A stretch of DNA of 46,258 bases, from positions 1-46,258 of IMG/VR virus record IMGVR_UViG_3300032268_000986; one strand, given 5' to 3'. This stretch comes from a virus. Shown piece by piece: positions 1-46,258 of the stretch (position 1 is the first letter of the stretch; every line of letters starts with the position of its first letter). The notes beneath the pieces were generated by a model. The model did not search any database and had not been told where the DNA came from. It saw only the letters and a list, made by a program, of their open reading frames with translations. The translations under genes were made by a program, and so were the position numbers.

Positions 1-126
1 GGGTGCTGCTCCGCCACTGGGTGCTGCTCCGCCACTGGGTGCTGCTCCGCCACTGGGTGCTGCTCCGCCACTGGGTGCTGCTCCGCCACTGGGTGCTGCT
101 CCGCCACTGGGTGCTGCTCCGCCTCC
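1..126. repeat. 18-bp tandem repeat encoding SGGAAP
   Basis: Seven head-to-tail copies of GGGTGCTGCTCCGCCACT start at 1, 19, 37, 55, 73, 91 and 109. The first six are identical and the last diverges in its final bases. The period is a multiple of three, so on the minus strand it encodes a flexible SGGAAP tail in the tape-measure-like protein. The window begins inside the array, so the true copy number is unknown. Confidence 0.95.
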
Positions 127-2493
127 AGCAGGTCTTGGTGCGGACGGAGCTGGTCTTGGCTGATTTTTTTCAATTCTTTCTTTAAGAACTTTGGCTTCTT
201 TTTCAAGTTCTTCGGTGCGTTTGGTTATTGTTTCGTTGACTCTCTTTAGAGACTCAATAGTGGCCTTGTCCCTAGTCTTGTCAAGTTTGGACAACTGATC
301 AGTGTTGGCTTTGAGATTTTCTCGCTGTCTGTTCAGCTGCTCATTTACTTTGTCTAATGCAGCCGTGTCTTTTTCTCGTTCTCGACGCTGATTATTTGCC
401 TCAAGGGCTGCTTGAGCGTTTGGACGTTCTCCGCCCATGCCTGCCCGAGACTGCGCTATCAAACTTTGTCTAGTTGCTTTGTCTTCGGCTGTTTTTGCTT
501 CGGCATCTTTTTTCTTAGCTTCTGCTGCCGCCGCTTCTCGTTGTGCCACAGCTACCTTGGCCGCTTCGGCTACCCGACCTTGTTCGGCCACAATGTCTTG
601 CAGACGACGTTGTTCTGCCATGGCCTCTGACAGTCTCAGGCGTGCTCTTTCGGCATCTTCCTGGGCTTTTTTACGTTCTTGTTCAGTGCCGGCTGAGTCA
701 ACCTTGGATGTGGCTGCACGTTCCTGTCTTTGCAGGCGTTGCACAGTTTGGTCAACACCAGCTGACCCGCCAACGCCTTGCAATTGATTCTTGGCTGCGT
801 CAGCTTTGCTTTGAGACTCTTTTAGTGCTTTGCGTTCGGCCTCCAGTGCTGCTTCAGCAGCTCTTTTAGCTTCTGCTGCGGCTGCACGTTCTGCGGCTGC
901 ACGTTCAGCTTCTTTCTTGGCTGCTGCTTCAGCGTCTGCTAGTTTTTGTTCTTGTTCAGTTTTCTCACGTGGTCCTATTCCCATGAATGACAACACTCGA
1001 CCCCAGAATCCCTTGGATTCATCTTTCACGCGGATCAATCCGTCGGCTGCTAAGTTGGCTTCCCTGGCCAACCTGGCCAACACGCCAGACGCTGCTTCGG
1101 ACGCTTGAGCTGCTGCCCTCATGCCTTTACGCAGTAATTCTTGCTCTTCCAGCATGGCATCTTGCTGGTTGACTATGGTCTGACTCTGTGCCCTAAGTGT
1201 TTCATCAGTTCCAAGCATTTGCTTGGCAGTTTCTTCACGAGCCTTGGCCATGCCAGCTGCAAATTTTCCATCCTTGAGCTCTTGTGCCTTGCGTTGTTCA
1301 GCATACGATCCAAATGTTTTGTCGTAGGCACCGGCTGCTGCCAAGGGCTGCATGTTCTTGTTGAAGGCAGCAACGTTGTTGTAAATGCTCTGTTGCGCAC
1401 GATCTATTTCCCCAGGAGCTTTTATTAACCCTTGCTTGACCATGTCAAACTGCTTGAGTGCATCACCTTGAGTTGCCAACAGCACTTGTCTTGCTTCTTC
1501 AGTGTTGGCAAAGCCTGACGCCAAATCAGTCATACCTTTCTGGAACTGCGGTCCCAGCTGGCCCGATGCTTGCACCATCACACGCAGATTTTCAGCTTCT
1601 TTAGTGCGTCCTTCGGCCACCAGCTGATCCAAGGTGGCAGCAAAACGCTGATTGCGCATGGCTTCTTCCATGGCTTTTTCTTGTTCTTTGCGCGAAATGC
1701 CAGTGACCTTGGTCAGTGCATCCTGCTCCATGATATACTTGCGGGCAGCTTCGGCTGTGGCTGCAAAGCCTTGTTCTTGCACACGAATAGCATTGCCCAA
1801 GCGAGTTTGCAACTTAATGTAACCCATGACAGCTTCGTTTTGCTGTTCGGCGTTGAGTCCCAGTCGCTCAAATTCAGCCCGCATGGGCTTCATGGTCTGA
1901 CGTAGATTTGCAAAGTCTGCTGACCCTTCAAACACTGTTCGGCCAAACAGGGCTAGATCTTGTGAACTTTCATTTACTAGACCTAGATACTTGTCCAGGT
2001 CTTGGAATCCAATGCCCAGCTTGTAGATGTCCTCGCCCAGTTGAGTGGTACCACCAGCTGCAACTGCACCAGATTTGGCTAGATCTTGAAAGCCTTTGTA
2101 CAGGGCATCGCCCTGTATGTTGACTTGTTTGAGTGCTTCGGCAGCAAATCCAATGGCCTTGCCTAGAGCCATGAGTGCTACTTTTACTGCAACACCACCG
2201 GGTATAATGGCCATGAGCATGGTGGTGGCCGACTGTGCAGCCCCGGCCATGCTGTCAATGCTGCTGTTGAACGCTGAGGCACCCTTTTGACCGTCGTACA
2301 TGGCCTTGGCCATTTTGCCAGCTGCATCCACCACTTGTGTGGGCGCCTTGCGCATGGCAGCCGAGAATCCTTCCACTCCCACAGTGGCATCTCGCAGGGC
2401 ATCGGCTGTGCTGCCGCTGAGACGCCCAAATCTTTCTAGTTCGTAGTTTACTTGTTCTGTTATCTCTGCCAGGCGGGGATTTTGATCTGCCAT
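1..2493 (-). CDS. Tape-measure-like tail protein (3' end cut by window)
   Basis: The frame is open from an ATG at 2493 to the window edge, 831 codons with no stop, so the C-terminus is missing. The N-terminal 100 residues hold a glycine/alanine-rich hydrophobic stretch (around LMAIIPGGVAVKVALMALG) that could cross a membrane. Residues from about 440 to 790 are Ala/Glu/Lys/Arg-rich and strongly predicted coiled coil (runs such as AERAAAEAKRAAEAALEAER). The end is a proline/glycine tail of SGGAAP repeats. This layout (hydrophobic segment plus long coiled coil) and the position next to the gp26/gp51 chaperone-type genes fit a tail tape measure or a related internal tail protein. T4 gp29 would be the positional counterpart, but I see no clear residue-level match. 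It is the only tail gene here on the minus strand, and a consensus late promoter lies 25 bases upstream. Confidence 0.7.
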   Translation of the reverse strand, partial: MADQNPRLAEITEQVNYELERFGRLSGSTADALRDATVGVEGFSAAMRKAPTQVVDAAGKMAKAMYDGQKGASAFNSSIDSMAGAAQSATTMLMAIIPGGVAVKVALMALGKAIGFAAEALKQVNIQGDALYKGFQDLAKSGAVAAGGTTQLGEDIYKLGIGFQDLDKYLGLVNESSQDLALFGRTVFEGSADFANLRQTMKPMRAEFERLGLNAEQQNEAVMGYIKLQTRLGNAIRVQEQGFAATAEAARKYIMEQDALTKVTGISRKEQEKAMEEAMRNQRFAATLDQLVAEGRTKEAENLRVMVQASGQLGPQFQKGMTDLASGFANTEEARQVLLATQGDALKQFDMVKQGLIKAPGEIDRAQQSIYNNVAAFNKNMQPLAAAGAYDKTFGSYAEQRKAQELKDGKFAAGMAKAREETAKQMLGTDETLRAQSQTIVNQQDAMLEEQELLRKGMRAAAQASEAASGVLARLAREANLAADGLIRVKDESKGFWGRVLSFMGIGPREKTEQEQKLADAEAAAKKEAERAAAERAAAAEAKRAAEAALEAERKALKESQSKADAAKNQLQGVGGSAGVDQTVQRLQRQERAATSKVDSAGTEQERKKAQEDAERARLRLSEAMAEQRRLQDIVAEQGRVAEAAKVAVAQREAAAAEAKKKDAEAKTAEDKATRQSLIAQSRAGMGGERPNAQAALEANNQRREREKDTAALDKVNEQLNRQRENLKANTDQLSKLDKTRDKATIESLKRVNETITKRTEELEKEAKVLKERIEKNQPRPAPSAPRPAGGGAAPSGGAAPSGGAAPSGGAAPSGGAAPSGGAAPSGGAAP

Positions 2494-2504
2494 GTTTTTG
2501 TACC

Positions 2505-2512
2505 TATAAGTA
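2505..2512 (+). promoter_or_regulatory. T4-type late promoter, one mismatch (TATAAGTA)
   Basis: TATAAGTA differs from the T4 late consensus TATAAATA at one base and lies 21 bases upstream of the gp26 ATG at 2534. A ribosome site AGGTGA follows just before the start. It is almost back-to-back with the minus-strand late promoter at 2518-2525. Confidence 0.55.
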
Positions 2513-2517
2513 GAGTA

Positions 2518-2525
2518 TATTTATA
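2518..2525 (-). promoter_or_regulatory. T4-type late promoter, exact consensus (TATAAATA)
   Basis: The plus strand reads TATTTATA, so the minus strand carries an exact TATAAATA. The tape-measure-like gene starts 25 bases downstream at 2493. A gp55-type sigma factor, which reads this motif in T4, is encoded at 13738-14637. Confidence 0.7.
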
Positions 2526-2533
2526 GGTGATCT

Positions 2534-3376
2534 ATGACCCCAAATGCTAACCCTTTGAACCAGTATTTTCGACAACCTGCAATTCACTTGCGTCTGCCAT
2601 CTGCTGGCAAATTCTGGCCTGATGAAGCTATTAGACGCACTGCCACCAATGAACTGCCCATTTACCCCATGACTGCCATAGACGAAATTACCTATCGCAC
2701 ACCGGATGCACTGTTCAATGGTCAGGCCGTGGTTTCAGTTATTCAAAGCTGTTGTCCAGCAATTCAGGATGCCTGGCAAACTCCGTCAGTGGACATCAAC
2801 TCACTGCTGGTGGCCATTCGCTTGGCCAGCTATGGCCATGACATGGAGATCAACACCACTTGCCCAGCCTGCTCCAACGAAGACGAGTACACCCTGGATC
2901 TGCGCACTGTGTTGGACCAACAGGTTTGTCCCGACTATGATCAGAACTTGCAAATGGGTGACTTGGAAATTGTGTTCAAGCCCATGACCTACCAAGAGCA
3001 GAACAAGACCAATGCCCTGCAATTTGAAGAACAGCGCATACTGAACATGTTGCCCAACTCAGATATTGATCCTGAAGTCAAGCTCAACAAACTCAACGAA
3101 GTGCTGCGCAAGATCACTGAAGTCACCGTGGATGCACTCACCTACAACATTCAAACTGTGCGCACACCCACTGCCATTGTGTCTGAGCCTGAACACATTC
3201 GAGAATTCTTGCTGAACTGTGATCGACGAATGTTCAATGCTGTGCGAGATCGTGTGATCGAACTGCGTGAATTCTCGGAACTCAAGCCTGTGGCAATAAA
3301 ATGCAACAACTGTGAAAACCAGTATCAACAACCACTTACCTTGGACATGGCAAGTTTTTTCGAGCACGCCTCCTGA
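2534..3376 (+). CDS. 26: T4 gp26-like baseplate hub / tail assembly protein
   Basis: This 280-residue protein resembles the T4 baseplate family that includes gp26. The N-terminal third has the typical LPIYPMTAIDEI stretch (around residues 40-52), followed by a helical segment. A zinc-ribbon-like pair, CPAC near residue 111 and CNNC near residue 257, could bind metal. gp26 is needed for hub assembly in T4 and is probably an assembly factor rather than a mature part. The start has AGGTGA a few bases upstream and a late-type promoter before it. The last codons contain a perfect -1 slippery heptamer (3355-3361), so some ribosomes should continue into the gp51-like frame and make a product of about 352 residues. 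This resembles the frameshifted tail chaperones of other phages, and the tape-measure-like gene lies next door. Confidence 0.75.
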   Translation: MTPNANPLNQYFRQPAIHLRLPSAGKFWPDEAIRRTATNELPIYPMTAIDEITYRTPDALFNGQAVVSVIQSCCPAIQDAWQTPSVDINSLLVAIRLASYGHDMEINTTCPACSNEDEYTLDLRTVLDQQVCPDYDQNLQMGDLEIVFKPMTYQEQNKTNALQFEEQRILNMLPNSDIDPEVKLNKLNEVLRKITEVTVDALTYNIQTVRTPTAIVSEPEHIREFLLNCDRRMFNAVRDRVIELREFSELKPVAIKCNNCENQYQQPLTLDMASFFEHAS

Positions 3377-3391
3377 TTCTAAAACCGGAGG
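3355..3391 (+). promoter_or_regulatory. Probable -1 ribosomal frameshift signal
   Basis: The gp26 frame reads AGT TTT TTC, giving the canonical heptamer T TTT TTC at 3355-3361. Seven bases later, CCTCC (3369-3373) can pair with GGAGG (3387-3391) around a 13-base loop that contains the gp26 stop codon. A -1 slip enters a frame that stays open to 3591 and encodes the gp51-like protein. Slippery site, spacer length and stem together match known -1 frameshift signals. Use in vivo is inferred. Confidence 0.7.
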
Positions 3392-3591
3392 ACATTTCCA
3401 GCTGGATTGAAGGCATGGAAAAAGAGGCCGATAGCATACGTCGGGAGGCGCTGAAACAATCATGGTACATGCGTGGTGGTCTCAGTTATGAACAAGCACT
3501 AAATCTCAGCTACAACGAACGCCTCATGATCAATGAACTCATCAAGGAAAACCTTGATACTACTAAAAAATCAGGCCTGCCTTTCTTCTAA
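3361..3591 (+). CDS. 51: gp51-like hub assembly protein, probably made as a -1 frameshift extension of gp26
   Basis: The frame is open from the slippery site to the TAA at 3589-3591 and adds 76 residues to gp26. The only in-frame ATG is at 3415, which would give a 58-residue protein, but it has no well-spaced ribosome site and would discard the plausible coding stretch RARLLILKPEDISSWIEG. The C-terminal part (WYMRGGLSYEQALNLS, then ER..I..LI.EN...TKKSGLPFF) looks like the small gp51 hub-assembly proteins of aquatic T4-like phages. I recognise that family by pattern only. Its stop overlaps the ATG of the next gene at 3591. It could still be translated separately from 3415. Confidence 0.6.
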   Translation, partial: RARLLILKPEDISSWIEGMEKEADSIRREALKQSWYMRGGLSYEQALNLSYNERLMINELIKENLDTTKKSGLPFF

Positions 3592-4094
3592 TGGACCTAG
3601 CTCAAGTCACCGCAGATATTGAACAGTGGATCACAGGATTCCTGGAAGTACCGCATCCAGCCCTGGGCGGATTCTCTCCTTGTCCCTATGCACGGGCCGC
3701 AAGAATAAAACGCAGTTTTGAAATATATCTTGGCAGTGATCCCTATTTTGATCTCAAGAATCGAGCACGTTGGGGCATGGGCAATTTAGAAGTTATCATT
3801 TATGTGTATGATCCCCAGGAGTGGAGTCATGACCTGTTTAGTTCCAGCATTGAATCAGCCAACCGTGAACACCTGGTGCGCCGTGACATGCTGGCTCTGG
3901 AAGACCATCCCACAGATGTGGAAATGGTCAACGGGGTATGCATGAATCAAGGCACCTATGCGCTGGCCCTGGTGCAGAGTCTCAGTGACCTTGACACCAA
4001 GGCTCGACTCATGGCCAGCCGGGGATTCTATCATGACTGGCCGGAAGAATATCTAACTGGCCTGTTTCGGCACAGACAGGATCCCAGAACATGA
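3591..4094 (+). CDS. Conserved hypothetical protein, 167 aa
   Basis: I do not recognise a named family. The protein is soluble and mixed alpha/beta, with a striking HPALGGFSPCPYARAAR segment near residues 22-38, where Cys-Pro and Arg residues could form a functional site, and a W-P-x-x-Y-L segment near the C-terminus. The ATG overlaps the stop of the gp51-like frame and has no clear ribosome site, so translation is probably coupled. The 3' end overlaps the next gene by four bases (ATGA). It belongs to a three-gene accessory run after the hub genes and has no recognisable structural role. Confidence 0.7.
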   Translation: MDLAQVTADIEQWITGFLEVPHPALGGFSPCPYARAARIKRSFEIYLGSDPYFDLKNRARWGMGNLEVIIYVYDPQEWSHDLFSSSIESANREHLVRRDMLALEDHPTDVEMVNGVCMNQGTYALALVQSLSDLDTKARLMASRGFYHDWPEEYLTGLFRHRQDPRT

Positions 4095-4525
4095 CATACC
4101 AGTTTGCCAGAATTGATCTTGCCAAGACCAATTACGAAATAAAAGTCAAGTGGGAATACTTACGTGACCCAGACATTCCTCAGTTGAACAGCATCTACCG
4201 AGACTACTGCAAGTACAAGCATTTTGCCAGTGTCATGCCCATGTTTGACAGTCGTTACACTGACCCCATGACCGATGTCATAGGATATTACGATGCAGAT
4301 CGTCTGGTGGCATTTTCACTGATTCGACGCTACGATGACAAGCATGCTCTGTGCGACCAGTTTGCATGGAACTACAACAATCCACGACTGCGTTTGGGGA
4401 TTGAAACAATGAAAGCCGAGTGTGCTATCTACAAGGCACGGGGATTTGAATATCTGTATCTTGAACAAGCACACTTATACAAAGCCAGCATGGATGGCTT
4501 TGAAATACTAGGACCACTGGAGTAA
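4091..4525 (+). CDS. GNAT / arginyltransferase-C-like protein
   Basis: This 144-residue protein shows the pattern of the C-terminal half of arginyl-tRNA-protein transferases and GNAT acyltransferases. A strand that carries the substrate-side residues (DRLVAFSLIRRY) is followed by a helix led by RLGIETMKAE and then the strand FEYLYLEQ. That part of the fold transfers an aminoacyl or acyl group to a protein. No full-length transferase domain is present, so activity is uncertain. AGGA lies eight bases before the ATG, which overlaps the preceding gene by four bases. The next gene starts three bases after the stop. Confidence 0.55.
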   Translation: MTYQFARIDLAKTNYEIKVKWEYLRDPDIPQLNSIYRDYCKYKHFASVMPMFDSRYTDPMTDVIGYYDADRLVAFSLIRRYDDKHALCDQFAWNYNNPRLRLGIETMKAECAIYKARGFEYLYLEQAHLYKASMDGFEILGPLE

Positions 4526-4527
4526 TC

Positions 4528-4860
4528 ATGGATTTATACACAATTTGGGCAGACAAAGAAGGTGACATCTCAGACCTTGACTGGGTAAACGGAATGAAGA
4601 GTTTTTTTGATCACTTGGTATCCGAAGACCGCATGGTATCATACCGAATCACACGCTGCAAGATGGGATTTCGTAGCATAGCAGACATGCCGGAATGGAT
4701 GATACTCATGGAGTTTCGTGACATGGGACAAATGGATTCAGCATTTCGACGAGTAGCACCACTGGAAGGTGAACTGGAAGACAAACACCGATCATTCAAT
4801 CAGTTTGTGTCAGGCACAATTCAACATGCCTTGTTTAGAGATTGGCCAGATCAATTCTAA
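4528..4860 (+). CDS. DUF6614-like small protein
   Basis: This 110-residue protein matches, by memory of the pattern, a family of about 110 residues annotated DUF6614: a first strand (YTIWADKEG), a helix with FFDHL, the YRITRCKMGF strand, a strand ending MEFRDM, then a helix with DSAFRRVAP and the end ALFRDWPD. The arrangement suggests a ferredoxin-like (dimeric alpha/beta barrel) fold. Its function is unknown. GGAG sits five bases before the ATG. It is the last gene of the plus-strand unit that starts with gp26, and the terminator at 5118-5141 is the next likely stop. Confidence 0.6.
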   Translation: MDLYTIWADKEGDISDLDWVNGMKSFFDHLVSEDRMVSYRITRCKMGFRSIADMPEWMILMEFRDMGQMDSAFRRVAPLEGELEDKHRSFNQFVSGTIQHALFRDWPDQF

Positions 4861-5320
4861 CACACTATCTAGATCTACTTCGTAGATCTATTGACTTCGC
4901 TTTGCTCGTCAATTACTTCTTCGAAGCAAAGCGAGAACTCAGTTATCATCTAGATTAAGCGGTCACACTTTGCCCGCACAGGGCAAAGATTGGCATCATC
5001 TGAGTAGCACAGCCACATAGCGTTACAACATTACAGAGGCGGTTGTCCGGTACCTCGAGTTGCGTCTTTATCACAACGGCAATTTGCACAACATACGCTA
5101 ACACATCGTACAAACCTGCTGCCCCACGGCAGCGTCTTTTTAGCTTTTAAGATTCTGTTCAAACAATCAAATCGCAGCATTTAGATAGCGATCGTCGTCC
5201 TGTCAAGGATAGTGATTGAGTACTTTTTGCAGCAAAAGATTTACCATCCCTGAGATCCGAGATCCAGGTTTAGGGCACACGAAGTTGACCTGTGCCAGTC
5301 GTAACTGCTTGATTAACTGC
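4861..5320. other. Gene-free stretch with strong hairpins between convergent units
   Basis: I see no convincing gene or tRNA here. Four stem-loops stand out: 4870-4890 (nine pairs, TTC loop), 4897-4934 (CGCTTTGCT with AGCAAAGCG), 4968-4988 (CTTTGCCC with GGGCAAAG, five-base loop) and 5274-5296 (GGCACA with TGTGCC). A rho-independent terminator lies at 5118-5141. The first three fall within 120 bases on the plus-strand transcript, so the region could be a structured RNA or a long 3' tail. Confidence 0.6.
5118..5141 (+). terminator. Rho-independent terminator
   Basis: GCTGCC, a CCAC loop and GGCAGC are followed by GTCTTTTTA. It would end the plus-strand transcript of the gp26-DUF6614 unit. On the other strand the hairpin lacks a T-run, so it is one-directional. 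Confidence 0.75.
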
Positions 5321-5749
5321 CTAAATTTTGTTGATTATGTGACTGCCGTGTACACGAACTTGAATATGTCCGTTGTACCAGTCTCGTGATTCTAGCACTC
5401 TGCGTGAAAATTGTTCTCTTGCTTCGATATAGCTGCATTCTGATTTGGACTTGCAGTAATAAAGTATTTCTCGTTTGAAGTTGTCTTTGCCTTGTAGTTC
5501 CACATCCCGGGAGAGTTCTGGTGAGCTACCGTAGTAGTCGCGCCAATCACTATCCACCTTGGATCGAATCTTTTTCTTCTTCTTGCTGCCGTTTTTGAGT
5601 TTGACTGTGCGTTGAGATGTTTTAGAGAATTTTGCTAGTTTTTTGCCAATGTACATGCGACCTGTGGTGATGTTTGTGATTAGATACACAAAACCCACGC
5701 AGTCTTCGGGTAAAATATCAATTGCTTGATTGTTGTATAACCATGTCAT
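5321..5749 (-). CDS. GIY-YIG-like nuclease
   Basis: The N-terminal region has the GIY-YIG signature in relaxed form: GFVYLIT near residues 19-25 and MYIGKK near residues 32-37. A lysine-rich loop, then DWRDYYGSS and a REILYYC segment follow, as in phage GIY-YIG nucleases of the homing or Seg type. I chose the ATG at 5749 (protein MTWLYNNQAI..., 142 residues), which avoids overlap with the radical SAM gene. An upstream ATG at 5776 is also possible, and neither has a strong ribosome site. It is the last gene of the long minus-strand unit. A mobile homing role is plausible but not shown. Confidence 0.65.
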   Translation of the reverse strand: MTWLYNNQAIDILPEDCVGFVYLITNITTGRMYIGKKLAKFSKTSQRTVKLKNGSKKKKKIRSKVDSDWRDYYGSSPELSRDVELQGKDNFKREILYYCKSKSECSYIEAREQFSRRVLESRDWYNGHIQVRVHGSHIINKI

Positions 5750-5769
5750 AGAACATGTAGTTATCACTG

Positions 5770-6783
5770 CTACCACGAAGTTGCGTAATTTCTATCCACT
5801 ACCGAGCTTTTGCATTTTGTCTGACATTCCTGCCATTTAAATGTTTGAAACTCATTGGTCCAGTACGGATCTGCCAGTGCGTCTGTTAATGTTCTTGTGT
5901 TTAAATCAAAATTGTTTGAGATTTGCTGCCAGTCTGAATTGTGATTGTATCTGTTGGCCACCCAACAGCAGGGAAATAACCTGCCGCGAGCATCAATGTA
6001 CAATCCTTTGTTGCCTATTTTGCATAACGGAGTTACTCCGTTATGACTTGAAGTTTGATTGAATAGTTGTATGTTTGTGTTGGAAACAGGTTCTTCTGCT
6101 CCGTGTGCAGTAAATGCAGTTGTTTCACGTTCAAAACGATGTGTACTGCTGATATATTTCATGCTGGGTTGCAATGGATCGTCTACACCGTAAGATGGAT
6201 ACACACTGCCAAACTTGGTACTCTTGGTCAACTGAAAGCGATCAACACCCATTGACTGTGCAAACTCTTTCATGTGATCCAAGTGTTCTTCGTTGAACTT
6301 GAAAGCTATGGCAGCCCATACAATTTTGCAACGGCTTGATGCTCGTAGAGATGTCATGCCATTCACAATGCTATCATAGTCGCTGTTGACACGATACATG
6401 TTGTTGCTGGTGTTGTCATGCCCGTCTACACTAAAATGCACACTGTCATTGGAATCTAACACTGTTCCCAGTTCCGTCCACCAAGCGGTTTTCTTATGTG
6501 ACCCGTTGGTGACAACAACAATCTCTACAGGTCGGATGCTTTTGATGTGTTGGATAACCGGAATCAAGTCATGTGCATAGATGGGATCGCCATCGTCACC
6601 ACAGAATGTAATTTTTTCTACGTTGTCTTGTACAAATTCTGATGTGAAATTACGTTTGAAGAATTCCAAGTTCAGTTCTGTGTTGACCAGACTGTGGGGT
6701 ACTTCTTGTCGAGAACATCGGGGGCACCGCAAGGTACACTTGCTGGAAATCTCAATGTGAAAATGCCAAGTCGCTAGGGTCAT
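5770..6783 (-). CDS. Radical SAM protein with C-terminal cysteine cluster
   Basis: Residues 16-23 carry CTLRCPRC, the C-x3-C-x2-C motif that binds the 4Fe-4S cluster for S-adenosylmethionine cleavage. GDDGDP near residue 62 is at the usual glycine-rich SAM-binding position. The C-terminal third has further cysteines (CKIG, FPCC, CQTKC) as in SPASM or twitch domains that hold extra clusters. These enzymes often modify peptides or proteins, but no precursor peptide is visible nearby and the substrate is unknown. Its ATG overlaps the gp46 stop by four bases (6780-6783), so the two are translationally coupled. Confidence 0.85.
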   Translation of the reverse strand: MTLATWHFHIEISSKCTLRCPRCSRQEVPHSLVNTELNLEFFKRNFTSEFVQDNVEKITFCGDDGDPIYAHDLIPVIQHIKSIRPVEIVVVTNGSHKKTAWWTELGTVLDSNDSVHFSVDGHDNTSNNMYRVNSDYDSIVNGMTSLRASSRCKIVWAAIAFKFNEEHLDHMKEFAQSMGVDRFQLTKSTKFGSVYPSYGVDDPLQPSMKYISSTHRFERETTAFTAHGAEEPVSNTNIQLFNQTSSHNGVTPLCKIGNKGLYIDARGRLFPCCWVANRYNHNSDWQQISNNFDLNTRTLTDALADPYWTNEFQTFKWQECQTKCKSSVVDRNYATSW

Positions 6784-8855
6784 GCAATTTCTACATCTGT
6801 GTTGTAACTGGTAAAGCCGTTTTCTTTGATGACTTTGAGAATGTTTTCCACACGCCCAGCTAACTCATCTCTGTGGCTCACTAGCCAAATACTCTTGTGG
6901 CGTTCTCGAGTCATCTTCTTGAGCAAGCCCAGGGCATTTTCTACACCTTGTGTGTCTAGGCCGTTGTCTATGAGTTCGTCAATGAACAACAAGTTGATGG
7001 GTGAGTATAAACTTTCCCACACGTCACGGAATGCCCAGCTCATGCTTAGGATCAATCGATTGCGTTCACCACGGCTCAAATTGTCAAAATCCAGCTCACG
7101 ACCCAGTTCCTCAATGCTAACACTCAAATCGTTCTGAAATTTCACAGTGTGCGGCAGGCCAATACGATCCAAGTAGTGGGTAAGACGTGCGTTTAGATAA
7201 CTCAAGTTCTGATCAATAATTTTCTTGCGCACAAACGAATCCTTGGAGGTCAACAGTTTGAGCAAGAATTCTTGATGTTCTTGTATACGGGTAAGTTCGT
7301 TAATGGTATCATAGCTGACCACTTGCAGTGCTTGTCGTTGCATGTCTGCAATTTGTTCAGTGTATGGATCAGTCTCCAAGGCCTTGCGCTCAATTTGATC
7401 TACCAGGCTGGCAACTCTACTGCGATGTTCAATGGCTTCTCGTTCGGTATCATAGTGTGTGCGCGGCTGTGTCCCCAACACAACTTCTGTATGCTCAGTT
7501 AACTGCTCGGCAAAAGGATTGATTTCTGCTTGCTTGTCTTCCCATACTTTTTTCAAGTTAGCAACATCGCCGCTGTGTCGGATTGCCTCAGCTTCAGTTT
7601 TGTACAGCGGCTTGGGTTTTACCGCGGCAACAAAAATTTCAACTTGCCTGAGTTCATTCCACTGATTTGTCAATGCAGTTGCATGTGCTTGAGCATCTTC
7701 AAGCATTTTTTCTTTGTCGGTCAGCACTCGAATATGTTGATCATCATGAAACTCTTGACCACATGCATAACACTTGTGATCCAGCAAGGATTCAATTTCT
7801 GCTGAAAGTTTTTTAACAAGTTTGTCTTCCTTGTCAATTTCTTTGGTCAGGCGTGCAAGTTCACGATCTCGATCTTCAAGCTCCTTGGACTTTTGTAGGT
7901 ACTCATTGAGTTGCCGCCATGTATCAAGTTCAGTTTCAATGTCGTACTGATTTTTGTCTAAATAAGCACGTCCGGCAGCATCAACATCGGCATCATGCTT
8001 TTGTTGCCAGGCTGTACTGCGAGCAACCAATGCAGTGTGTGTGTCCTTTTGCTGCTTCAGTGTGTTCCAAATTACCAAATCTTTGTGTGCAGAAAGTTCA
8101 GCCTCAATGTCCAGCGCACTGAGGTCATTGTATTCAGTCATGACTCGTTCAAGATCTTCACTGTGTTTTTTCTGCCACAGGGTTTGTCTGCGACGAAGCC
8201 CATCTATTTGTTCTTCTATTCTGGTGTTGGCTTCTTGCACTGCTCGGATACGAAACTCTTCCTGAGTAACAGCATCCTTGGTCTGGCGGTTTAATTCTTT
8301 GACACGATCAGCTTTTTCACTGAGCATGGTAATGCCCAACAGTTGTTCAATGATGGTGCGCTGGTCAAGGGCCTTGAGACTCAAAAACGGTTCGGTATAA
8401 GTGTTCAAGGCCAGCACATGTTTGAACATGTCATGACTCATGTTCATGATGCGTTCAATGGCATCTTGGGTTTCTCGACTGTCGCCCTGGGCTTCGTCAG
8501 TGGCAGACTTTTCTTCATTGTTGACATAGAATTTCAGCACATTGGGTTTGCGTCCGCGCTCAATTCGGTATTCAACACTGTTTACAGAAAAATCAAGACT
8601 GACCAGCATGCCTTTACCATTGGTCTTGTTCACAAGATTGTCCTTGCGAATGTTGCTCAAGGCATTGCCGTACAATGCGTAACTCAGAGCATTGATGATT
8701 GTGGTCTTACCAGTACCATTGCGACTGCCATCGCCTCCTAGGTCTAAATTTTCACCCAGCACCAGTGTGAGATCTTTGCGATCAAAATTAATACCTTGTG
8801 TGGCATTACCCACACTCATGAAGTTTCGAACAGTGAGATTTTTAATTTGAATCAT
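6780..8855 (-). CDS. 46: Recombination nuclease large subunit gp46 (SbcC/Rad50-like)
   Basis: This SMC-type ATPase partners the gp47 nuclease to process DNA ends for recombination-dependent replication. Walker A is GSRNGTGKTT (around residues 43-52). Long coiled-coil arms flank the zinc hook CYAC at 362-365. The ABC signature LSRGERNRL is near residue 591 and Walker B LLFIDEL near 624. At 691 residues it is longer than T4 gp46 (560), mostly in the coiled coil. In T4 the gp47 and gp46 genes are neighbours, but here three foreign-looking genes separate them. The start is preceded by a region with a perfect inverted repeat (8892-8913) and a TACAAT box, so it may have its own promoter. Confidence 0.93.
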   Translation of the reverse strand: MIQIKNLTVRNFMSVGNATQGINFDRKDLTLVLGENLDLGGDGSRNGTGKTTIINALSYALYGNALSNIRKDNLVNKTNGKGMLVSLDFSVNSVEYRIERGRKPNVLKFYVNNEEKSATDEAQGDSRETQDAIERIMNMSHDMFKHVLALNTYTEPFLSLKALDQRTIIEQLLGITMLSEKADRVKELNRQTKDAVTQEEFRIRAVQEANTRIEEQIDGLRRRQTLWQKKHSEDLERVMTEYNDLSALDIEAELSAHKDLVIWNTLKQQKDTHTALVARSTAWQQKHDADVDAAGRAYLDKNQYDIETELDTWRQLNEYLQKSKELEDRDRELARLTKEIDKEDKLVKKLSAEIESLLDHKCYACGQEFHDDQHIRVLTDKEKMLEDAQAHATALTNQWNELRQVEIFVAAVKPKPLYKTEAEAIRHSGDVANLKKVWEDKQAEINPFAEQLTEHTEVVLGTQPRTHYDTEREAIEHRSRVASLVDQIERKALETDPYTEQIADMQRQALQVVSYDTINELTRIQEHQEFLLKLLTSKDSFVRKKIIDQNLSYLNARLTHYLDRIGLPHTVKFQNDLSVSIEELGRELDFDNLSRGERNRLILSMSWAFRDVWESLYSPINLLFIDELIDNGLDTQGVENALGLLKKMTRERHKSIWLVSHRDELAGRVENILKVIKENGFTSYNTDVEIA

Positions 8856-8891
8856 GCAATATTGTTATCAGAGTATGAATACATTGTAGAT

Positions 8892-8913
8892 GATTGTGTT
8901 ATACAACACAATC
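8892..8913. promoter_or_regulatory. Perfect 9-bp inverted repeat upstream of gp46
   Basis: GATTGTGTT and AACACAATC flank a four-base centre. It sits between the stop of the upstream ANL gene and the gp46 start. On the minus strand a TACAAT box follows shortly downstream, with TTGTGT (part of the repeat) 17 bases before it. That is the geometry of an operator over a weak promoter. No T-run follows, so a terminator is less likely. Confidence 0.45.
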
Positions 8914-8927
8914 AATTAGGCCTGATA

Positions 8928-10328
8928 CTATCTGAGTTTGAATTTGATTCGAAAATGATTTCTCACATGAAACTCATTGAGAGTCATGTCGCATGCTCTA
9001 AAGTCACTGAGATTCATCTGATCTACATAATTTATTTGTACCAGTGGTGATAATTTGCTGAGTTCAGCATTGATCATATTGACTATGTCATCGGGCTGCT
9101 CAACGGTTTTATCGATCAACAAATAAACTCGATTCATTGTGGGGTCAGCCAAGAGATACACAAGAGACGGATCAGTTGTTTGTTTGACAATGTTGTCTAG
9201 ATCAGTGACCGAAAGAATAACGTCATTTATACGTAGGTATGAATTACGATGTCTGAACTCATACCCAGTATCGGTCAACTCAAACTCGTCGGGAAAAATC
9301 ACTGTGCCTTGATATTTGTTGCTGACTTGTAGTTTGTTGCCATTGACAAGTTTGACTTGATAAAAATCATCAATAGGAAATCCAAAATCCATGCAGTTGT
9401 GAGTGTCTGGAGAGTCTTTGGCAATTGTGTTGATAAACACCGGTGATGACATCTCCATGCAACCAAACAACGATGTAACTGAGTTGATATTTTTCTCTCT
9501 CATTAAATCAAGCCAATTCAGTTGATTGCCTTGCAGTGATAGTATGTCCACAGCCTTGGTAAACTTTTTGGCGTTCTGAATAAATCTCTCAGTGGTGATA
9601 CTATTGGGCATGGACATCTTGTTGATTCTTTCGCGCTCAACAAAGTCGGCAATTTGTGCTAGTTTATCAAAATTTAAAATAGCGCCATAGTGATGTTCAC
9701 ACACGTTCAATGATGGTAACAGCATGTTATTCAATCCTCCGCCATGGTGCGATCCATGCAGATGTAACATACGATCGTTGGGGTTAAACTTGTGTATGCC
9801 CACACATCGGTCCGACAATTCCCGACTGAACGCATGAGAATATTCCACAGACTTTGGCACTAGATCCGCTGATGCTGTCACTGCCTTGATCATGGCCAGG
9901 CGATCCGAGAAACCATGTGGCATGTGATCCATTGTGTTGTGTTTGGCAACATAATGGTGCCAAACATCCAGCTGTATCACGCAGCCGGTATGAGGTTGTT
10001 CTTCGTTGGCTTTCTCCTGGGAGTCTACCACTGTGGCAGTAAACGGTGCATGAAAAAGGCTGAAACTTGGATTTTGTAGAACATACGAAGCACCCAATTC
10101 CCAAATAGCAAACATTAAAGAAATCCATCTCAGGTCTCGGTGACCAATATTCAATGCAACTGTGGATCCTGGACCCACATTTGCTTGTTCGACCAAGATG
10201 TTTTTCCAGTGGTCAATGCTGGCTGAAATTTCAGCATAGTCAGAAACATGGTCAACATTGAAGTTGGAATCAACTTGATACCATTTGATGTTTTTGTTGA
10301 TATAGGTTCTGTCAATTAGTTTATTCAT
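8928..10328 (-). CDS. ANL-superfamily paralogue, apparently inactive
   Basis: This 466-residue protein aligns end to end with the upstream ANL enzyme: both begin M-x-x-x-x-DR, share WELG near residue 75, share LLxNQxNW/LQGNQLNW-type segments, and end in the same small C-terminal domain. However, the ATP-binding P-loop is replaced (SSGSTGIPTKG becomes TASADLVPKSV), YGAMEV becomes FGCMEM, and the lysine expected near the C-terminus is replaced (SHKF becomes CDMT). It is probably a non-catalytic partner or regulator. I chose the ATG at 10328, which has AAGGAA four bases upstream, overlaps the preceding stop, and matches the start of its paralogue. An earlier ATG at 10358 would add ten residues. 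Confidence 0.7.
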   Translation of the reverse strand: MNKLIDRTYINKNIKWYQVDSNFNVDHVSDYAEISASIDHWKNILVEQANVGPGSTVALNIGHRDLRWISLMFAIWELGASYVLQNPSFSLFHAPFTATVVDSQEKANEEQPHTGCVIQLDVWHHYVAKHNTMDHMPHGFSDRLAMIKAVTASADLVPKSVEYSHAFSRELSDRCVGIHKFNPNDRMLHLHGSHHGGGLNNMLLPSLNVCEHHYGAILNFDKLAQIADFVERERINKMSMPNSITTERFIQNAKKFTKAVDILSLQGNQLNWLDLMREKNINSVTSLFGCMEMSSPVFINTIAKDSPDTHNCMDFGFPIDDFYQVKLVNGNKLQVSNKYQGTVIFPDEFELTDTGYEFRHRNSYLRINDVILSVTDLDNIVKQTTDPSLVYLLADPTMNRVYLLIDKTVEQPDDIVNMINAELSKLSPLVQINYVDQMNLSDFRACDMTLNEFHVRNHFRIKFKLR

Positions 10329-11724
10329 CTGATTCCTTGGCAAGGTTAAATTTGTCAATAAAATATCTCTTTACCTGAGATAAGTTAAATTTATGTGAGT
10401 TGATAAATGTAGTGATATCAACCAAGCTCACATGATCAAGGCACAACCCGTCAGCAATCTTGGCCAAGTCAGCATTGATCTTGCTTGCTAGTTGGTTGAC
10501 TTGATCTTGGGAATACCGTTGGTCAACCAACAAGCAAACTCTGTCAGAGACTGCAATTATACACATCAAACTGGGATTTCCATGCACAAACACACACTGT
10601 TCTATTGCGTTCCATGGAACATCCTGTCCCTGTAGTCGGATATTTTTATCTCGATTACCATACAGTAGATTACCTGCATGATCCTGTACAAAATAATCCT
10701 GGATCACGTGCGATTTAACTTCCAGCAAGGGGTGCGACACTCGAAGATTGTTTTGGTCAGTTAACTCGATTGTGTAAAAATTATCCAGTGGCTGTCCAAA
10801 GTTCATTGGAGAATAACTGTCATCAGTTTGTTGAGTAATTTCGTTGGCCAGTACCGGGGTGAACACTTCCATTGCACCATAACTGGTGCGTATTGACTGA
10901 ACATTTTTTTCTTGAATCAACTTGATCCAGTTGGATTGATTTGCCAGTAACTGAAATATTTTAACAGTGTGGTTGAATCGTGGAGCATGAGTCAAGAACA
11001 ATTCTATAGACAACGGATGCGGCAGCATGATCACATTGATTTTGTGATTACTGACATATTGAGCAAGTTCGGCCATGCGGTCAGCCACAAACGGTAGACT
11101 GTGGACATGCTCAAATTGCGCAAGAACTGGCAATAAATGAGCCAGTACCACGTTGTGTGCGCCGCCATGTACCAACAATGCGCTTTCCAGCCCAGGTTGG
11201 TCCAATCCCAGTGCTGAGATATTGCGCTGACCCAATGCATACATGAACTCATGTGAGTGATTGCCCTTGGTTGGGATTCCGGTAGAACCCGACGAATTGA
11301 ATCCCAATACAGAATCAGTGGGCTGACATATTGCCGCAGTGTCGGCCGCAACATGGCTGTCATGATCAAGTTTGCCAGACAGATAATGCAATGCATGCGG
11401 TTTTAGTGTCTCTGCAGAGGCAGAGTCTGACACTATCACATGCCATGGCGCCCATAGGTCTGGGTAGCTTGGATGGAACGCAGTTTGTTTCCCCCCAAGT
11501 TCCCAGTTGGCCACAGTAACGGCCAGCCAATTGATATCTCTAATTTCAAAGTTTAATAAAATCTGGCGGCCACGTCCGTGACCATGTTGATGTTCAAGCA
11601 CATGTTTCCACTGATTTATACAACGATCAATGTCGTCGCGAGTGTGTACTTGAACATCATCAAGAGTTCCAGAATGCCACGACAGTTCTGGATTTAAAAA
11701 CTTTCTGTCTAGCACAGTTTTCAT
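10321..11724 (-). CDS. ANL-superfamily adenylating enzyme (acyl/aryl-CoA synthetase-like)
   Basis: ANL enzymes activate a carboxylate with ATP to an acyl-adenylate, usually followed by transfer to CoA or a carrier. The P-loop SSGSTGIPTKG lies at residues 144-154, the A5-like motif YGAMEV at 282-287, an A8-like hinge segment GNRDKNIRLQGQ near residue 370, and a candidate A10 lysine in NSHKFNLSQ near the C-terminus. At 467 residues it is compact for the family (usually 500-560), so I cannot name the substrate. Its ATG follows the binding-protein stop by one base without a clear ribosome site, suggesting coupled translation. Its stop overlaps the start of the second ANL paralogue. Confidence 0.8.
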   Translation of the reverse strand: MKTVLDRKFLNPELSWHSGTLDDVQVHTRDDIDRCINQWKHVLEHQHGHGRGRQILLNFEIRDINWLAVTVANWELGGKQTAFHPSYPDLWAPWHVIVSDSASAETLKPHALHYLSGKLDHDSHVAADTAAICQPTDSVLGFNSSGSTGIPTKGNHSHEFMYALGQRNISALGLDQPGLESALLVHGGAHNVVLAHLLPVLAQFEHVHSLPFVADRMAELAQYVSNHKINVIMLPHPLSIELFLTHAPRFNHTVKIFQLLANQSNWIKLIQEKNVQSIRTSYGAMEVFTPVLANEITQQTDDSYSPMNFGQPLDNFYTIELTDQNNLRVSHPLLEVKSHVIQDYFVQDHAGNLLYGNRDKNIRLQGQDVPWNAIEQCVFVHGNPSLMCIIAVSDRVCLLVDQRYSQDQVNQLASKINADLAKIADGLCLDHVSLVDITTFINSHKFNLSQVKRYFIDKFNLAKESDE

Positions 11725-11725
11725 G

Positions 11726-12688
11726 TCAATTGATTTTGATCTGATGTTTCTGTATGGCCTGATCGGATATTTTTTTAATGTCAGTTAGCATCTTGGAAAA
11801 TTCTTTTGAGTCCAAGGCTCTGGGATTTCCGTGGCCGGCTTCGATGGCCTGCCGTACCTTGACTGACTCAGATGCCGAAATCAAGTCGCGTTCAATCTTG
11901 CTTGCTATATTTTTGTCAAGGTTGTTGGACACAAAATATCCCAATAGACTTGGCACAAATTTAGAATCTCGGCCGGTTAGTTCACGAATCGTGGGCACCT
12001 GAGGCAACTTGGGGTTTCGTTTCTCGCTGGTGACAGCAACCACACGCAACTTGCCGCTGTCGATCATGCTGACTGCAGATCCGTAACTGCTGCACGACAA
12101 TGGAAAGGCCTGATTGTGTAGGTCTGTGTACCAGACACCGTACTCTTTGTATGGTACATGCTCGGGTGTGTTTTGACTGATGACAGATGCCAGTTCAAGG
12201 CCGCAAAAATGCCCCACTGAAGCCACTGACCAAGAACCAAACATGGGTCTTTTGCGAAATTCTCCTAGTACTTCTTCGGTGGTGCTGTATTTGCTTGAAG
12301 CAACCACTACCATTTCGCCCACATAAGACAGTGCAATCGGCACAAGAGATTTTGTTGAATCTTCTCGATTGGCCAGAACAGGTGCAGTAATAACAGCAGC
12401 CGAGTCCACGGCTAAAATCACATGATTGCTGCGAGCAGACTCTTGATTGAATTCATTCAGAGATACCAATCCACCACCACCTGGGCGATTTTCAATGACC
12501 ACTGATTGCTTCCATTTGGCCGACAACTCCTCGGCTGTGAGCCTGAATACCACGTCAGGTCTTGATCCAACTGGTAAATTGGTAATGATTTTTACCGTTT
12601 GCACAGGCCAGTCTGCTGCAACCGCAGACGTTGCCAACGCAGAAATTACTGCTAGCTGACTGACTTGTTTAAAAATCTTAGTGAACAT
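11726..12688 (-). CDS. Bug/TctC-family periplasmic solute-binding protein
   Basis: Members bind small carboxylates (such as citrate, aromatic acids or amino acids) in the periplasm, usually for tripartite tricarboxylate transporters. The mature part opens with WPVQTVKIITNLPVGSRPDV and IENRPGGGG near residue 80, the family hallmarks, and ends with the usual D-x-x-EF...I..HQIKIN pattern. The N-terminus is a clear signal peptide: MFTKIFK, a hydrophobic core, then AVA before ADWP. I chose the ATG at 12688 because AAAGGAGA lies just upstream; the ATG at 12712 would place eight polar residues before the signal and lacks a ribosome site. Such genes are typical of Burkholderiales and unexpected in a phage. 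No transporter membrane subunits are present, so it would have to use host ones or act alone. Confidence 0.88.
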   Translation of the reverse strand: MFTKIFKQVSQLAVISALATSAVAADWPVQTVKIITNLPVGSRPDVVFRLTAEELSAKWKQSVVIENRPGGGGLVSLNEFNQESARSNHVILAVDSAAVITAPVLANREDSTKSLVPIALSYVGEMVVVASSKYSTTEEVLGEFRKRPMFGSWSVASVGHFCGLELASVISQNTPEHVPYKEYGVWYTDLHNQAFPLSCSSYGSAVSMIDSGKLRVVAVTSEKRNPKLPQVPTIRELTGRDSKFVPSLLGYFVSNNLDKNIASKIERDLISASESVKVRQAIEAGHGNPRALDSKEFSKMLTDIKKISDQAIQKHQIKIN

Positions 12689-12708
12689 ATATTCTCCTTT
12701 AAAGTTGT

Positions 12709-13725
12709 TCATAGTGTTTGATATATCTGTAGTAGCAGTGCCGAATCATAAAAGTCTGATTCAATATTGGTGAGTTGATCTGTGACAATCTGATCCACTG
12801 ATTCAAATTTTACATCACCAGGAGCCAAGTCTGCGCCAACATCAGAATTTGAATTGAGAATCAAACTCATTTCGCGCAGTTGGTACTTGGTGATGAAAGT
12901 TTCTTTGATGAAGTTGGCTTCTTCGTAAGAGATATCAATATCAATATTTACTCGCACATGCATGCGAGGCCGCAAAAGTTTGTCGGCATTGTCAATGAGG
13001 TTGGCAAGACCATACACACGATACGTGGGCTGATCGGGCCAGGCATGGAACTCGGGCTCTTGACCCCACTCTAGAATCATCATGCCACGTTCATCGTCGC
13101 CAGCATCGGCATAGTTGTGCGGAAAGCAGTTGCCGATGTAGGTGATGTTTTGTTTGGTCTGTCGCTTGTGAAAGTGACCAGTGAACACATGTTCAAAATT
13201 GTTGAAGTCTTCTCTGCGAACTGATCCATGGTCCGGCATTTCCACCATGGCGTTCATGAGGTAGCCGGGCAGTTCAAAGTGCCCAAACATGTATTTGCCT
13301 TTTAGTTTGGGAATACGTTTGTGATCATCTCCACAGAGCCAAGGAGCAATAACCACATCACCACTAGAGAACCAATCGTTGCATATTTCCACACGGGGCA
13401 AGTGACGAGCCCATTCCACACTTTGAATGTCGCGTTTGTCGCGATAATAAAGATCGTGATTACCAGGAATAAAGTAAACATGTTCAAAATTATCATTCAT
13501 GTGCTCCAGTGCCCGTAGGCTGTAGTTCAAAGTAACAATGTTTAGGCTGGCTCGATTGTTGTGCCAGTCACCCAGAAACATGCAGGTCTCGCAGCCTGCT
13601 TTGCGAGCTTGAGCAGTGGCCCATTTTACAAATGTCAAACAGTCCTCGTTGTGCAAGGTACTGTTTGATTTGAGTCCAAAATGAATGTCTGTAAAGACCG
13701 CGGCTTTTTTAAATAGATTACTCAT
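12709..13725 (-). CDS. 47: Recombination nuclease small subunit gp47 (SbcD/Mre11-like)
   Basis: This metallophosphoesterase-type nuclease works with gp46 at DNA ends. Metal-binding motifs appear in order: D-x-H (DIHFG, residues 13-15), GDWH at 52-55, GNHD at 88-91, then GHFE and TGHFHKR in the second half. Its length (338) equals that of T4 gp47 (339). It starts 12 bases after gp55 ends and stops 20 bases before the binding-protein start, whose ribosome site lies in that gap. Confidence 0.93.
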   Translation of the reverse strand: MSNLFKKAAVFTDIHFGLKSNSTLHNEDCLTFVKWATAQARKAGCETCMFLGDWHNNRASLNIVTLNYSLRALEHMNDNFEHVYFIPGNHDLYYRDKRDIQSVEWARHLPRVEICNDWFSSGDVVIAPWLCGDDHKRIPKLKGKYMFGHFELPGYLMNAMVEMPDHGSVRREDFNNFEHVFTGHFHKRQTKQNITYIGNCFPHNYADAGDDERGMMILEWGQEPEFHAWPDQPTYRVYGLANLIDNADKLLRPRMHVRVNIDIDISYEEANFIKETFITKYQLREMSLILNSNSDVGADLAPGDVKFESVDQIVTDQLTNIESDFYDSALLLQIYQTL

Positions 13726-13737
13726 CTACCTAGTATA

Positions 13738-14637
13738 CTACTGATCCAAGCTGGAAACAACCGGTCCGGACAAAGCAGCCATGCTGGCCTTGCCAGAGTT
13801 TTGGCGTGTCCATGATGGATTGAGTCCGTTGATTTCCAAGATGTCATCACGTATGTTCTGCATTTTCTTTTCAATGTTCAGGATGCGAGTAAAGCTATTA
13901 GTGATAGCGGCAGTATAATACGCAAAAGGGTTCTGCGATTTTGACTCGTCAAATTGCAGGCCAATTTGGCTGAGTTGTAGCAGGGCTTGTCCCCGCATTT
14001 CTTCGTTGTAGGTGTATCCACGCCAGTTGCTCCTTGTTGCATATCTCTCACACAGTTTCATGAACATCATGGCCAATTTGCGAGTCATGTTGCCATGTTC
14101 ACGTGAAAATTCTCCAGTTTCAATGTCGCCGCGCCAGTGGCTGCGCCCCACTCGAAATGGCACCTTGTCCTGATCCAGTCGATAGTGCTCAAACGGTGGG
14201 AAGTTCAGTCTCACATAGTTCATGTCCAGAACCGGAGTTTCCAACAGCTCCTCCAGCCCGTCTTCAACCGGTGTGTCTTCCAGTTCCAGTAGCTCTTCGA
14301 CTTTGCGTTTCTTGGCCTCGGCCTTGCTGATCTTCTTGGGCGCCCGGGGTATGTGATCCCAGCAAGTGATGCGGAACACCAAGTCTGTATTGGGAATTTT
14401 CTTGGGATCAATCACTTCCCCGGTTTCGCGTTTGATACGGTCAGCACGATTGCGTCTGGCCTCGGCCACAGTGCGAATATTGATCCGGTCAAGACTGGGC
14501 AGGATAATATCAAATTGATGATCTAGCACACGATCTTGATACCAGCAGTAGGTGTTTTTGCTAAGGTGTATTTCCTTGAGTATGTCCCGGTTGTTTAAAT
14601 AATTTACCCGGGCAGGTGGTTTGGGCAGTAAAGTCAT
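13738..14637 (-). CDS. 55: Late-transcription sigma factor gp55
   Basis: The C-terminal part has the gp55 core: YTYNEEMRGQALLQL, then FDESKSQNPFAYYT and a helix with RILNIEKKMQNIRDDILE, matching the T4 pattern (NPFAYFT followed by ..R...KEKKQ). gp55 guides host RNA polymerase to TATAAATA late promoters together with the sliding clamp. It is 299 residues against 185 in T4: an N-terminal domain of about 110 residues (with YLNNRDILKEIH and LVFRITCWDHIP) and an acidic linker of about 35 residues precede the core, so it may be a fusion. A near-consensus sigma70 promoter and AGGAG lie upstream. It heads the minus-strand unit. Confidence 0.85.
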   Translation of the reverse strand: MTLLPKPPARVNYLNNRDILKEIHLSKNTYCWYQDRVLDHQFDIILPSLDRINIRTVAEARRNRADRIKRETGEVIDPKKIPNTDLVFRITCWDHIPRAPKKISKAEAKKRKVEELLELEDTPVEDGLEELLETPVLDMNYVRLNFPPFEHYRLDQDKVPFRVGRSHWRGDIETGEFSREHGNMTRKLAMMFMKLCERYATRSNWRGYTYNEEMRGQALLQLSQIGLQFDESKSQNPFAYYTAAITNSFTRILNIEKKMQNIRDDILEINGLNPSWTRQNSGKASMAALSGPVVSSLDQ

Positions 14638-14665
14638 GTTTGACTGGGTCTCCTAATGTGTACTT

Positions 14666-14693
14666 ATTGTAGCACAAATACAACATTTGTCAA
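14666..14693 (-). promoter_or_regulatory. Sigma70-type early promoter for the gp55 unit
   Basis: On the minus strand TTGACA (14693-14688) and TACAAT (14671-14666) are 16 bases apart. The -35 box is a full match and the -10 box has one mismatch. AGGAG and the gp55 ATG follow within 30 bases. It would let host polymerase make gp55 before any late factor exists. Confidence 0.8.
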
Positions 14694-14726
14694 TACCTGA
14701 TCATTAAGTTTGCCGTTTTTTTTCAC

Positions 14727-14734
14727 GGTAAATA
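14727..14734 (+). promoter_or_regulatory. Late-promoter-like box (GGTAAATA)
   Basis: GGTAAATA matches the last six bases of TATAAATA and lies 18 bases before the gp48 ATG. It continues as AGC, similar to the box before the small gene at 41806. AGGA lies between it and the start codon. Confidence 0.45.
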
Positions 14735-14752
14735 AGCTACAGGATCTACAAA

Positions 14753-17002
14753 ATGTCTAACGAAAATATCAACGCCAGTAATAGAGAACAGTTGGCAGCG
14801 CAGGAAGCGGCAAAAAACACCAACGACATAAATGCCAAACAGGCTGGGTTGTTTGTTGCTGCAACAAAGGCGCTTGCAGACGGTGCCAGAGAATTTGCTA
14901 CTATTCCGCAGGGACTGGCTGATGCAATTGACAACGCCAGATCAGATCCAAACGTGTGGAATTCATTTACCACAGAAGAAAAGGCTCAGCTGCTAGTTGA
15001 CCGTGAAGATTACCTAAAACAAGCCGCTACTTTCAAAGAACAATCAGCTGAACTTGATAAACAACTTGCTCAATCCACAGCTGAATTAAGTCAAATGACT
15101 TTTAACGGCGAGAAACTTGACACCAATATTGCACTCACTGAACAGTCCCTGAGAGAAAATTTTGGACTGCCGGCGGATTTTACAATTGCAAAAGCCAGCA
15201 CAATTGATGATCCTGCTGGCGATGCAAACGACTTAATACCTCCGCCCCTGGGTCCGGTCAGTGTGCAAGACCCCTACGGGGTGTTGGCAGCCGAAGACGA
15301 AGCCTTACGTCAGGAAGAAATAGCTCAAAGTGATGCCGATGCCTTTGCCTCTGCTGCCACCGTGCGTGATCCTACTGGAGTACTGGCCGCAGAAGATGCT
15401 GCCTTGACCGAGCAAGCAGCAGCTCAGGGCGATGCCGATGCCTTTGCTGGCCTAGCCACTGTGCGTGACCCCGCTGGAGTACTGGCAGCTGAAGATGCTG
15501 CCTTGGCCGAACAAGCAGCAGCACAAGGAGATGCTGATGCATTTGCCTCTGCTGCCACTGTGCGTGACCTCACTGGAGTACTGGCCGCAGAAGACGCTGC
15601 CTTGGCCGAACAGGCAGCGGCACAAGGAGATGCTGATGCATTTGCTGGATTAGCAACGGTGCAAGATCCCAATGGGGTGTTGGCAGCAGAAGACGCTGCC
15701 ATAGCCGAACAACAAGCAGCACAAGGAGATGCTGATGCCTTTGCCTCTGCTGCCACCATACGTGACCCCGCTGGTGTGTTGGCCGCAGAAGATGCTGCCT
15801 TGGCCGAACAAGCAGCAGCACAAGGAGATGCTGATGCATTTGGTGCCCTGGCCACTGTGCGTGACCCCACTGGGGTGTTGGCAGCAGAAGACGCTGCCCT
15901 GGCCGAACAGGCAGCGGCTCAGGGTGATGCTGATGCATTTGGTGCCCTGGCCACTGTGCGTGACCCCACTGGGGTGTTGGCAGCAGAAGACGCTGCCCTG
16001 GCCGAACAGGCAGCGGCTCAGGGTGATGCTGATGCTTTTGCTGGCCTAGCCACTGTGCGTGACCCCACTGGGGTGTTGGCAGCAGAAGATGCTGCCTTGG
16101 CCGAACAGGCAGCGGCTCAAGGTGATGCCGATGCTTTTGCCACTTCGGCCTTGGCCAATAATGAAAAAAGTGCCACGCTGACCAAGGCTCAAGAACAACG
16201 CACACTGCAACAACGCTACAAACAACCGGGCAACCAGGACTGGCGTGTGCGCTTGGTGTTGGCCGAAGGTGCCAACTATCTCTACAAAGACACTGCCAAT
16301 CAGTTGTTAAAACCCTTGATGAATGCCAATGGAGTTATCTTTCCATACACACCCAGCATTGCAGTAAACTACACAGCCAACTATGACAACACTGATCTCA
16401 CACACAGCAACTATCGTGGTTACTTTTACAAAAGCAGTGTCGTGGGCGAGGTCACCATCACGGCCACATTCACAGCACAAGATACTGCGGAAGCACAGTA
16501 TCTGCTGGCAGTGATACACTTTTTTAAGTCAGTGACTAAAATGTTCTACGGACAAGATGCACAACGCGGTGCGCCACCGCCATTGTTGTATCTAGTGGGA
16601 CTAGGAGAATTTCAGTTCAACGGCCATCCCTGTGTGGTCAAAAATTTTCAATACACTCTGCCCACCGACGTGGACTACATTCGAGCCAGCAGCCCCAACA
16701 ACTATGGCATTAACCTGTTGAATCGACGCACGGCCACAACCACACCCAGCAATCCAATTTCTTCTGTGCTGAACCGTTTGCAAAATGCTGGTCTTTTTCC
16801 CGGTGCCAACCCCAAAACTACAACACCTAATCCAGGCCCCACCACAGGCACAGTGAACAACACACAGCGGCCAACCTATGTGCCCACCAAAATGGACATG
16901 ACCATTCAGTTGTTGCCGTTGCAGACTCGTTCACAGGTGAGCCAGCAGTTCAGCGTCAAAGAGTTTGCCAATGGTAATCTGCTCAAAGGAGGATTCTGGT
17001 AA
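14753..17002 (+). CDS. 48: Baseplate tail-tube cap gp48, with long repeat extension
   Basis: The C-terminal 260 residues look like T4 gp48, the ring that caps the baseplate and starts the tube: GVIFPYTPSI, NYTANYD, HSNYRGYFY, then FTAQDTAEAQYLLAVIHFF with VTKMFYGQD, PPPLLYLVG, and LPTDVDYIR. In front of this are about 170 residues rich in Gln, Ala and Glu (helical), then nine 33-residue repeats with DPTGVLAAEDAAL and QGDADAF. T4 gp48 has 364 residues, so the extension more than doubles the protein. AGGA lies upstream of the ATG. The 3' end contains AAAGGAGG, the ribosome site for the next gene, whose ATG overlaps the stop. Confidence 0.8.
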   Translation: MSNENINASNREQLAAQEAAKNTNDINAKQAGLFVAATKALADGAREFATIPQGLADAIDNARSDPNVWNSFTTEEKAQLLVDREDYLKQAATFKEQSAELDKQLAQSTAELSQMTFNGEKLDTNIALTEQSLRENFGLPADFTIAKASTIDDPAGDANDLIPPPLGPVSVQDPYGVLAAEDEALRQEEIAQSDADAFASAATVRDPTGVLAAEDAALTEQAAAQGDADAFAGLATVRDPAGVLAAEDAALAEQAAAQGDADAFASAATVRDLTGVLAAEDAALAEQAAAQGDADAFAGLATVQDPNGVLAAEDAAIAEQQAAQGDADAFASAATIRDPAGVLAAEDAALAEQAAAQGDADAFGALATVRDPTGVLAAEDAALAEQAAAQGDADAFGALATVRDPTGVLAAEDAALAEQAAAQGDADAFAGLATVRDPTGVLAAEDAALAEQAAAQGDADAFATSALANNEKSATLTKAQEQRTLQQRYKQPGNQDWRVRLVLAEGANYLYKDTANQLLKPLMNANGVIFPYTPSIAVNYTANYDNTDLTHSNYRGYFYKSSVVGEVTITATFTAQDTAEAQYLLAVIHFFKSVTKMFYGQDAQRGAPPPLLYLVGLGEFQFNGHPCVVKNFQYTLPTDVDYIRASSPNNYGINLLNRRTATTTPSNPISSVLNRLQNAGLFPGANPKTTTPNPGPTTGTVNNTQRPTYVPTKMDMTIQLLPLQTRSQVSQQFSVKEFANGNLLKGGFW
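15257..16147 (+). repeat. Nine 99-bp tandem repeats inside gp48
   Basis: Each unit encodes 33 residues on the pattern DP-x-GVLAAEDAALAEQAAAQGDA followed by DAFA and ATVR. The first copy is the most divergent, while copies seven and eight are almost identical in DNA, which points to recent duplication. The unit is alanine/glutamate-rich and probably helical. Confidence 0.95.
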
Positions 17003-17301
17003 TGGCAACCTATGCAGCAACAAGTCCCTACTATATCACGCCGGTCACACAATTTTATCTTGACCCCATGGTCAATCGTGCCATACCCAAGGAAAGCGAC
17101 GACATTGTATTTGTGATCAACAACACCTATCAGTATCGTCCAGACCTGTTGTCATATGATCTGTACAACACCGGTGCGCTGTGGTGGGTGTTCTATCAAC
17201 GCAACCCCAACACACTGACAGCACCGCCCTTGGATTTCAAACTTGGCACAAGAATCTACGTTCCCAAATTGGAAACACTAAAAGCAGTGCTGGGATTCTA
17301 A
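17002..17301 (+). CDS. 53: Baseplate wedge protein gp53
   Basis: The 99-residue protein has the gp53 pattern: YQYRPDLLSYDLYNTGALWWVF, then RNPNTL, PLDFKLGTRIYVP. In T4, gp53 clamps neighbouring wedges together around the hub. T4 gp53 has 196 residues, so this is a short form that keeps the conserved core, whose end resembles a LysM unit. AAAGGAGG stands about nine bases before the ATG, and the start overlaps the gp48 stop by one base. Confidence 0.85.
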   Translation: MATYAATSPYYITPVTQFYLDPMVNRAIPKESDDIVFVINNTYQYRPDLLSYDLYNTGALWWVFYQRNPNTLTAPPLDFKLGTRIYVPKLETLKAVLGF

Positions 17302-17304
17302 CAC

Positions 17305-20300
17305 ATGGCTACATTTGCTGAGAGCGAAGTATATCGCATCAAACTTGACATTGAAGTTGTTAACGATGACATTCGTGCATTTCAAGAACGTCTGCAACAG
17401 CCAAATCTTACGCCATTGCAGCGAGGAACCGCTGAACGCAATCTAGCAAGGGCTCAAACCAGGTTGGCCGCGTTGCAAACTGAGTTAGTCACTGCCGAAA
17501 CAAAAGCAGCACGTCAACCAACCACAGAACCACCAGCCAGTGCTGCACAAACAGTGCAAGACGATGCTGCCAACGGTCCCACTGCCAACCCACAGCTACA
17601 AGCAGGTGCCAACGGCAGAGTGTCAACAGCACCAGCCACCACAACGCCCAGCAACGCAGTGGCTACTCCTACCTTGGCCTCTGGCGGCGGAGACAATGGT
17701 ACCAACGGCGAAACTGTGACCTTGCAACAGTCTCAGGCCACATCCAACAGTCAACAGAACACAGCCGCGGCAGCAGGTGTGCCCACAACCAGTGGTGCAA
17801 CACCGTCTCCGCCAACTGGCACTGGATTCGGCGACGATCAATCTGAGTACACTACTGACAGCTTGGGCAATACCTTTAAAACATTACCGGACGGTACATC
17901 ATCTTTGTATCGTGCTGCTGAAGTGGATGAATCGCCACCTGTGGCGCCAGGGTCTACACTGCCTCCAGGCACAGGATTTGGCGATGATGTGGGAGAATTC
18001 ACCACTGACAGCCTGGGCAATACCTACAAAAACGGCAGCCTGTATCGTGCAGCTGAAGTGGATGACTCTCTTGCAGGATCAATTGGCAGCTCGGCTACTA
18101 CTTCTGCGGCTCCTGTGGACACTGGTGCTAGAAATATTATTCCCCGACCCAATGAATTAGATGCCTATGCCAGCTATACCTGGAGTGCATCGGTTTACTT
18201 GTTGTCACCTACTCAGTACACAACACTGCTCAACAGTAGAGTCAAGAATCTAAATGGGTATCAGCTGTTGTTTCAATCTGCTGGGGCTCCCCAGGGTACT
18301 AGAAGTCCCAGCTTTCCCAATGATTTTTACCTGGACAACATAGTCATGGACAACAGCTTGCCGGGCAAAGTCACTGGTGCTGCACACATGGTCACAGATC
18401 TCAAATTCACAGTTTATGAACCCAATGGAATAACCCTATTGGATCGACTGTACGAAGCAGTGCAAAAGTTTCAAGTTGGCAACTACACCGCATGCCAGTA
18501 TCTCATGGTGATGCGTTTTTATGGGTATGATATCAACGGCAATTTAGTAGGTGGTTCTAGTGTATCTGGCAATCAGGGCATCAATGGAGCTCCGGTGATT
18601 GAAAAGTTTATACCTTTTATCATCAGTAACATCAAGTGGTCAGTACAGTCAAAAATAGTTCAATATGATTTTGAATGTGCTCCAGTTGGCCAAATAGTTG
18701 GCGGCACCACGGCCCGTGGCACTGTGCCGTATGACACACAGTTGGTCAGCAGCACCGTAGAGGGCATGCTCAGTGGCGACGTCACAGCAACTACCGAGCC
18801 CAGCAATGCTCCGGCAGGTGCTGTGGCCTCTACCCCAGCGCCAGACAAGGCCAACGCAGCCAGCGCCAAACGACAAGGTCTCATGGCAGCCATGAATGAA
18901 TTTCAAGAACAATTGGTCAAAGAAGGCATTTACAAATACCCTGATCGATATTCTATTGAATTTGCCAAGGGTGCTGAAGCAATCAAAGGTGCGCTGATTC
19001 AGTTGCCAGGCAAAAAACAAGACAAAGACGGCACCGACGGTGATCCGCCAGCCACAACAAACCCACAGGGTTTACTGCCAGAAAAACAACGAGTTGATTT
19101 GACATCTCGCAAATTCTCAATCACGGCTGGACAGCAGATCATACAAGCCATTGACTTGGTCATTCGTAACAGTCACTATATCCTTGATCAAGCCTTGACC
19201 ACAGTTGATGCAACCACTGGACTCGAGGAGCTTAATGCCGCAGCCAACACCAAAGAAGTCAGTTGGTTCCAGATCAGCATGGAAGCGCAACCCAGACAGT
19301 ATGATCCCAATCGCAATGACTTTGCCTATGACATCAAGTTTGTGATCAGCAAGTATCTACTGCAAGATCTTGTGAGTACATATTTTCCCCTGAACAATTT
19401 TAGAGGAGTACACAAAAGCTATGAATACTGGTTCACAGGTCGAAACACCGCAGTGATAGATTATTCGGCAAATTTTGATTCACTGTACAATATCACAGTG
19501 ACTGGCGACAATCCAAAAAACTCAGGCGCTGCCAAAATCAAAGAAGCATTTACATCCAGCATGCGAGACATTCCCAAATTTGTGTATGCGGCTAGAAGCA
19601 CTGAGAGTGTGGCCGGCGCACCATCTGCGCCTAGCGGCAGTGGACTTGAAGCCCCGGCTAATTTAGCAGAATATCTTTATGACCCAAGCAGCCTTGGTGA
19701 AACCAAGTTAAAGATCATTGGAGATCCAGCCTGGATACAACAGGGCAGCTTGTATCGTGGTGTCAATGCCAAGGAGTTTGACTACAGTGCATTCTTGCCT
19801 GATGGCACTATTAATTTTGACAGCCAGCAAGTGATGTTTGAAATTGCCTGGCAACGACCTGAAGACTATGATCCCAGCACAGGCCTAGCCGATCCCTATA
19901 GCAGAACTCAGAATTTTGAAGGCAGCCGTCAACCAGTACAAAGCTACGTGTACAAGGCCAATAGATGTGTGAGTGAATTCAAAGGCGGCAAATTTGAACA
20001 GACAATTGAAGGCAGCTTGTACATGTTGCCCAAGAGAAAGAAACCCACAAACGCAGCCCAGCCATCAGCTACAGGATTTGGTGACGATGATACTTCGGTA
20101 TTCCCAAGCTCTCAACCCAAACGTGCTGACGGTCAAGGCGCTTTGATCACGCCCACATCAGCAGTGGGATTTGGTGACGACCCCGGAGAACAATTCACCA
20201 CTGACAGTCTAGGCAATACCTACAAAGATGGCACGCTGTATCGTGCAGCCGAAGTGACAGAACCCGACAGTGATGGCATTGCTGTGGGATTTGGCAATGA

Positions 20301-20484
20301 TCCTGGAATAGAATTCACCACTGACAGTCTAGGCAATACATACAAAACATTGCCGGACGGAACTGCATCGTTGTATCGTGCTGCCGAAGTGGATGAAAAT
20401 GATCCGCCACCAGCTCCGCCCAAGATAGGTCAGACCACAGGTCCCAGTACTCAGGAACCTGAAATCATAGCCTACGATTTCTAA
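17305..20484 (+). CDS. Large baseplate/hub structural protein candidate
   Basis: This 1059-residue protein lies between gp53 and gp5, so a hub or central baseplate role is likely. Order: a short coiled coil (residues 1-70), a low-complexity Thr/Ala/Gln linker, two GFGDD...TTDSLGNTYK...LYRAAEV cassettes (about 172-255), a folded core from about residue 275 (LDAYASYTWSASVYLLSP) to about 910, then three more cassettes (one partial) at the C-terminus. The core pattern resembles uncharacterised virion proteins of aquatic T4-like phages, and gp27 is a possible counterpart by position only. A low-complexity break near residues 500-520 may separate two core domains. The ribosome site is weak (GGGA before the ATG). 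Confidence 0.65.
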   Translation: MATFAESEVYRIKLDIEVVNDDIRAFQERLQQPNLTPLQRGTAERNLARAQTRLAALQTELVTAETKAARQPTTEPPASAAQTVQDDAANGPTANPQLQAGANGRVSTAPATTTPSNAVATPTLASGGGDNGTNGETVTLQQSQATSNSQQNTAAAAGVPTTSGATPSPPTGTGFGDDQSEYTTDSLGNTFKTLPDGTSSLYRAAEVDESPPVAPGSTLPPGTGFGDDVGEFTTDSLGNTYKNGSLYRAAEVDDSLAGSIGSSATTSAAPVDTGARNIIPRPNELDAYASYTWSASVYLLSPTQYTTLLNSRVKNLNGYQLLFQSAGAPQGTRSPSFPNDFYLDNIVMDNSLPGKVTGAAHMVTDLKFTVYEPNGITLLDRLYEAVQKFQVGNYTACQYLMVMRFYGYDINGNLVGGSSVSGNQGINGAPVIEKFIPFIISNIKWSVQSKIVQYDFECAPVGQIVGGTTARGTVPYDTQLVSSTVEGMLSGDVTATTEPSNAPAGAVASTPAPDKANAASAKRQGLMAAMNEFQEQLVKEGIYKYPDRYSIEFAKGAEAIKGALIQLPGKKQDKDGTDGDPPATTNPQGLLPEKQRVDLTSRKFSITAGQQIIQAIDLVIRNSHYILDQALTTVDATTGLEELNAAANTKEVSWFQISMEAQPRQYDPNRNDFAYDIKFVISKYLLQDLVSTYFPLNNFRGVHKSYEYWFTGRNTAVIDYSANFDSLYNITVTGDNPKNSGAAKIKEAFTSSMRDIPKFVYAARSTESVAGAPSAPSGSGLEAPANLAEYLYDPSSLGETKLKIIGDPAWIQQGSLYRGVNAKEFDYSAFLPDGTINFDSQQVMFEIAWQRPEDYDPSTGLADPYSRTQNFEGSRQPVQSYVYKANRCVSEFKGGKFEQTIEGSLYMLPKRKKPTNAAQPSATGFGDDDTSVFPSSQPKRADGQGALITPTSAVGFGDDPGEQFTTDSLGNTYKDGTLYRAAEVTEPDSDGIAVGFGNDPGIEFTTDSLGNTYKTLPDGTASLYRAAEVDENDPPPAPPKIGQTTGPSTQEPEIIAYDF
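17815..18070 (+). repeat. N-terminal pair of GFGDD/DSLGNTYK cassettes
   Basis: Two copies, about 110 and 100 bases, encode GFGDD, then E(Y/F)TTDSLGNT(F/Y)K, then LYRAAEVD. They are repeated near the 3' end of the same gene at 20068-20402. Confidence 0.85.
20068..20402 (+). repeat. C-terminal set of GFGDD/DSLGNTYK cassettes
   Basis: One partial copy (GFGDDDTSVF) is followed by two full copies at about 20161 and 20278. The last contains the same TLPDGT insert as the first N-terminal copy, so the cassettes look copied from one end of the gene to the other. Confidence 0.85.
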
Positions 20485-20493
20485 GGAATTTAA

Positions 20494-22008
20494 ATGCCAA
20501 TCAATCAGCAGAAAAGTCGCGGACGACCCAGTAACTACAAACAGGATCGCGGCGGCGTACCAGCAGAATACGGTCCGTTTATTGGTGTGATCATGAACAA
20601 CAATGATCCCACACGCCGTGGCCGGGTACAGGTGTATATTGAAACATTTGGTGCCGGCAGCATGACTGACGATTCCAAATGGATTTGGGTAAATTATGCA
20701 CCATCATTTTATGGTTCAACTCCCTTGACTGAGAGTCAAGGTGATGACCCCGCGGTGGGCAATTACCCAGGTAATCCCAACACATATGGCTCCTGGTTTT
20801 GTCCCCCGGATCTTGGGATCAAGGTGCTGTGCGTGTTTGCCAATGGCGACCGTAGTCTAGGATTCTACATTGGTGTGGTCCCTGAAGAAGGCTTAGGACA
20901 CATGGTACCTGCCATTGGCTCTGCTCCCGAGGGGCAATATCAGGTCGGCAATGCAAATCAAAAGGCCTACTTTACCGGCGCTGCACGACTGCCGGTGACT
21001 GAGATCAACCCCAATAATTTAAAGACATTCAACGATCCCAAGTTTTATGATAAAACCAAACCAGTGCAAAGTTTTGTAGCTGGCTCTATGTTTCAGCAAG
21101 GTGTAATCAAAGATGTTGAACGTGGTCCAATAACTTCTAGCAGTCAGCGCGAAGCCCCTAGTGCTGTGTTTGGTATTTCAACTCCGGGCACTGCAATCTA
21201 TCAAGGTGGCATGAGTCCCAGCGACATACGACAAAAAATCAACTCAGGAGCAATCAAACCCAACCAAGCTCGTGTGATTGGCAGAGTTGGAGGCCATAGC
21301 CTGGTCATGGATGACGGTAATCTTCAAGGTGAAAACAGCCTGTTACGACTGAGAACCAGTAAAGGTCACCAAATTACCATGAATGACAGCGGAAACTTTT
21401 TCTACATCATTCATGCCAATGGGCAAACCTGGATTGAACTGGGCAGTGAAGGCACTGTAGACATATTTTCCACTAACTCTATTAACTTGCGAACCCAGGG
21501 CGATCTTAACTTGCATGCTGATCAAGATGTCAACATATTTGCCGGACGAGATTTCAAAGTCAAGAGTGGTGCCAAGACACACATTGAAAGTGTGACCACA
21601 ACCACAATTTATTCACAAGGTGAGTTGACAGTGTACGGCAAGGCAGCTATTGGCGTGCTGGCCGACGGCACATTAACACTTAACAGCAGTGGTGGCTCAT
21701 GGGGTGGTGGTGGCTCGTTGGTGTTCAAAGCTGGCGGAATTGACTTGAACGGCCCAGCAGCTGACACTGTCAAGGCACCAAACCCTTTGACCAAGACCAC
21801 CATGGATGACACTAGTTTTACCAGCTCAACTGGCTGGAAGATGGATGCTGATGCACTTGAAAGCATTGTGACTCGAGCTCCTGCCCACGAACCTTGGCCT
21901 TATCACAACATGGGTGTCAATGCCAAGGTCACGGTGGAAGAAGGACAACCCACACCACCGCCGGCTGCTGATCCAGTTCCGGCCGGGGTAAGTATTTCCG
22001 CAGTTTAA
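20494..22008 (+). CDS. 5: Baseplate hub spike protein gp5 (without lysozyme domain)
   Basis: The N-terminal 140 residues form the gp5/VgrG-type OB domain: YGPFIGVIMNNNDPTRRGRVQVYI, WVNYAPSFYG, a GSWFCPPDLGIKVLCVF strand pair, and GFYIGVVPEE. From about residue 285 a beta-helix needle follows (HSLVMDDG, LRLRTSKGHQITMND, WIELGSEGTVDIFS, LNLHADQDVNIFAG, FKVKSGA). T4 gp5 (575 residues) carries a lysozyme domain between these parts. Here the linker (residues 140-285) shows no lysozyme motif, so wall digestion must come from elsewhere. AAGGAA stands five bases before the ATG. Confidence 0.88.
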   Translation: MPINQQKSRGRPSNYKQDRGGVPAEYGPFIGVIMNNNDPTRRGRVQVYIETFGAGSMTDDSKWIWVNYAPSFYGSTPLTESQGDDPAVGNYPGNPNTYGSWFCPPDLGIKVLCVFANGDRSLGFYIGVVPEEGLGHMVPAIGSAPEGQYQVGNANQKAYFTGAARLPVTEINPNNLKTFNDPKFYDKTKPVQSFVAGSMFQQGVIKDVERGPITSSSQREAPSAVFGISTPGTAIYQGGMSPSDIRQKINSGAIKPNQARVIGRVGGHSLVMDDGNLQGENSLLRLRTSKGHQITMNDSGNFFYIIHANGQTWIELGSEGTVDIFSTNSINLRTQGDLNLHADQDVNIFAGRDFKVKSGAKTHIESVTTTTIYSQGELTVYGKAAIGVLADGTLTLNSSGGSWGGGGSLVFKAGGIDLNGPAADTVKAPNPLTKTTMDDTSFTSSTGWKMDADALESIVTRAPAHEPWPYHNMGVNAKVTVEEGQPTPPPAADPVPAGVSISAV

Positions 22009-22020
22009 CAACAATATATC

Positions 22021-23517
22021 ATGTCAAATTCGTTTGAGTTCACTACAGCAGCTGGCAAGCTATTTAAATTATCTGGACCACCAGGGTTTTCTCTGAGTCA
22101 AGCTCAGGCCATTTTTGACCAACAAGAAAGTGCAGGTAGTCTAGTAGGAATCAAGCCTGGCCAAATATTAAGTGCCGCTACACAGGCCGCAGGCGGGTTG
22201 TCATCGGCTGCTGCCCAGCTAGGACAATCTCTAAGTGGAGTCACTGGCGCTCTAGGCGCTGGCATACCTGGCGCAGCTGGCTTGATTGGTGGTGCAATTC
22301 CAGGCGGGCTAACATCCGCAGCCGCGGCCGTGAATCAACTCACAGGATCAGCAGGTTCAATTGCTGCTTCTGCGGTGGGCACAATTAGCAAAGCCATGGG
22401 GTCATTGCCTGTTACTAACGGCATTGATGTTGCAAATTTTGCCAAGGCTGAAACTGCCCTGGGATCAATTGGCAGCATGACTACATCACAAGTGACTGGC
22501 GTGTTGGCCCAGGCCAAAAATCTAGTGGGGCAAGCCACAGATGTCATGACCAACTCCAAGGGCCTGGGATCGTTTGGGCTTGATGCCAAGCAACTGGAAA
22601 CTGCTGGCATTCTCAAACCTGGAGTCAGCAACTTGATTGAATCGGGCGCCAGCACTCTTACATCGGCATTAAAGAGCCCCTTGGCTTTTACAGGAAAAGA
22701 TGGAATCAGCAGCGTGGGGGATTTGCTGGGCAGTTCATCTGCGCAAAGCAAGATTCAACAAGACCTTATGAGTTCTGGGGTAGCAGCATTGGGCGCGGCA
22801 GGAATTCCTACTGATGCATTAAACGCCCAGGGACTAGCAGGCATGGCGCTAAACGCCGCAAAAAGCATTCCTGGTGCCGAAGCCCTGGCCAAAGGATTAT
22901 CACTTCCCGGTGACGCAACTGGCGCACTCAAAGCAGCCATGGAAACCAACATTCGAGATGGTGCATTTGCTGTGAATTTAGCAGACTCCTTGCCCGGCGC
23001 ATTTAAAGAAACCGTCAAGGCGTTGCCCAGTTTGGGTACGGTGGACCGAGCCACACTGAATGCAGCTACAGATCGAATCTTGGGCAGTGCAAAAATTCCC
23101 AAACCCAGTTTTGGACCACCTGAGTCAGTGGTCAATGCATTTGCTGCAATCAATCCAGCTGGTCTCAAAGATGCCGCCGGCAATTTACCAGCCGCTGGAG
23201 ATTTGTTAAAAAAGGTAACCGGTGCTGTTGGTGGATTAACTGGTGCATTGTCAGGCGCTGTTGGTGGATTAACTGGTGCATTGTCAGGTGCTGTTGGTGG
23301 ATTAACCGGTGCATTGTCGGGCGCGGTTGGTGGATTAACCGGTGCATTGTCGGGCGCGGTTGGTGCAGTGTCGGGTCTAGCAGGCAAAGCCGCTGGAGTA
23401 CTAGGTGGCGCCAATCCACTCAAAGCCCTAGATGGAGCATTGGCGTCTGCCGGGTCTGCAGCAACGGCTGCATCATCAGTGCTCAGCAAGCTCACAAGTT
23501 CACTGCCTAAAGTTTAA
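22021..23517 (+). CDS. Glycine/alanine-rich tail protein with glycine-zipper repeats
   Basis: I do not recognise a named family. The first 45 residues (FEFTTAAGKLFKLSGPPGFS, then LSQAQAIFDQQ) form a small folded unit. The rest is low-complexity Gly/Ala/Ser with many small-residue helices (GLIGGAIPGGL, GAVGGLTGALS). Such glycine-zipper sequence is common in membrane-active or internal tail proteins. There is no signal peptide. The position between gp5 and gp25 makes a tail-tip or tube-lumen role likely. No ribosome site is evident before the ATG. Confidence 0.65.
   Translation: MSNSFEFTTAAGKLFKLSGPPGFSLSQAQAIFDQQESAGSLVGIKPGQILSAATQAAGGLSSAAAQLGQSLSGVTGALGAGIPGAAGLIGGAIPGGLTSAAAAVNQLTGSAGSIAASAVGTISKAMGSLPVTNGIDVANFAKAETALGSIGSMTTSQVTGVLAQAKNLVGQATDVMTNSKGLGSFGLDAKQLETAGILKPGVSNLIESGASTLTSALKSPLAFTGKDGISSVGDLLGSSSAQSKIQQDLMSSGVAALGAAGIPTDALNAQGLAGMALNAAKSIPGAEALAKGLSLPGDATGALKAAMETNIRDGAFAVNLADSLPGAFKETVKALPSLGTVDRATLNAATDRILGSAKIPKPSFGPPESVVNAFAAINPAGLKDAAGNLPAAGDLLKKVTGAVGGLTGALSGAVGGLTGALSGAVGGLTGALSGAVGGLTGALSGAVGAVSGLAGKAAGVLGGANPLKALDGALASAGSAATAASSVLSKLTSSLPKV
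23224..23355 (+). repeat. Four 33-bp tandem repeats (GAVGGLTGALS)
   Basis: Four in-frame copies with a few third-position changes encode an 11-residue glycine-zipper unit, and a fifth degenerate copy (GAVGAVSGL) follows. Confidence 0.95.
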
Positions 23518-23528
23518 TAAATATCAGC

Positions 23529-23912
23529 ATGGCACAGACACAGACTTTTATTGGGTTTAACACTCAACAGCAGTATAAAAAATTTACCTTGACTGGCTTT
23601 GAACTGATCAAGCGCGATCTCCTGAACGCATTCAACATTCGTCAAGGACAATTGCCAGGTCGACCTGGCTATGGCACTGTGTTGTGGGATTACTTGTTTG
23701 AGAATCAAGTTGAAGCACTACAGACCAGCATCACTCAAGAAGTACAGCGTGTGGCCGGTGGTGACCCCAGGATCTACATTGCAGACGTGCAAGTGTCGCC
23801 CGAGCTAAATGGATTCATGATTGAACTAGAACTACAAATTGTAGGGTCTACCACAGCTCAACGCCTGTCTATATTTTTTGACCTAGAACAACGCAACGCC
23901 ACTTACGTATAA
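23529..23912 (+). CDS. 25: Baseplate wedge protein gp25
   Basis: This 127-residue protein matches the gp25/GPW family (T4 gp25 has 132): FELIKRDLLNAFNIRQGQLPGRPGYGT, LWDYLFEN, ITQEVQRV, DPRIYIADVQV and a C-terminal strand ending FFDL. gp25 joins the gp6/gp7 wedge core and nucleates the sheath. No ribosome site precedes the ATG, while an AATAAATA box ends six bases upstream, so a leaderless transcript is possible. Confidence 0.9.
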   Translation: MAQTQTFIGFNTQQQYKKFTLTGFELIKRDLLNAFNIRQGQLPGRPGYGTVLWDYLFENQVEALQTSITQEVQRVAGGDPRIYIADVQVSPELNGFMIELELQIVGSTTAQRLSIFFDLEQRNATYV

Positions 23913-23932
23913 CTACGCCGTTTTTGTGCAAC

Positions 23933-23940
23933 CATAAATA
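23933..23940 (+). promoter_or_regulatory. Late promoter box, one mismatch (CATAAATA)
   Basis: CATAAATA lies 27 bases before the gp6 ATG, a normal distance. The extended string TAAATAAAGCAC recurs identically at 41793 before the small gene after the giant protein. Confidence 0.6.
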
Positions 23941-23967
23941 AAGCACAAGGCTTAGAGAAATACAACC

Positions 23968-26900
23968 ATGGCAATTACCACTAGACAAACAGCTATTTTT
24001 GGAGTTGAAGACTGGAAACAGATCTATCAAACATATCGAGAAGCTGATTTTCAAAGTTACGATTTTGAAACTCTACGCAAGAGTTTTGTAGATTACTTGC
24101 GTCTGTACTATCCCGAGACCTTCAACGACTACATTGAGTCCAGTGAATTTATTGCTCTCTTGGATGTTATTGCATTCATGGGGCAAAGTCTTGCGTTCCG
24201 CACAGATCTAAACACTCGCGAAAATTACATGGACACCGCTGAACGTCGAGATTCAGTTGTGCGCCTGGCCAACTTGGTTAGCTATACTCCCAAAAGAAAT
24301 ACCGCTGCCCAGGGCATGCTCAAGGTTTTTTCAGTTAGCACAACTGAAAACGTGGTAGACTACAACGGTGTAAATCTCAGCAACGTCACAGTGGACTGGG
24401 CTGATCCTACAAATCCAGACTGGCAAGAGCAGTTTGCTGCCATCATCAATGCCAGCCTTGTAGATACTCAACGTGTGGGCCGTCCAGGGAACCGACAAAC
24501 CATTTTGGGTGTGCGCAGCGACGAATATTCTATCAATTTGGTTCCAGGATATCTACCAGTGATTCCCTACACTGCCACAGTAGACGGACTTAACATGCCG
24601 TTTGAAGCAGTCACTTGTACATCAGTTGGCGAAGATTATCTTTACGAGCCACCGCCACAGTCCAATGTGCCCTTTAACATGATATTTCGTAATGATCAAT
24701 TGGGTTTTCAAAGTGCCAACACTGGTTATTTTTTCATGTTCAAACAAGGCACCTTGATCAACCAAGACTTTAATCTCGCAGAACGTATTTCTAATCGCAC
24801 TGTCAACATCAACGTTGACGGTGTCAACAACGAAGACCGTTGGCTGTTTCAATTGGACACAGTGGGCACAGTCAGCCGAGAATGGGCCTATGTTGAAAAC
24901 ATCTACTCAGCTGCGGCCGAACAAGTCGCCACAAGTCTGCGCCCAATTTACACAGTGACCAGCCGGGCCAACGATCAAATCACACTGGTGTTTGGCGATG
25001 GTGTATTTTCAGAAATTCCTGTGGGCACATTCCGTGCCTATGTTCGTGCATCAAACGGGTTGCAATACATCATCAATCCTGAAGAGATGCAAAGTGTTAC
25101 ACTGCCAATCACCTATAGATCTCGTACTGGCAACACTGAAACCATCACATTCACCTGTGGCATCACTCAACCAGTGAGCAACAGCCAAGCACGTGAGCCC
25201 ATTGAAGAAATCAAACAACGTGCGCCAGCTCGTTACTATACTCAGAACCGCATGGTCAATGGTGAAGACTACAATCTGTTTCCTTACACACAATACAACA
25301 GCATTGTTAAGAGCAAGGCCTTGAATCGTGCCAGCATTGGTACCAGTCGTTATCTAGACCTTGTGGACAACACTGGCAAGTATTCAAGCACCAACAGTTT
25401 TGGCAGCGATGGTGCTATTTGGCAACAGTTGATCTTGCCCACAATATTGTTTTCTTGGATCAATCGCAATGACATTGCAGACGTAATTACCAACCAGTTA
25501 CAGCCAGCCATTCTTGGCCCAACCATGCTGCAATTCTACTATGATCAATTTCCACGACAAGATATCAACACCGGCAGCACACTGGGAACTACTTGGCAAC
25601 AAAGCACCACACTGGCCAATGAAACCACTGGCTATTTTAAAAACGCCAGTGGTACACCAATTCCAGTTGGATCTAGCCTGTTCCCCACTGACCCATTGTA
25701 TTTTGTCAACGTTGGAGCCTTGATCAAATTCACTGCCCCAACTGGATATTATTTTGACAGCAACAATCGATTGGTACAAGGCACACCCACACGAGCCGAC
25801 GAGCGCCTGGAGGTCTGGGCCAGTCCCATAAGCATCACTGGTGAGGGAGACAACGGCGGCGTTGGCAATCTTACCAATGGTTCTGGACCTGTGGCCTTGA
25901 ACAATTTTGTGCCCACTGGTGCTGTTGTAGACAGTATTATTCCATTGTTCATAACTGATCTTCCGCTGTCACTAGAACAGGCCATGACCGAACAAATTGT
26001 GTTGTATCGTAATTTTGGACTGGGCTATGACAACGATGGCACAATCACAGGCACACCTTATACCTGGTACTTGATTACCAGTACCAATCTTGATGCCGAC
26101 GCAGACTTCAGTCTTGACAACGCAGGCAGCACTGCTGGTACCAATCAAGATGCATCATGGTTGATTCAGTTTGTGGTGCAAAATCAAAACTACACCATCA
26201 CTTTTCGTGGCCTGGCCTATTACTTTGGTTCAGTACTACAGACGCGATTTTTCTACTACGACGGACAAAAAGTCTATGACAGCCGTACTGGCACCGTGAT
26301 CAAAGACTTTATCAACGTGTTGGCCGTGAACACCTTGCCCAACTCAACTGATCATTTGCCTGGTGATGTGTATGCCACCATTATTGGTCAACCAGTTGAA
26401 AGTGATGGCTACGTGGATGATTTCCAGGTCCTGGTCAGTTATCGGGACAGTGACGATGACGGAGTTCCTGACAACCCTGACTTTTTCAGTGAAATTGTGG
26501 GAGCCATACCTGAAACACCAACTGCAAGTTCGCCCTGGGTATTCTTGCAACAAACAGTGGACTTTGATAACCTACAACGTTATCTACTGGTTGAGCCAGG
26601 GCGAGTCAATGCTGACTACGCCACGTATGACGACATTGAATTGGTCAAGAACGAGTGGAGTCCAGGACAGATTTTTTATGCCTACAGTGCCGGCACATTC
26701 TGGTTGTTGAGTCTTAGCACCGCAGGCGTTCGCGATCTAGTTCAACAATCTGGATGGATTGCTAGAAATGGCCGTTCGGCCTTGTACTATCAATATCGAC
26801 ACAATGCACCCTTGGTAAATCGCATTGATCCAGGCACCACCAACATCATTGACCTTTATGTTGTGACATTGGCCTATTACACTGCATATCAAAACTGGAT

Positions 26901-27414
26901 CAAAGATACCACCGACACTGTTCCCGAACCATCGCAGCCCACAATTGATGAACTAAGCACAGCCTATCAAGGCCTGCAGGATTACAAAATGCTGAGTGAC
27001 AATATTGTGTTGAATTCTGTAACTTTCAAACCACTGTTTGGTGTCAAGGCAGCACCAGAACTTCGCGCTACTATAAAAGTCATACGTGCTCAAAACAGCA
27101 CAGCCAGCACCAGTGAGATCAAGAGCTCGGTTGTAGCGGCCATGAATGATTATTTTTCTATTGACAAATGGAATTTTGGAGACACATTCTATTTTTCAGA
27201 ACTAGCAGCATTCTTGCATAGAACACTGGGAACCATCATATCATCTGTGGTCTTGGTACCGTTAAATACACAAAAGAGTTTTGGTGATTTGTATGAAATA
27301 CGCAGCCAGCCCAATGAAATTTTTGCAAACGCTGCAACCATTGCCAACATTGACGTGATAGAAGCATTGACTAGTACCAACCTACGTACTGCCCCTGGTA
27401 GCGGAGTAATTTAA
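23968..27414 (+). CDS. 6: Baseplate wedge protein gp6
   Basis: The N-terminus is clearly gp6-like: DWKQIYQTYREADFQSYDFE, then FVDYLRLYYPE, SSEFIALLDVIAFMGQSLAFR and ARRDSVVRLA-type (AERRDSVVRLANLVSYTPKR). gp6 forms the wedge iris that opens during sheath contraction. With 1148 residues it exceeds T4 gp6 (660), the extra sequence being mostly in the middle and beta-rich, including VSYRDSDDDGVPDNPDF (about residues 827-843), which resembles a calcium-binding Asp-rich loop. The stop overlaps the start of the giant gene by one base. Confidence 0.9.
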   Translation: MAITTRQTAIFGVEDWKQIYQTYREADFQSYDFETLRKSFVDYLRLYYPETFNDYIESSEFIALLDVIAFMGQSLAFRTDLNTRENYMDTAERRDSVVRLANLVSYTPKRNTAAQGMLKVFSVSTTENVVDYNGVNLSNVTVDWADPTNPDWQEQFAAIINASLVDTQRVGRPGNRQTILGVRSDEYSINLVPGYLPVIPYTATVDGLNMPFEAVTCTSVGEDYLYEPPPQSNVPFNMIFRNDQLGFQSANTGYFFMFKQGTLINQDFNLAERISNRTVNINVDGVNNEDRWLFQLDTVGTVSREWAYVENIYSAAAEQVATSLRPIYTVTSRANDQITLVFGDGVFSEIPVGTFRAYVRASNGLQYIINPEEMQSVTLPITYRSRTGNTETITFTCGITQPVSNSQAREPIEEIKQRAPARYYTQNRMVNGEDYNLFPYTQYNSIVKSKALNRASIGTSRYLDLVDNTGKYSSTNSFGSDGAIWQQLILPTILFSWINRNDIADVITNQLQPAILGPTMLQFYYDQFPRQDINTGSTLGTTWQQSTTLANETTGYFKNASGTPIPVGSSLFPTDPLYFVNVGALIKFTAPTGYYFDSNNRLVQGTPTRADERLEVWASPISITGEGDNGGVGNLTNGSGPVALNNFVPTGAVVDSIIPLFITDLPLSLEQAMTEQIVLYRNFGLGYDNDGTITGTPYTWYLITSTNLDADADFSLDNAGSTAGTNQDASWLIQFVVQNQNYTITFRGLAYYFGSVLQTRFFYYDGQKVYDSRTGTVIKDFINVLAVNTLPNSTDHLPGDVYATIIGQPVESDGYVDDFQVLVSYRDSDDDGVPDNPDFFSEIVGAIPETPTASSPWVFLQQTVDFDNLQRYLLVEPGRVNADYATYDDIELVKNEWSPGQIFYAYSAGTFWLLSLSTAGVRDLVQQSGWIARNGRSALYYQYRHNAPLVNRIDPGTTNIIDLYVVTLAYYTAYQNWIKDTTDTVPEPSQPTIDELSTAYQGLQDYKMLSDNIVLNSVTFKPLFGVKAAPELRATIKVIRAQNSTASTSEIKSSVVAAMNDYFSIDKWNFGDTFYFSELAAFLHRTLGTIISSVVLVPLNTQKSFGDLYEIRSQPNEIFANAATIANIDVIEALTSTNLRTAPGSGVI

Positions 27415-30400
27415 TGGCCAGCACTGTTCGTTCTGTAGATTTTCTACCAGAGATTTTTCAAACTGATGCCAACAAGCAATTCTTGGCAGCCACACTGGAT
27501 CAGTTGATTCAAGAGCCCAAGTTCAAAAAGACTCAGGGCTTCATTGGCCGCACCGTGGGCCCAGGTGTAAACCCCAATGACAAATATGTAGTTGAACTTG
27601 ACAAAACACGAGCTGACTACCAACTTGAAGTTGGTGTTGTGAGTCTCAAGCCTGACACCGACGATATTCAGACAGTGATCACGTATCCAGGCATCAATGA
27701 CGCTGTGGCACAGCAAGGTGGTATTACCACACGGCCAGATCGTTTGTATTCAAGTGAATTTTATTCTTGGGATCCGTTTGTTGACTTTGATACATTTATC
27801 AACTTTTCACAGTACTACTGGCTGCCCACTGGCCCTGACGCAGTAGATGTAGCTGCCACCGGTGTGCCAGCCAGTGATAATTTTGTTGTGACTCGTGAAA
27901 ACGGTGCGTACACATTTTCAGGCCTTGCCGGTGAGAACCCCACTATTGAATTGTTACGCAACGGCAATTACACATTTCAAGTTGCACAAAACAACAAAGA
28001 AACTGTCAACTATCGTGTACGAAATTCAGGCAACAGCAGCTATACCATTAATTATGAAGCCAATCCTGCACTGACCTTGGCTCGTGGTAACACCTATGTT
28101 TTCAATCTAAACCTTACTGGTGATTATCCCTTTTGGATCAAAACTGAACCATCAACCGGCCTGGGTGACATCTACAGCTCTGGAGTCAGTCGCAATGGCG
28201 CAGTAACAGGATTGATCACATTTGTGGTGCCACAGGATGCGCCAGATACCTTGTACTATTCGGCACAGACACAGAGCAACATGAATGGTGTACTCAACAT
28301 CGTTGATGGTGTGCCTGGCACAGGACCTGGTTTTTGGATTCAGTCAGCACCTGGTGTAAGCGGACAATTACCTGCTACTCCCAACATAAGCAGTCGTGAA
28401 GTTTTGGGAGTGATCAACAACGGTGAAGATCTTGGTACTGTGACATTCAATGTGCCTAGTAAAACTGCCCAGGAATTTTATTACAATCTGACCAACATTG
28501 GTGTGGTCAACCTGATCACTGATCTTCAATTTGATCAAATCAACAACCAGCCAATTGCATCGTTTATTGCTCAATACGGCGGCATTGACGGAGTAACCAA
28601 CCTCAATGGTCGTACTCTGATATTCGACAACTACAATCCAAACATCACTGATGCTGAAACCACTGGGTGGCAACGCACCACATTGTATGATCCCTTGATT
28701 GAATCATCGGCCAACAATGGGTTACCTGGCAGCTTTGACAGTATTCCTTATGATCAGGTGACAGATATCCCGCCAGAAGATCGTTATCAAATCTGGCAAA
28801 TTACCTACAGCAACATTGGTGGCGAGCTATACCTTGAACTCAATAAGATTACTGACATTGCGCCCTTGGAAAAGTTTAACATCAACTATGGTAATGTCTA
28901 CAGCAGTACTCAGTGGTACAAGGACAATGACGGACTGATCAAACAGATTCCTGCATTGACTGCCATTCAAGATACAGTGTATTATCAAGACGGCACAGAC
29001 CCGTCTATTTTTGGTCGCATCAAACTGCTGGATCAAACACAGCAGTCCACCTTGTTTGTTGACGAAATCATTGGCAAGAAAAATTACACCGCAGCCAATG
29101 GTGTGGTGTTTACCAACGGTCTTAAAATTATATTTCGTGGTGATGTGGAACCAGCCACGTATCTCAATACTGAATACTATGTGTCTGGAGTTGGCACAGC
29201 AATTGAATTATTGCCAGTTTCTAATTTTATCACTCCTGAAACCTATGTGCCTGAAACCAACGACTCAGGCCTGCCCATTCCCGAAGATCTAGATTACTTG
29301 ACCATTGATCGAAGTGCGCAGAATCTCAATGCCTGGAGCCGCAGCAATCGTTGGTTCCACGTTGATGTGATCAGCGCCACCTCTAGATACAATAACACCA
29401 CAACAGTGCTGGACAACAACTATCGTGCCAAGCGCCCAATTATTCAGTTCCGTCCAGACATTCGTTTGTGGAACATGGGCACACAGGGCAAGCAACCAAT
29501 TGATGCAATTGACTTTGAAGAAACTGATGCACTGTCAAATGTAAACGGACAACCCAGTTACACAGTCAACGGATATAGTTTGGTTCAGGGTTCTCGAGTG
29601 ATTTTTGCAGCTGACGAAGACGCTGATGTCCGTAACAAAATCTATGTGGTGAATTTTATTTCGCCAGATTCAGCGTTGCCGCTGCCCGCTCCACTGACCG
29701 CACAACCCTACATCAATTTGGTACCAGCCAGTGACGGCGAAGTCTTGCTTGATCAATCAGTGGTGTGTTTGTACGGTACAAACACCACTGGAATAACCTT
29801 TTGGTTTGACGGTACTGAATGGACTCAAGCACAACAAAAAACTGGAGTACAACAAGCACCATTGTTTGATGTGTACGATCCTGATGGCATCAGTTTTGGT
29901 AACACTACCAAATATCAATCCACTACCTTTGCCGGCAGCAAGTTGTTCAGTTACGCTGTGGGAGATACCAATATACTGGACCCAGTGCTGCAATTCCCAT
30001 TGCAGTACCTCAACATCAACAACGTTGGTGACATTGTATTCCAAAACAATTTATACAAAGACACATTCTTGTATGTGCAAGACAATGTCAGCGTTACATC
30101 AGACATCAGCTCAGGATCAGTTCGTGAATATATTGATAGATTGACATATCAGTTGTTGATTGGCTGGCAAACTGCGGTATCACCTACCACAATGCGTCAG
30201 CAGTTTAAATTCACCTATACCACTGCAACTCTCAAGCTAGATGTCAAAGTAGTAGATGACAACACAGTGCCGCCAATACAGCTTTATGTTGGCAGCAAAT
30301 TTCAAGAGCCCAGTGTCTATACCTACACCACCACGGACAACAGCACCACAATTACTCTGTTGAATACCTATGTGATTGGTGATGTGATTGAAGTTGCGGT

Positions 30401-33400
30401 GCTTAGTGATCAAGTCAGTCAAGTGGCATTTTATCAACCGCCATTTAACCTGGAAAAAAATCCACTCAATGGCAACAGCGATGCCTTCACACTGGGCACA
30501 ATTCGAACTCATTATGAAAGTATTTGTGAAAACTTGCTGACCTTGAATGGTGCAATCAATGGTCCAAACAATTCGCGAGATCTAGGCAACTTGGTGCCAT
30601 ATGGACAGATTATTCTGCAACAGAGTGCGCCGGTTACCATGGCTGGATACTTTCTGAGATCAGACAAGTACAATATATTTGGCGCCTTGCAATACAACAG
30701 CCGTGAGTACACCAAATTCAAAGCCTTGATGCTGGATGCAGTGACTCGTCAGACCATTAATTTCCAAACACCCAGTGAGATTCTCAACACAGCAATACAA
30801 GACATCACTGTTGGACGAGTTGAAACACAACCATTTTACTGGAGCGACATGCTGCCCCAGGGTGCTGTGTACACCAGCACCACATACACTGTGACCGTGA
30901 TCAGCACCAGCACATTTGACACTGTGCAAGTGTATGACTACACTTCAGCCAATTATCTTGGATTGTTGGTTTACTTGAATAATCGATTGCTGGTGCGTGG
31001 GGTAGACTATGTGGTAGCAACTGATGGCCCACGGTTTACAATTCTAGTACCCTTGGCCGTGGGCGACGTGGTGTTGGTTGATGAGTACGCATCCACAGCC
31101 GGCAACTTTGTTCCCAATACTCCCACTAAACTGGGATTGTACCCTGCCTGGCAACCAGCCGTGATTCAGCAACGTTCAAGCAAAGGATACATCACAGGTA
31201 TTCTAGGCCACGACGGCAGCTTTACACCGGCGTTTGAAGACATTCGTGATCAAGTGTTGCTGGAGTTTGAAACCCGTATCTATAACAATTTAAAGCTGGA
31301 TGGTAATCCAGTTCCAATGACAATTTACGATGTGTTGCCTGGACAGTTTCGCGACACCGGATATACCTATGCTGAAATAAACAATATTTTTGCCGGCGAT
31401 TTCATGAGCTATGTGGCCTGGAACAAACTGGATTACAAAACGCAAGCATATAATTCCACCAATTCGTTTACCTACAACTACAGTGGCAGTCAAAACAAAC
31501 TTGACAACGAAAATTTGCTGGGCGCCTGGCGCGGCATCTATCGTTATTTCTATGATACTGAACAACCTCAGCTAACTCCCTGGGAAATGTTGGGCTTATC
31601 TATCAAGCCCACCTGGTGGGAGTCCACATATGGTGCGGCACCGTACACTCAAGACAACTTGGTGTTATGGGATGACCTAGAAGCCGGCTATGTTCGAGAT
31701 CCAATAACTCCTTACTACAAACCAGAATTTGCTAGACCAGGATTGACCAGAGTCATTCCCACTGGCACTGAAGGTGACTTGTTGAGTCCGTTTGAGTCTG
31801 TGGTTGGCAATTACAATGCCATCACATTCCAAAAATCCTGGGCCCTAGGCGATGGTTCTCCTGTGGAAGCTTCATGGTGGAACAGTTCCAGCTATCCATT
31901 CTCGGTCATGCATGTGCTGGCAGTCACACGCCCAGCCAAGTTCTTCTCACTGTTTGCTGATCGAGATCTGTACCGTTACAACACTGACTATCAGCAATAT
32001 CTTTACAACAATCGATATCGCTTGGATGCCAATGGCATTGAGGTATATGGCAACGGCGTCAGCAAGGCCAGTTTCGTTGACTGGATTGTGGATTACAATC
32101 GTCAAACTGGAGTGGATTCCACAGATGATCTCACTGCGGATCTCAAATTTTTGGATGTGAGATTGTGCTATCGCATGGCCAGTTTTTCAGACAAACAGTA
32201 CATCAAACTGTACACAGAAAAGTCCAGCCCCAACAGCACCAACACTGCATTGCAAATACCCGATGAAAGTTATGATCTGTTGTTGTACAAAAATCAACCA
32301 TTTGATCGAATCAATTACAGCGCAGTTGTGGTACAACAAACACCTGGTGGTTATGCAGTGTTTGGTTACAGTACTGTTAGCCCGTACTTTGAAATTGTGC
32401 AGAGCAAGGCCACTGGCCAGTTGCAGACCATCTCAGCTGGCGGAGTCAGCGTTCAAGTTCCAACTCTTTACACCGACACCGTGGTGCAAGTGCCGTATGG
32501 ATTTGTATTCCCCAATCAGTCCGGTGTAGTTGATTTCTTGTTGTGCTATGGTCGATTGATGCAAAGTCAGGGCCTGACATTTACTAACTATGCCAATGGA
32601 TATCTCTTGGACTGGCAACAAATGTCTCGTGAATTCCTGTACTGGAGCACACAAGGCTGGGAAGACAATGCCTTGATCAATCTCAACCCCTTGGCCAACA
32701 AATTGTCAGTCACTAGCCCAGGCTTAATTGTGGACAGCATACGAGTTCAAACCACTGATGATATTTTACTGGATCAGAATCGTCGTCAACTGGACACACG
32801 CAGTCTAAACATTGTTCGACTGGATAACACATTCACTGCCGAACCACTGACTGGGCAAACTCTCAGTTATATTGACCTGAGTTTTACCACTTACGAGCAC
32901 ATGATTGTGCTTAGAAATCAAAGTGTTTTTGGCGACTTGATGTATGACCCAGTGACCGGGGCTAGACAGAATCGTCTCAACCTTGTGGCAGTTACCACCA
33001 CGGATTGGAACGGAACTGTCAACGCTCAAGGCTTTATTCTCAACCAAGACAACGTAGAAGAGTGGACTGGCCTGCGCACCTACAGCAAAGGTGAAATTGT
33101 CAAGTACAAGAATGTGTACTGGTCAGCCTTGACCATTGTTCAGCCCAGTACTGCATTTGACTTCAACGACTGGGTGCAAAGTGATTACACTCAAATTGAA
33201 CTGGGATTGTTGCCCAACTTGAGTAACAAAGCCAATCAATTGGCCAACAGTTACAACACCAATGCGGCCAACATTGAGTCTGACAATGATTTGCTGAGCT
33301 ACGGTCTAATTGGATTCCGACCACGTCAGTACATGGCAGCACTCAATCTTGATGATGTGAGTCAAATCAATATCTATCAACAGTTCCTGGGCAGCAAAGG

Positions 33401-36400
33401 AACTCAGCTCAGTGCTGAGTTGTTTGCTCGAGCCAACCTGGGCAAAGAAACTGGTGATTATGACATTTATGAAAACTGGGCAGTGCAACGTGCAGTGTAC
33501 GGCGCCAACGCCAACCGCAGCTTTTTTGAATTGCGATTGAATCGAGCCTTGTTGGATTCAAACCCAAGCCTGGTTCAAGTCACATACCCACAAGAACCCA
33601 GTCAAGCTGATCAACAGATATTCTTAAATGATGTTTGGCGTCAGAGTTATCGCTTGACATCGCCTGATATCTTGCCAACTACAACAGTTTTGCCAACTGA
33701 CATTGGGCTTCCCACTGCTGGATATGTCAATATTGATGATGCAGACATCACAGTGTTTAGCATCAACGATCCAGCCGATCTCAGTGCCAACCTTGACAGT
33801 ATACAAGTGGGCACCAGTATTTGGGTAGCCAAGATCAACGAATACGACTGGAATATCTATCGTGCTGACAATGTGCCCGGGCAAATTCAGCATGTTTGCG
33901 ATAATTTAAACGGCACAAGCCGAGTGATATTTTCCACAGCACATGGTTTAGTTGACGGCGACTATTTGATCATCAAGTATTTTGACACCGAAGTTGACGG
34001 CGTGTATCGAGTGCTTGGTGTGCCCAACATCAACACTGTGAACATTGCGTTTACTTTTACTGCTCCACGAGTGCAAGCAGATGCAATTGGTATTGGATAT
34101 ACCCTGCAGACCATGCGAGTAAGCCAGGCCAGCGATGTTGATAATTTGCCTTATGCTTTGAGAATCTTGCCTGGGGCAAGAGTCTGGGTGGACAATGATG
34201 GTGCTGGCCGTTGGGAAGTCTTAGAAAAACAAGATGTATTTTCAACTGTGGTAGGCCTCAGCCCAGTGCTGTTTGATGCCACGGAAAGATATGGTTACAG
34301 TGTAACACAAGCAGTGAATCGATTGGCTGCCCTGGTGGGTAGTCCACGATATGGATTCAACTTGTCTGCCAATCCCAAAGGTGGCGTGTACGTTTATGTC
34401 AAGAACTACAGTGATCAGTACACACCAGTAAGTCCCTTGGTTGCCGGCGACGCAATTCTTACTCTAGGCGCCACTGGTGTGCGTGGCTACGGCAATGCTG
34501 TGGACTTTGGCAATCAGACCTGGGCCGTGGCCGGAGCCAGCGCCAGTCTTGGCCCCAGTAGTCAAACCAACAACGGATATGCCTGTGTGATTTATCGCAA
34601 TCCTGTGTTGGGTCAGCCAGGAGTTATTCCTTATGCACAATGGCAATTGCTGACTCAGCCAGGTACTACCACAAGCACCACTCCGGGTGCTGGCGAGTTT
34701 GGTTACAGTGTGACCATGAGTCTTGATGAACGCTGGATGTACATTGGCGCACCAGGTCTAAATCTAGTGCATGCCTATGGTCGTGTGGATTGGCAAAACC
34801 AGGTTTTGCAATCAATCAGTGACGGCAGCACTGTCAGTTATGATATTTCTGATGTGATACAAATTGATCAAGCCACACAGCTACGTGTGTTGGTTGATGG
34901 TCGAGTGTTGACTCTGGGAGTTGACTACACAGTGAGTGGTGATTTTTCCACAGTGTTGCTGACCACATCGGCAGACCCTGCCGATGTAGTTGAAATACAA
35001 AGAAATTATATAGCAGTACTGCCAACCAATGGATCAACAGTGACATTTGATCTTGGCGACTATTTCTTTACGGCCAATAACATTTATTCATTCAGCGTCA
35101 CAGTCAATGATGCACTGTTGCGCCCCAATATTGACTATACTTTTAACATAGCCACACAAGTAGTGACTTTTCAAGCCACGTATCTGTCAACTGACATTGT
35201 GATTGTTACAGCAGAAAGCTATTTCAATTACGTCAACAGTGTGACAGTGGCTGGGCTTGCAGCTGATGCAAGATTTGGTCACAGCGTGTCTACCAGCACC
35301 GACGGCCGACAAGTCATAGTTGGTACTCCGTATGTCACTGTTGATGGCGAAACTCAAGCCGGCGCAGTGTATGTGTTTGATCGCAACGTCCAACGTTTCA
35401 CTGTGACCAATGCCAACGACAACACCTACACAGTGCTGGGTGCAACTACTCAGCCAGTGGCAGTGATACTCAATAATCAATTTTTGCTGAATGAGGATGA
35501 TGCAATTGCAGGCGCAGATGGCACATTTGCCATTGCAGGCTCCACAGTGACCATTAACGCAACGCTGTCAGTTGGCGATATCATTGAAATTGAAACCAAT
35601 CAATTTGTGCGGCAACAGAGCATTGTGCAAAATACTGTGGCTGATTTTTCCAACTATGGCACATCAGTTGACCTTTGCTTGTTCAATTGCAGCTTGTACA
35701 GCGGTGCACCACAGAGCAGTGCGCAAATTTTCAAAGGTGGCATTGTTGAACGCAATGTAAATCAAGCCCGTGTGTACGGCACCATCACGGCCACAGTGGC
35801 CAATCCTGTGCTCACAGTGGGCAACACCTTGCGAATCAACAATCAAGATGTGCTGATTCCAGCTGCATCAGGATCCACGACCAGTCTACAAGGTCTAGCC
35901 AACAACATCAACAGCCAGGTAATCAATGTCACAGCCGCTGTGAGTTCAACCGGTTTCTTGACCATAAGTGTCAAAAACAGCGGTGCCGCTGCACCTGGAA
36001 ATCGTTTGCAAGTTGCTCCAGGATCTGTGGGCACTGCCTACAGTGACCTTGGGTTTGAATGCTTTGTGTGGACACAAAATATACAAAGTCCCTACCCAAC
36101 TGAAATGGCACAGTTTGGACAGAGCATTAGTATCAATGACACTGCGGACGCCCTGGTAGTTGGAGCTCCAGCGGCATCCTTGTACCTTGAAATGTTGTTT
36201 GACGATGGCACCACAATATTTGATGGTAATTCCACTATATTCTTTACCTTGATTGCTCAGTGTGGTGCGGTGTACACATACGATTATCTGCCCAGCAGCA
36301 CAGATTCTGTGGCCAATCCTGGCATGTTTGTGTTTGGATCTCAAATTGGCAACAGCGATTTAACATCTCTTGCACAATACGGCTTTGCAGTCAACTACAC

Positions 36401-39400
36401 TTCGGGTGTATTGATGACTGGTGCCCCTGGGTGGGATGCCGAAGACAGCAGTGACTCTGATTACGGCTCAGTGTGGGTGTATGAAAACCCAGACCGTAGT
36501 CCAGCCTGGGTGCCAATCCATGTTCAACAACCAGTGGTTGATATCCGTTTGCTCAACTCGGTGTTCTTGTATGACCGTGTCACATCGTCTACAACCGAAT
36601 TCTTGGATTTCTTTGATCCCATACAAGGCAAGATTCTTGGCGCCGCCCAACAAAACATTGATTATACCGGCGCAGTTGACCCAGCCAGTTACAACATTGG
36701 ACCTGTGAATGTTCGAGGCACAACTTGGGGTATTGAACACGTCAATGACATTTGGTGGGATATTGGTCAATGTCGGTTTATTGATCCCAACCAGGATAAC
36801 ATTGTGTATGCGAGTCGGCGGTGGGGGCAGTTGTTCCCTGACAGTTCAGTTGACATCTATCAATGGATCAAGAGCGAAGTTTCGCCTGCTGACTATGCTG
36901 GTCCAGGAACTCCGCGAGACATTGACAGCTACAGTATCAATACTCGATTAAATCGTGATGGAGTATTCAAAACTGAATATTACTTCTGGGTCAAGGGAAT
37001 TACCACAGTGGCCAACTTGAGCAACAAAACGCTCAGTGTTTCCACTATTGCTCAGTACATTGAGAATCCCAGAGCCAGTGGTATTGCCTACATGGCTCCA
37101 ATCAATGCCAGCACCATTGCACTGTACAACTGTGGTGATTTGATTGCAGCCGAAGACACTGTGATTCATGTTGAGTTTGATCGAGAACTCAACAATGACA
37201 ATGTTCACGTTGAGTACGAATTGATTGCTCAGGATCGTGCTGATGCATTCCTCAGCACCAGCTTGTATCGAAAACTGCAAGACAGTTTTTGTGGTGTTGA
37301 CACGTTTGGTAATCTAGTACCAGATCCAAATCTAAGCATTGCTGAACGGTACGGAGTTCAATTCCGTCCGCGCCAGAGCATGTTTGTGGATCGTTTTGAG
37401 GCACTAAAAAACTATCTTACCAGAGCCAATTCAGTCATGGTTCGATACCCCCTCAGCGAAAATGCCACATTCAATCTACTAAACAGCAGTGAGCCAATTC
37501 CACCATCAATTGAAGTGATCAATGGGGTCACAATTACCAATTGGAATGCGCAGGTACCAAATCTTGAAGTGCTGGGGTTCCAAAATATCTACACGGTTGC
37601 TCTAGGTTACAAGTATCTGGTGATCAGTGATAGCGATAATCGTGGATTGTGGACCATTTACACTGTGCAAAACAGCCAAACAGAGGCTGGGGTACGGGTG
37701 CTAACACTCACACGAGTACAAGGATACAATACCCCAGACTACTGGTCCTACGTCAACTGGTATTTGCCAGGCTACAATCCCAGTACCAAGGCCGTGGCCG
37801 AGGTAGCCACTTACTCTGCTTTGTTCACCATCAGTGTGTCAGTTGGCAGCAGTGTTAGAGTCACTGCCAACGCACAAGGCAAGTGGGAAATTTATATCAA
37901 AACAGTGACTGGCTGGGATCGCGTGGGTCTACAAGACGGCACCATTGAGTTTTCGGCTGAATTGTACGACTATGCCCTGGGACGATTTGGATTCGACGTT
38001 GAAGTATTTGATGCACAGTATTTTGATCAGGAACCTGTAGTTGAAACTCGCAAGATTATTCAAGCCATCAATGAAGAGTTATTTGTTGGCGATTTAGCAA
38101 TTGAACGAAACCGTGCGCTGATACTGATGTTCAACTTTGTGTTGAGCGAATTCTCTGCACCAGAATGGCTGGTCAAAACTTCATTGATCGATGTTGACCA
38201 TAGAATCCGTGCCTTGATTCCATATCAAAACTATGTTCGAGACAACCAAGAATTTGTGCTTGACTACATTCAAGAAGTCAAACCATACCATGTGCAGATA
38301 CGAGAATTCAACTTGAACTACAATGGCCAAGATGTGTTTGGTGGCGATTTAACTGACTTTGATGTACCAGCATACTACAACACTGATTTAACTGTGCCGC
38401 AATTTACCAGCCCAGTGCTGTTGCCATATAATCACGGCACAGCCCAGGTCAGCAACTATCTCAGTGATGTTCCTGCTTCCAGCACTGTGTGGACCAACTG
38501 GCCCTGGAGTCAATGGTACAACAATTATCTGTTGTCTCTAGAAGGCATAACCGTGGTCGAGGCCGGCACCGGCTATTTTGAATTGCCACAGATCATCATT
38601 CAAGGCGATGCCATTGAGCAGGCCGAAGCAGTTGCAGTAACTGACAGTCTGGGTCGCATTGTTGCTATCAATGTCATAAATCCTGGATCAGGTTATCAAG
38701 AAACCCCCACAGTTGTGTTTGATGGTGGCAACGGGACTGGAGCCCGTGCCTATGCTGTGATGAGCAATGACATGGTGCGCAGTTTCCGCACAGTGATCAG
38801 GTATGACCGTTATCAATATGTTCCCACAGTGACTCTTTGGAGCACCGATGGCACATATGAAAATGGTATGTTGGTCCGATATGACAATCGTGTGTGGCGA
38901 GCAGAAAACGCCGACGGCAGCAGTGCAGTGGTTGGGCCCACGTTTGATCTTGAAAACTGGCAACTGGTTCCGGCCAGTGAGTTGTCTGGTGTTGACCGTA
39001 CCATGGGCTTTTACGTGCCAGGCATCAATGAGCCAGGCCTAGACTTGCCACTGTTGATTGATGGAATTAACTATCCTGGAGTACAAGTCTGGGGCGATTA
39101 TTTCCTAGGAACAACCACAGTTGATGCCACATATGAGAGCGAATTTACCAACACACTGCTTGGCGATCGCTTTAGTGACATCAATGTTGTTGGCGGCCAA
39201 TTCGTTGGTGTCTATGAAGGACATGCCCCTGAAGAGTTAGTCAACGGTGCTGAATTTGACACCTTGGATATTCGGGTGTTTACTCGTCCAGGGTCAGATT
39301 GGTCGTTGCTTGACAGTGTAGTTGGCGCTGACGGCCATGGATTCCAAGTTGGAACACGTCGATATGTGTATGATCTTGCCATTACTGACACCTATAGCTG

Positions 39401-41786
39401 GGCTGGAATTGTAGAACATCCGATTGAGGTTCTTGTGGCAAATCAGACCACTGGACAAGATCTAAACAAAACAATTAACTACGTTGTGGATTGGGTTGCC
39501 CAAACCATAACAATTGTAAGTGGAGTCAGCAACGGGCAAACCATCAACATCACAGTGTATGAACTTGGTGGCGGCAGCCAATTATACCGTGCCAATTATA
39601 CCGGTGCAGACATTGGTAGAACATTGATTGTTCCAGTGGACACTGCACAAATTGCAGAAATTGCACTGTTTGTAGATGGTGTACCAGTGACTGACAACGT
39701 CTCATGGCTTCCTTGGATTGAATCAGTGACCTGGAACGACTTGACGGATTATGCCAAACAGACCATTGTAAAATCCAACAGTGTTTATTATCGTGCATTG
39801 CAATATGTGCCAGTTGGTGTGACTATTAGCAATACGGCCTATTGGTTGTCATTTGTGCCTACCCTGGCAAGCATTGTTGATCTTGGGTTTACACCAGTTG
39901 CCACTCAAGGCATTGCCTTGGTAGTCATGGGTGGCACCCTAGTTGATCCTGATCCCAATGCCACTGAGCCATATGATTCAACTAACTTTTCAAACGGCAT
40001 TGTAAACTTTGCCCCTGGCAGTTTTGATTACAGTGAATCAGAGTTTGTGTACTATAGTTGGAGTACACCACTCACACAGGTTGCAGTGGCGGATGCCACA
40101 ATTGTTGCCAATCGTATCATTACCTTGACAAATAGTCTGCAAGGGACCAATCCAGCCAACTTGATAGTAACTCGCAATGGAACAAGACTACGCCCGGCCG
40201 AGGGTATTGAGTGGATTGGGGACGACACTTCGGTCAGTTTTGGACTGCCCCAACGTGGAGCCTATAGCCAAAGCCTTATCAATGCGCCAACTGATATCCA
40301 AGTCTGGCTTGACAACATACTACAGGTTCAAAGTGTGGGCTCAGTCACTGGTGATTACAGTGTAACACCATGGACTGGCAGCAATACTCCAGGCCGCCAA
40401 GTGGTGTTTGTTCAACCACCACCATCAGGTTCACGCATTTTGATATCAGTCAACACCTTGGCAGATTACGACCTGGCTGGCAATCTCTTAGAGATTATTC
40501 CGCAGCCAAATCTAGGCGATGTGTACGCAATCACCACCTGGAACGACACTGCACAACAAAATATTTTGACCTTGGTGTTCCAAGGGCCAATAACCACTGG
40601 TGGTATACTTGACGAACCCTTTGATTCAACCCCGTATGACCTGGCAGATGCAGATCTTTCATCGCTTGATTTACCTGGTTCGTATGATTACTCAATTGGT
40701 ACAGTGATTCCCAGCAATGATTTTTGGTTGCAACGTGCTGACGTCACAGCCAGTCGCTTGTGGGTAACACTTGACGGTGTGCGCTTGTTTGAAGGTGAGG
40801 ATTTCACAGTTGATGGTGAATATCTAATACTTGCATCCGGACCCATTGGTTCTGCACAGGTGCTTGCTGTAACTGAGTTTACCAACAGTGTGGTTCCTGA
40901 TGCCATTGGATTCCGTGTGTTCCAAGACATGCGTGGAGTACAAGCAGTATTTAGAATTACCAACGCTACTACAACTGTGTTGACTCAGAATCTTGCAGCC
41001 AATGCAGATGTTATCTATGTGGACAATGCCGCAGCCTTGGGTGAGCCTAATTTGCCCAATGGGGTGTTTGGGGTGATTACCATTGATGGCGAGCGTATCA
41101 TGTATCGACATCGAGAGCTTGATAACAATACTCTGAGTGGGCTGTTGCGCGGCACAGCTGGCACAGCCGCAGCAGATCACATGTCTGGTACATCAGTATA
41201 TGATATGAGTCGTAGTAATTTGTTGTCTGAACAGTACCAGGATTATGTCGTGAGCAACAGTGCCAATGACCTTGGTACCGAGGCCCCTGGCATCGTCGAA
41301 GGTTACACCTACACCATTACCACTCTGGGCACTACTGATTTTACCACTATTGGAGCACTGGTCAACACTGTGGGCACAACATTTGTGGCCACCAGTGCAG
41401 GGTCTGGCACAGGGCGAGCAATCATTGCCGGACAAACTGCTACCAAATTCATTGCTCCAAGTATAAATCCTGCATCGTTCAACGACAGTGCAATTGAAAC
41501 CAACAGTATTGAAGTATATGTTGGCGGAGTAAGACAGTACGCTGTTGGCAACACAGCAGCAAAATCTCAATATCGATATTTTGTCACTGATTGGGATCCA
41601 GCTGCAATTGAATTTGTAGTAGATGATTCAGTTTATCCACCACTGGTTGCGCCAGCCGACGGCAGCGAAGTGTTGATTTTGGTGCGCCAGGGATCTTGGT
41701 GGTACAACGTTGCAACCGAAGCTGAACGCAACCAAGCTCTGCAAGAATCACAGTCTCCGCAGGCAAGGTTTTTTAGAGGTCAATAA
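27414..41786 (+). CDS. Giant 4790-residue virion structural protein (baseplate wedge / tail fibre type)
   Basis: One uninterrupted frame encodes a 4790-residue protein. The N-terminus (FLPEIFQTDANKQFLAATLDQLI, QGFIGRTVG) is that of very large virion proteins in aquatic T4-like phages. By synteny after gp6 it could replace gp7 or gp7 plus gp10. Repeated beta modules of the type V-x-VDG-x-x-L-x-x-G-x-DY occur near residues 1185, 2490, 2565 and 4450. Residues 2293-3010 carry seven FG-GAP-like motifs (a beta-propeller signature). Near 3713-3780 are two GTGY/GSGY...P...GG units and near 4626 a GTTDFTTIGA unit, both common in phage appendages. The end (ARFFRGQ) is typical of these proteins. Host-binding is inferred. 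Confidence 0.75.
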   Translation: MASTVRSVDFLPEIFQTDANKQFLAATLDQLIQEPKFKKTQGFIGRTVGPGVNPNDKYVVELDKTRADYQLEVGVVSLKPDTDDIQTVITYPGINDAVAQQGGITTRPDRLYSSEFYSWDPFVDFDTFINFSQYYWLPTGPDAVDVAATGVPASDNFVVTRENGAYTFSGLAGENPTIELLRNGNYTFQVAQNNKETVNYRVRNSGNSSYTINYEANPALTLARGNTYVFNLNLTGDYPFWIKTEPSTGLGDIYSSGVSRNGAVTGLITFVVPQDAPDTLYYSAQTQSNMNGVLNIVDGVPGTGPGFWIQSAPGVSGQLPATPNISSREVLGVINNGEDLGTVTFNVPSKTAQEFYYNLTNIGVVNLITDLQFDQINNQPIASFIAQYGGIDGVTNLNGRTLIFDNYNPNITDAETTGWQRTTLYDPLIESSANNGLPGSFDSIPYDQVTDIPPEDRYQIWQITYSNIGGELYLELNKITDIAPLEKFNINYGNVYSSTQWYKDNDGLIKQIPALTAIQDTVYYQDGTDPSIFGRIKLLDQTQQSTLFVDEIIGKKNYTAANGVVFTNGLKIIFRGDVEPATYLNTEYYVSGVGTAIELLPVSNFITPETYVPETNDSGLPIPEDLDYLTIDRSAQNLNAWSRSNRWFHVDVISATSRYNNTTTVLDNNYRAKRPIIQFRPDIRLWNMGTQGKQPIDAIDFEETDALSNVNGQPSYTVNGYSLVQGSRVIFAADEDADVRNKIYVVNFISPDSALPLPAPLTAQPYINLVPASDGEVLLDQSVVCLYGTNTTGITFWFDGTEWTQAQQKTGVQQAPLFDVYDPDGISFGNTTKYQSTTFAGSKLFSYAVGDTNILDPVLQFPLQYLNINNVGDIVFQNNLYKDTFLYVQDNVSVTSDISSGSVREYIDRLTYQLLIGWQTAVSPTTMRQQFKFTYTTATLKLDVKVVDDNTVPPIQLYVGSKFQEPSVYTYTTTDNSTTITLLNTYVIGDVIEVAVLSDQVSQVAFYQPPFNLEKNPLNGNSDAFTLGTIRTHYESICENLLTLNGAINGPNNSRDLGNLVPYGQIILQQSAPVTMAGYFLRSDKYNIFGALQYNSREYTKFKALMLDAVTRQTINFQTPSEILNTAIQDITVGRVETQPFYWSDMLPQGAVYTSTTYTVTVISTSTFDTVQVYDYTSANYLGLLVYLNNRLLVRGVDYVVATDGPRFTILVPLAVGDVVLVDEYASTAGNFVPNTPTKLGLYPAWQPAVIQQRSSKGYITGILGHDGSFTPAFEDIRDQVLLEFETRIYNNLKLDGNPVPMTIYDVLPGQFRDTGYTYAEINNIFAGDFMSYVAWNKLDYKTQAYNSTNSFTYNYSGSQNKLDNENLLGAWRGIYRYFYDTEQPQLTPWEMLGLSIKPTWWESTYGAAPYTQDNLVLWDDLEAGYVRDPITPYYKPEFARPGLTRVIPTGTEGDLLSPFESVVGNYNAITFQKSWALGDGSPVEASWWNSSSYPFSVMHVLAVTRPAKFFSLFADRDLYRYNTDYQQYLYNNRYRLDANGIEVYGNGVSKASFVDWIVDYNRQTGVDSTDDLTADLKFLDVRLCYRMASFSDKQYIKLYTEKSSPNSTNTALQIPDESYDLLLYKNQPFDRINYSAVVVQQTPGGYAVFGYSTVSPYFEIVQSKATGQLQTISAGGVSVQVPTLYTDTVVQVPYGFVFPNQSGVVDFLLCYGRLMQSQGLTFTNYANGYLLDWQQMSREFLYWSTQGWEDNALINLNPLANKLSVTSPGLIVDSIRVQTTDDILLDQNRRQLDTRSLNIVRLDNTFTAEPLTGQTLSYIDLSFTTYEHMIVLRNQSVFGDLMYDPVTGARQNRLNLVAVTTTDWNGTVNAQGFILNQDNVEEWTGLRTYSKGEIVKYKNVYWSALTIVQPSTAFDFNDWVQSDYTQIELGLLPNLSNKANQLANSYNTNAANIESDNDLLSYGLIGFRPRQYMAALNLDDVSQINIYQQFLGSKGTQLSAELFARANLGKETGDYDIYENWAVQRAVYGANANRSFFELRLNRALLDSNPSLVQVTYPQEPSQADQQIFLNDVWRQSYRLTSPDILPTTTVLPTDIGLPTAGYVNIDDADITVFSINDPADLSANLDSIQVGTSIWVAKINEYDWNIYRADNVPGQIQHVCDNLNGTSRVIFSTAHGLVDGDYLIIKYFDTEVDGVYRVLGVPNINTVNIAFTFTAPRVQADAIGIGYTLQTMRVSQASDVDNLPYALRILPGARVWVDNDGAGRWEVLEKQDVFSTVVGLSPVLFDATERYGYSVTQAVNRLAALVGSPRYGFNLSANPKGGVYVYVKNYSDQYTPVSPLVAGDAILTLGATGVRGYGNAVDFGNQTWAVAGASASLGPSSQTNNGYACVIYRNPVLGQPGVIPYAQWQLLTQPGTTTSTTPGAGEFGYSVTMSLDERWMYIGAPGLNLVHAYGRVDWQNQVLQSISDGSTVSYDISDVIQIDQATQLRVLVDGRVLTLGVDYTVSGDFSTVLLTTSADPADVVEIQRNYIAVLPTNGSTVTFDLGDYFFTANNIYSFSVTVNDALLRPNIDYTFNIATQVVTFQATYLSTDIVIVTAESYFNYVNSVTVAGLAADARFGHSVSTSTDGRQVIVGTPYVTVDGETQAGAVYVFDRNVQRFTVTNANDNTYTVLGATTQPVAVILNNQFLLNEDDAIAGADGTFAIAGSTVTINATLSVGDIIEIETNQFVRQQSIVQNTVADFSNYGTSVDLCLFNCSLYSGAPQSSAQIFKGGIVERNVNQARVYGTITATVANPVLTVGNTLRINNQDVLIPAASGSTTSLQGLANNINSQVINVTAAVSSTGFLTISVKNSGAAAPGNRLQVAPGSVGTAYSDLGFECFVWTQNIQSPYPTEMAQFGQSISINDTADALVVGAPAASLYLEMLFDDGTTIFDGNSTIFFTLIAQCGAVYTYDYLPSSTDSVANPGMFVFGSQIGNSDLTSLAQYGFAVNYTSGVLMTGAPGWDAEDSSDSDYGSVWVYENPDRSPAWVPIHVQQPVVDIRLLNSVFLYDRVTSSTTEFLDFFDPIQGKILGAAQQNIDYTGAVDPASYNIGPVNVRGTTWGIEHVNDIWWDIGQCRFIDPNQDNIVYASRRWGQLFPDSSVDIYQWIKSEVSPADYAGPGTPRDIDSYSINTRLNRDGVFKTEYYFWVKGITTVANLSNKTLSVSTIAQYIENPRASGIAYMAPINASTIALYNCGDLIAAEDTVIHVEFDRELNNDNVHVEYELIAQDRADAFLSTSLYRKLQDSFCGVDTFGNLVPDPNLSIAERYGVQFRPRQSMFVDRFEALKNYLTRANSVMVRYPLSENATFNLLNSSEPIPPSIEVINGVTITNWNAQVPNLEVLGFQNIYTVALGYKYLVISDSDNRGLWTIYTVQNSQTEAGVRVLTLTRVQGYNTPDYWSYVNWYLPGYNPSTKAVAEVATYSALFTISVSVGSSVRVTANAQGKWEIYIKTVTGWDRVGLQDGTIEFSAELYDYALGRFGFDVEVFDAQYFDQEPVVETRKIIQAINEELFVGDLAIERNRALILMFNFVLSEFSAPEWLVKTSLIDVDHRIRALIPYQNYVRDNQEFVLDYIQEVKPYHVQIREFNLNYNGQDVFGGDLTDFDVPAYYNTDLTVPQFTSPVLLPYNHGTAQVSNYLSDVPASSTVWTNWPWSQWYNNYLLSLEGITVVEAGTGYFELPQIIIQGDAIEQAEAVAVTDSLGRIVAINVINPGSGYQETPTVVFDGGNGTGARAYAVMSNDMVRSFRTVIRYDRYQYVPTVTLWSTDGTYENGMLVRYDNRVWRAENADGSSAVVGPTFDLENWQLVPASELSGVDRTMGFYVPGINEPGLDLPLLIDGINYPGVQVWGDYFLGTTTVDATYESEFTNTLLGDRFSDINVVGGQFVGVYEGHAPEELVNGAEFDTLDIRVFTRPGSDWSLLDSVVGADGHGFQVGTRRYVYDLAITDTYSWAGIVEHPIEVLVANQTTGQDLNKTINYVVDWVAQTITIVSGVSNGQTINITVYELGGGSQLYRANYTGADIGRTLIVPVDTAQIAEIALFVDGVPVTDNVSWLPWIESVTWNDLTDYAKQTIVKSNSVYYRALQYVPVGVTISNTAYWLSFVPTLASIVDLGFTPVATQGIALVVMGGTLVDPDPNATEPYDSTNFSNGIVNFAPGSFDYSESEFVYYSWSTPLTQVAVADATIVANRIITLTNSLQGTNPANLIVTRNGTRLRPAEGIEWIGDDTSVSFGLPQRGAYSQSLINAPTDIQVWLDNILQVQSVGSVTGDYSVTPWTGSNTPGRQVVFVQPPPSGSRILISVNTLADYDLAGNLLEIIPQPNLGDVYAITTWNDTAQQNILTLVFQGPITTGGILDEPFDSTPYDLADADLSSLDLPGSYDYSIGTVIPSNDFWLQRADVTASRLWVTLDGVRLFEGEDFTVDGEYLILASGPIGSAQVLAVTEFTNSVVPDAIGFRVFQDMRGVQAVFRITNATTTVLTQNLAANADVIYVDNAAALGEPNLPNGVFGVITIDGERIMYRHRELDNNTLSGLLRGTAGTAAADHMSGTSVYDMSRSNLLSEQYQDYVVSNSANDLGTEAPGIVEGYTYTITTLGTTDFTTIGALVNTVGTTFVATSAGSGTGRAIIAGQTATKFIAPSINPASFNDSAIETNSIEVYVGGVRQYAVGNTAAKSQYRYFVTDWDPAAIEFVVDDSVYPPLVAPADGSEVLILVRQGSWWYNVATEAERNQALQESQSPQARFFRGQ
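34290..36440 (+). other. Seven FG-GAP-like motifs (predicted beta-propeller) in the giant protein
   Basis: Motifs of the form (F/Y)G-x-(S/A)V followed about 12-15 residues later by (V/I)GxP or GAP start at residues 2293, 2359, 2429, 2621, 2748, 2901 and 2989. Examples are FGYSVTMSLDERWMYIGAP and FGHSVSTSTDGRQVIVGTP. Seven units equals the blade number of integrin-alpha propellers. Two long insertions, with beta modules of the VDG type, lie between units 3 and 5. Confidence 0.7.
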
Positions 41787-41790
41787 ACAA

Positions 41791-41798
41791 GGTAAATA
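41791..41798 (+). promoter_or_regulatory. Late-promoter-like box (GGTAAATA)
   Basis: It matches six of eight late-consensus bases, and its extension TAAATAAAGCAC is identical to that at 23935. It ends only seven bases before the ATG at 41806, so that gene would be leaderless. It could also serve the well-initiated gene at 41952. Confidence 0.4.
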
Positions 41799-41805
41799 AA
41801 GCACC

Positions 41806-41955
41806 ATGTCAAACAGCAATTCTAAAACTCAACCACCTGCACAGCCAACCCAGCAGCCACGCAAGCCCAATGAAACCGGCACAATTTCGGTGCAGGCGCA
41901 CATGCGCATTTATGATCCAAAAACACAGAAAACATTTGTGGAGGGACGAGCATGA
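41806..41955 (+). CDS. Small structural-type protein, 49 aa
   Basis: The 49-residue protein has a proline/glutamine-rich start (TQPPAQPTQQPRKP) and a short folded end (VQAHMRIYDPKTQKTFVEGRA). The RIYDP-x-T motif resembles small proteins found before fibre genes in related phages. The ATG overlap at 41952 with the next gene supports its reality. It lacks a well-placed ribosome site. Confidence 0.6.
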   Translation: MSNSNSKTQPPAQPTQQPRKPNETGTISVQAHMRIYDPKTQKTFVEGRA

Positions 41956-42557
41956 TTACTCCAGGACTGTGTAAAATTCAAGGATTTGTCAAGATTCACG
42001 ACCCCGTGAGCGGTGACATCTTCTATGATGATCACAATGCTATTCACTACGAAAACATTTCAATTGCCATGGCGCAGACCTTGAGTAACCGGGACTTGGG
42101 ATACATATATCAAATGGCATTTGGCAACGGTGGAAGTTCAGTGGACCCCACTGGAGTAATCACTTATTTGCCCCCTAATACCACAGGGCAAAATGCTGAT
42201 TTATACAATCAAACCTATGCCAAGGTTGTTGATGACAATTCAGCAGCTGACACTGATCCAATCAACAACAAAATGACTGTGCTGCACACCGCAGGCAACT
42301 TTTATACAGATATTCTTGTTACTTGTTTGTTGGATTATGGCGAACCTCCGGAACAACAGGCGTTTGACAATTCAACCCAGTACAATGGTGAATATGTGTT
42401 TGATGAACTGGGCCTCAAGGTCTGGAACGGCGCAGCCGACAATTTGAGACTGATCACTCATGTGATTTTTCACCCTGTGCAAAAGAGCTTGAATCGACAG
42501 ATTCAAATTGATTACACACTACGTATACAAACGTTGAGCAATATCAACGCTGTATAA
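41952..42557 (+). CDS. Virion structural protein, 201 aa
   Basis: I do not recognise a T4 counterpart. The protein starts with a beta strand pair sharing character with the small gene before it (KIHDPVSGDIFYDDHNAIHYEN), then a helix with MAQTLSN, and a fold with YIYQMAFGNGG, GEYVFDELGL and IDYTLRIQT near the end. This beta-rich pattern, common in related phages beside fibre genes, suggests a baseplate or fibre attachment protein. GGAGG lies about seven bases before the ATG. Its stop overlaps an exact late promoter for the next gene. Confidence 0.65.
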   Translation: MITPGLCKIQGFVKIHDPVSGDIFYDDHNAIHYENISIAMAQTLSNRDLGYIYQMAFGNGGSSVDPTGVITYLPPNTTGQNADLYNQTYAKVVDDNSAADTDPINNKMTVLHTAGNFYTDILVTCLLDYGEPPEQQAFDNSTQYNGEYVFDELGLKVWNGAADNLRLITHVIFHPVQKSLNRQIQIDYTLRIQTLSNINAV

Positions 42558-42560
42558 ATA
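42553..42560 (+). promoter_or_regulatory. T4-type late promoter, exact consensus (TATAAATA)
   Basis: An exact TATAAATA spans the stop codon of the upstream gene and ends 27 bases before the ATG at 42588. AGGAATAGG follows as ribosome site. Confidence 0.75.
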
Positions 42561-42587
42561 CGAGTTATATAGGAATAGGCAACTAAC

Positions 42588-44375
42588 ATGGCATATACAA
42601 TTAACCTTACTGACGGTACCATTTTTGCTACCGTTGCTGACGGTACCGTTAATACATCAAGCAGCATGACGCTGGTGGGCAAAAACTACGCTGGCTACGG
42701 TGAATTTTTAGACGAAAACTTTATTCACTTGCTGGAGAACGGGTCAAACACCACAGCACCTCCCAGTCCACTGACTGGACAGTTGTGGTGGGACAAAACC
42801 AACACCTTGCTCAAGGTCTACAATGGTACCACATTTAAAACCATCAGTGCTGCCACTGCCAGTGCTACACAGCCGGCATCAAATGTAACCGGTGACTTGT
42901 GGTACGACACTGTGAATCAACAGGTCAAGGTCTACACCGGTACTGGATTTATTGTAGTTGGTCCTGCATTCAGCAGCTCACAAGGAACATCTGGCGCTAT
43001 TCCTGAAACCATCAATGATTCAGGTGCTACACCACACTTTGTGACCACACTGTATGTCAACAACAGTCGAGTGGCCATTGTCAGCAAGGATGCTAACTTT
43101 ACTCCAGCAGCGCCAATAAACACCACATTCCCCACAATTTACAATGGTATCACATTGTGGAATTCAGGATCGCCTGTGTTTGGCGGCGATGCCACCAACG
43201 CACAAACTTTAGGCGGTTTGGCCAGCAGTGATTTCATGAGAGCCACTGCCAATACATCTACAACTGGCACAGTCAGAGTGCTCAACAACACCGGATTGTT
43301 TGTGGGTGCATCCAATGTGTTCAACGTCAACACCACCTCAACAGATGCCAACATCAAGAGTGATATTTTAAATGGCAACTTAAACATTCAAGCCAATGTT
43401 GGCGGCACAACTTTCTTGGTTGCGCAAGCCTTGGGCAGCAATGGTACCTTTTCCATTGCCAACAGCGCCACCGTTGGCAACTTATTGACAGTTACCAGCA
43501 CAATTTCTGGTGGTAACCTCAACACTGGCGGCGCTGTCAGCGCCACAGGCAACGTCACTGGTGGCAACATCAAGACCGCCAATGTGTTGGTTGGTGCAAG
43601 CACTGTCAGCGCCGTTGGTAACATCACTGGTGGCAACGTGCTCACCGGTGGCATTGTCAGCGCAACTGGCAACATTTCCAGTGCTGCCAACGTTTCGGGC
43701 ACCTATTTTATTGGCAATGGTAGTCAGCTCAGTGGACTCAGTGCAGCAGTTAGCGTGACCAAGATTGTCAACGGTACCAGCGAAGCCAACATTGGTGCTT
43801 CGGGTGGTAACTTGAGTATCACAATTGGCGCAACTGCCAACGTGGTTGTGGTTGATACCACCACAGTATACGCCAACGTGGTCAGTGTTAGAAGCATTGC
43901 CAAGACCGGTACCAACGCAGTGGGCAACATTGGTAGTTCAAGCAACTACTTTGAACGTGTGTTTGCCACAGCCACCACAGCCTTGTACGCTGACGTTGCA
44001 GAACGTTTTGCAGCAGACGAAGTCATGGAGCCAGGCACAGTGGTTGAACTGGGCGGCACAGCCGAAATTACTCGCTCACAGCGTGACCTAAGTGACACAG
44101 TGTTTGGTGTTATTTCTACCAAGCCTGCGTTTACCATGAACGGTGGCGCTGGCGAAGACGATACTCACCCAGCAGTGGCCATGACTGGACGTGTGCCAGT
44201 CAAAGTTATTGGCACTGTGCGCAAGGGTGATCGCTTGGTCAGTGCTGGTAACGGTATTGCTCGAGCCGCCAACCCCGGCGAAATCACAGCATTCAACGTG
44301 ATTGGTCGAAGCTTGGTTGACAAAACCACTGCCGAAGAAGGTGCAATTGAAGCAATTGTAACAATCAAGAACTAA
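42588..44375 (+). CDS. Tail-fibre-like protein with putative autocleavage domain
   Basis: The N-terminus (LVGKNYAGYGEFLDENFIHLLEN and two GQLWWD/GDLWYD...KVY units) is the attachment module of many aquatic T4-like fibre proteins. Residues 250-390 hold beta-helix-type repeats (GNVTGGNIKTANV, GNITGGNVLTGG, ATGNIS). The C-terminal 130 residues begin YADVAERFAADEVMEPGTVVEL and contain SDTVFGVISTKPAF and GRVPVKVIGTV. That pattern weakly resembles the autoproteolytic chaperone domain of phage fibres (Peptidase_G2), which trims itself after trimer folding. I cannot confirm cleavage. An exact late promoter and AGGAATAGG lie upstream. Confidence 0.75.
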   Translation: MAYTINLTDGTIFATVADGTVNTSSSMTLVGKNYAGYGEFLDENFIHLLENGSNTTAPPSPLTGQLWWDKTNTLLKVYNGTTFKTISAATASATQPASNVTGDLWYDTVNQQVKVYTGTGFIVVGPAFSSSQGTSGAIPETINDSGATPHFVTTLYVNNSRVAIVSKDANFTPAAPINTTFPTIYNGITLWNSGSPVFGGDATNAQTLGGLASSDFMRATANTSTTGTVRVLNNTGLFVGASNVFNVNTTSTDANIKSDILNGNLNIQANVGGTTFLVAQALGSNGTFSIANSATVGNLLTVTSTISGGNLNTGGAVSATGNVTGGNIKTANVLVGASTVSAVGNITGGNVLTGGIVSATGNISSAANVSGTYFIGNGSQLSGLSAAVSVTKIVNGTSEANIGASGGNLSITIGATANVVVVDTTTVYANVVSVRSIAKTGTNAVGNIGSSSNYFERVFATATTALYADVAERFAADEVMEPGTVVELGGTAEITRSQRDLSDTVFGVISTKPAFTMNGGAGEDDTHPAVAMTGRVPVKVIGTVRKGDRLVSAGNGIARAANPGEITAFNVIGRSLVDKTTAEEGAIEAIVTIKN

Positions 44376-44388
44376 TAGGAACTAGGCA

Positions 44389-45354
44389 ATGACTTACTCA
44401 AGCGGTGGATTAATCCAGGCCACAGACTACAACGGTTTTGTTAGTACAACCGCCAACGCCAACGTCAATGATGTTTGGAGCACAGGATCTAGTGACAAAG
44501 GTTGGGGACAAACAGCATTAAGCACAGTGTCAGCGGCAGGCACAGTAACAGCAACACAGTGGGCCAGCTTGGTCAACACCTTGGCCAGCATGGGCGCACA
44601 AACCAACACCACACTTACTGCTCGAACTGCTCCTACTGCCGGTACTACCATTAGCATTTTGGCTGCACTCAATACAGACCTAACCAACGTTACTACCAAT
44701 AGAAACAATGCTGTGGCTCAAGGCAGCCAATTCACTGGCTGGTCAGGTACTAACAGCAAAACTGCGGCTACCTCAGGTAGCCCTTGGACCATTACTTTTA
44801 CCAACACCGTGACCTTTGCATCAGCGGCCGCGGCTAGATATTTTTTCAATGCAGGTGGCTCGATCAAGTTGGACGTGGCCAAATCAGCCACAGGCAACGT
44901 AGGTGACCCTGAATGGAACGACTTGGCCACTACCTTGTGCGGCGACATCTATTTTACCACAGGCACCAGCACACAAGTCATTGCTGGCACCAGCTACACA
45001 GGTACAACCAAGATTGGTGGTACTGGTACCCCGACAATTCTGACAACCACAACTGGATTCTATGACTTAACTGCCGGTGCAGCAGCTACTATCATTTACA
45101 AACAATTTGCTGACACTGCACCTTATACATCAAACTTTATTCAGCACAGTGTGGCGTTGAACGCAGCATCAACGGTATTGACATTTACCACTTTATGGTC
45201 AGCGGTAGACGGCGACACAATTTCAGGTGGTACTGCAAGTTCAGGTGCTACCCCAGGCACAGCACCCACAACCATTTGCACATACTATCCGCCCAGCACC
45301 ACGTATCTCTCCAATTCGTGGGGCACACCCACTGTGGCAGCTACTACAACTTAA
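44389..45354 (+). CDS. Second fibre / receptor-binding candidate, 321 aa
   Basis: The protein is unusually rich in Thr, Ala, Gly and Ser, beta-structured and without a signal peptide. It starts MTYSSGGLIQATDYNGFV, a short N-terminal segment like those on phage tail tips, then a helix, then repeated Thr-rich strands. It follows the fibre gene by 13 bases with AGGAACTAGG before the ATG. The next feature is a terminator, so it ends the late block. Last position in the tail block and surface-like composition suggest a variable tip protein. No homologue is recognised. Confidence 0.6.
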   Translation: MTYSSGGLIQATDYNGFVSTTANANVNDVWSTGSSDKGWGQTALSTVSAAGTVTATQWASLVNTLASMGAQTNTTLTARTAPTAGTTISILAALNTDLTNVTTNRNNAVAQGSQFTGWSGTNSKTAATSGSPWTITFTNTVTFASAAAARYFFNAGGSIKLDVAKSATGNVGDPEWNDLATTLCGDIYFTTGTSTQVIAGTSYTGTTKIGGTGTPTILTTTTGFYDLTAGAAATIIYKQFADTAPYTSNFIQHSVALNAASTVLTFTTLWSAVDGDTISGGTASSGATPGTAPTTICTYYPPSTTYLSNSWGTPTVAATTT

Positions 45355-45357
45355 CCA

Positions 45358-45384
45358 AAAGGGGCTGCTGCCCCTTTACTTTTC
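45358..45384 (+). terminator. Rho-independent terminator after the tail block
   Basis: AAAGGGGC, TGCT loop and GCCCCTTT are followed by ACTTTT. It lies four bases after the stop of the second fibre candidate and closes the late transcript. Confidence 0.75.
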
Positions 45385-45403
45385 CCCGCAAACTCTGTAT
45401 AAT
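45375..45403 (+). promoter_or_regulatory. Sigma70-type promoter for the right-hand unit
   Basis: TTTACT (45375-45380) and TATAAT (45398-45403) are 17 bases apart. The -10 box is an exact match, the -35 box four of six. The promoter overlaps the terminator hairpin. The ATG at 45410 falls where transcription would start. Confidence 0.6.
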
Positions 45404-45409
45404 AAATGC

Positions 45410-45715
45410 ATGGATACTGAAGCCTTGATTGCTCATTCACGAGCACGGTTTGATCACGCTACCGCTAAACGTGTGATGCGAGAAAAATATCAAGCCCGAA
45501 TGATATTTGCCCACAACGGCGGCATGTTTTGTGCAGGTCCTGCACTACAAGCCATGTTGTTGACCTGCCCCGATGCCACAGCCGTGATTGAAGACCTGTA
45601 TCAAAATCCTGTGCAAGTTGACACCAAGCAGTTGTTTGCACTGAGTCAACAACGATGGCAAGAACAAATGACTGCCTGGTTGGTAGAATACGAACAGGCT
45701 CAAAGCAAACGATGA
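45410..45715 (+). CDS. Conserved phage hypothetical protein, 101 aa
   Basis: This small helical protein has the run ARFDHATAKRVMREKY, then MIFAHNGGMFCAGPAL, then DLYQNPVQVD and QRWQEQMTAWL. I know this pattern from aquatic T4-like phages as an uncharacterised protein. The function is not known to me. The frame is open upstream to 45227, but that stretch overlaps the fibre gene and terminator, so I start at the ATG 45410. There is no ribosome site, and the promoter places the transcript start on or near this ATG. It overlaps the next gene by four bases. Confidence 0.7.
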   Translation: MDTEALIAHSRARFDHATAKRVMREKYQARMIFAHNGGMFCAGPALQAMLLTCPDATAVIEDLYQNPVQVDTKQLFALSQQRWQEQMTAWLVEYEQAQSKR

Positions 45716-46258
45716 CCACTGGCGCACTGATATTTGCATTTGACAATGAACAAACTGATTATGTCTCCATGGCCGCCTGGTGCGCTGACAATGTGCATCG
45801 TCATCTTGGCATACCAGTTGCTGTGGTCACAGACTGTGATCCTGCCGATGTTCGACTCAAAAGTGTTGACAAAGTCATAACGGCTGCACCGGGTTCTGGG
45901 GGAACACGATACTTCGAAGACTATGACAAAACAGTCACATGGAACAACGCAGGTAGAGTTGATGCATACCGGTTGACGCCCTGGACTCGTACCTTGGTGC
46001 TGGATGCTGACTATGTGGTAGCAAGCTCAGAGCTTGGCCAGATCTTGGAATACAACACTGATTTTATGTGTCATAAAACTGCAATGAATATGAGTACCGG
46101 ATATCCGCTCAAGGGACTCAATGTGTTTGGTCGCTACGACATGCCCATGTGGTGGGCCACTGTGATGGTGTTTGGACAAAACAACACAGCACAATACATA
46201 TTTGATTGCATGCAAATGATCCGTGCCAACTGGGAACACTATCGAGCACTGTACGGCA
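45712..46258 (+). CDS. Glycosyltransferase-like protein (3' end cut by window)
   Basis: The frame runs from ATG 45712 to the window end with 182 residues visible. The start (ALIFAFDNEQTDYVSMAAWCADN, then IPVAVVTDC) is a nucleotide-binding strand and helix, and LVLDADYVV near residues 102-110 holds a D-x-D sugar-nucleotide metal motif as in GT-A type glycosyltransferases. Later KGLNVFGRY and MPMWWATVMVF fit an acceptor region. It could glycosylate DNA, host surface or virion proteins. The ATG overlaps the preceding stop (ATGA). The rest of the gene lies outside the window. Confidence 0.6.
   Translation, partial: MTTGALIFAFDNEQTDYVSMAAWCADNVHRHLGIPVAVVTDCDPADVRLKSVDKVITAAPGSGGTRYFEDYDKTVTWNNAGRVDAYRLTPWTRTLVLDADYVVASSELGQILEYNTDFMCHKTAMNMSTGYPLKGLNVFGRYDMPMWWATVMVFGQNNTAQYIFDCMQMIRANWEHYRALYG

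Follow-up and report, generated by a model that had tools for sequence, protein, structure and literature searches.

Why would a giant phage carry genes related to organic-acid uptake and activation between its gp47 and gp46 genes, and do these genes act together during infection? The question is raised by a stretch of 46,258 nucleotides (the window, meaning the whole of the DNA analysed here) that belongs to a 342,865-base virus record from a giant, T4-like environmental phage. A first-pass annotation of the letters alone had placed a Bug/TctC-type binding protein and two ANL-fold genes between gp47 and gp46 at 8928-12688; these coordinates are correct, and Pfam and AF2 results support the identities.

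Organisation of the locus

All genes of the locus lie on the minus strand, in the order gp55-like late sigma factor (13738..14637; phrog_12791, 1.1e-74), gp47, the SbcD-like nuclease subunit (12709..13725; phrog_100, 4.8e-63; 86-87% identical to that of locus L001), Bug/TctC (11726..12688), ANL1 (10321..11724), ANL2 (8928..10326), gp46, the SbcC-like ATPase subunit (6780..8855; phrog_77, 3.1e-102), a radical SAM/SPASM protein (5770..6783; phrog_21308, 8e-25; 77% identical to that of L021) and a SegE-like GIY-YIG protein (5321..5776; Pfam SegE_GIY-YIG, 2.9e-33). Stops and starts had been described as lying within one to a few bases of each other, which agrees with the 1 bp between Bug and ANL1 and the 6-bp overlap of ANL1 and ANL2; 20 bp separate gp47 from Bug and 72 bp separate ANL2 from gp46. 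Bug is preceded by the Shine-Dalgarno sequence AAAGGAG, and ANL2, whose likely start is the ATG at 10326 rather than the TTG at 10358, has its own AAGGA. The statement that gp47 and gp46 are neighbours in T4 was mistaken, as the small genes 46.1 and 46.2 separate 46 from 47 in that phage; PA5oct and 121Q have the two directly adjacent or almost so.

The insert is not a product of chance, given open reading frames of 320-467 codons, the recurrence of the Bug-ANL pair in 13 other viral contigs and dN/dS values of 0.04-0.15. We also considered a chimeric assembly, against which stand the same 13 contigs and the presence of homologues of the TctA-neighbouring genes (see below) near Bug and PP-loop genes of G004.

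A cargo hotspot around gp47 and gp46

A scan of viral contigs for gp47 gave 80 loci, the best 80 of at least 583, and in the 78 of these that contain both genes the gp47-gp46 gap was either at most 60 bp (39 loci) or at least 300 bp (39 loci), with none between. Filled gp47-gp46 slots, together with the gp55-gp47 and gp46-SegE slots, hold varied cargo in which radical SAM genes are commonest, the remainder including sulfotransferase-like, SGNH (called by eye; DUF6071 by Pfam), SDR, 2OG oxygenase, methyltransferase, amidinotransferase-like (our own reading) and ANL genes. The region from gp55 to SegE, of which the sigma factor forms the upstream and the GIY-YIG gene the downstream boundary, is thus a modular cargo hotspot in a clade of jumbo phages and offers a place to survey metabolic cargo in hundreds of them. 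The window carries its radical SAM/SPASM gene in the gp46-SegE slot, and this gene has a weak score to pVip in PADLOC; in L001, gp46 is followed by radical SAM/SPASM and SDR genes, the gp46-SegE slot of L038 and L106 lacks a radical SAM gene, and the operons of L113, L114 and L116-L118 include an SGNH gene.

Predicted functions of the inserted genes

The 320-residue product of the first inserted gene matches Pfam TctC (PF03401) at 1.1e-24 over profile positions 1-272 of 274, a match that spans the whole mature protein, and its closest solved relative by sequence is Bug27 (1.6e-22). Its AF2 model (pLDDT 86.6) has a type II periplasmic binding fold; every one of the first 17 fold matches belongs to the TctC/Bug family, with BugD at TM 0.76-0.86 and Bug27 at TM 0.74-0.84, and several of the top matches are proteins of known carboxylate ligand. 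Residues 1-24 (12617..12688, minus strand) read as a signal peptide, MFTKIFKQVSQLAVISALATSAVA, which ends in AVA and is followed by ADWP, and a Sec signal peptide is present in all full-length phage Bugs of the cassette; these assignments were made by eye from the sequence rather than with a predictor. The phage Bug is therefore a putative secreted protein of the carboxylate-binding type, its ligand class being predicted from its family. Purifying selection acts on both genes, with dN/dS values of 0.04-0.15 (Bug) and 0.09-0.13 (ANL).

Pfam AMP-binding recognises ANL2 at 8.7e-10 and ANL1 weakly (0.009). The AF2 model of ANL1 (pLDDT 80.7) is a full-length ANL match comprising both the N- and C-terminal domains, with 645 PDB matches at E <= 0.001 and a best value of 2.4e-19, although identity to the best solved fold matches is 11-17%. 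Many of the fold matches are aryl-acid adenylating enzymes, but the matches are broad and give no substrate. By alignment, ANL1 keeps the A3 ATP-binding loop SGSTGIP (residues 145-151; 11272..11292), the A7 aspartate D343, the A8 arginine R358 and, at the position of the A10 catalytic lysine, Lys445 (10390..10392), and it is probably an adenylating enzyme with a putative role in acid activation. ANL2, a divergent paralogue of 23-29% identity, retains the A7 Asp and A8 Arg, and has TASADLVPKS at the A3 position and Thr in place of the A10 lysine; it alone among 13 phage ANLs has lost both elements, the lysine being kept in the other 12. ANL2 is on these motifs probably a pseudoenzyme, so that of the two adenylating enzymes first proposed both genes stand as ANL members while only ANL1 looks catalytic.

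The A5 glutamate is replaced in the ANLs of some relatives. No PP-binding carrier protein was found in the genome. An 82-aa gene beside ANL in L022 and L052 was considered as an acyl carrier protein partner and rejected, as it encodes DUF6356; by eye its product is a small membrane protein.

Linkage and joint transfer of Bug and ANL

The first-pass annotation had treated the inserted genes as a unit that relatives should not carry apart, and this was borne out for Bug and one ANL gene. A Bug-directed scan of viral contigs, with patterns derived from the cassette Bugs and more distant phage Bugs thus lying outside the sample, found ANL adjoining Bug in 12 of 12 contigs, and an ANL scan added a thirteenth. 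In all 11 of these 13 contigs that show both flanks, the pair lies between gp47 and gp46. Bug comes first in seven and ANL in six, five of the latter having an SGNH gene directly before ANL. Among contigs with the pair a second ANL occurs in the window only, so that the three-gene set as originally described is particular to this phage and the unit in relatives is Bug plus one ANL. A further five contigs hold ANL in the gp47-gp46 slot with no adjoining Bug, and the gp55-gp47 slot of one contig is occupied by a different ANL. The gp47-chosen sample also associates Bug with ANL (Fisher p = 0.003), but it includes only two Bug-positive loci and these are near duplicates; pairing is consequently better supported by the 12 of 12 contigs of the Bug scan.

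Comparisons between contigs show that the pair also moves together. L106 and L113 share 95% identity in gp47, 48% in Bug and 38% in ANL, while L106 and L108 share 69% in gp47, 87% in Bug and 82% in ANL. Identities of Bug and of ANL rank the phages alike and the two tree topologies agree, whereas gp47 similarity does not follow them, which indicates that the Bug-ANL cassette is a unit of exchange as judged from these sequences, plausibly by recombination in the flanking core genes.

Bacterial relatives and possible ligand

Eight phage Bugs form one clade (100/100) that is sister to 13 Burkholderiales Bugs from Comamonadaceae, Alcaligenaceae and other members of the order, within a bacterial set picked by patterns from the phage Bugs. 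A GSW motif is found in the phage Bugs and many of the sister Bugs, and a second tryptophan (YGxW or FGxW) in the phage Bugs only, among the rows compared. Within the sister clade, L126 has the protocatechuate 4,5-pathway genes ligK, ligA and ligB as neighbours; a 3-oxoacid CoA-transferase gene lies close to L141 and an FAD monooxygenase gene close to L158. These neighbourhoods point weakly to an aromatic or dicarboxylic acid as the best guess for the ligand, and the sister Bugs likewise point weakly to a Burkholderiales host. For the phage ANL, no near relative was found in 12 Burkholderiales genomes (best score 36 bits, against about 535 for members), and the substrate class is therefore not readable from homology.

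Transporter and PP-loop genes elsewhere in the genome

Outside the window, the virus record encodes a TctA membrane subunit (102054-103355 of the record; PF01970, 154 bits, positions 1-418 of 423) and a second TctC (177247-178209 of the record; 70 bits). No PF07331 (TctB) match was found in the record, which may be incomplete. TctC occurs in 16 of 37 relatives' records, among them each of the four records that reach about 300 kb or more, while TctA was found in none of the 37, most of which are fragments; with neither TctB here nor TctA in relatives, most cassettes would need a host transporter. A search for close viral relatives of TctA found none, and its matches among phage records are weak (22-29% identity) and mostly to unannotated records. 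A 284-aa secreted protein encoded upstream of TctA was considered as a binding protein, but this could not be demonstrated.

Several other Bugs in relatives adjoin a gene with an SGGxDS PP-loop motif. A profile built from members found near binding proteins retrieved 10 members from 23 whole records, of which eight lie beside or near a Bug (one of them about 1.4 kb away) or, in this genome, beside TctA. Pfam does not recognise this family, which is assigned by its motif. No obvious signal peptide is present at the start of two DctP-type binding proteins of relatives.

Proposed function and alternative explanations

That related phages with Bug keep ANL beside it suggests the uptake and activation of a small organic acid during infection, an interpretation strengthened by the phage TctA and by the sister Bugs of Burkholderiales, which include one from an aromatic-acid locus. 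We posit, with confidence that is evenly balanced, that Bug and ANL form a module for carboxylate capture, import and adenylation, carried as a mobile metabolic cassette of jumbo T4-like phages. Bug would be exported through Sec, bind a small carboxylate in the periplasm and pass it to the membrane component of a tripartite tricarboxylate transporter; this would be the TctAB of the host or, here, the TctA that the phage itself encodes at 102 kb. Once in the cytosol, the imported acid would be converted by ANL1 with ATP into an acyl-adenylate, which would probably proceed to a CoA thioester and so trap the acid inside the infected cell, to the possible benefit of the phage; ANL2 may be a decayed copy or a regulator of ANL1. 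We counted against the module the replaced A5 glutamate, the lack of a PP-binding carrier in the genome, the lack of a TctB match in the record and of TctA in the 37 relatives' records, and the lack of a near relative of ANL in the 12 Burkholderiales genomes. The five contigs with ANL and no adjoining Bug also imply that ANL can work without it.

These same five contigs favour the strongest rival, in which the hotspot has gathered many unrelated cargo genes, Bug and ANL among them, and these two are adjacent through one ancient capture and joint inheritance and share no pathway. The variety of the cargo that the slot also accepts (radical SAM, SGNH, sulfotransferase-like, 2OG oxygenase, methyltransferase and amidinotransferase-like genes) fits this explanation, as do the two near-duplicate loci that are the sole Bug-positive ones behind the Fisher test, but the pair survives both gene-order reversal and transfer between divergent phages with each gene under purifying selection, and we regard inheritance without a shared pathway as unlikely, if still a serious competitor. 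Host control rather than nutrition would be the purpose if Bug were a periplasmic sensor or signalling partner, or a sponge for a signalling acid, with ANL making or destroying a signal. It is common for Bugs to be orphans, encoded apart from any transporter genes, and some have been suggested to act in signalling (PMC5812351); the DctP-type proteins lacking an obvious signal peptide would suit a cytosolic sponge; the clear signal peptide on Bug, the TctA in the same genome and the lack of a PADLOC match for Bug or ANL all weigh against this reading, which we consider improbable. PADLOC likewise had no match for the PP-loop family, and a defence-system reading of Bug, ANL and PP-loop genes was rejected on this result. 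A very improbable explanation, in our estimation, assigns ANL to surface or natural-product chemistry with the radical SAM, SGNH or SDR cargo, an acyl or aryl acid supplied by Bug being activated so that it can be attached to a glycan or peptide of the host surface. It draws on the radical SAM/SPASM and SDR genes of L001, on the SGNH genes within five operons and on the aryl-acid adenylating enzymes among the broad ANL1 fold matches, yet the cargo neighbours vary, as in L038 and L106, whose next slot lacks a radical SAM gene.

Returning to capture, import and adenylation, the PP-loop genes tentatively extend this reading, at a likelihood we place somewhat under even, to a general strategy in these jumbo phages of binding outside, importing and adenylating inside. 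Enzymes that release pyrophosphate from ATP, belonging to two unrelated folds, would be the regular partners of secreted TTT-type (sometimes TRAP-type) binding proteins. The enzyme would be ANL in the gp47-gp46 cassette and PP-loop (SGGxDS) at other loci, and in one case a phage TctA would accompany it.

Comparison with known systems

The first-pass annotation knew of no described phage system with this combination, and our searches concur. Neither Bug nor ANL matched PHROGs; ANL matched no annotated phage record, and Bug matched one unannotated faecal contig at 30% identity. In the literature on phage TctC, on ANL and radical SAM genes of jumbo phages and on phage solute-binding proteins, within a coverage that omits most subscription journals, no description of the pair was found. 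AMP-dependent ligases of uncultured Caudovirales (A0A6J5L571 and A0A6J5L563, in BFVD) are phage ANLs of similar length, known from deposited annotations only.

Among cellular systems, the phage Bug shares family, fold and signal peptide with the TTT (TctABC) and orphan Bugs of Burkholderiales, as well as the placement of orphan genes far from TctAB, but it is phage-borne, forms a distinct clade and has a fixed ANL neighbour, and no TctB was found. ANL1 has the two-domain full-length fold and the A3, A7, A8 and A10 motifs of aryl/acyl-CoA ligases and NRPS A domains, whereas the phage ANLs form a separate family at the low identities given above.

Most of what is known of nutrient uptake encoded by phages concerns phosphate and cyanophages. 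Their PstS, like the phage Bug a phage-encoded secreted binding protein, binds phosphate and is believed to improve the nutrient supply of the infected cell (PMC5083919). The phage Bug differs from it in protein family and ligand class. PstS is not known to be paired with an ATP-dependent activating enzyme. If our interpretation is right, jumbo phages infecting heterotrophs, with several receptors of this type and in one case their own TctA, would use dissolved organic acids to feed the cells they infect, and Bug and ANL offer a specific testable protein pair, together with a clade for ligand search. A TctA domain on viral contigs has a precedent in the tctA match on SUP05 phage contigs (PMC4164917), which concerns another host group and, in the accessible part of that report, is a domain match only, with no binding-protein or ANL pairing seen. 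Phage-encoded binding proteins (PstS) and a tctA domain on phage contigs are thus already known.

Binding-protein and transporter genes elsewhere in the genome

A second TctC/Bug gene, coding for a solute-binding protein, is located on the minus strand of the whole 342,865-base viral record (G000 177247-178209; locus L010), where it adjoins a P-loop-like gene and one more cargo-like gene. Relatives with the same neighbour genes occur in several large phages, and the copy in the related phage G015 is 87% identical. The phage also encodes a TctA transporter subunit (G000 102054-103355, minus strand; locus L006), flanked on one side by the gene for a 284-aa secreted protein and on the other by that for a PP-loop (SGGMDS) protein. 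In five loci from relatives' records (L220, L222, L224, L226 and L227), a gene of the PP-loop-motif family, which has no Pfam entry, adjoins a Bug or DctP binding-protein gene; two of the DctP-type proteins at these loci are without an obvious N-terminal signal peptide.

Cargo within and outside the hotspot

The gp55-gp47-gp46-SegE stretch constitutes a cargo hotspot with three slots (window 5321-14637; viral loci L021-L100), in which radical SAM/SPASM proteins are abundant. Several consecutive genes resembling hotspot cargo, radical SAM included, lie outside it at G000 ~50294-59920. Two viral loci without Bug encode an 82-aa DUF6356 protein immediately after ANL (L022 4531-4776; L052 11408-11653). 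An amidinotransferase-like protein (L043 10014-11063), assigned by eye and without a Pfam match, has three homologues in G000 (63176-64219, 130669-131685 and 233692-234852), likewise assigned by eye.

Elsewhere in the window, the structural region contains a single 4790-aa ORF (27414-41786), and a 749-aa protein (14753-17002) carries ~10 tandem repeats (VRDPTGVLAAEDAALAEQAAAQGDADAF).
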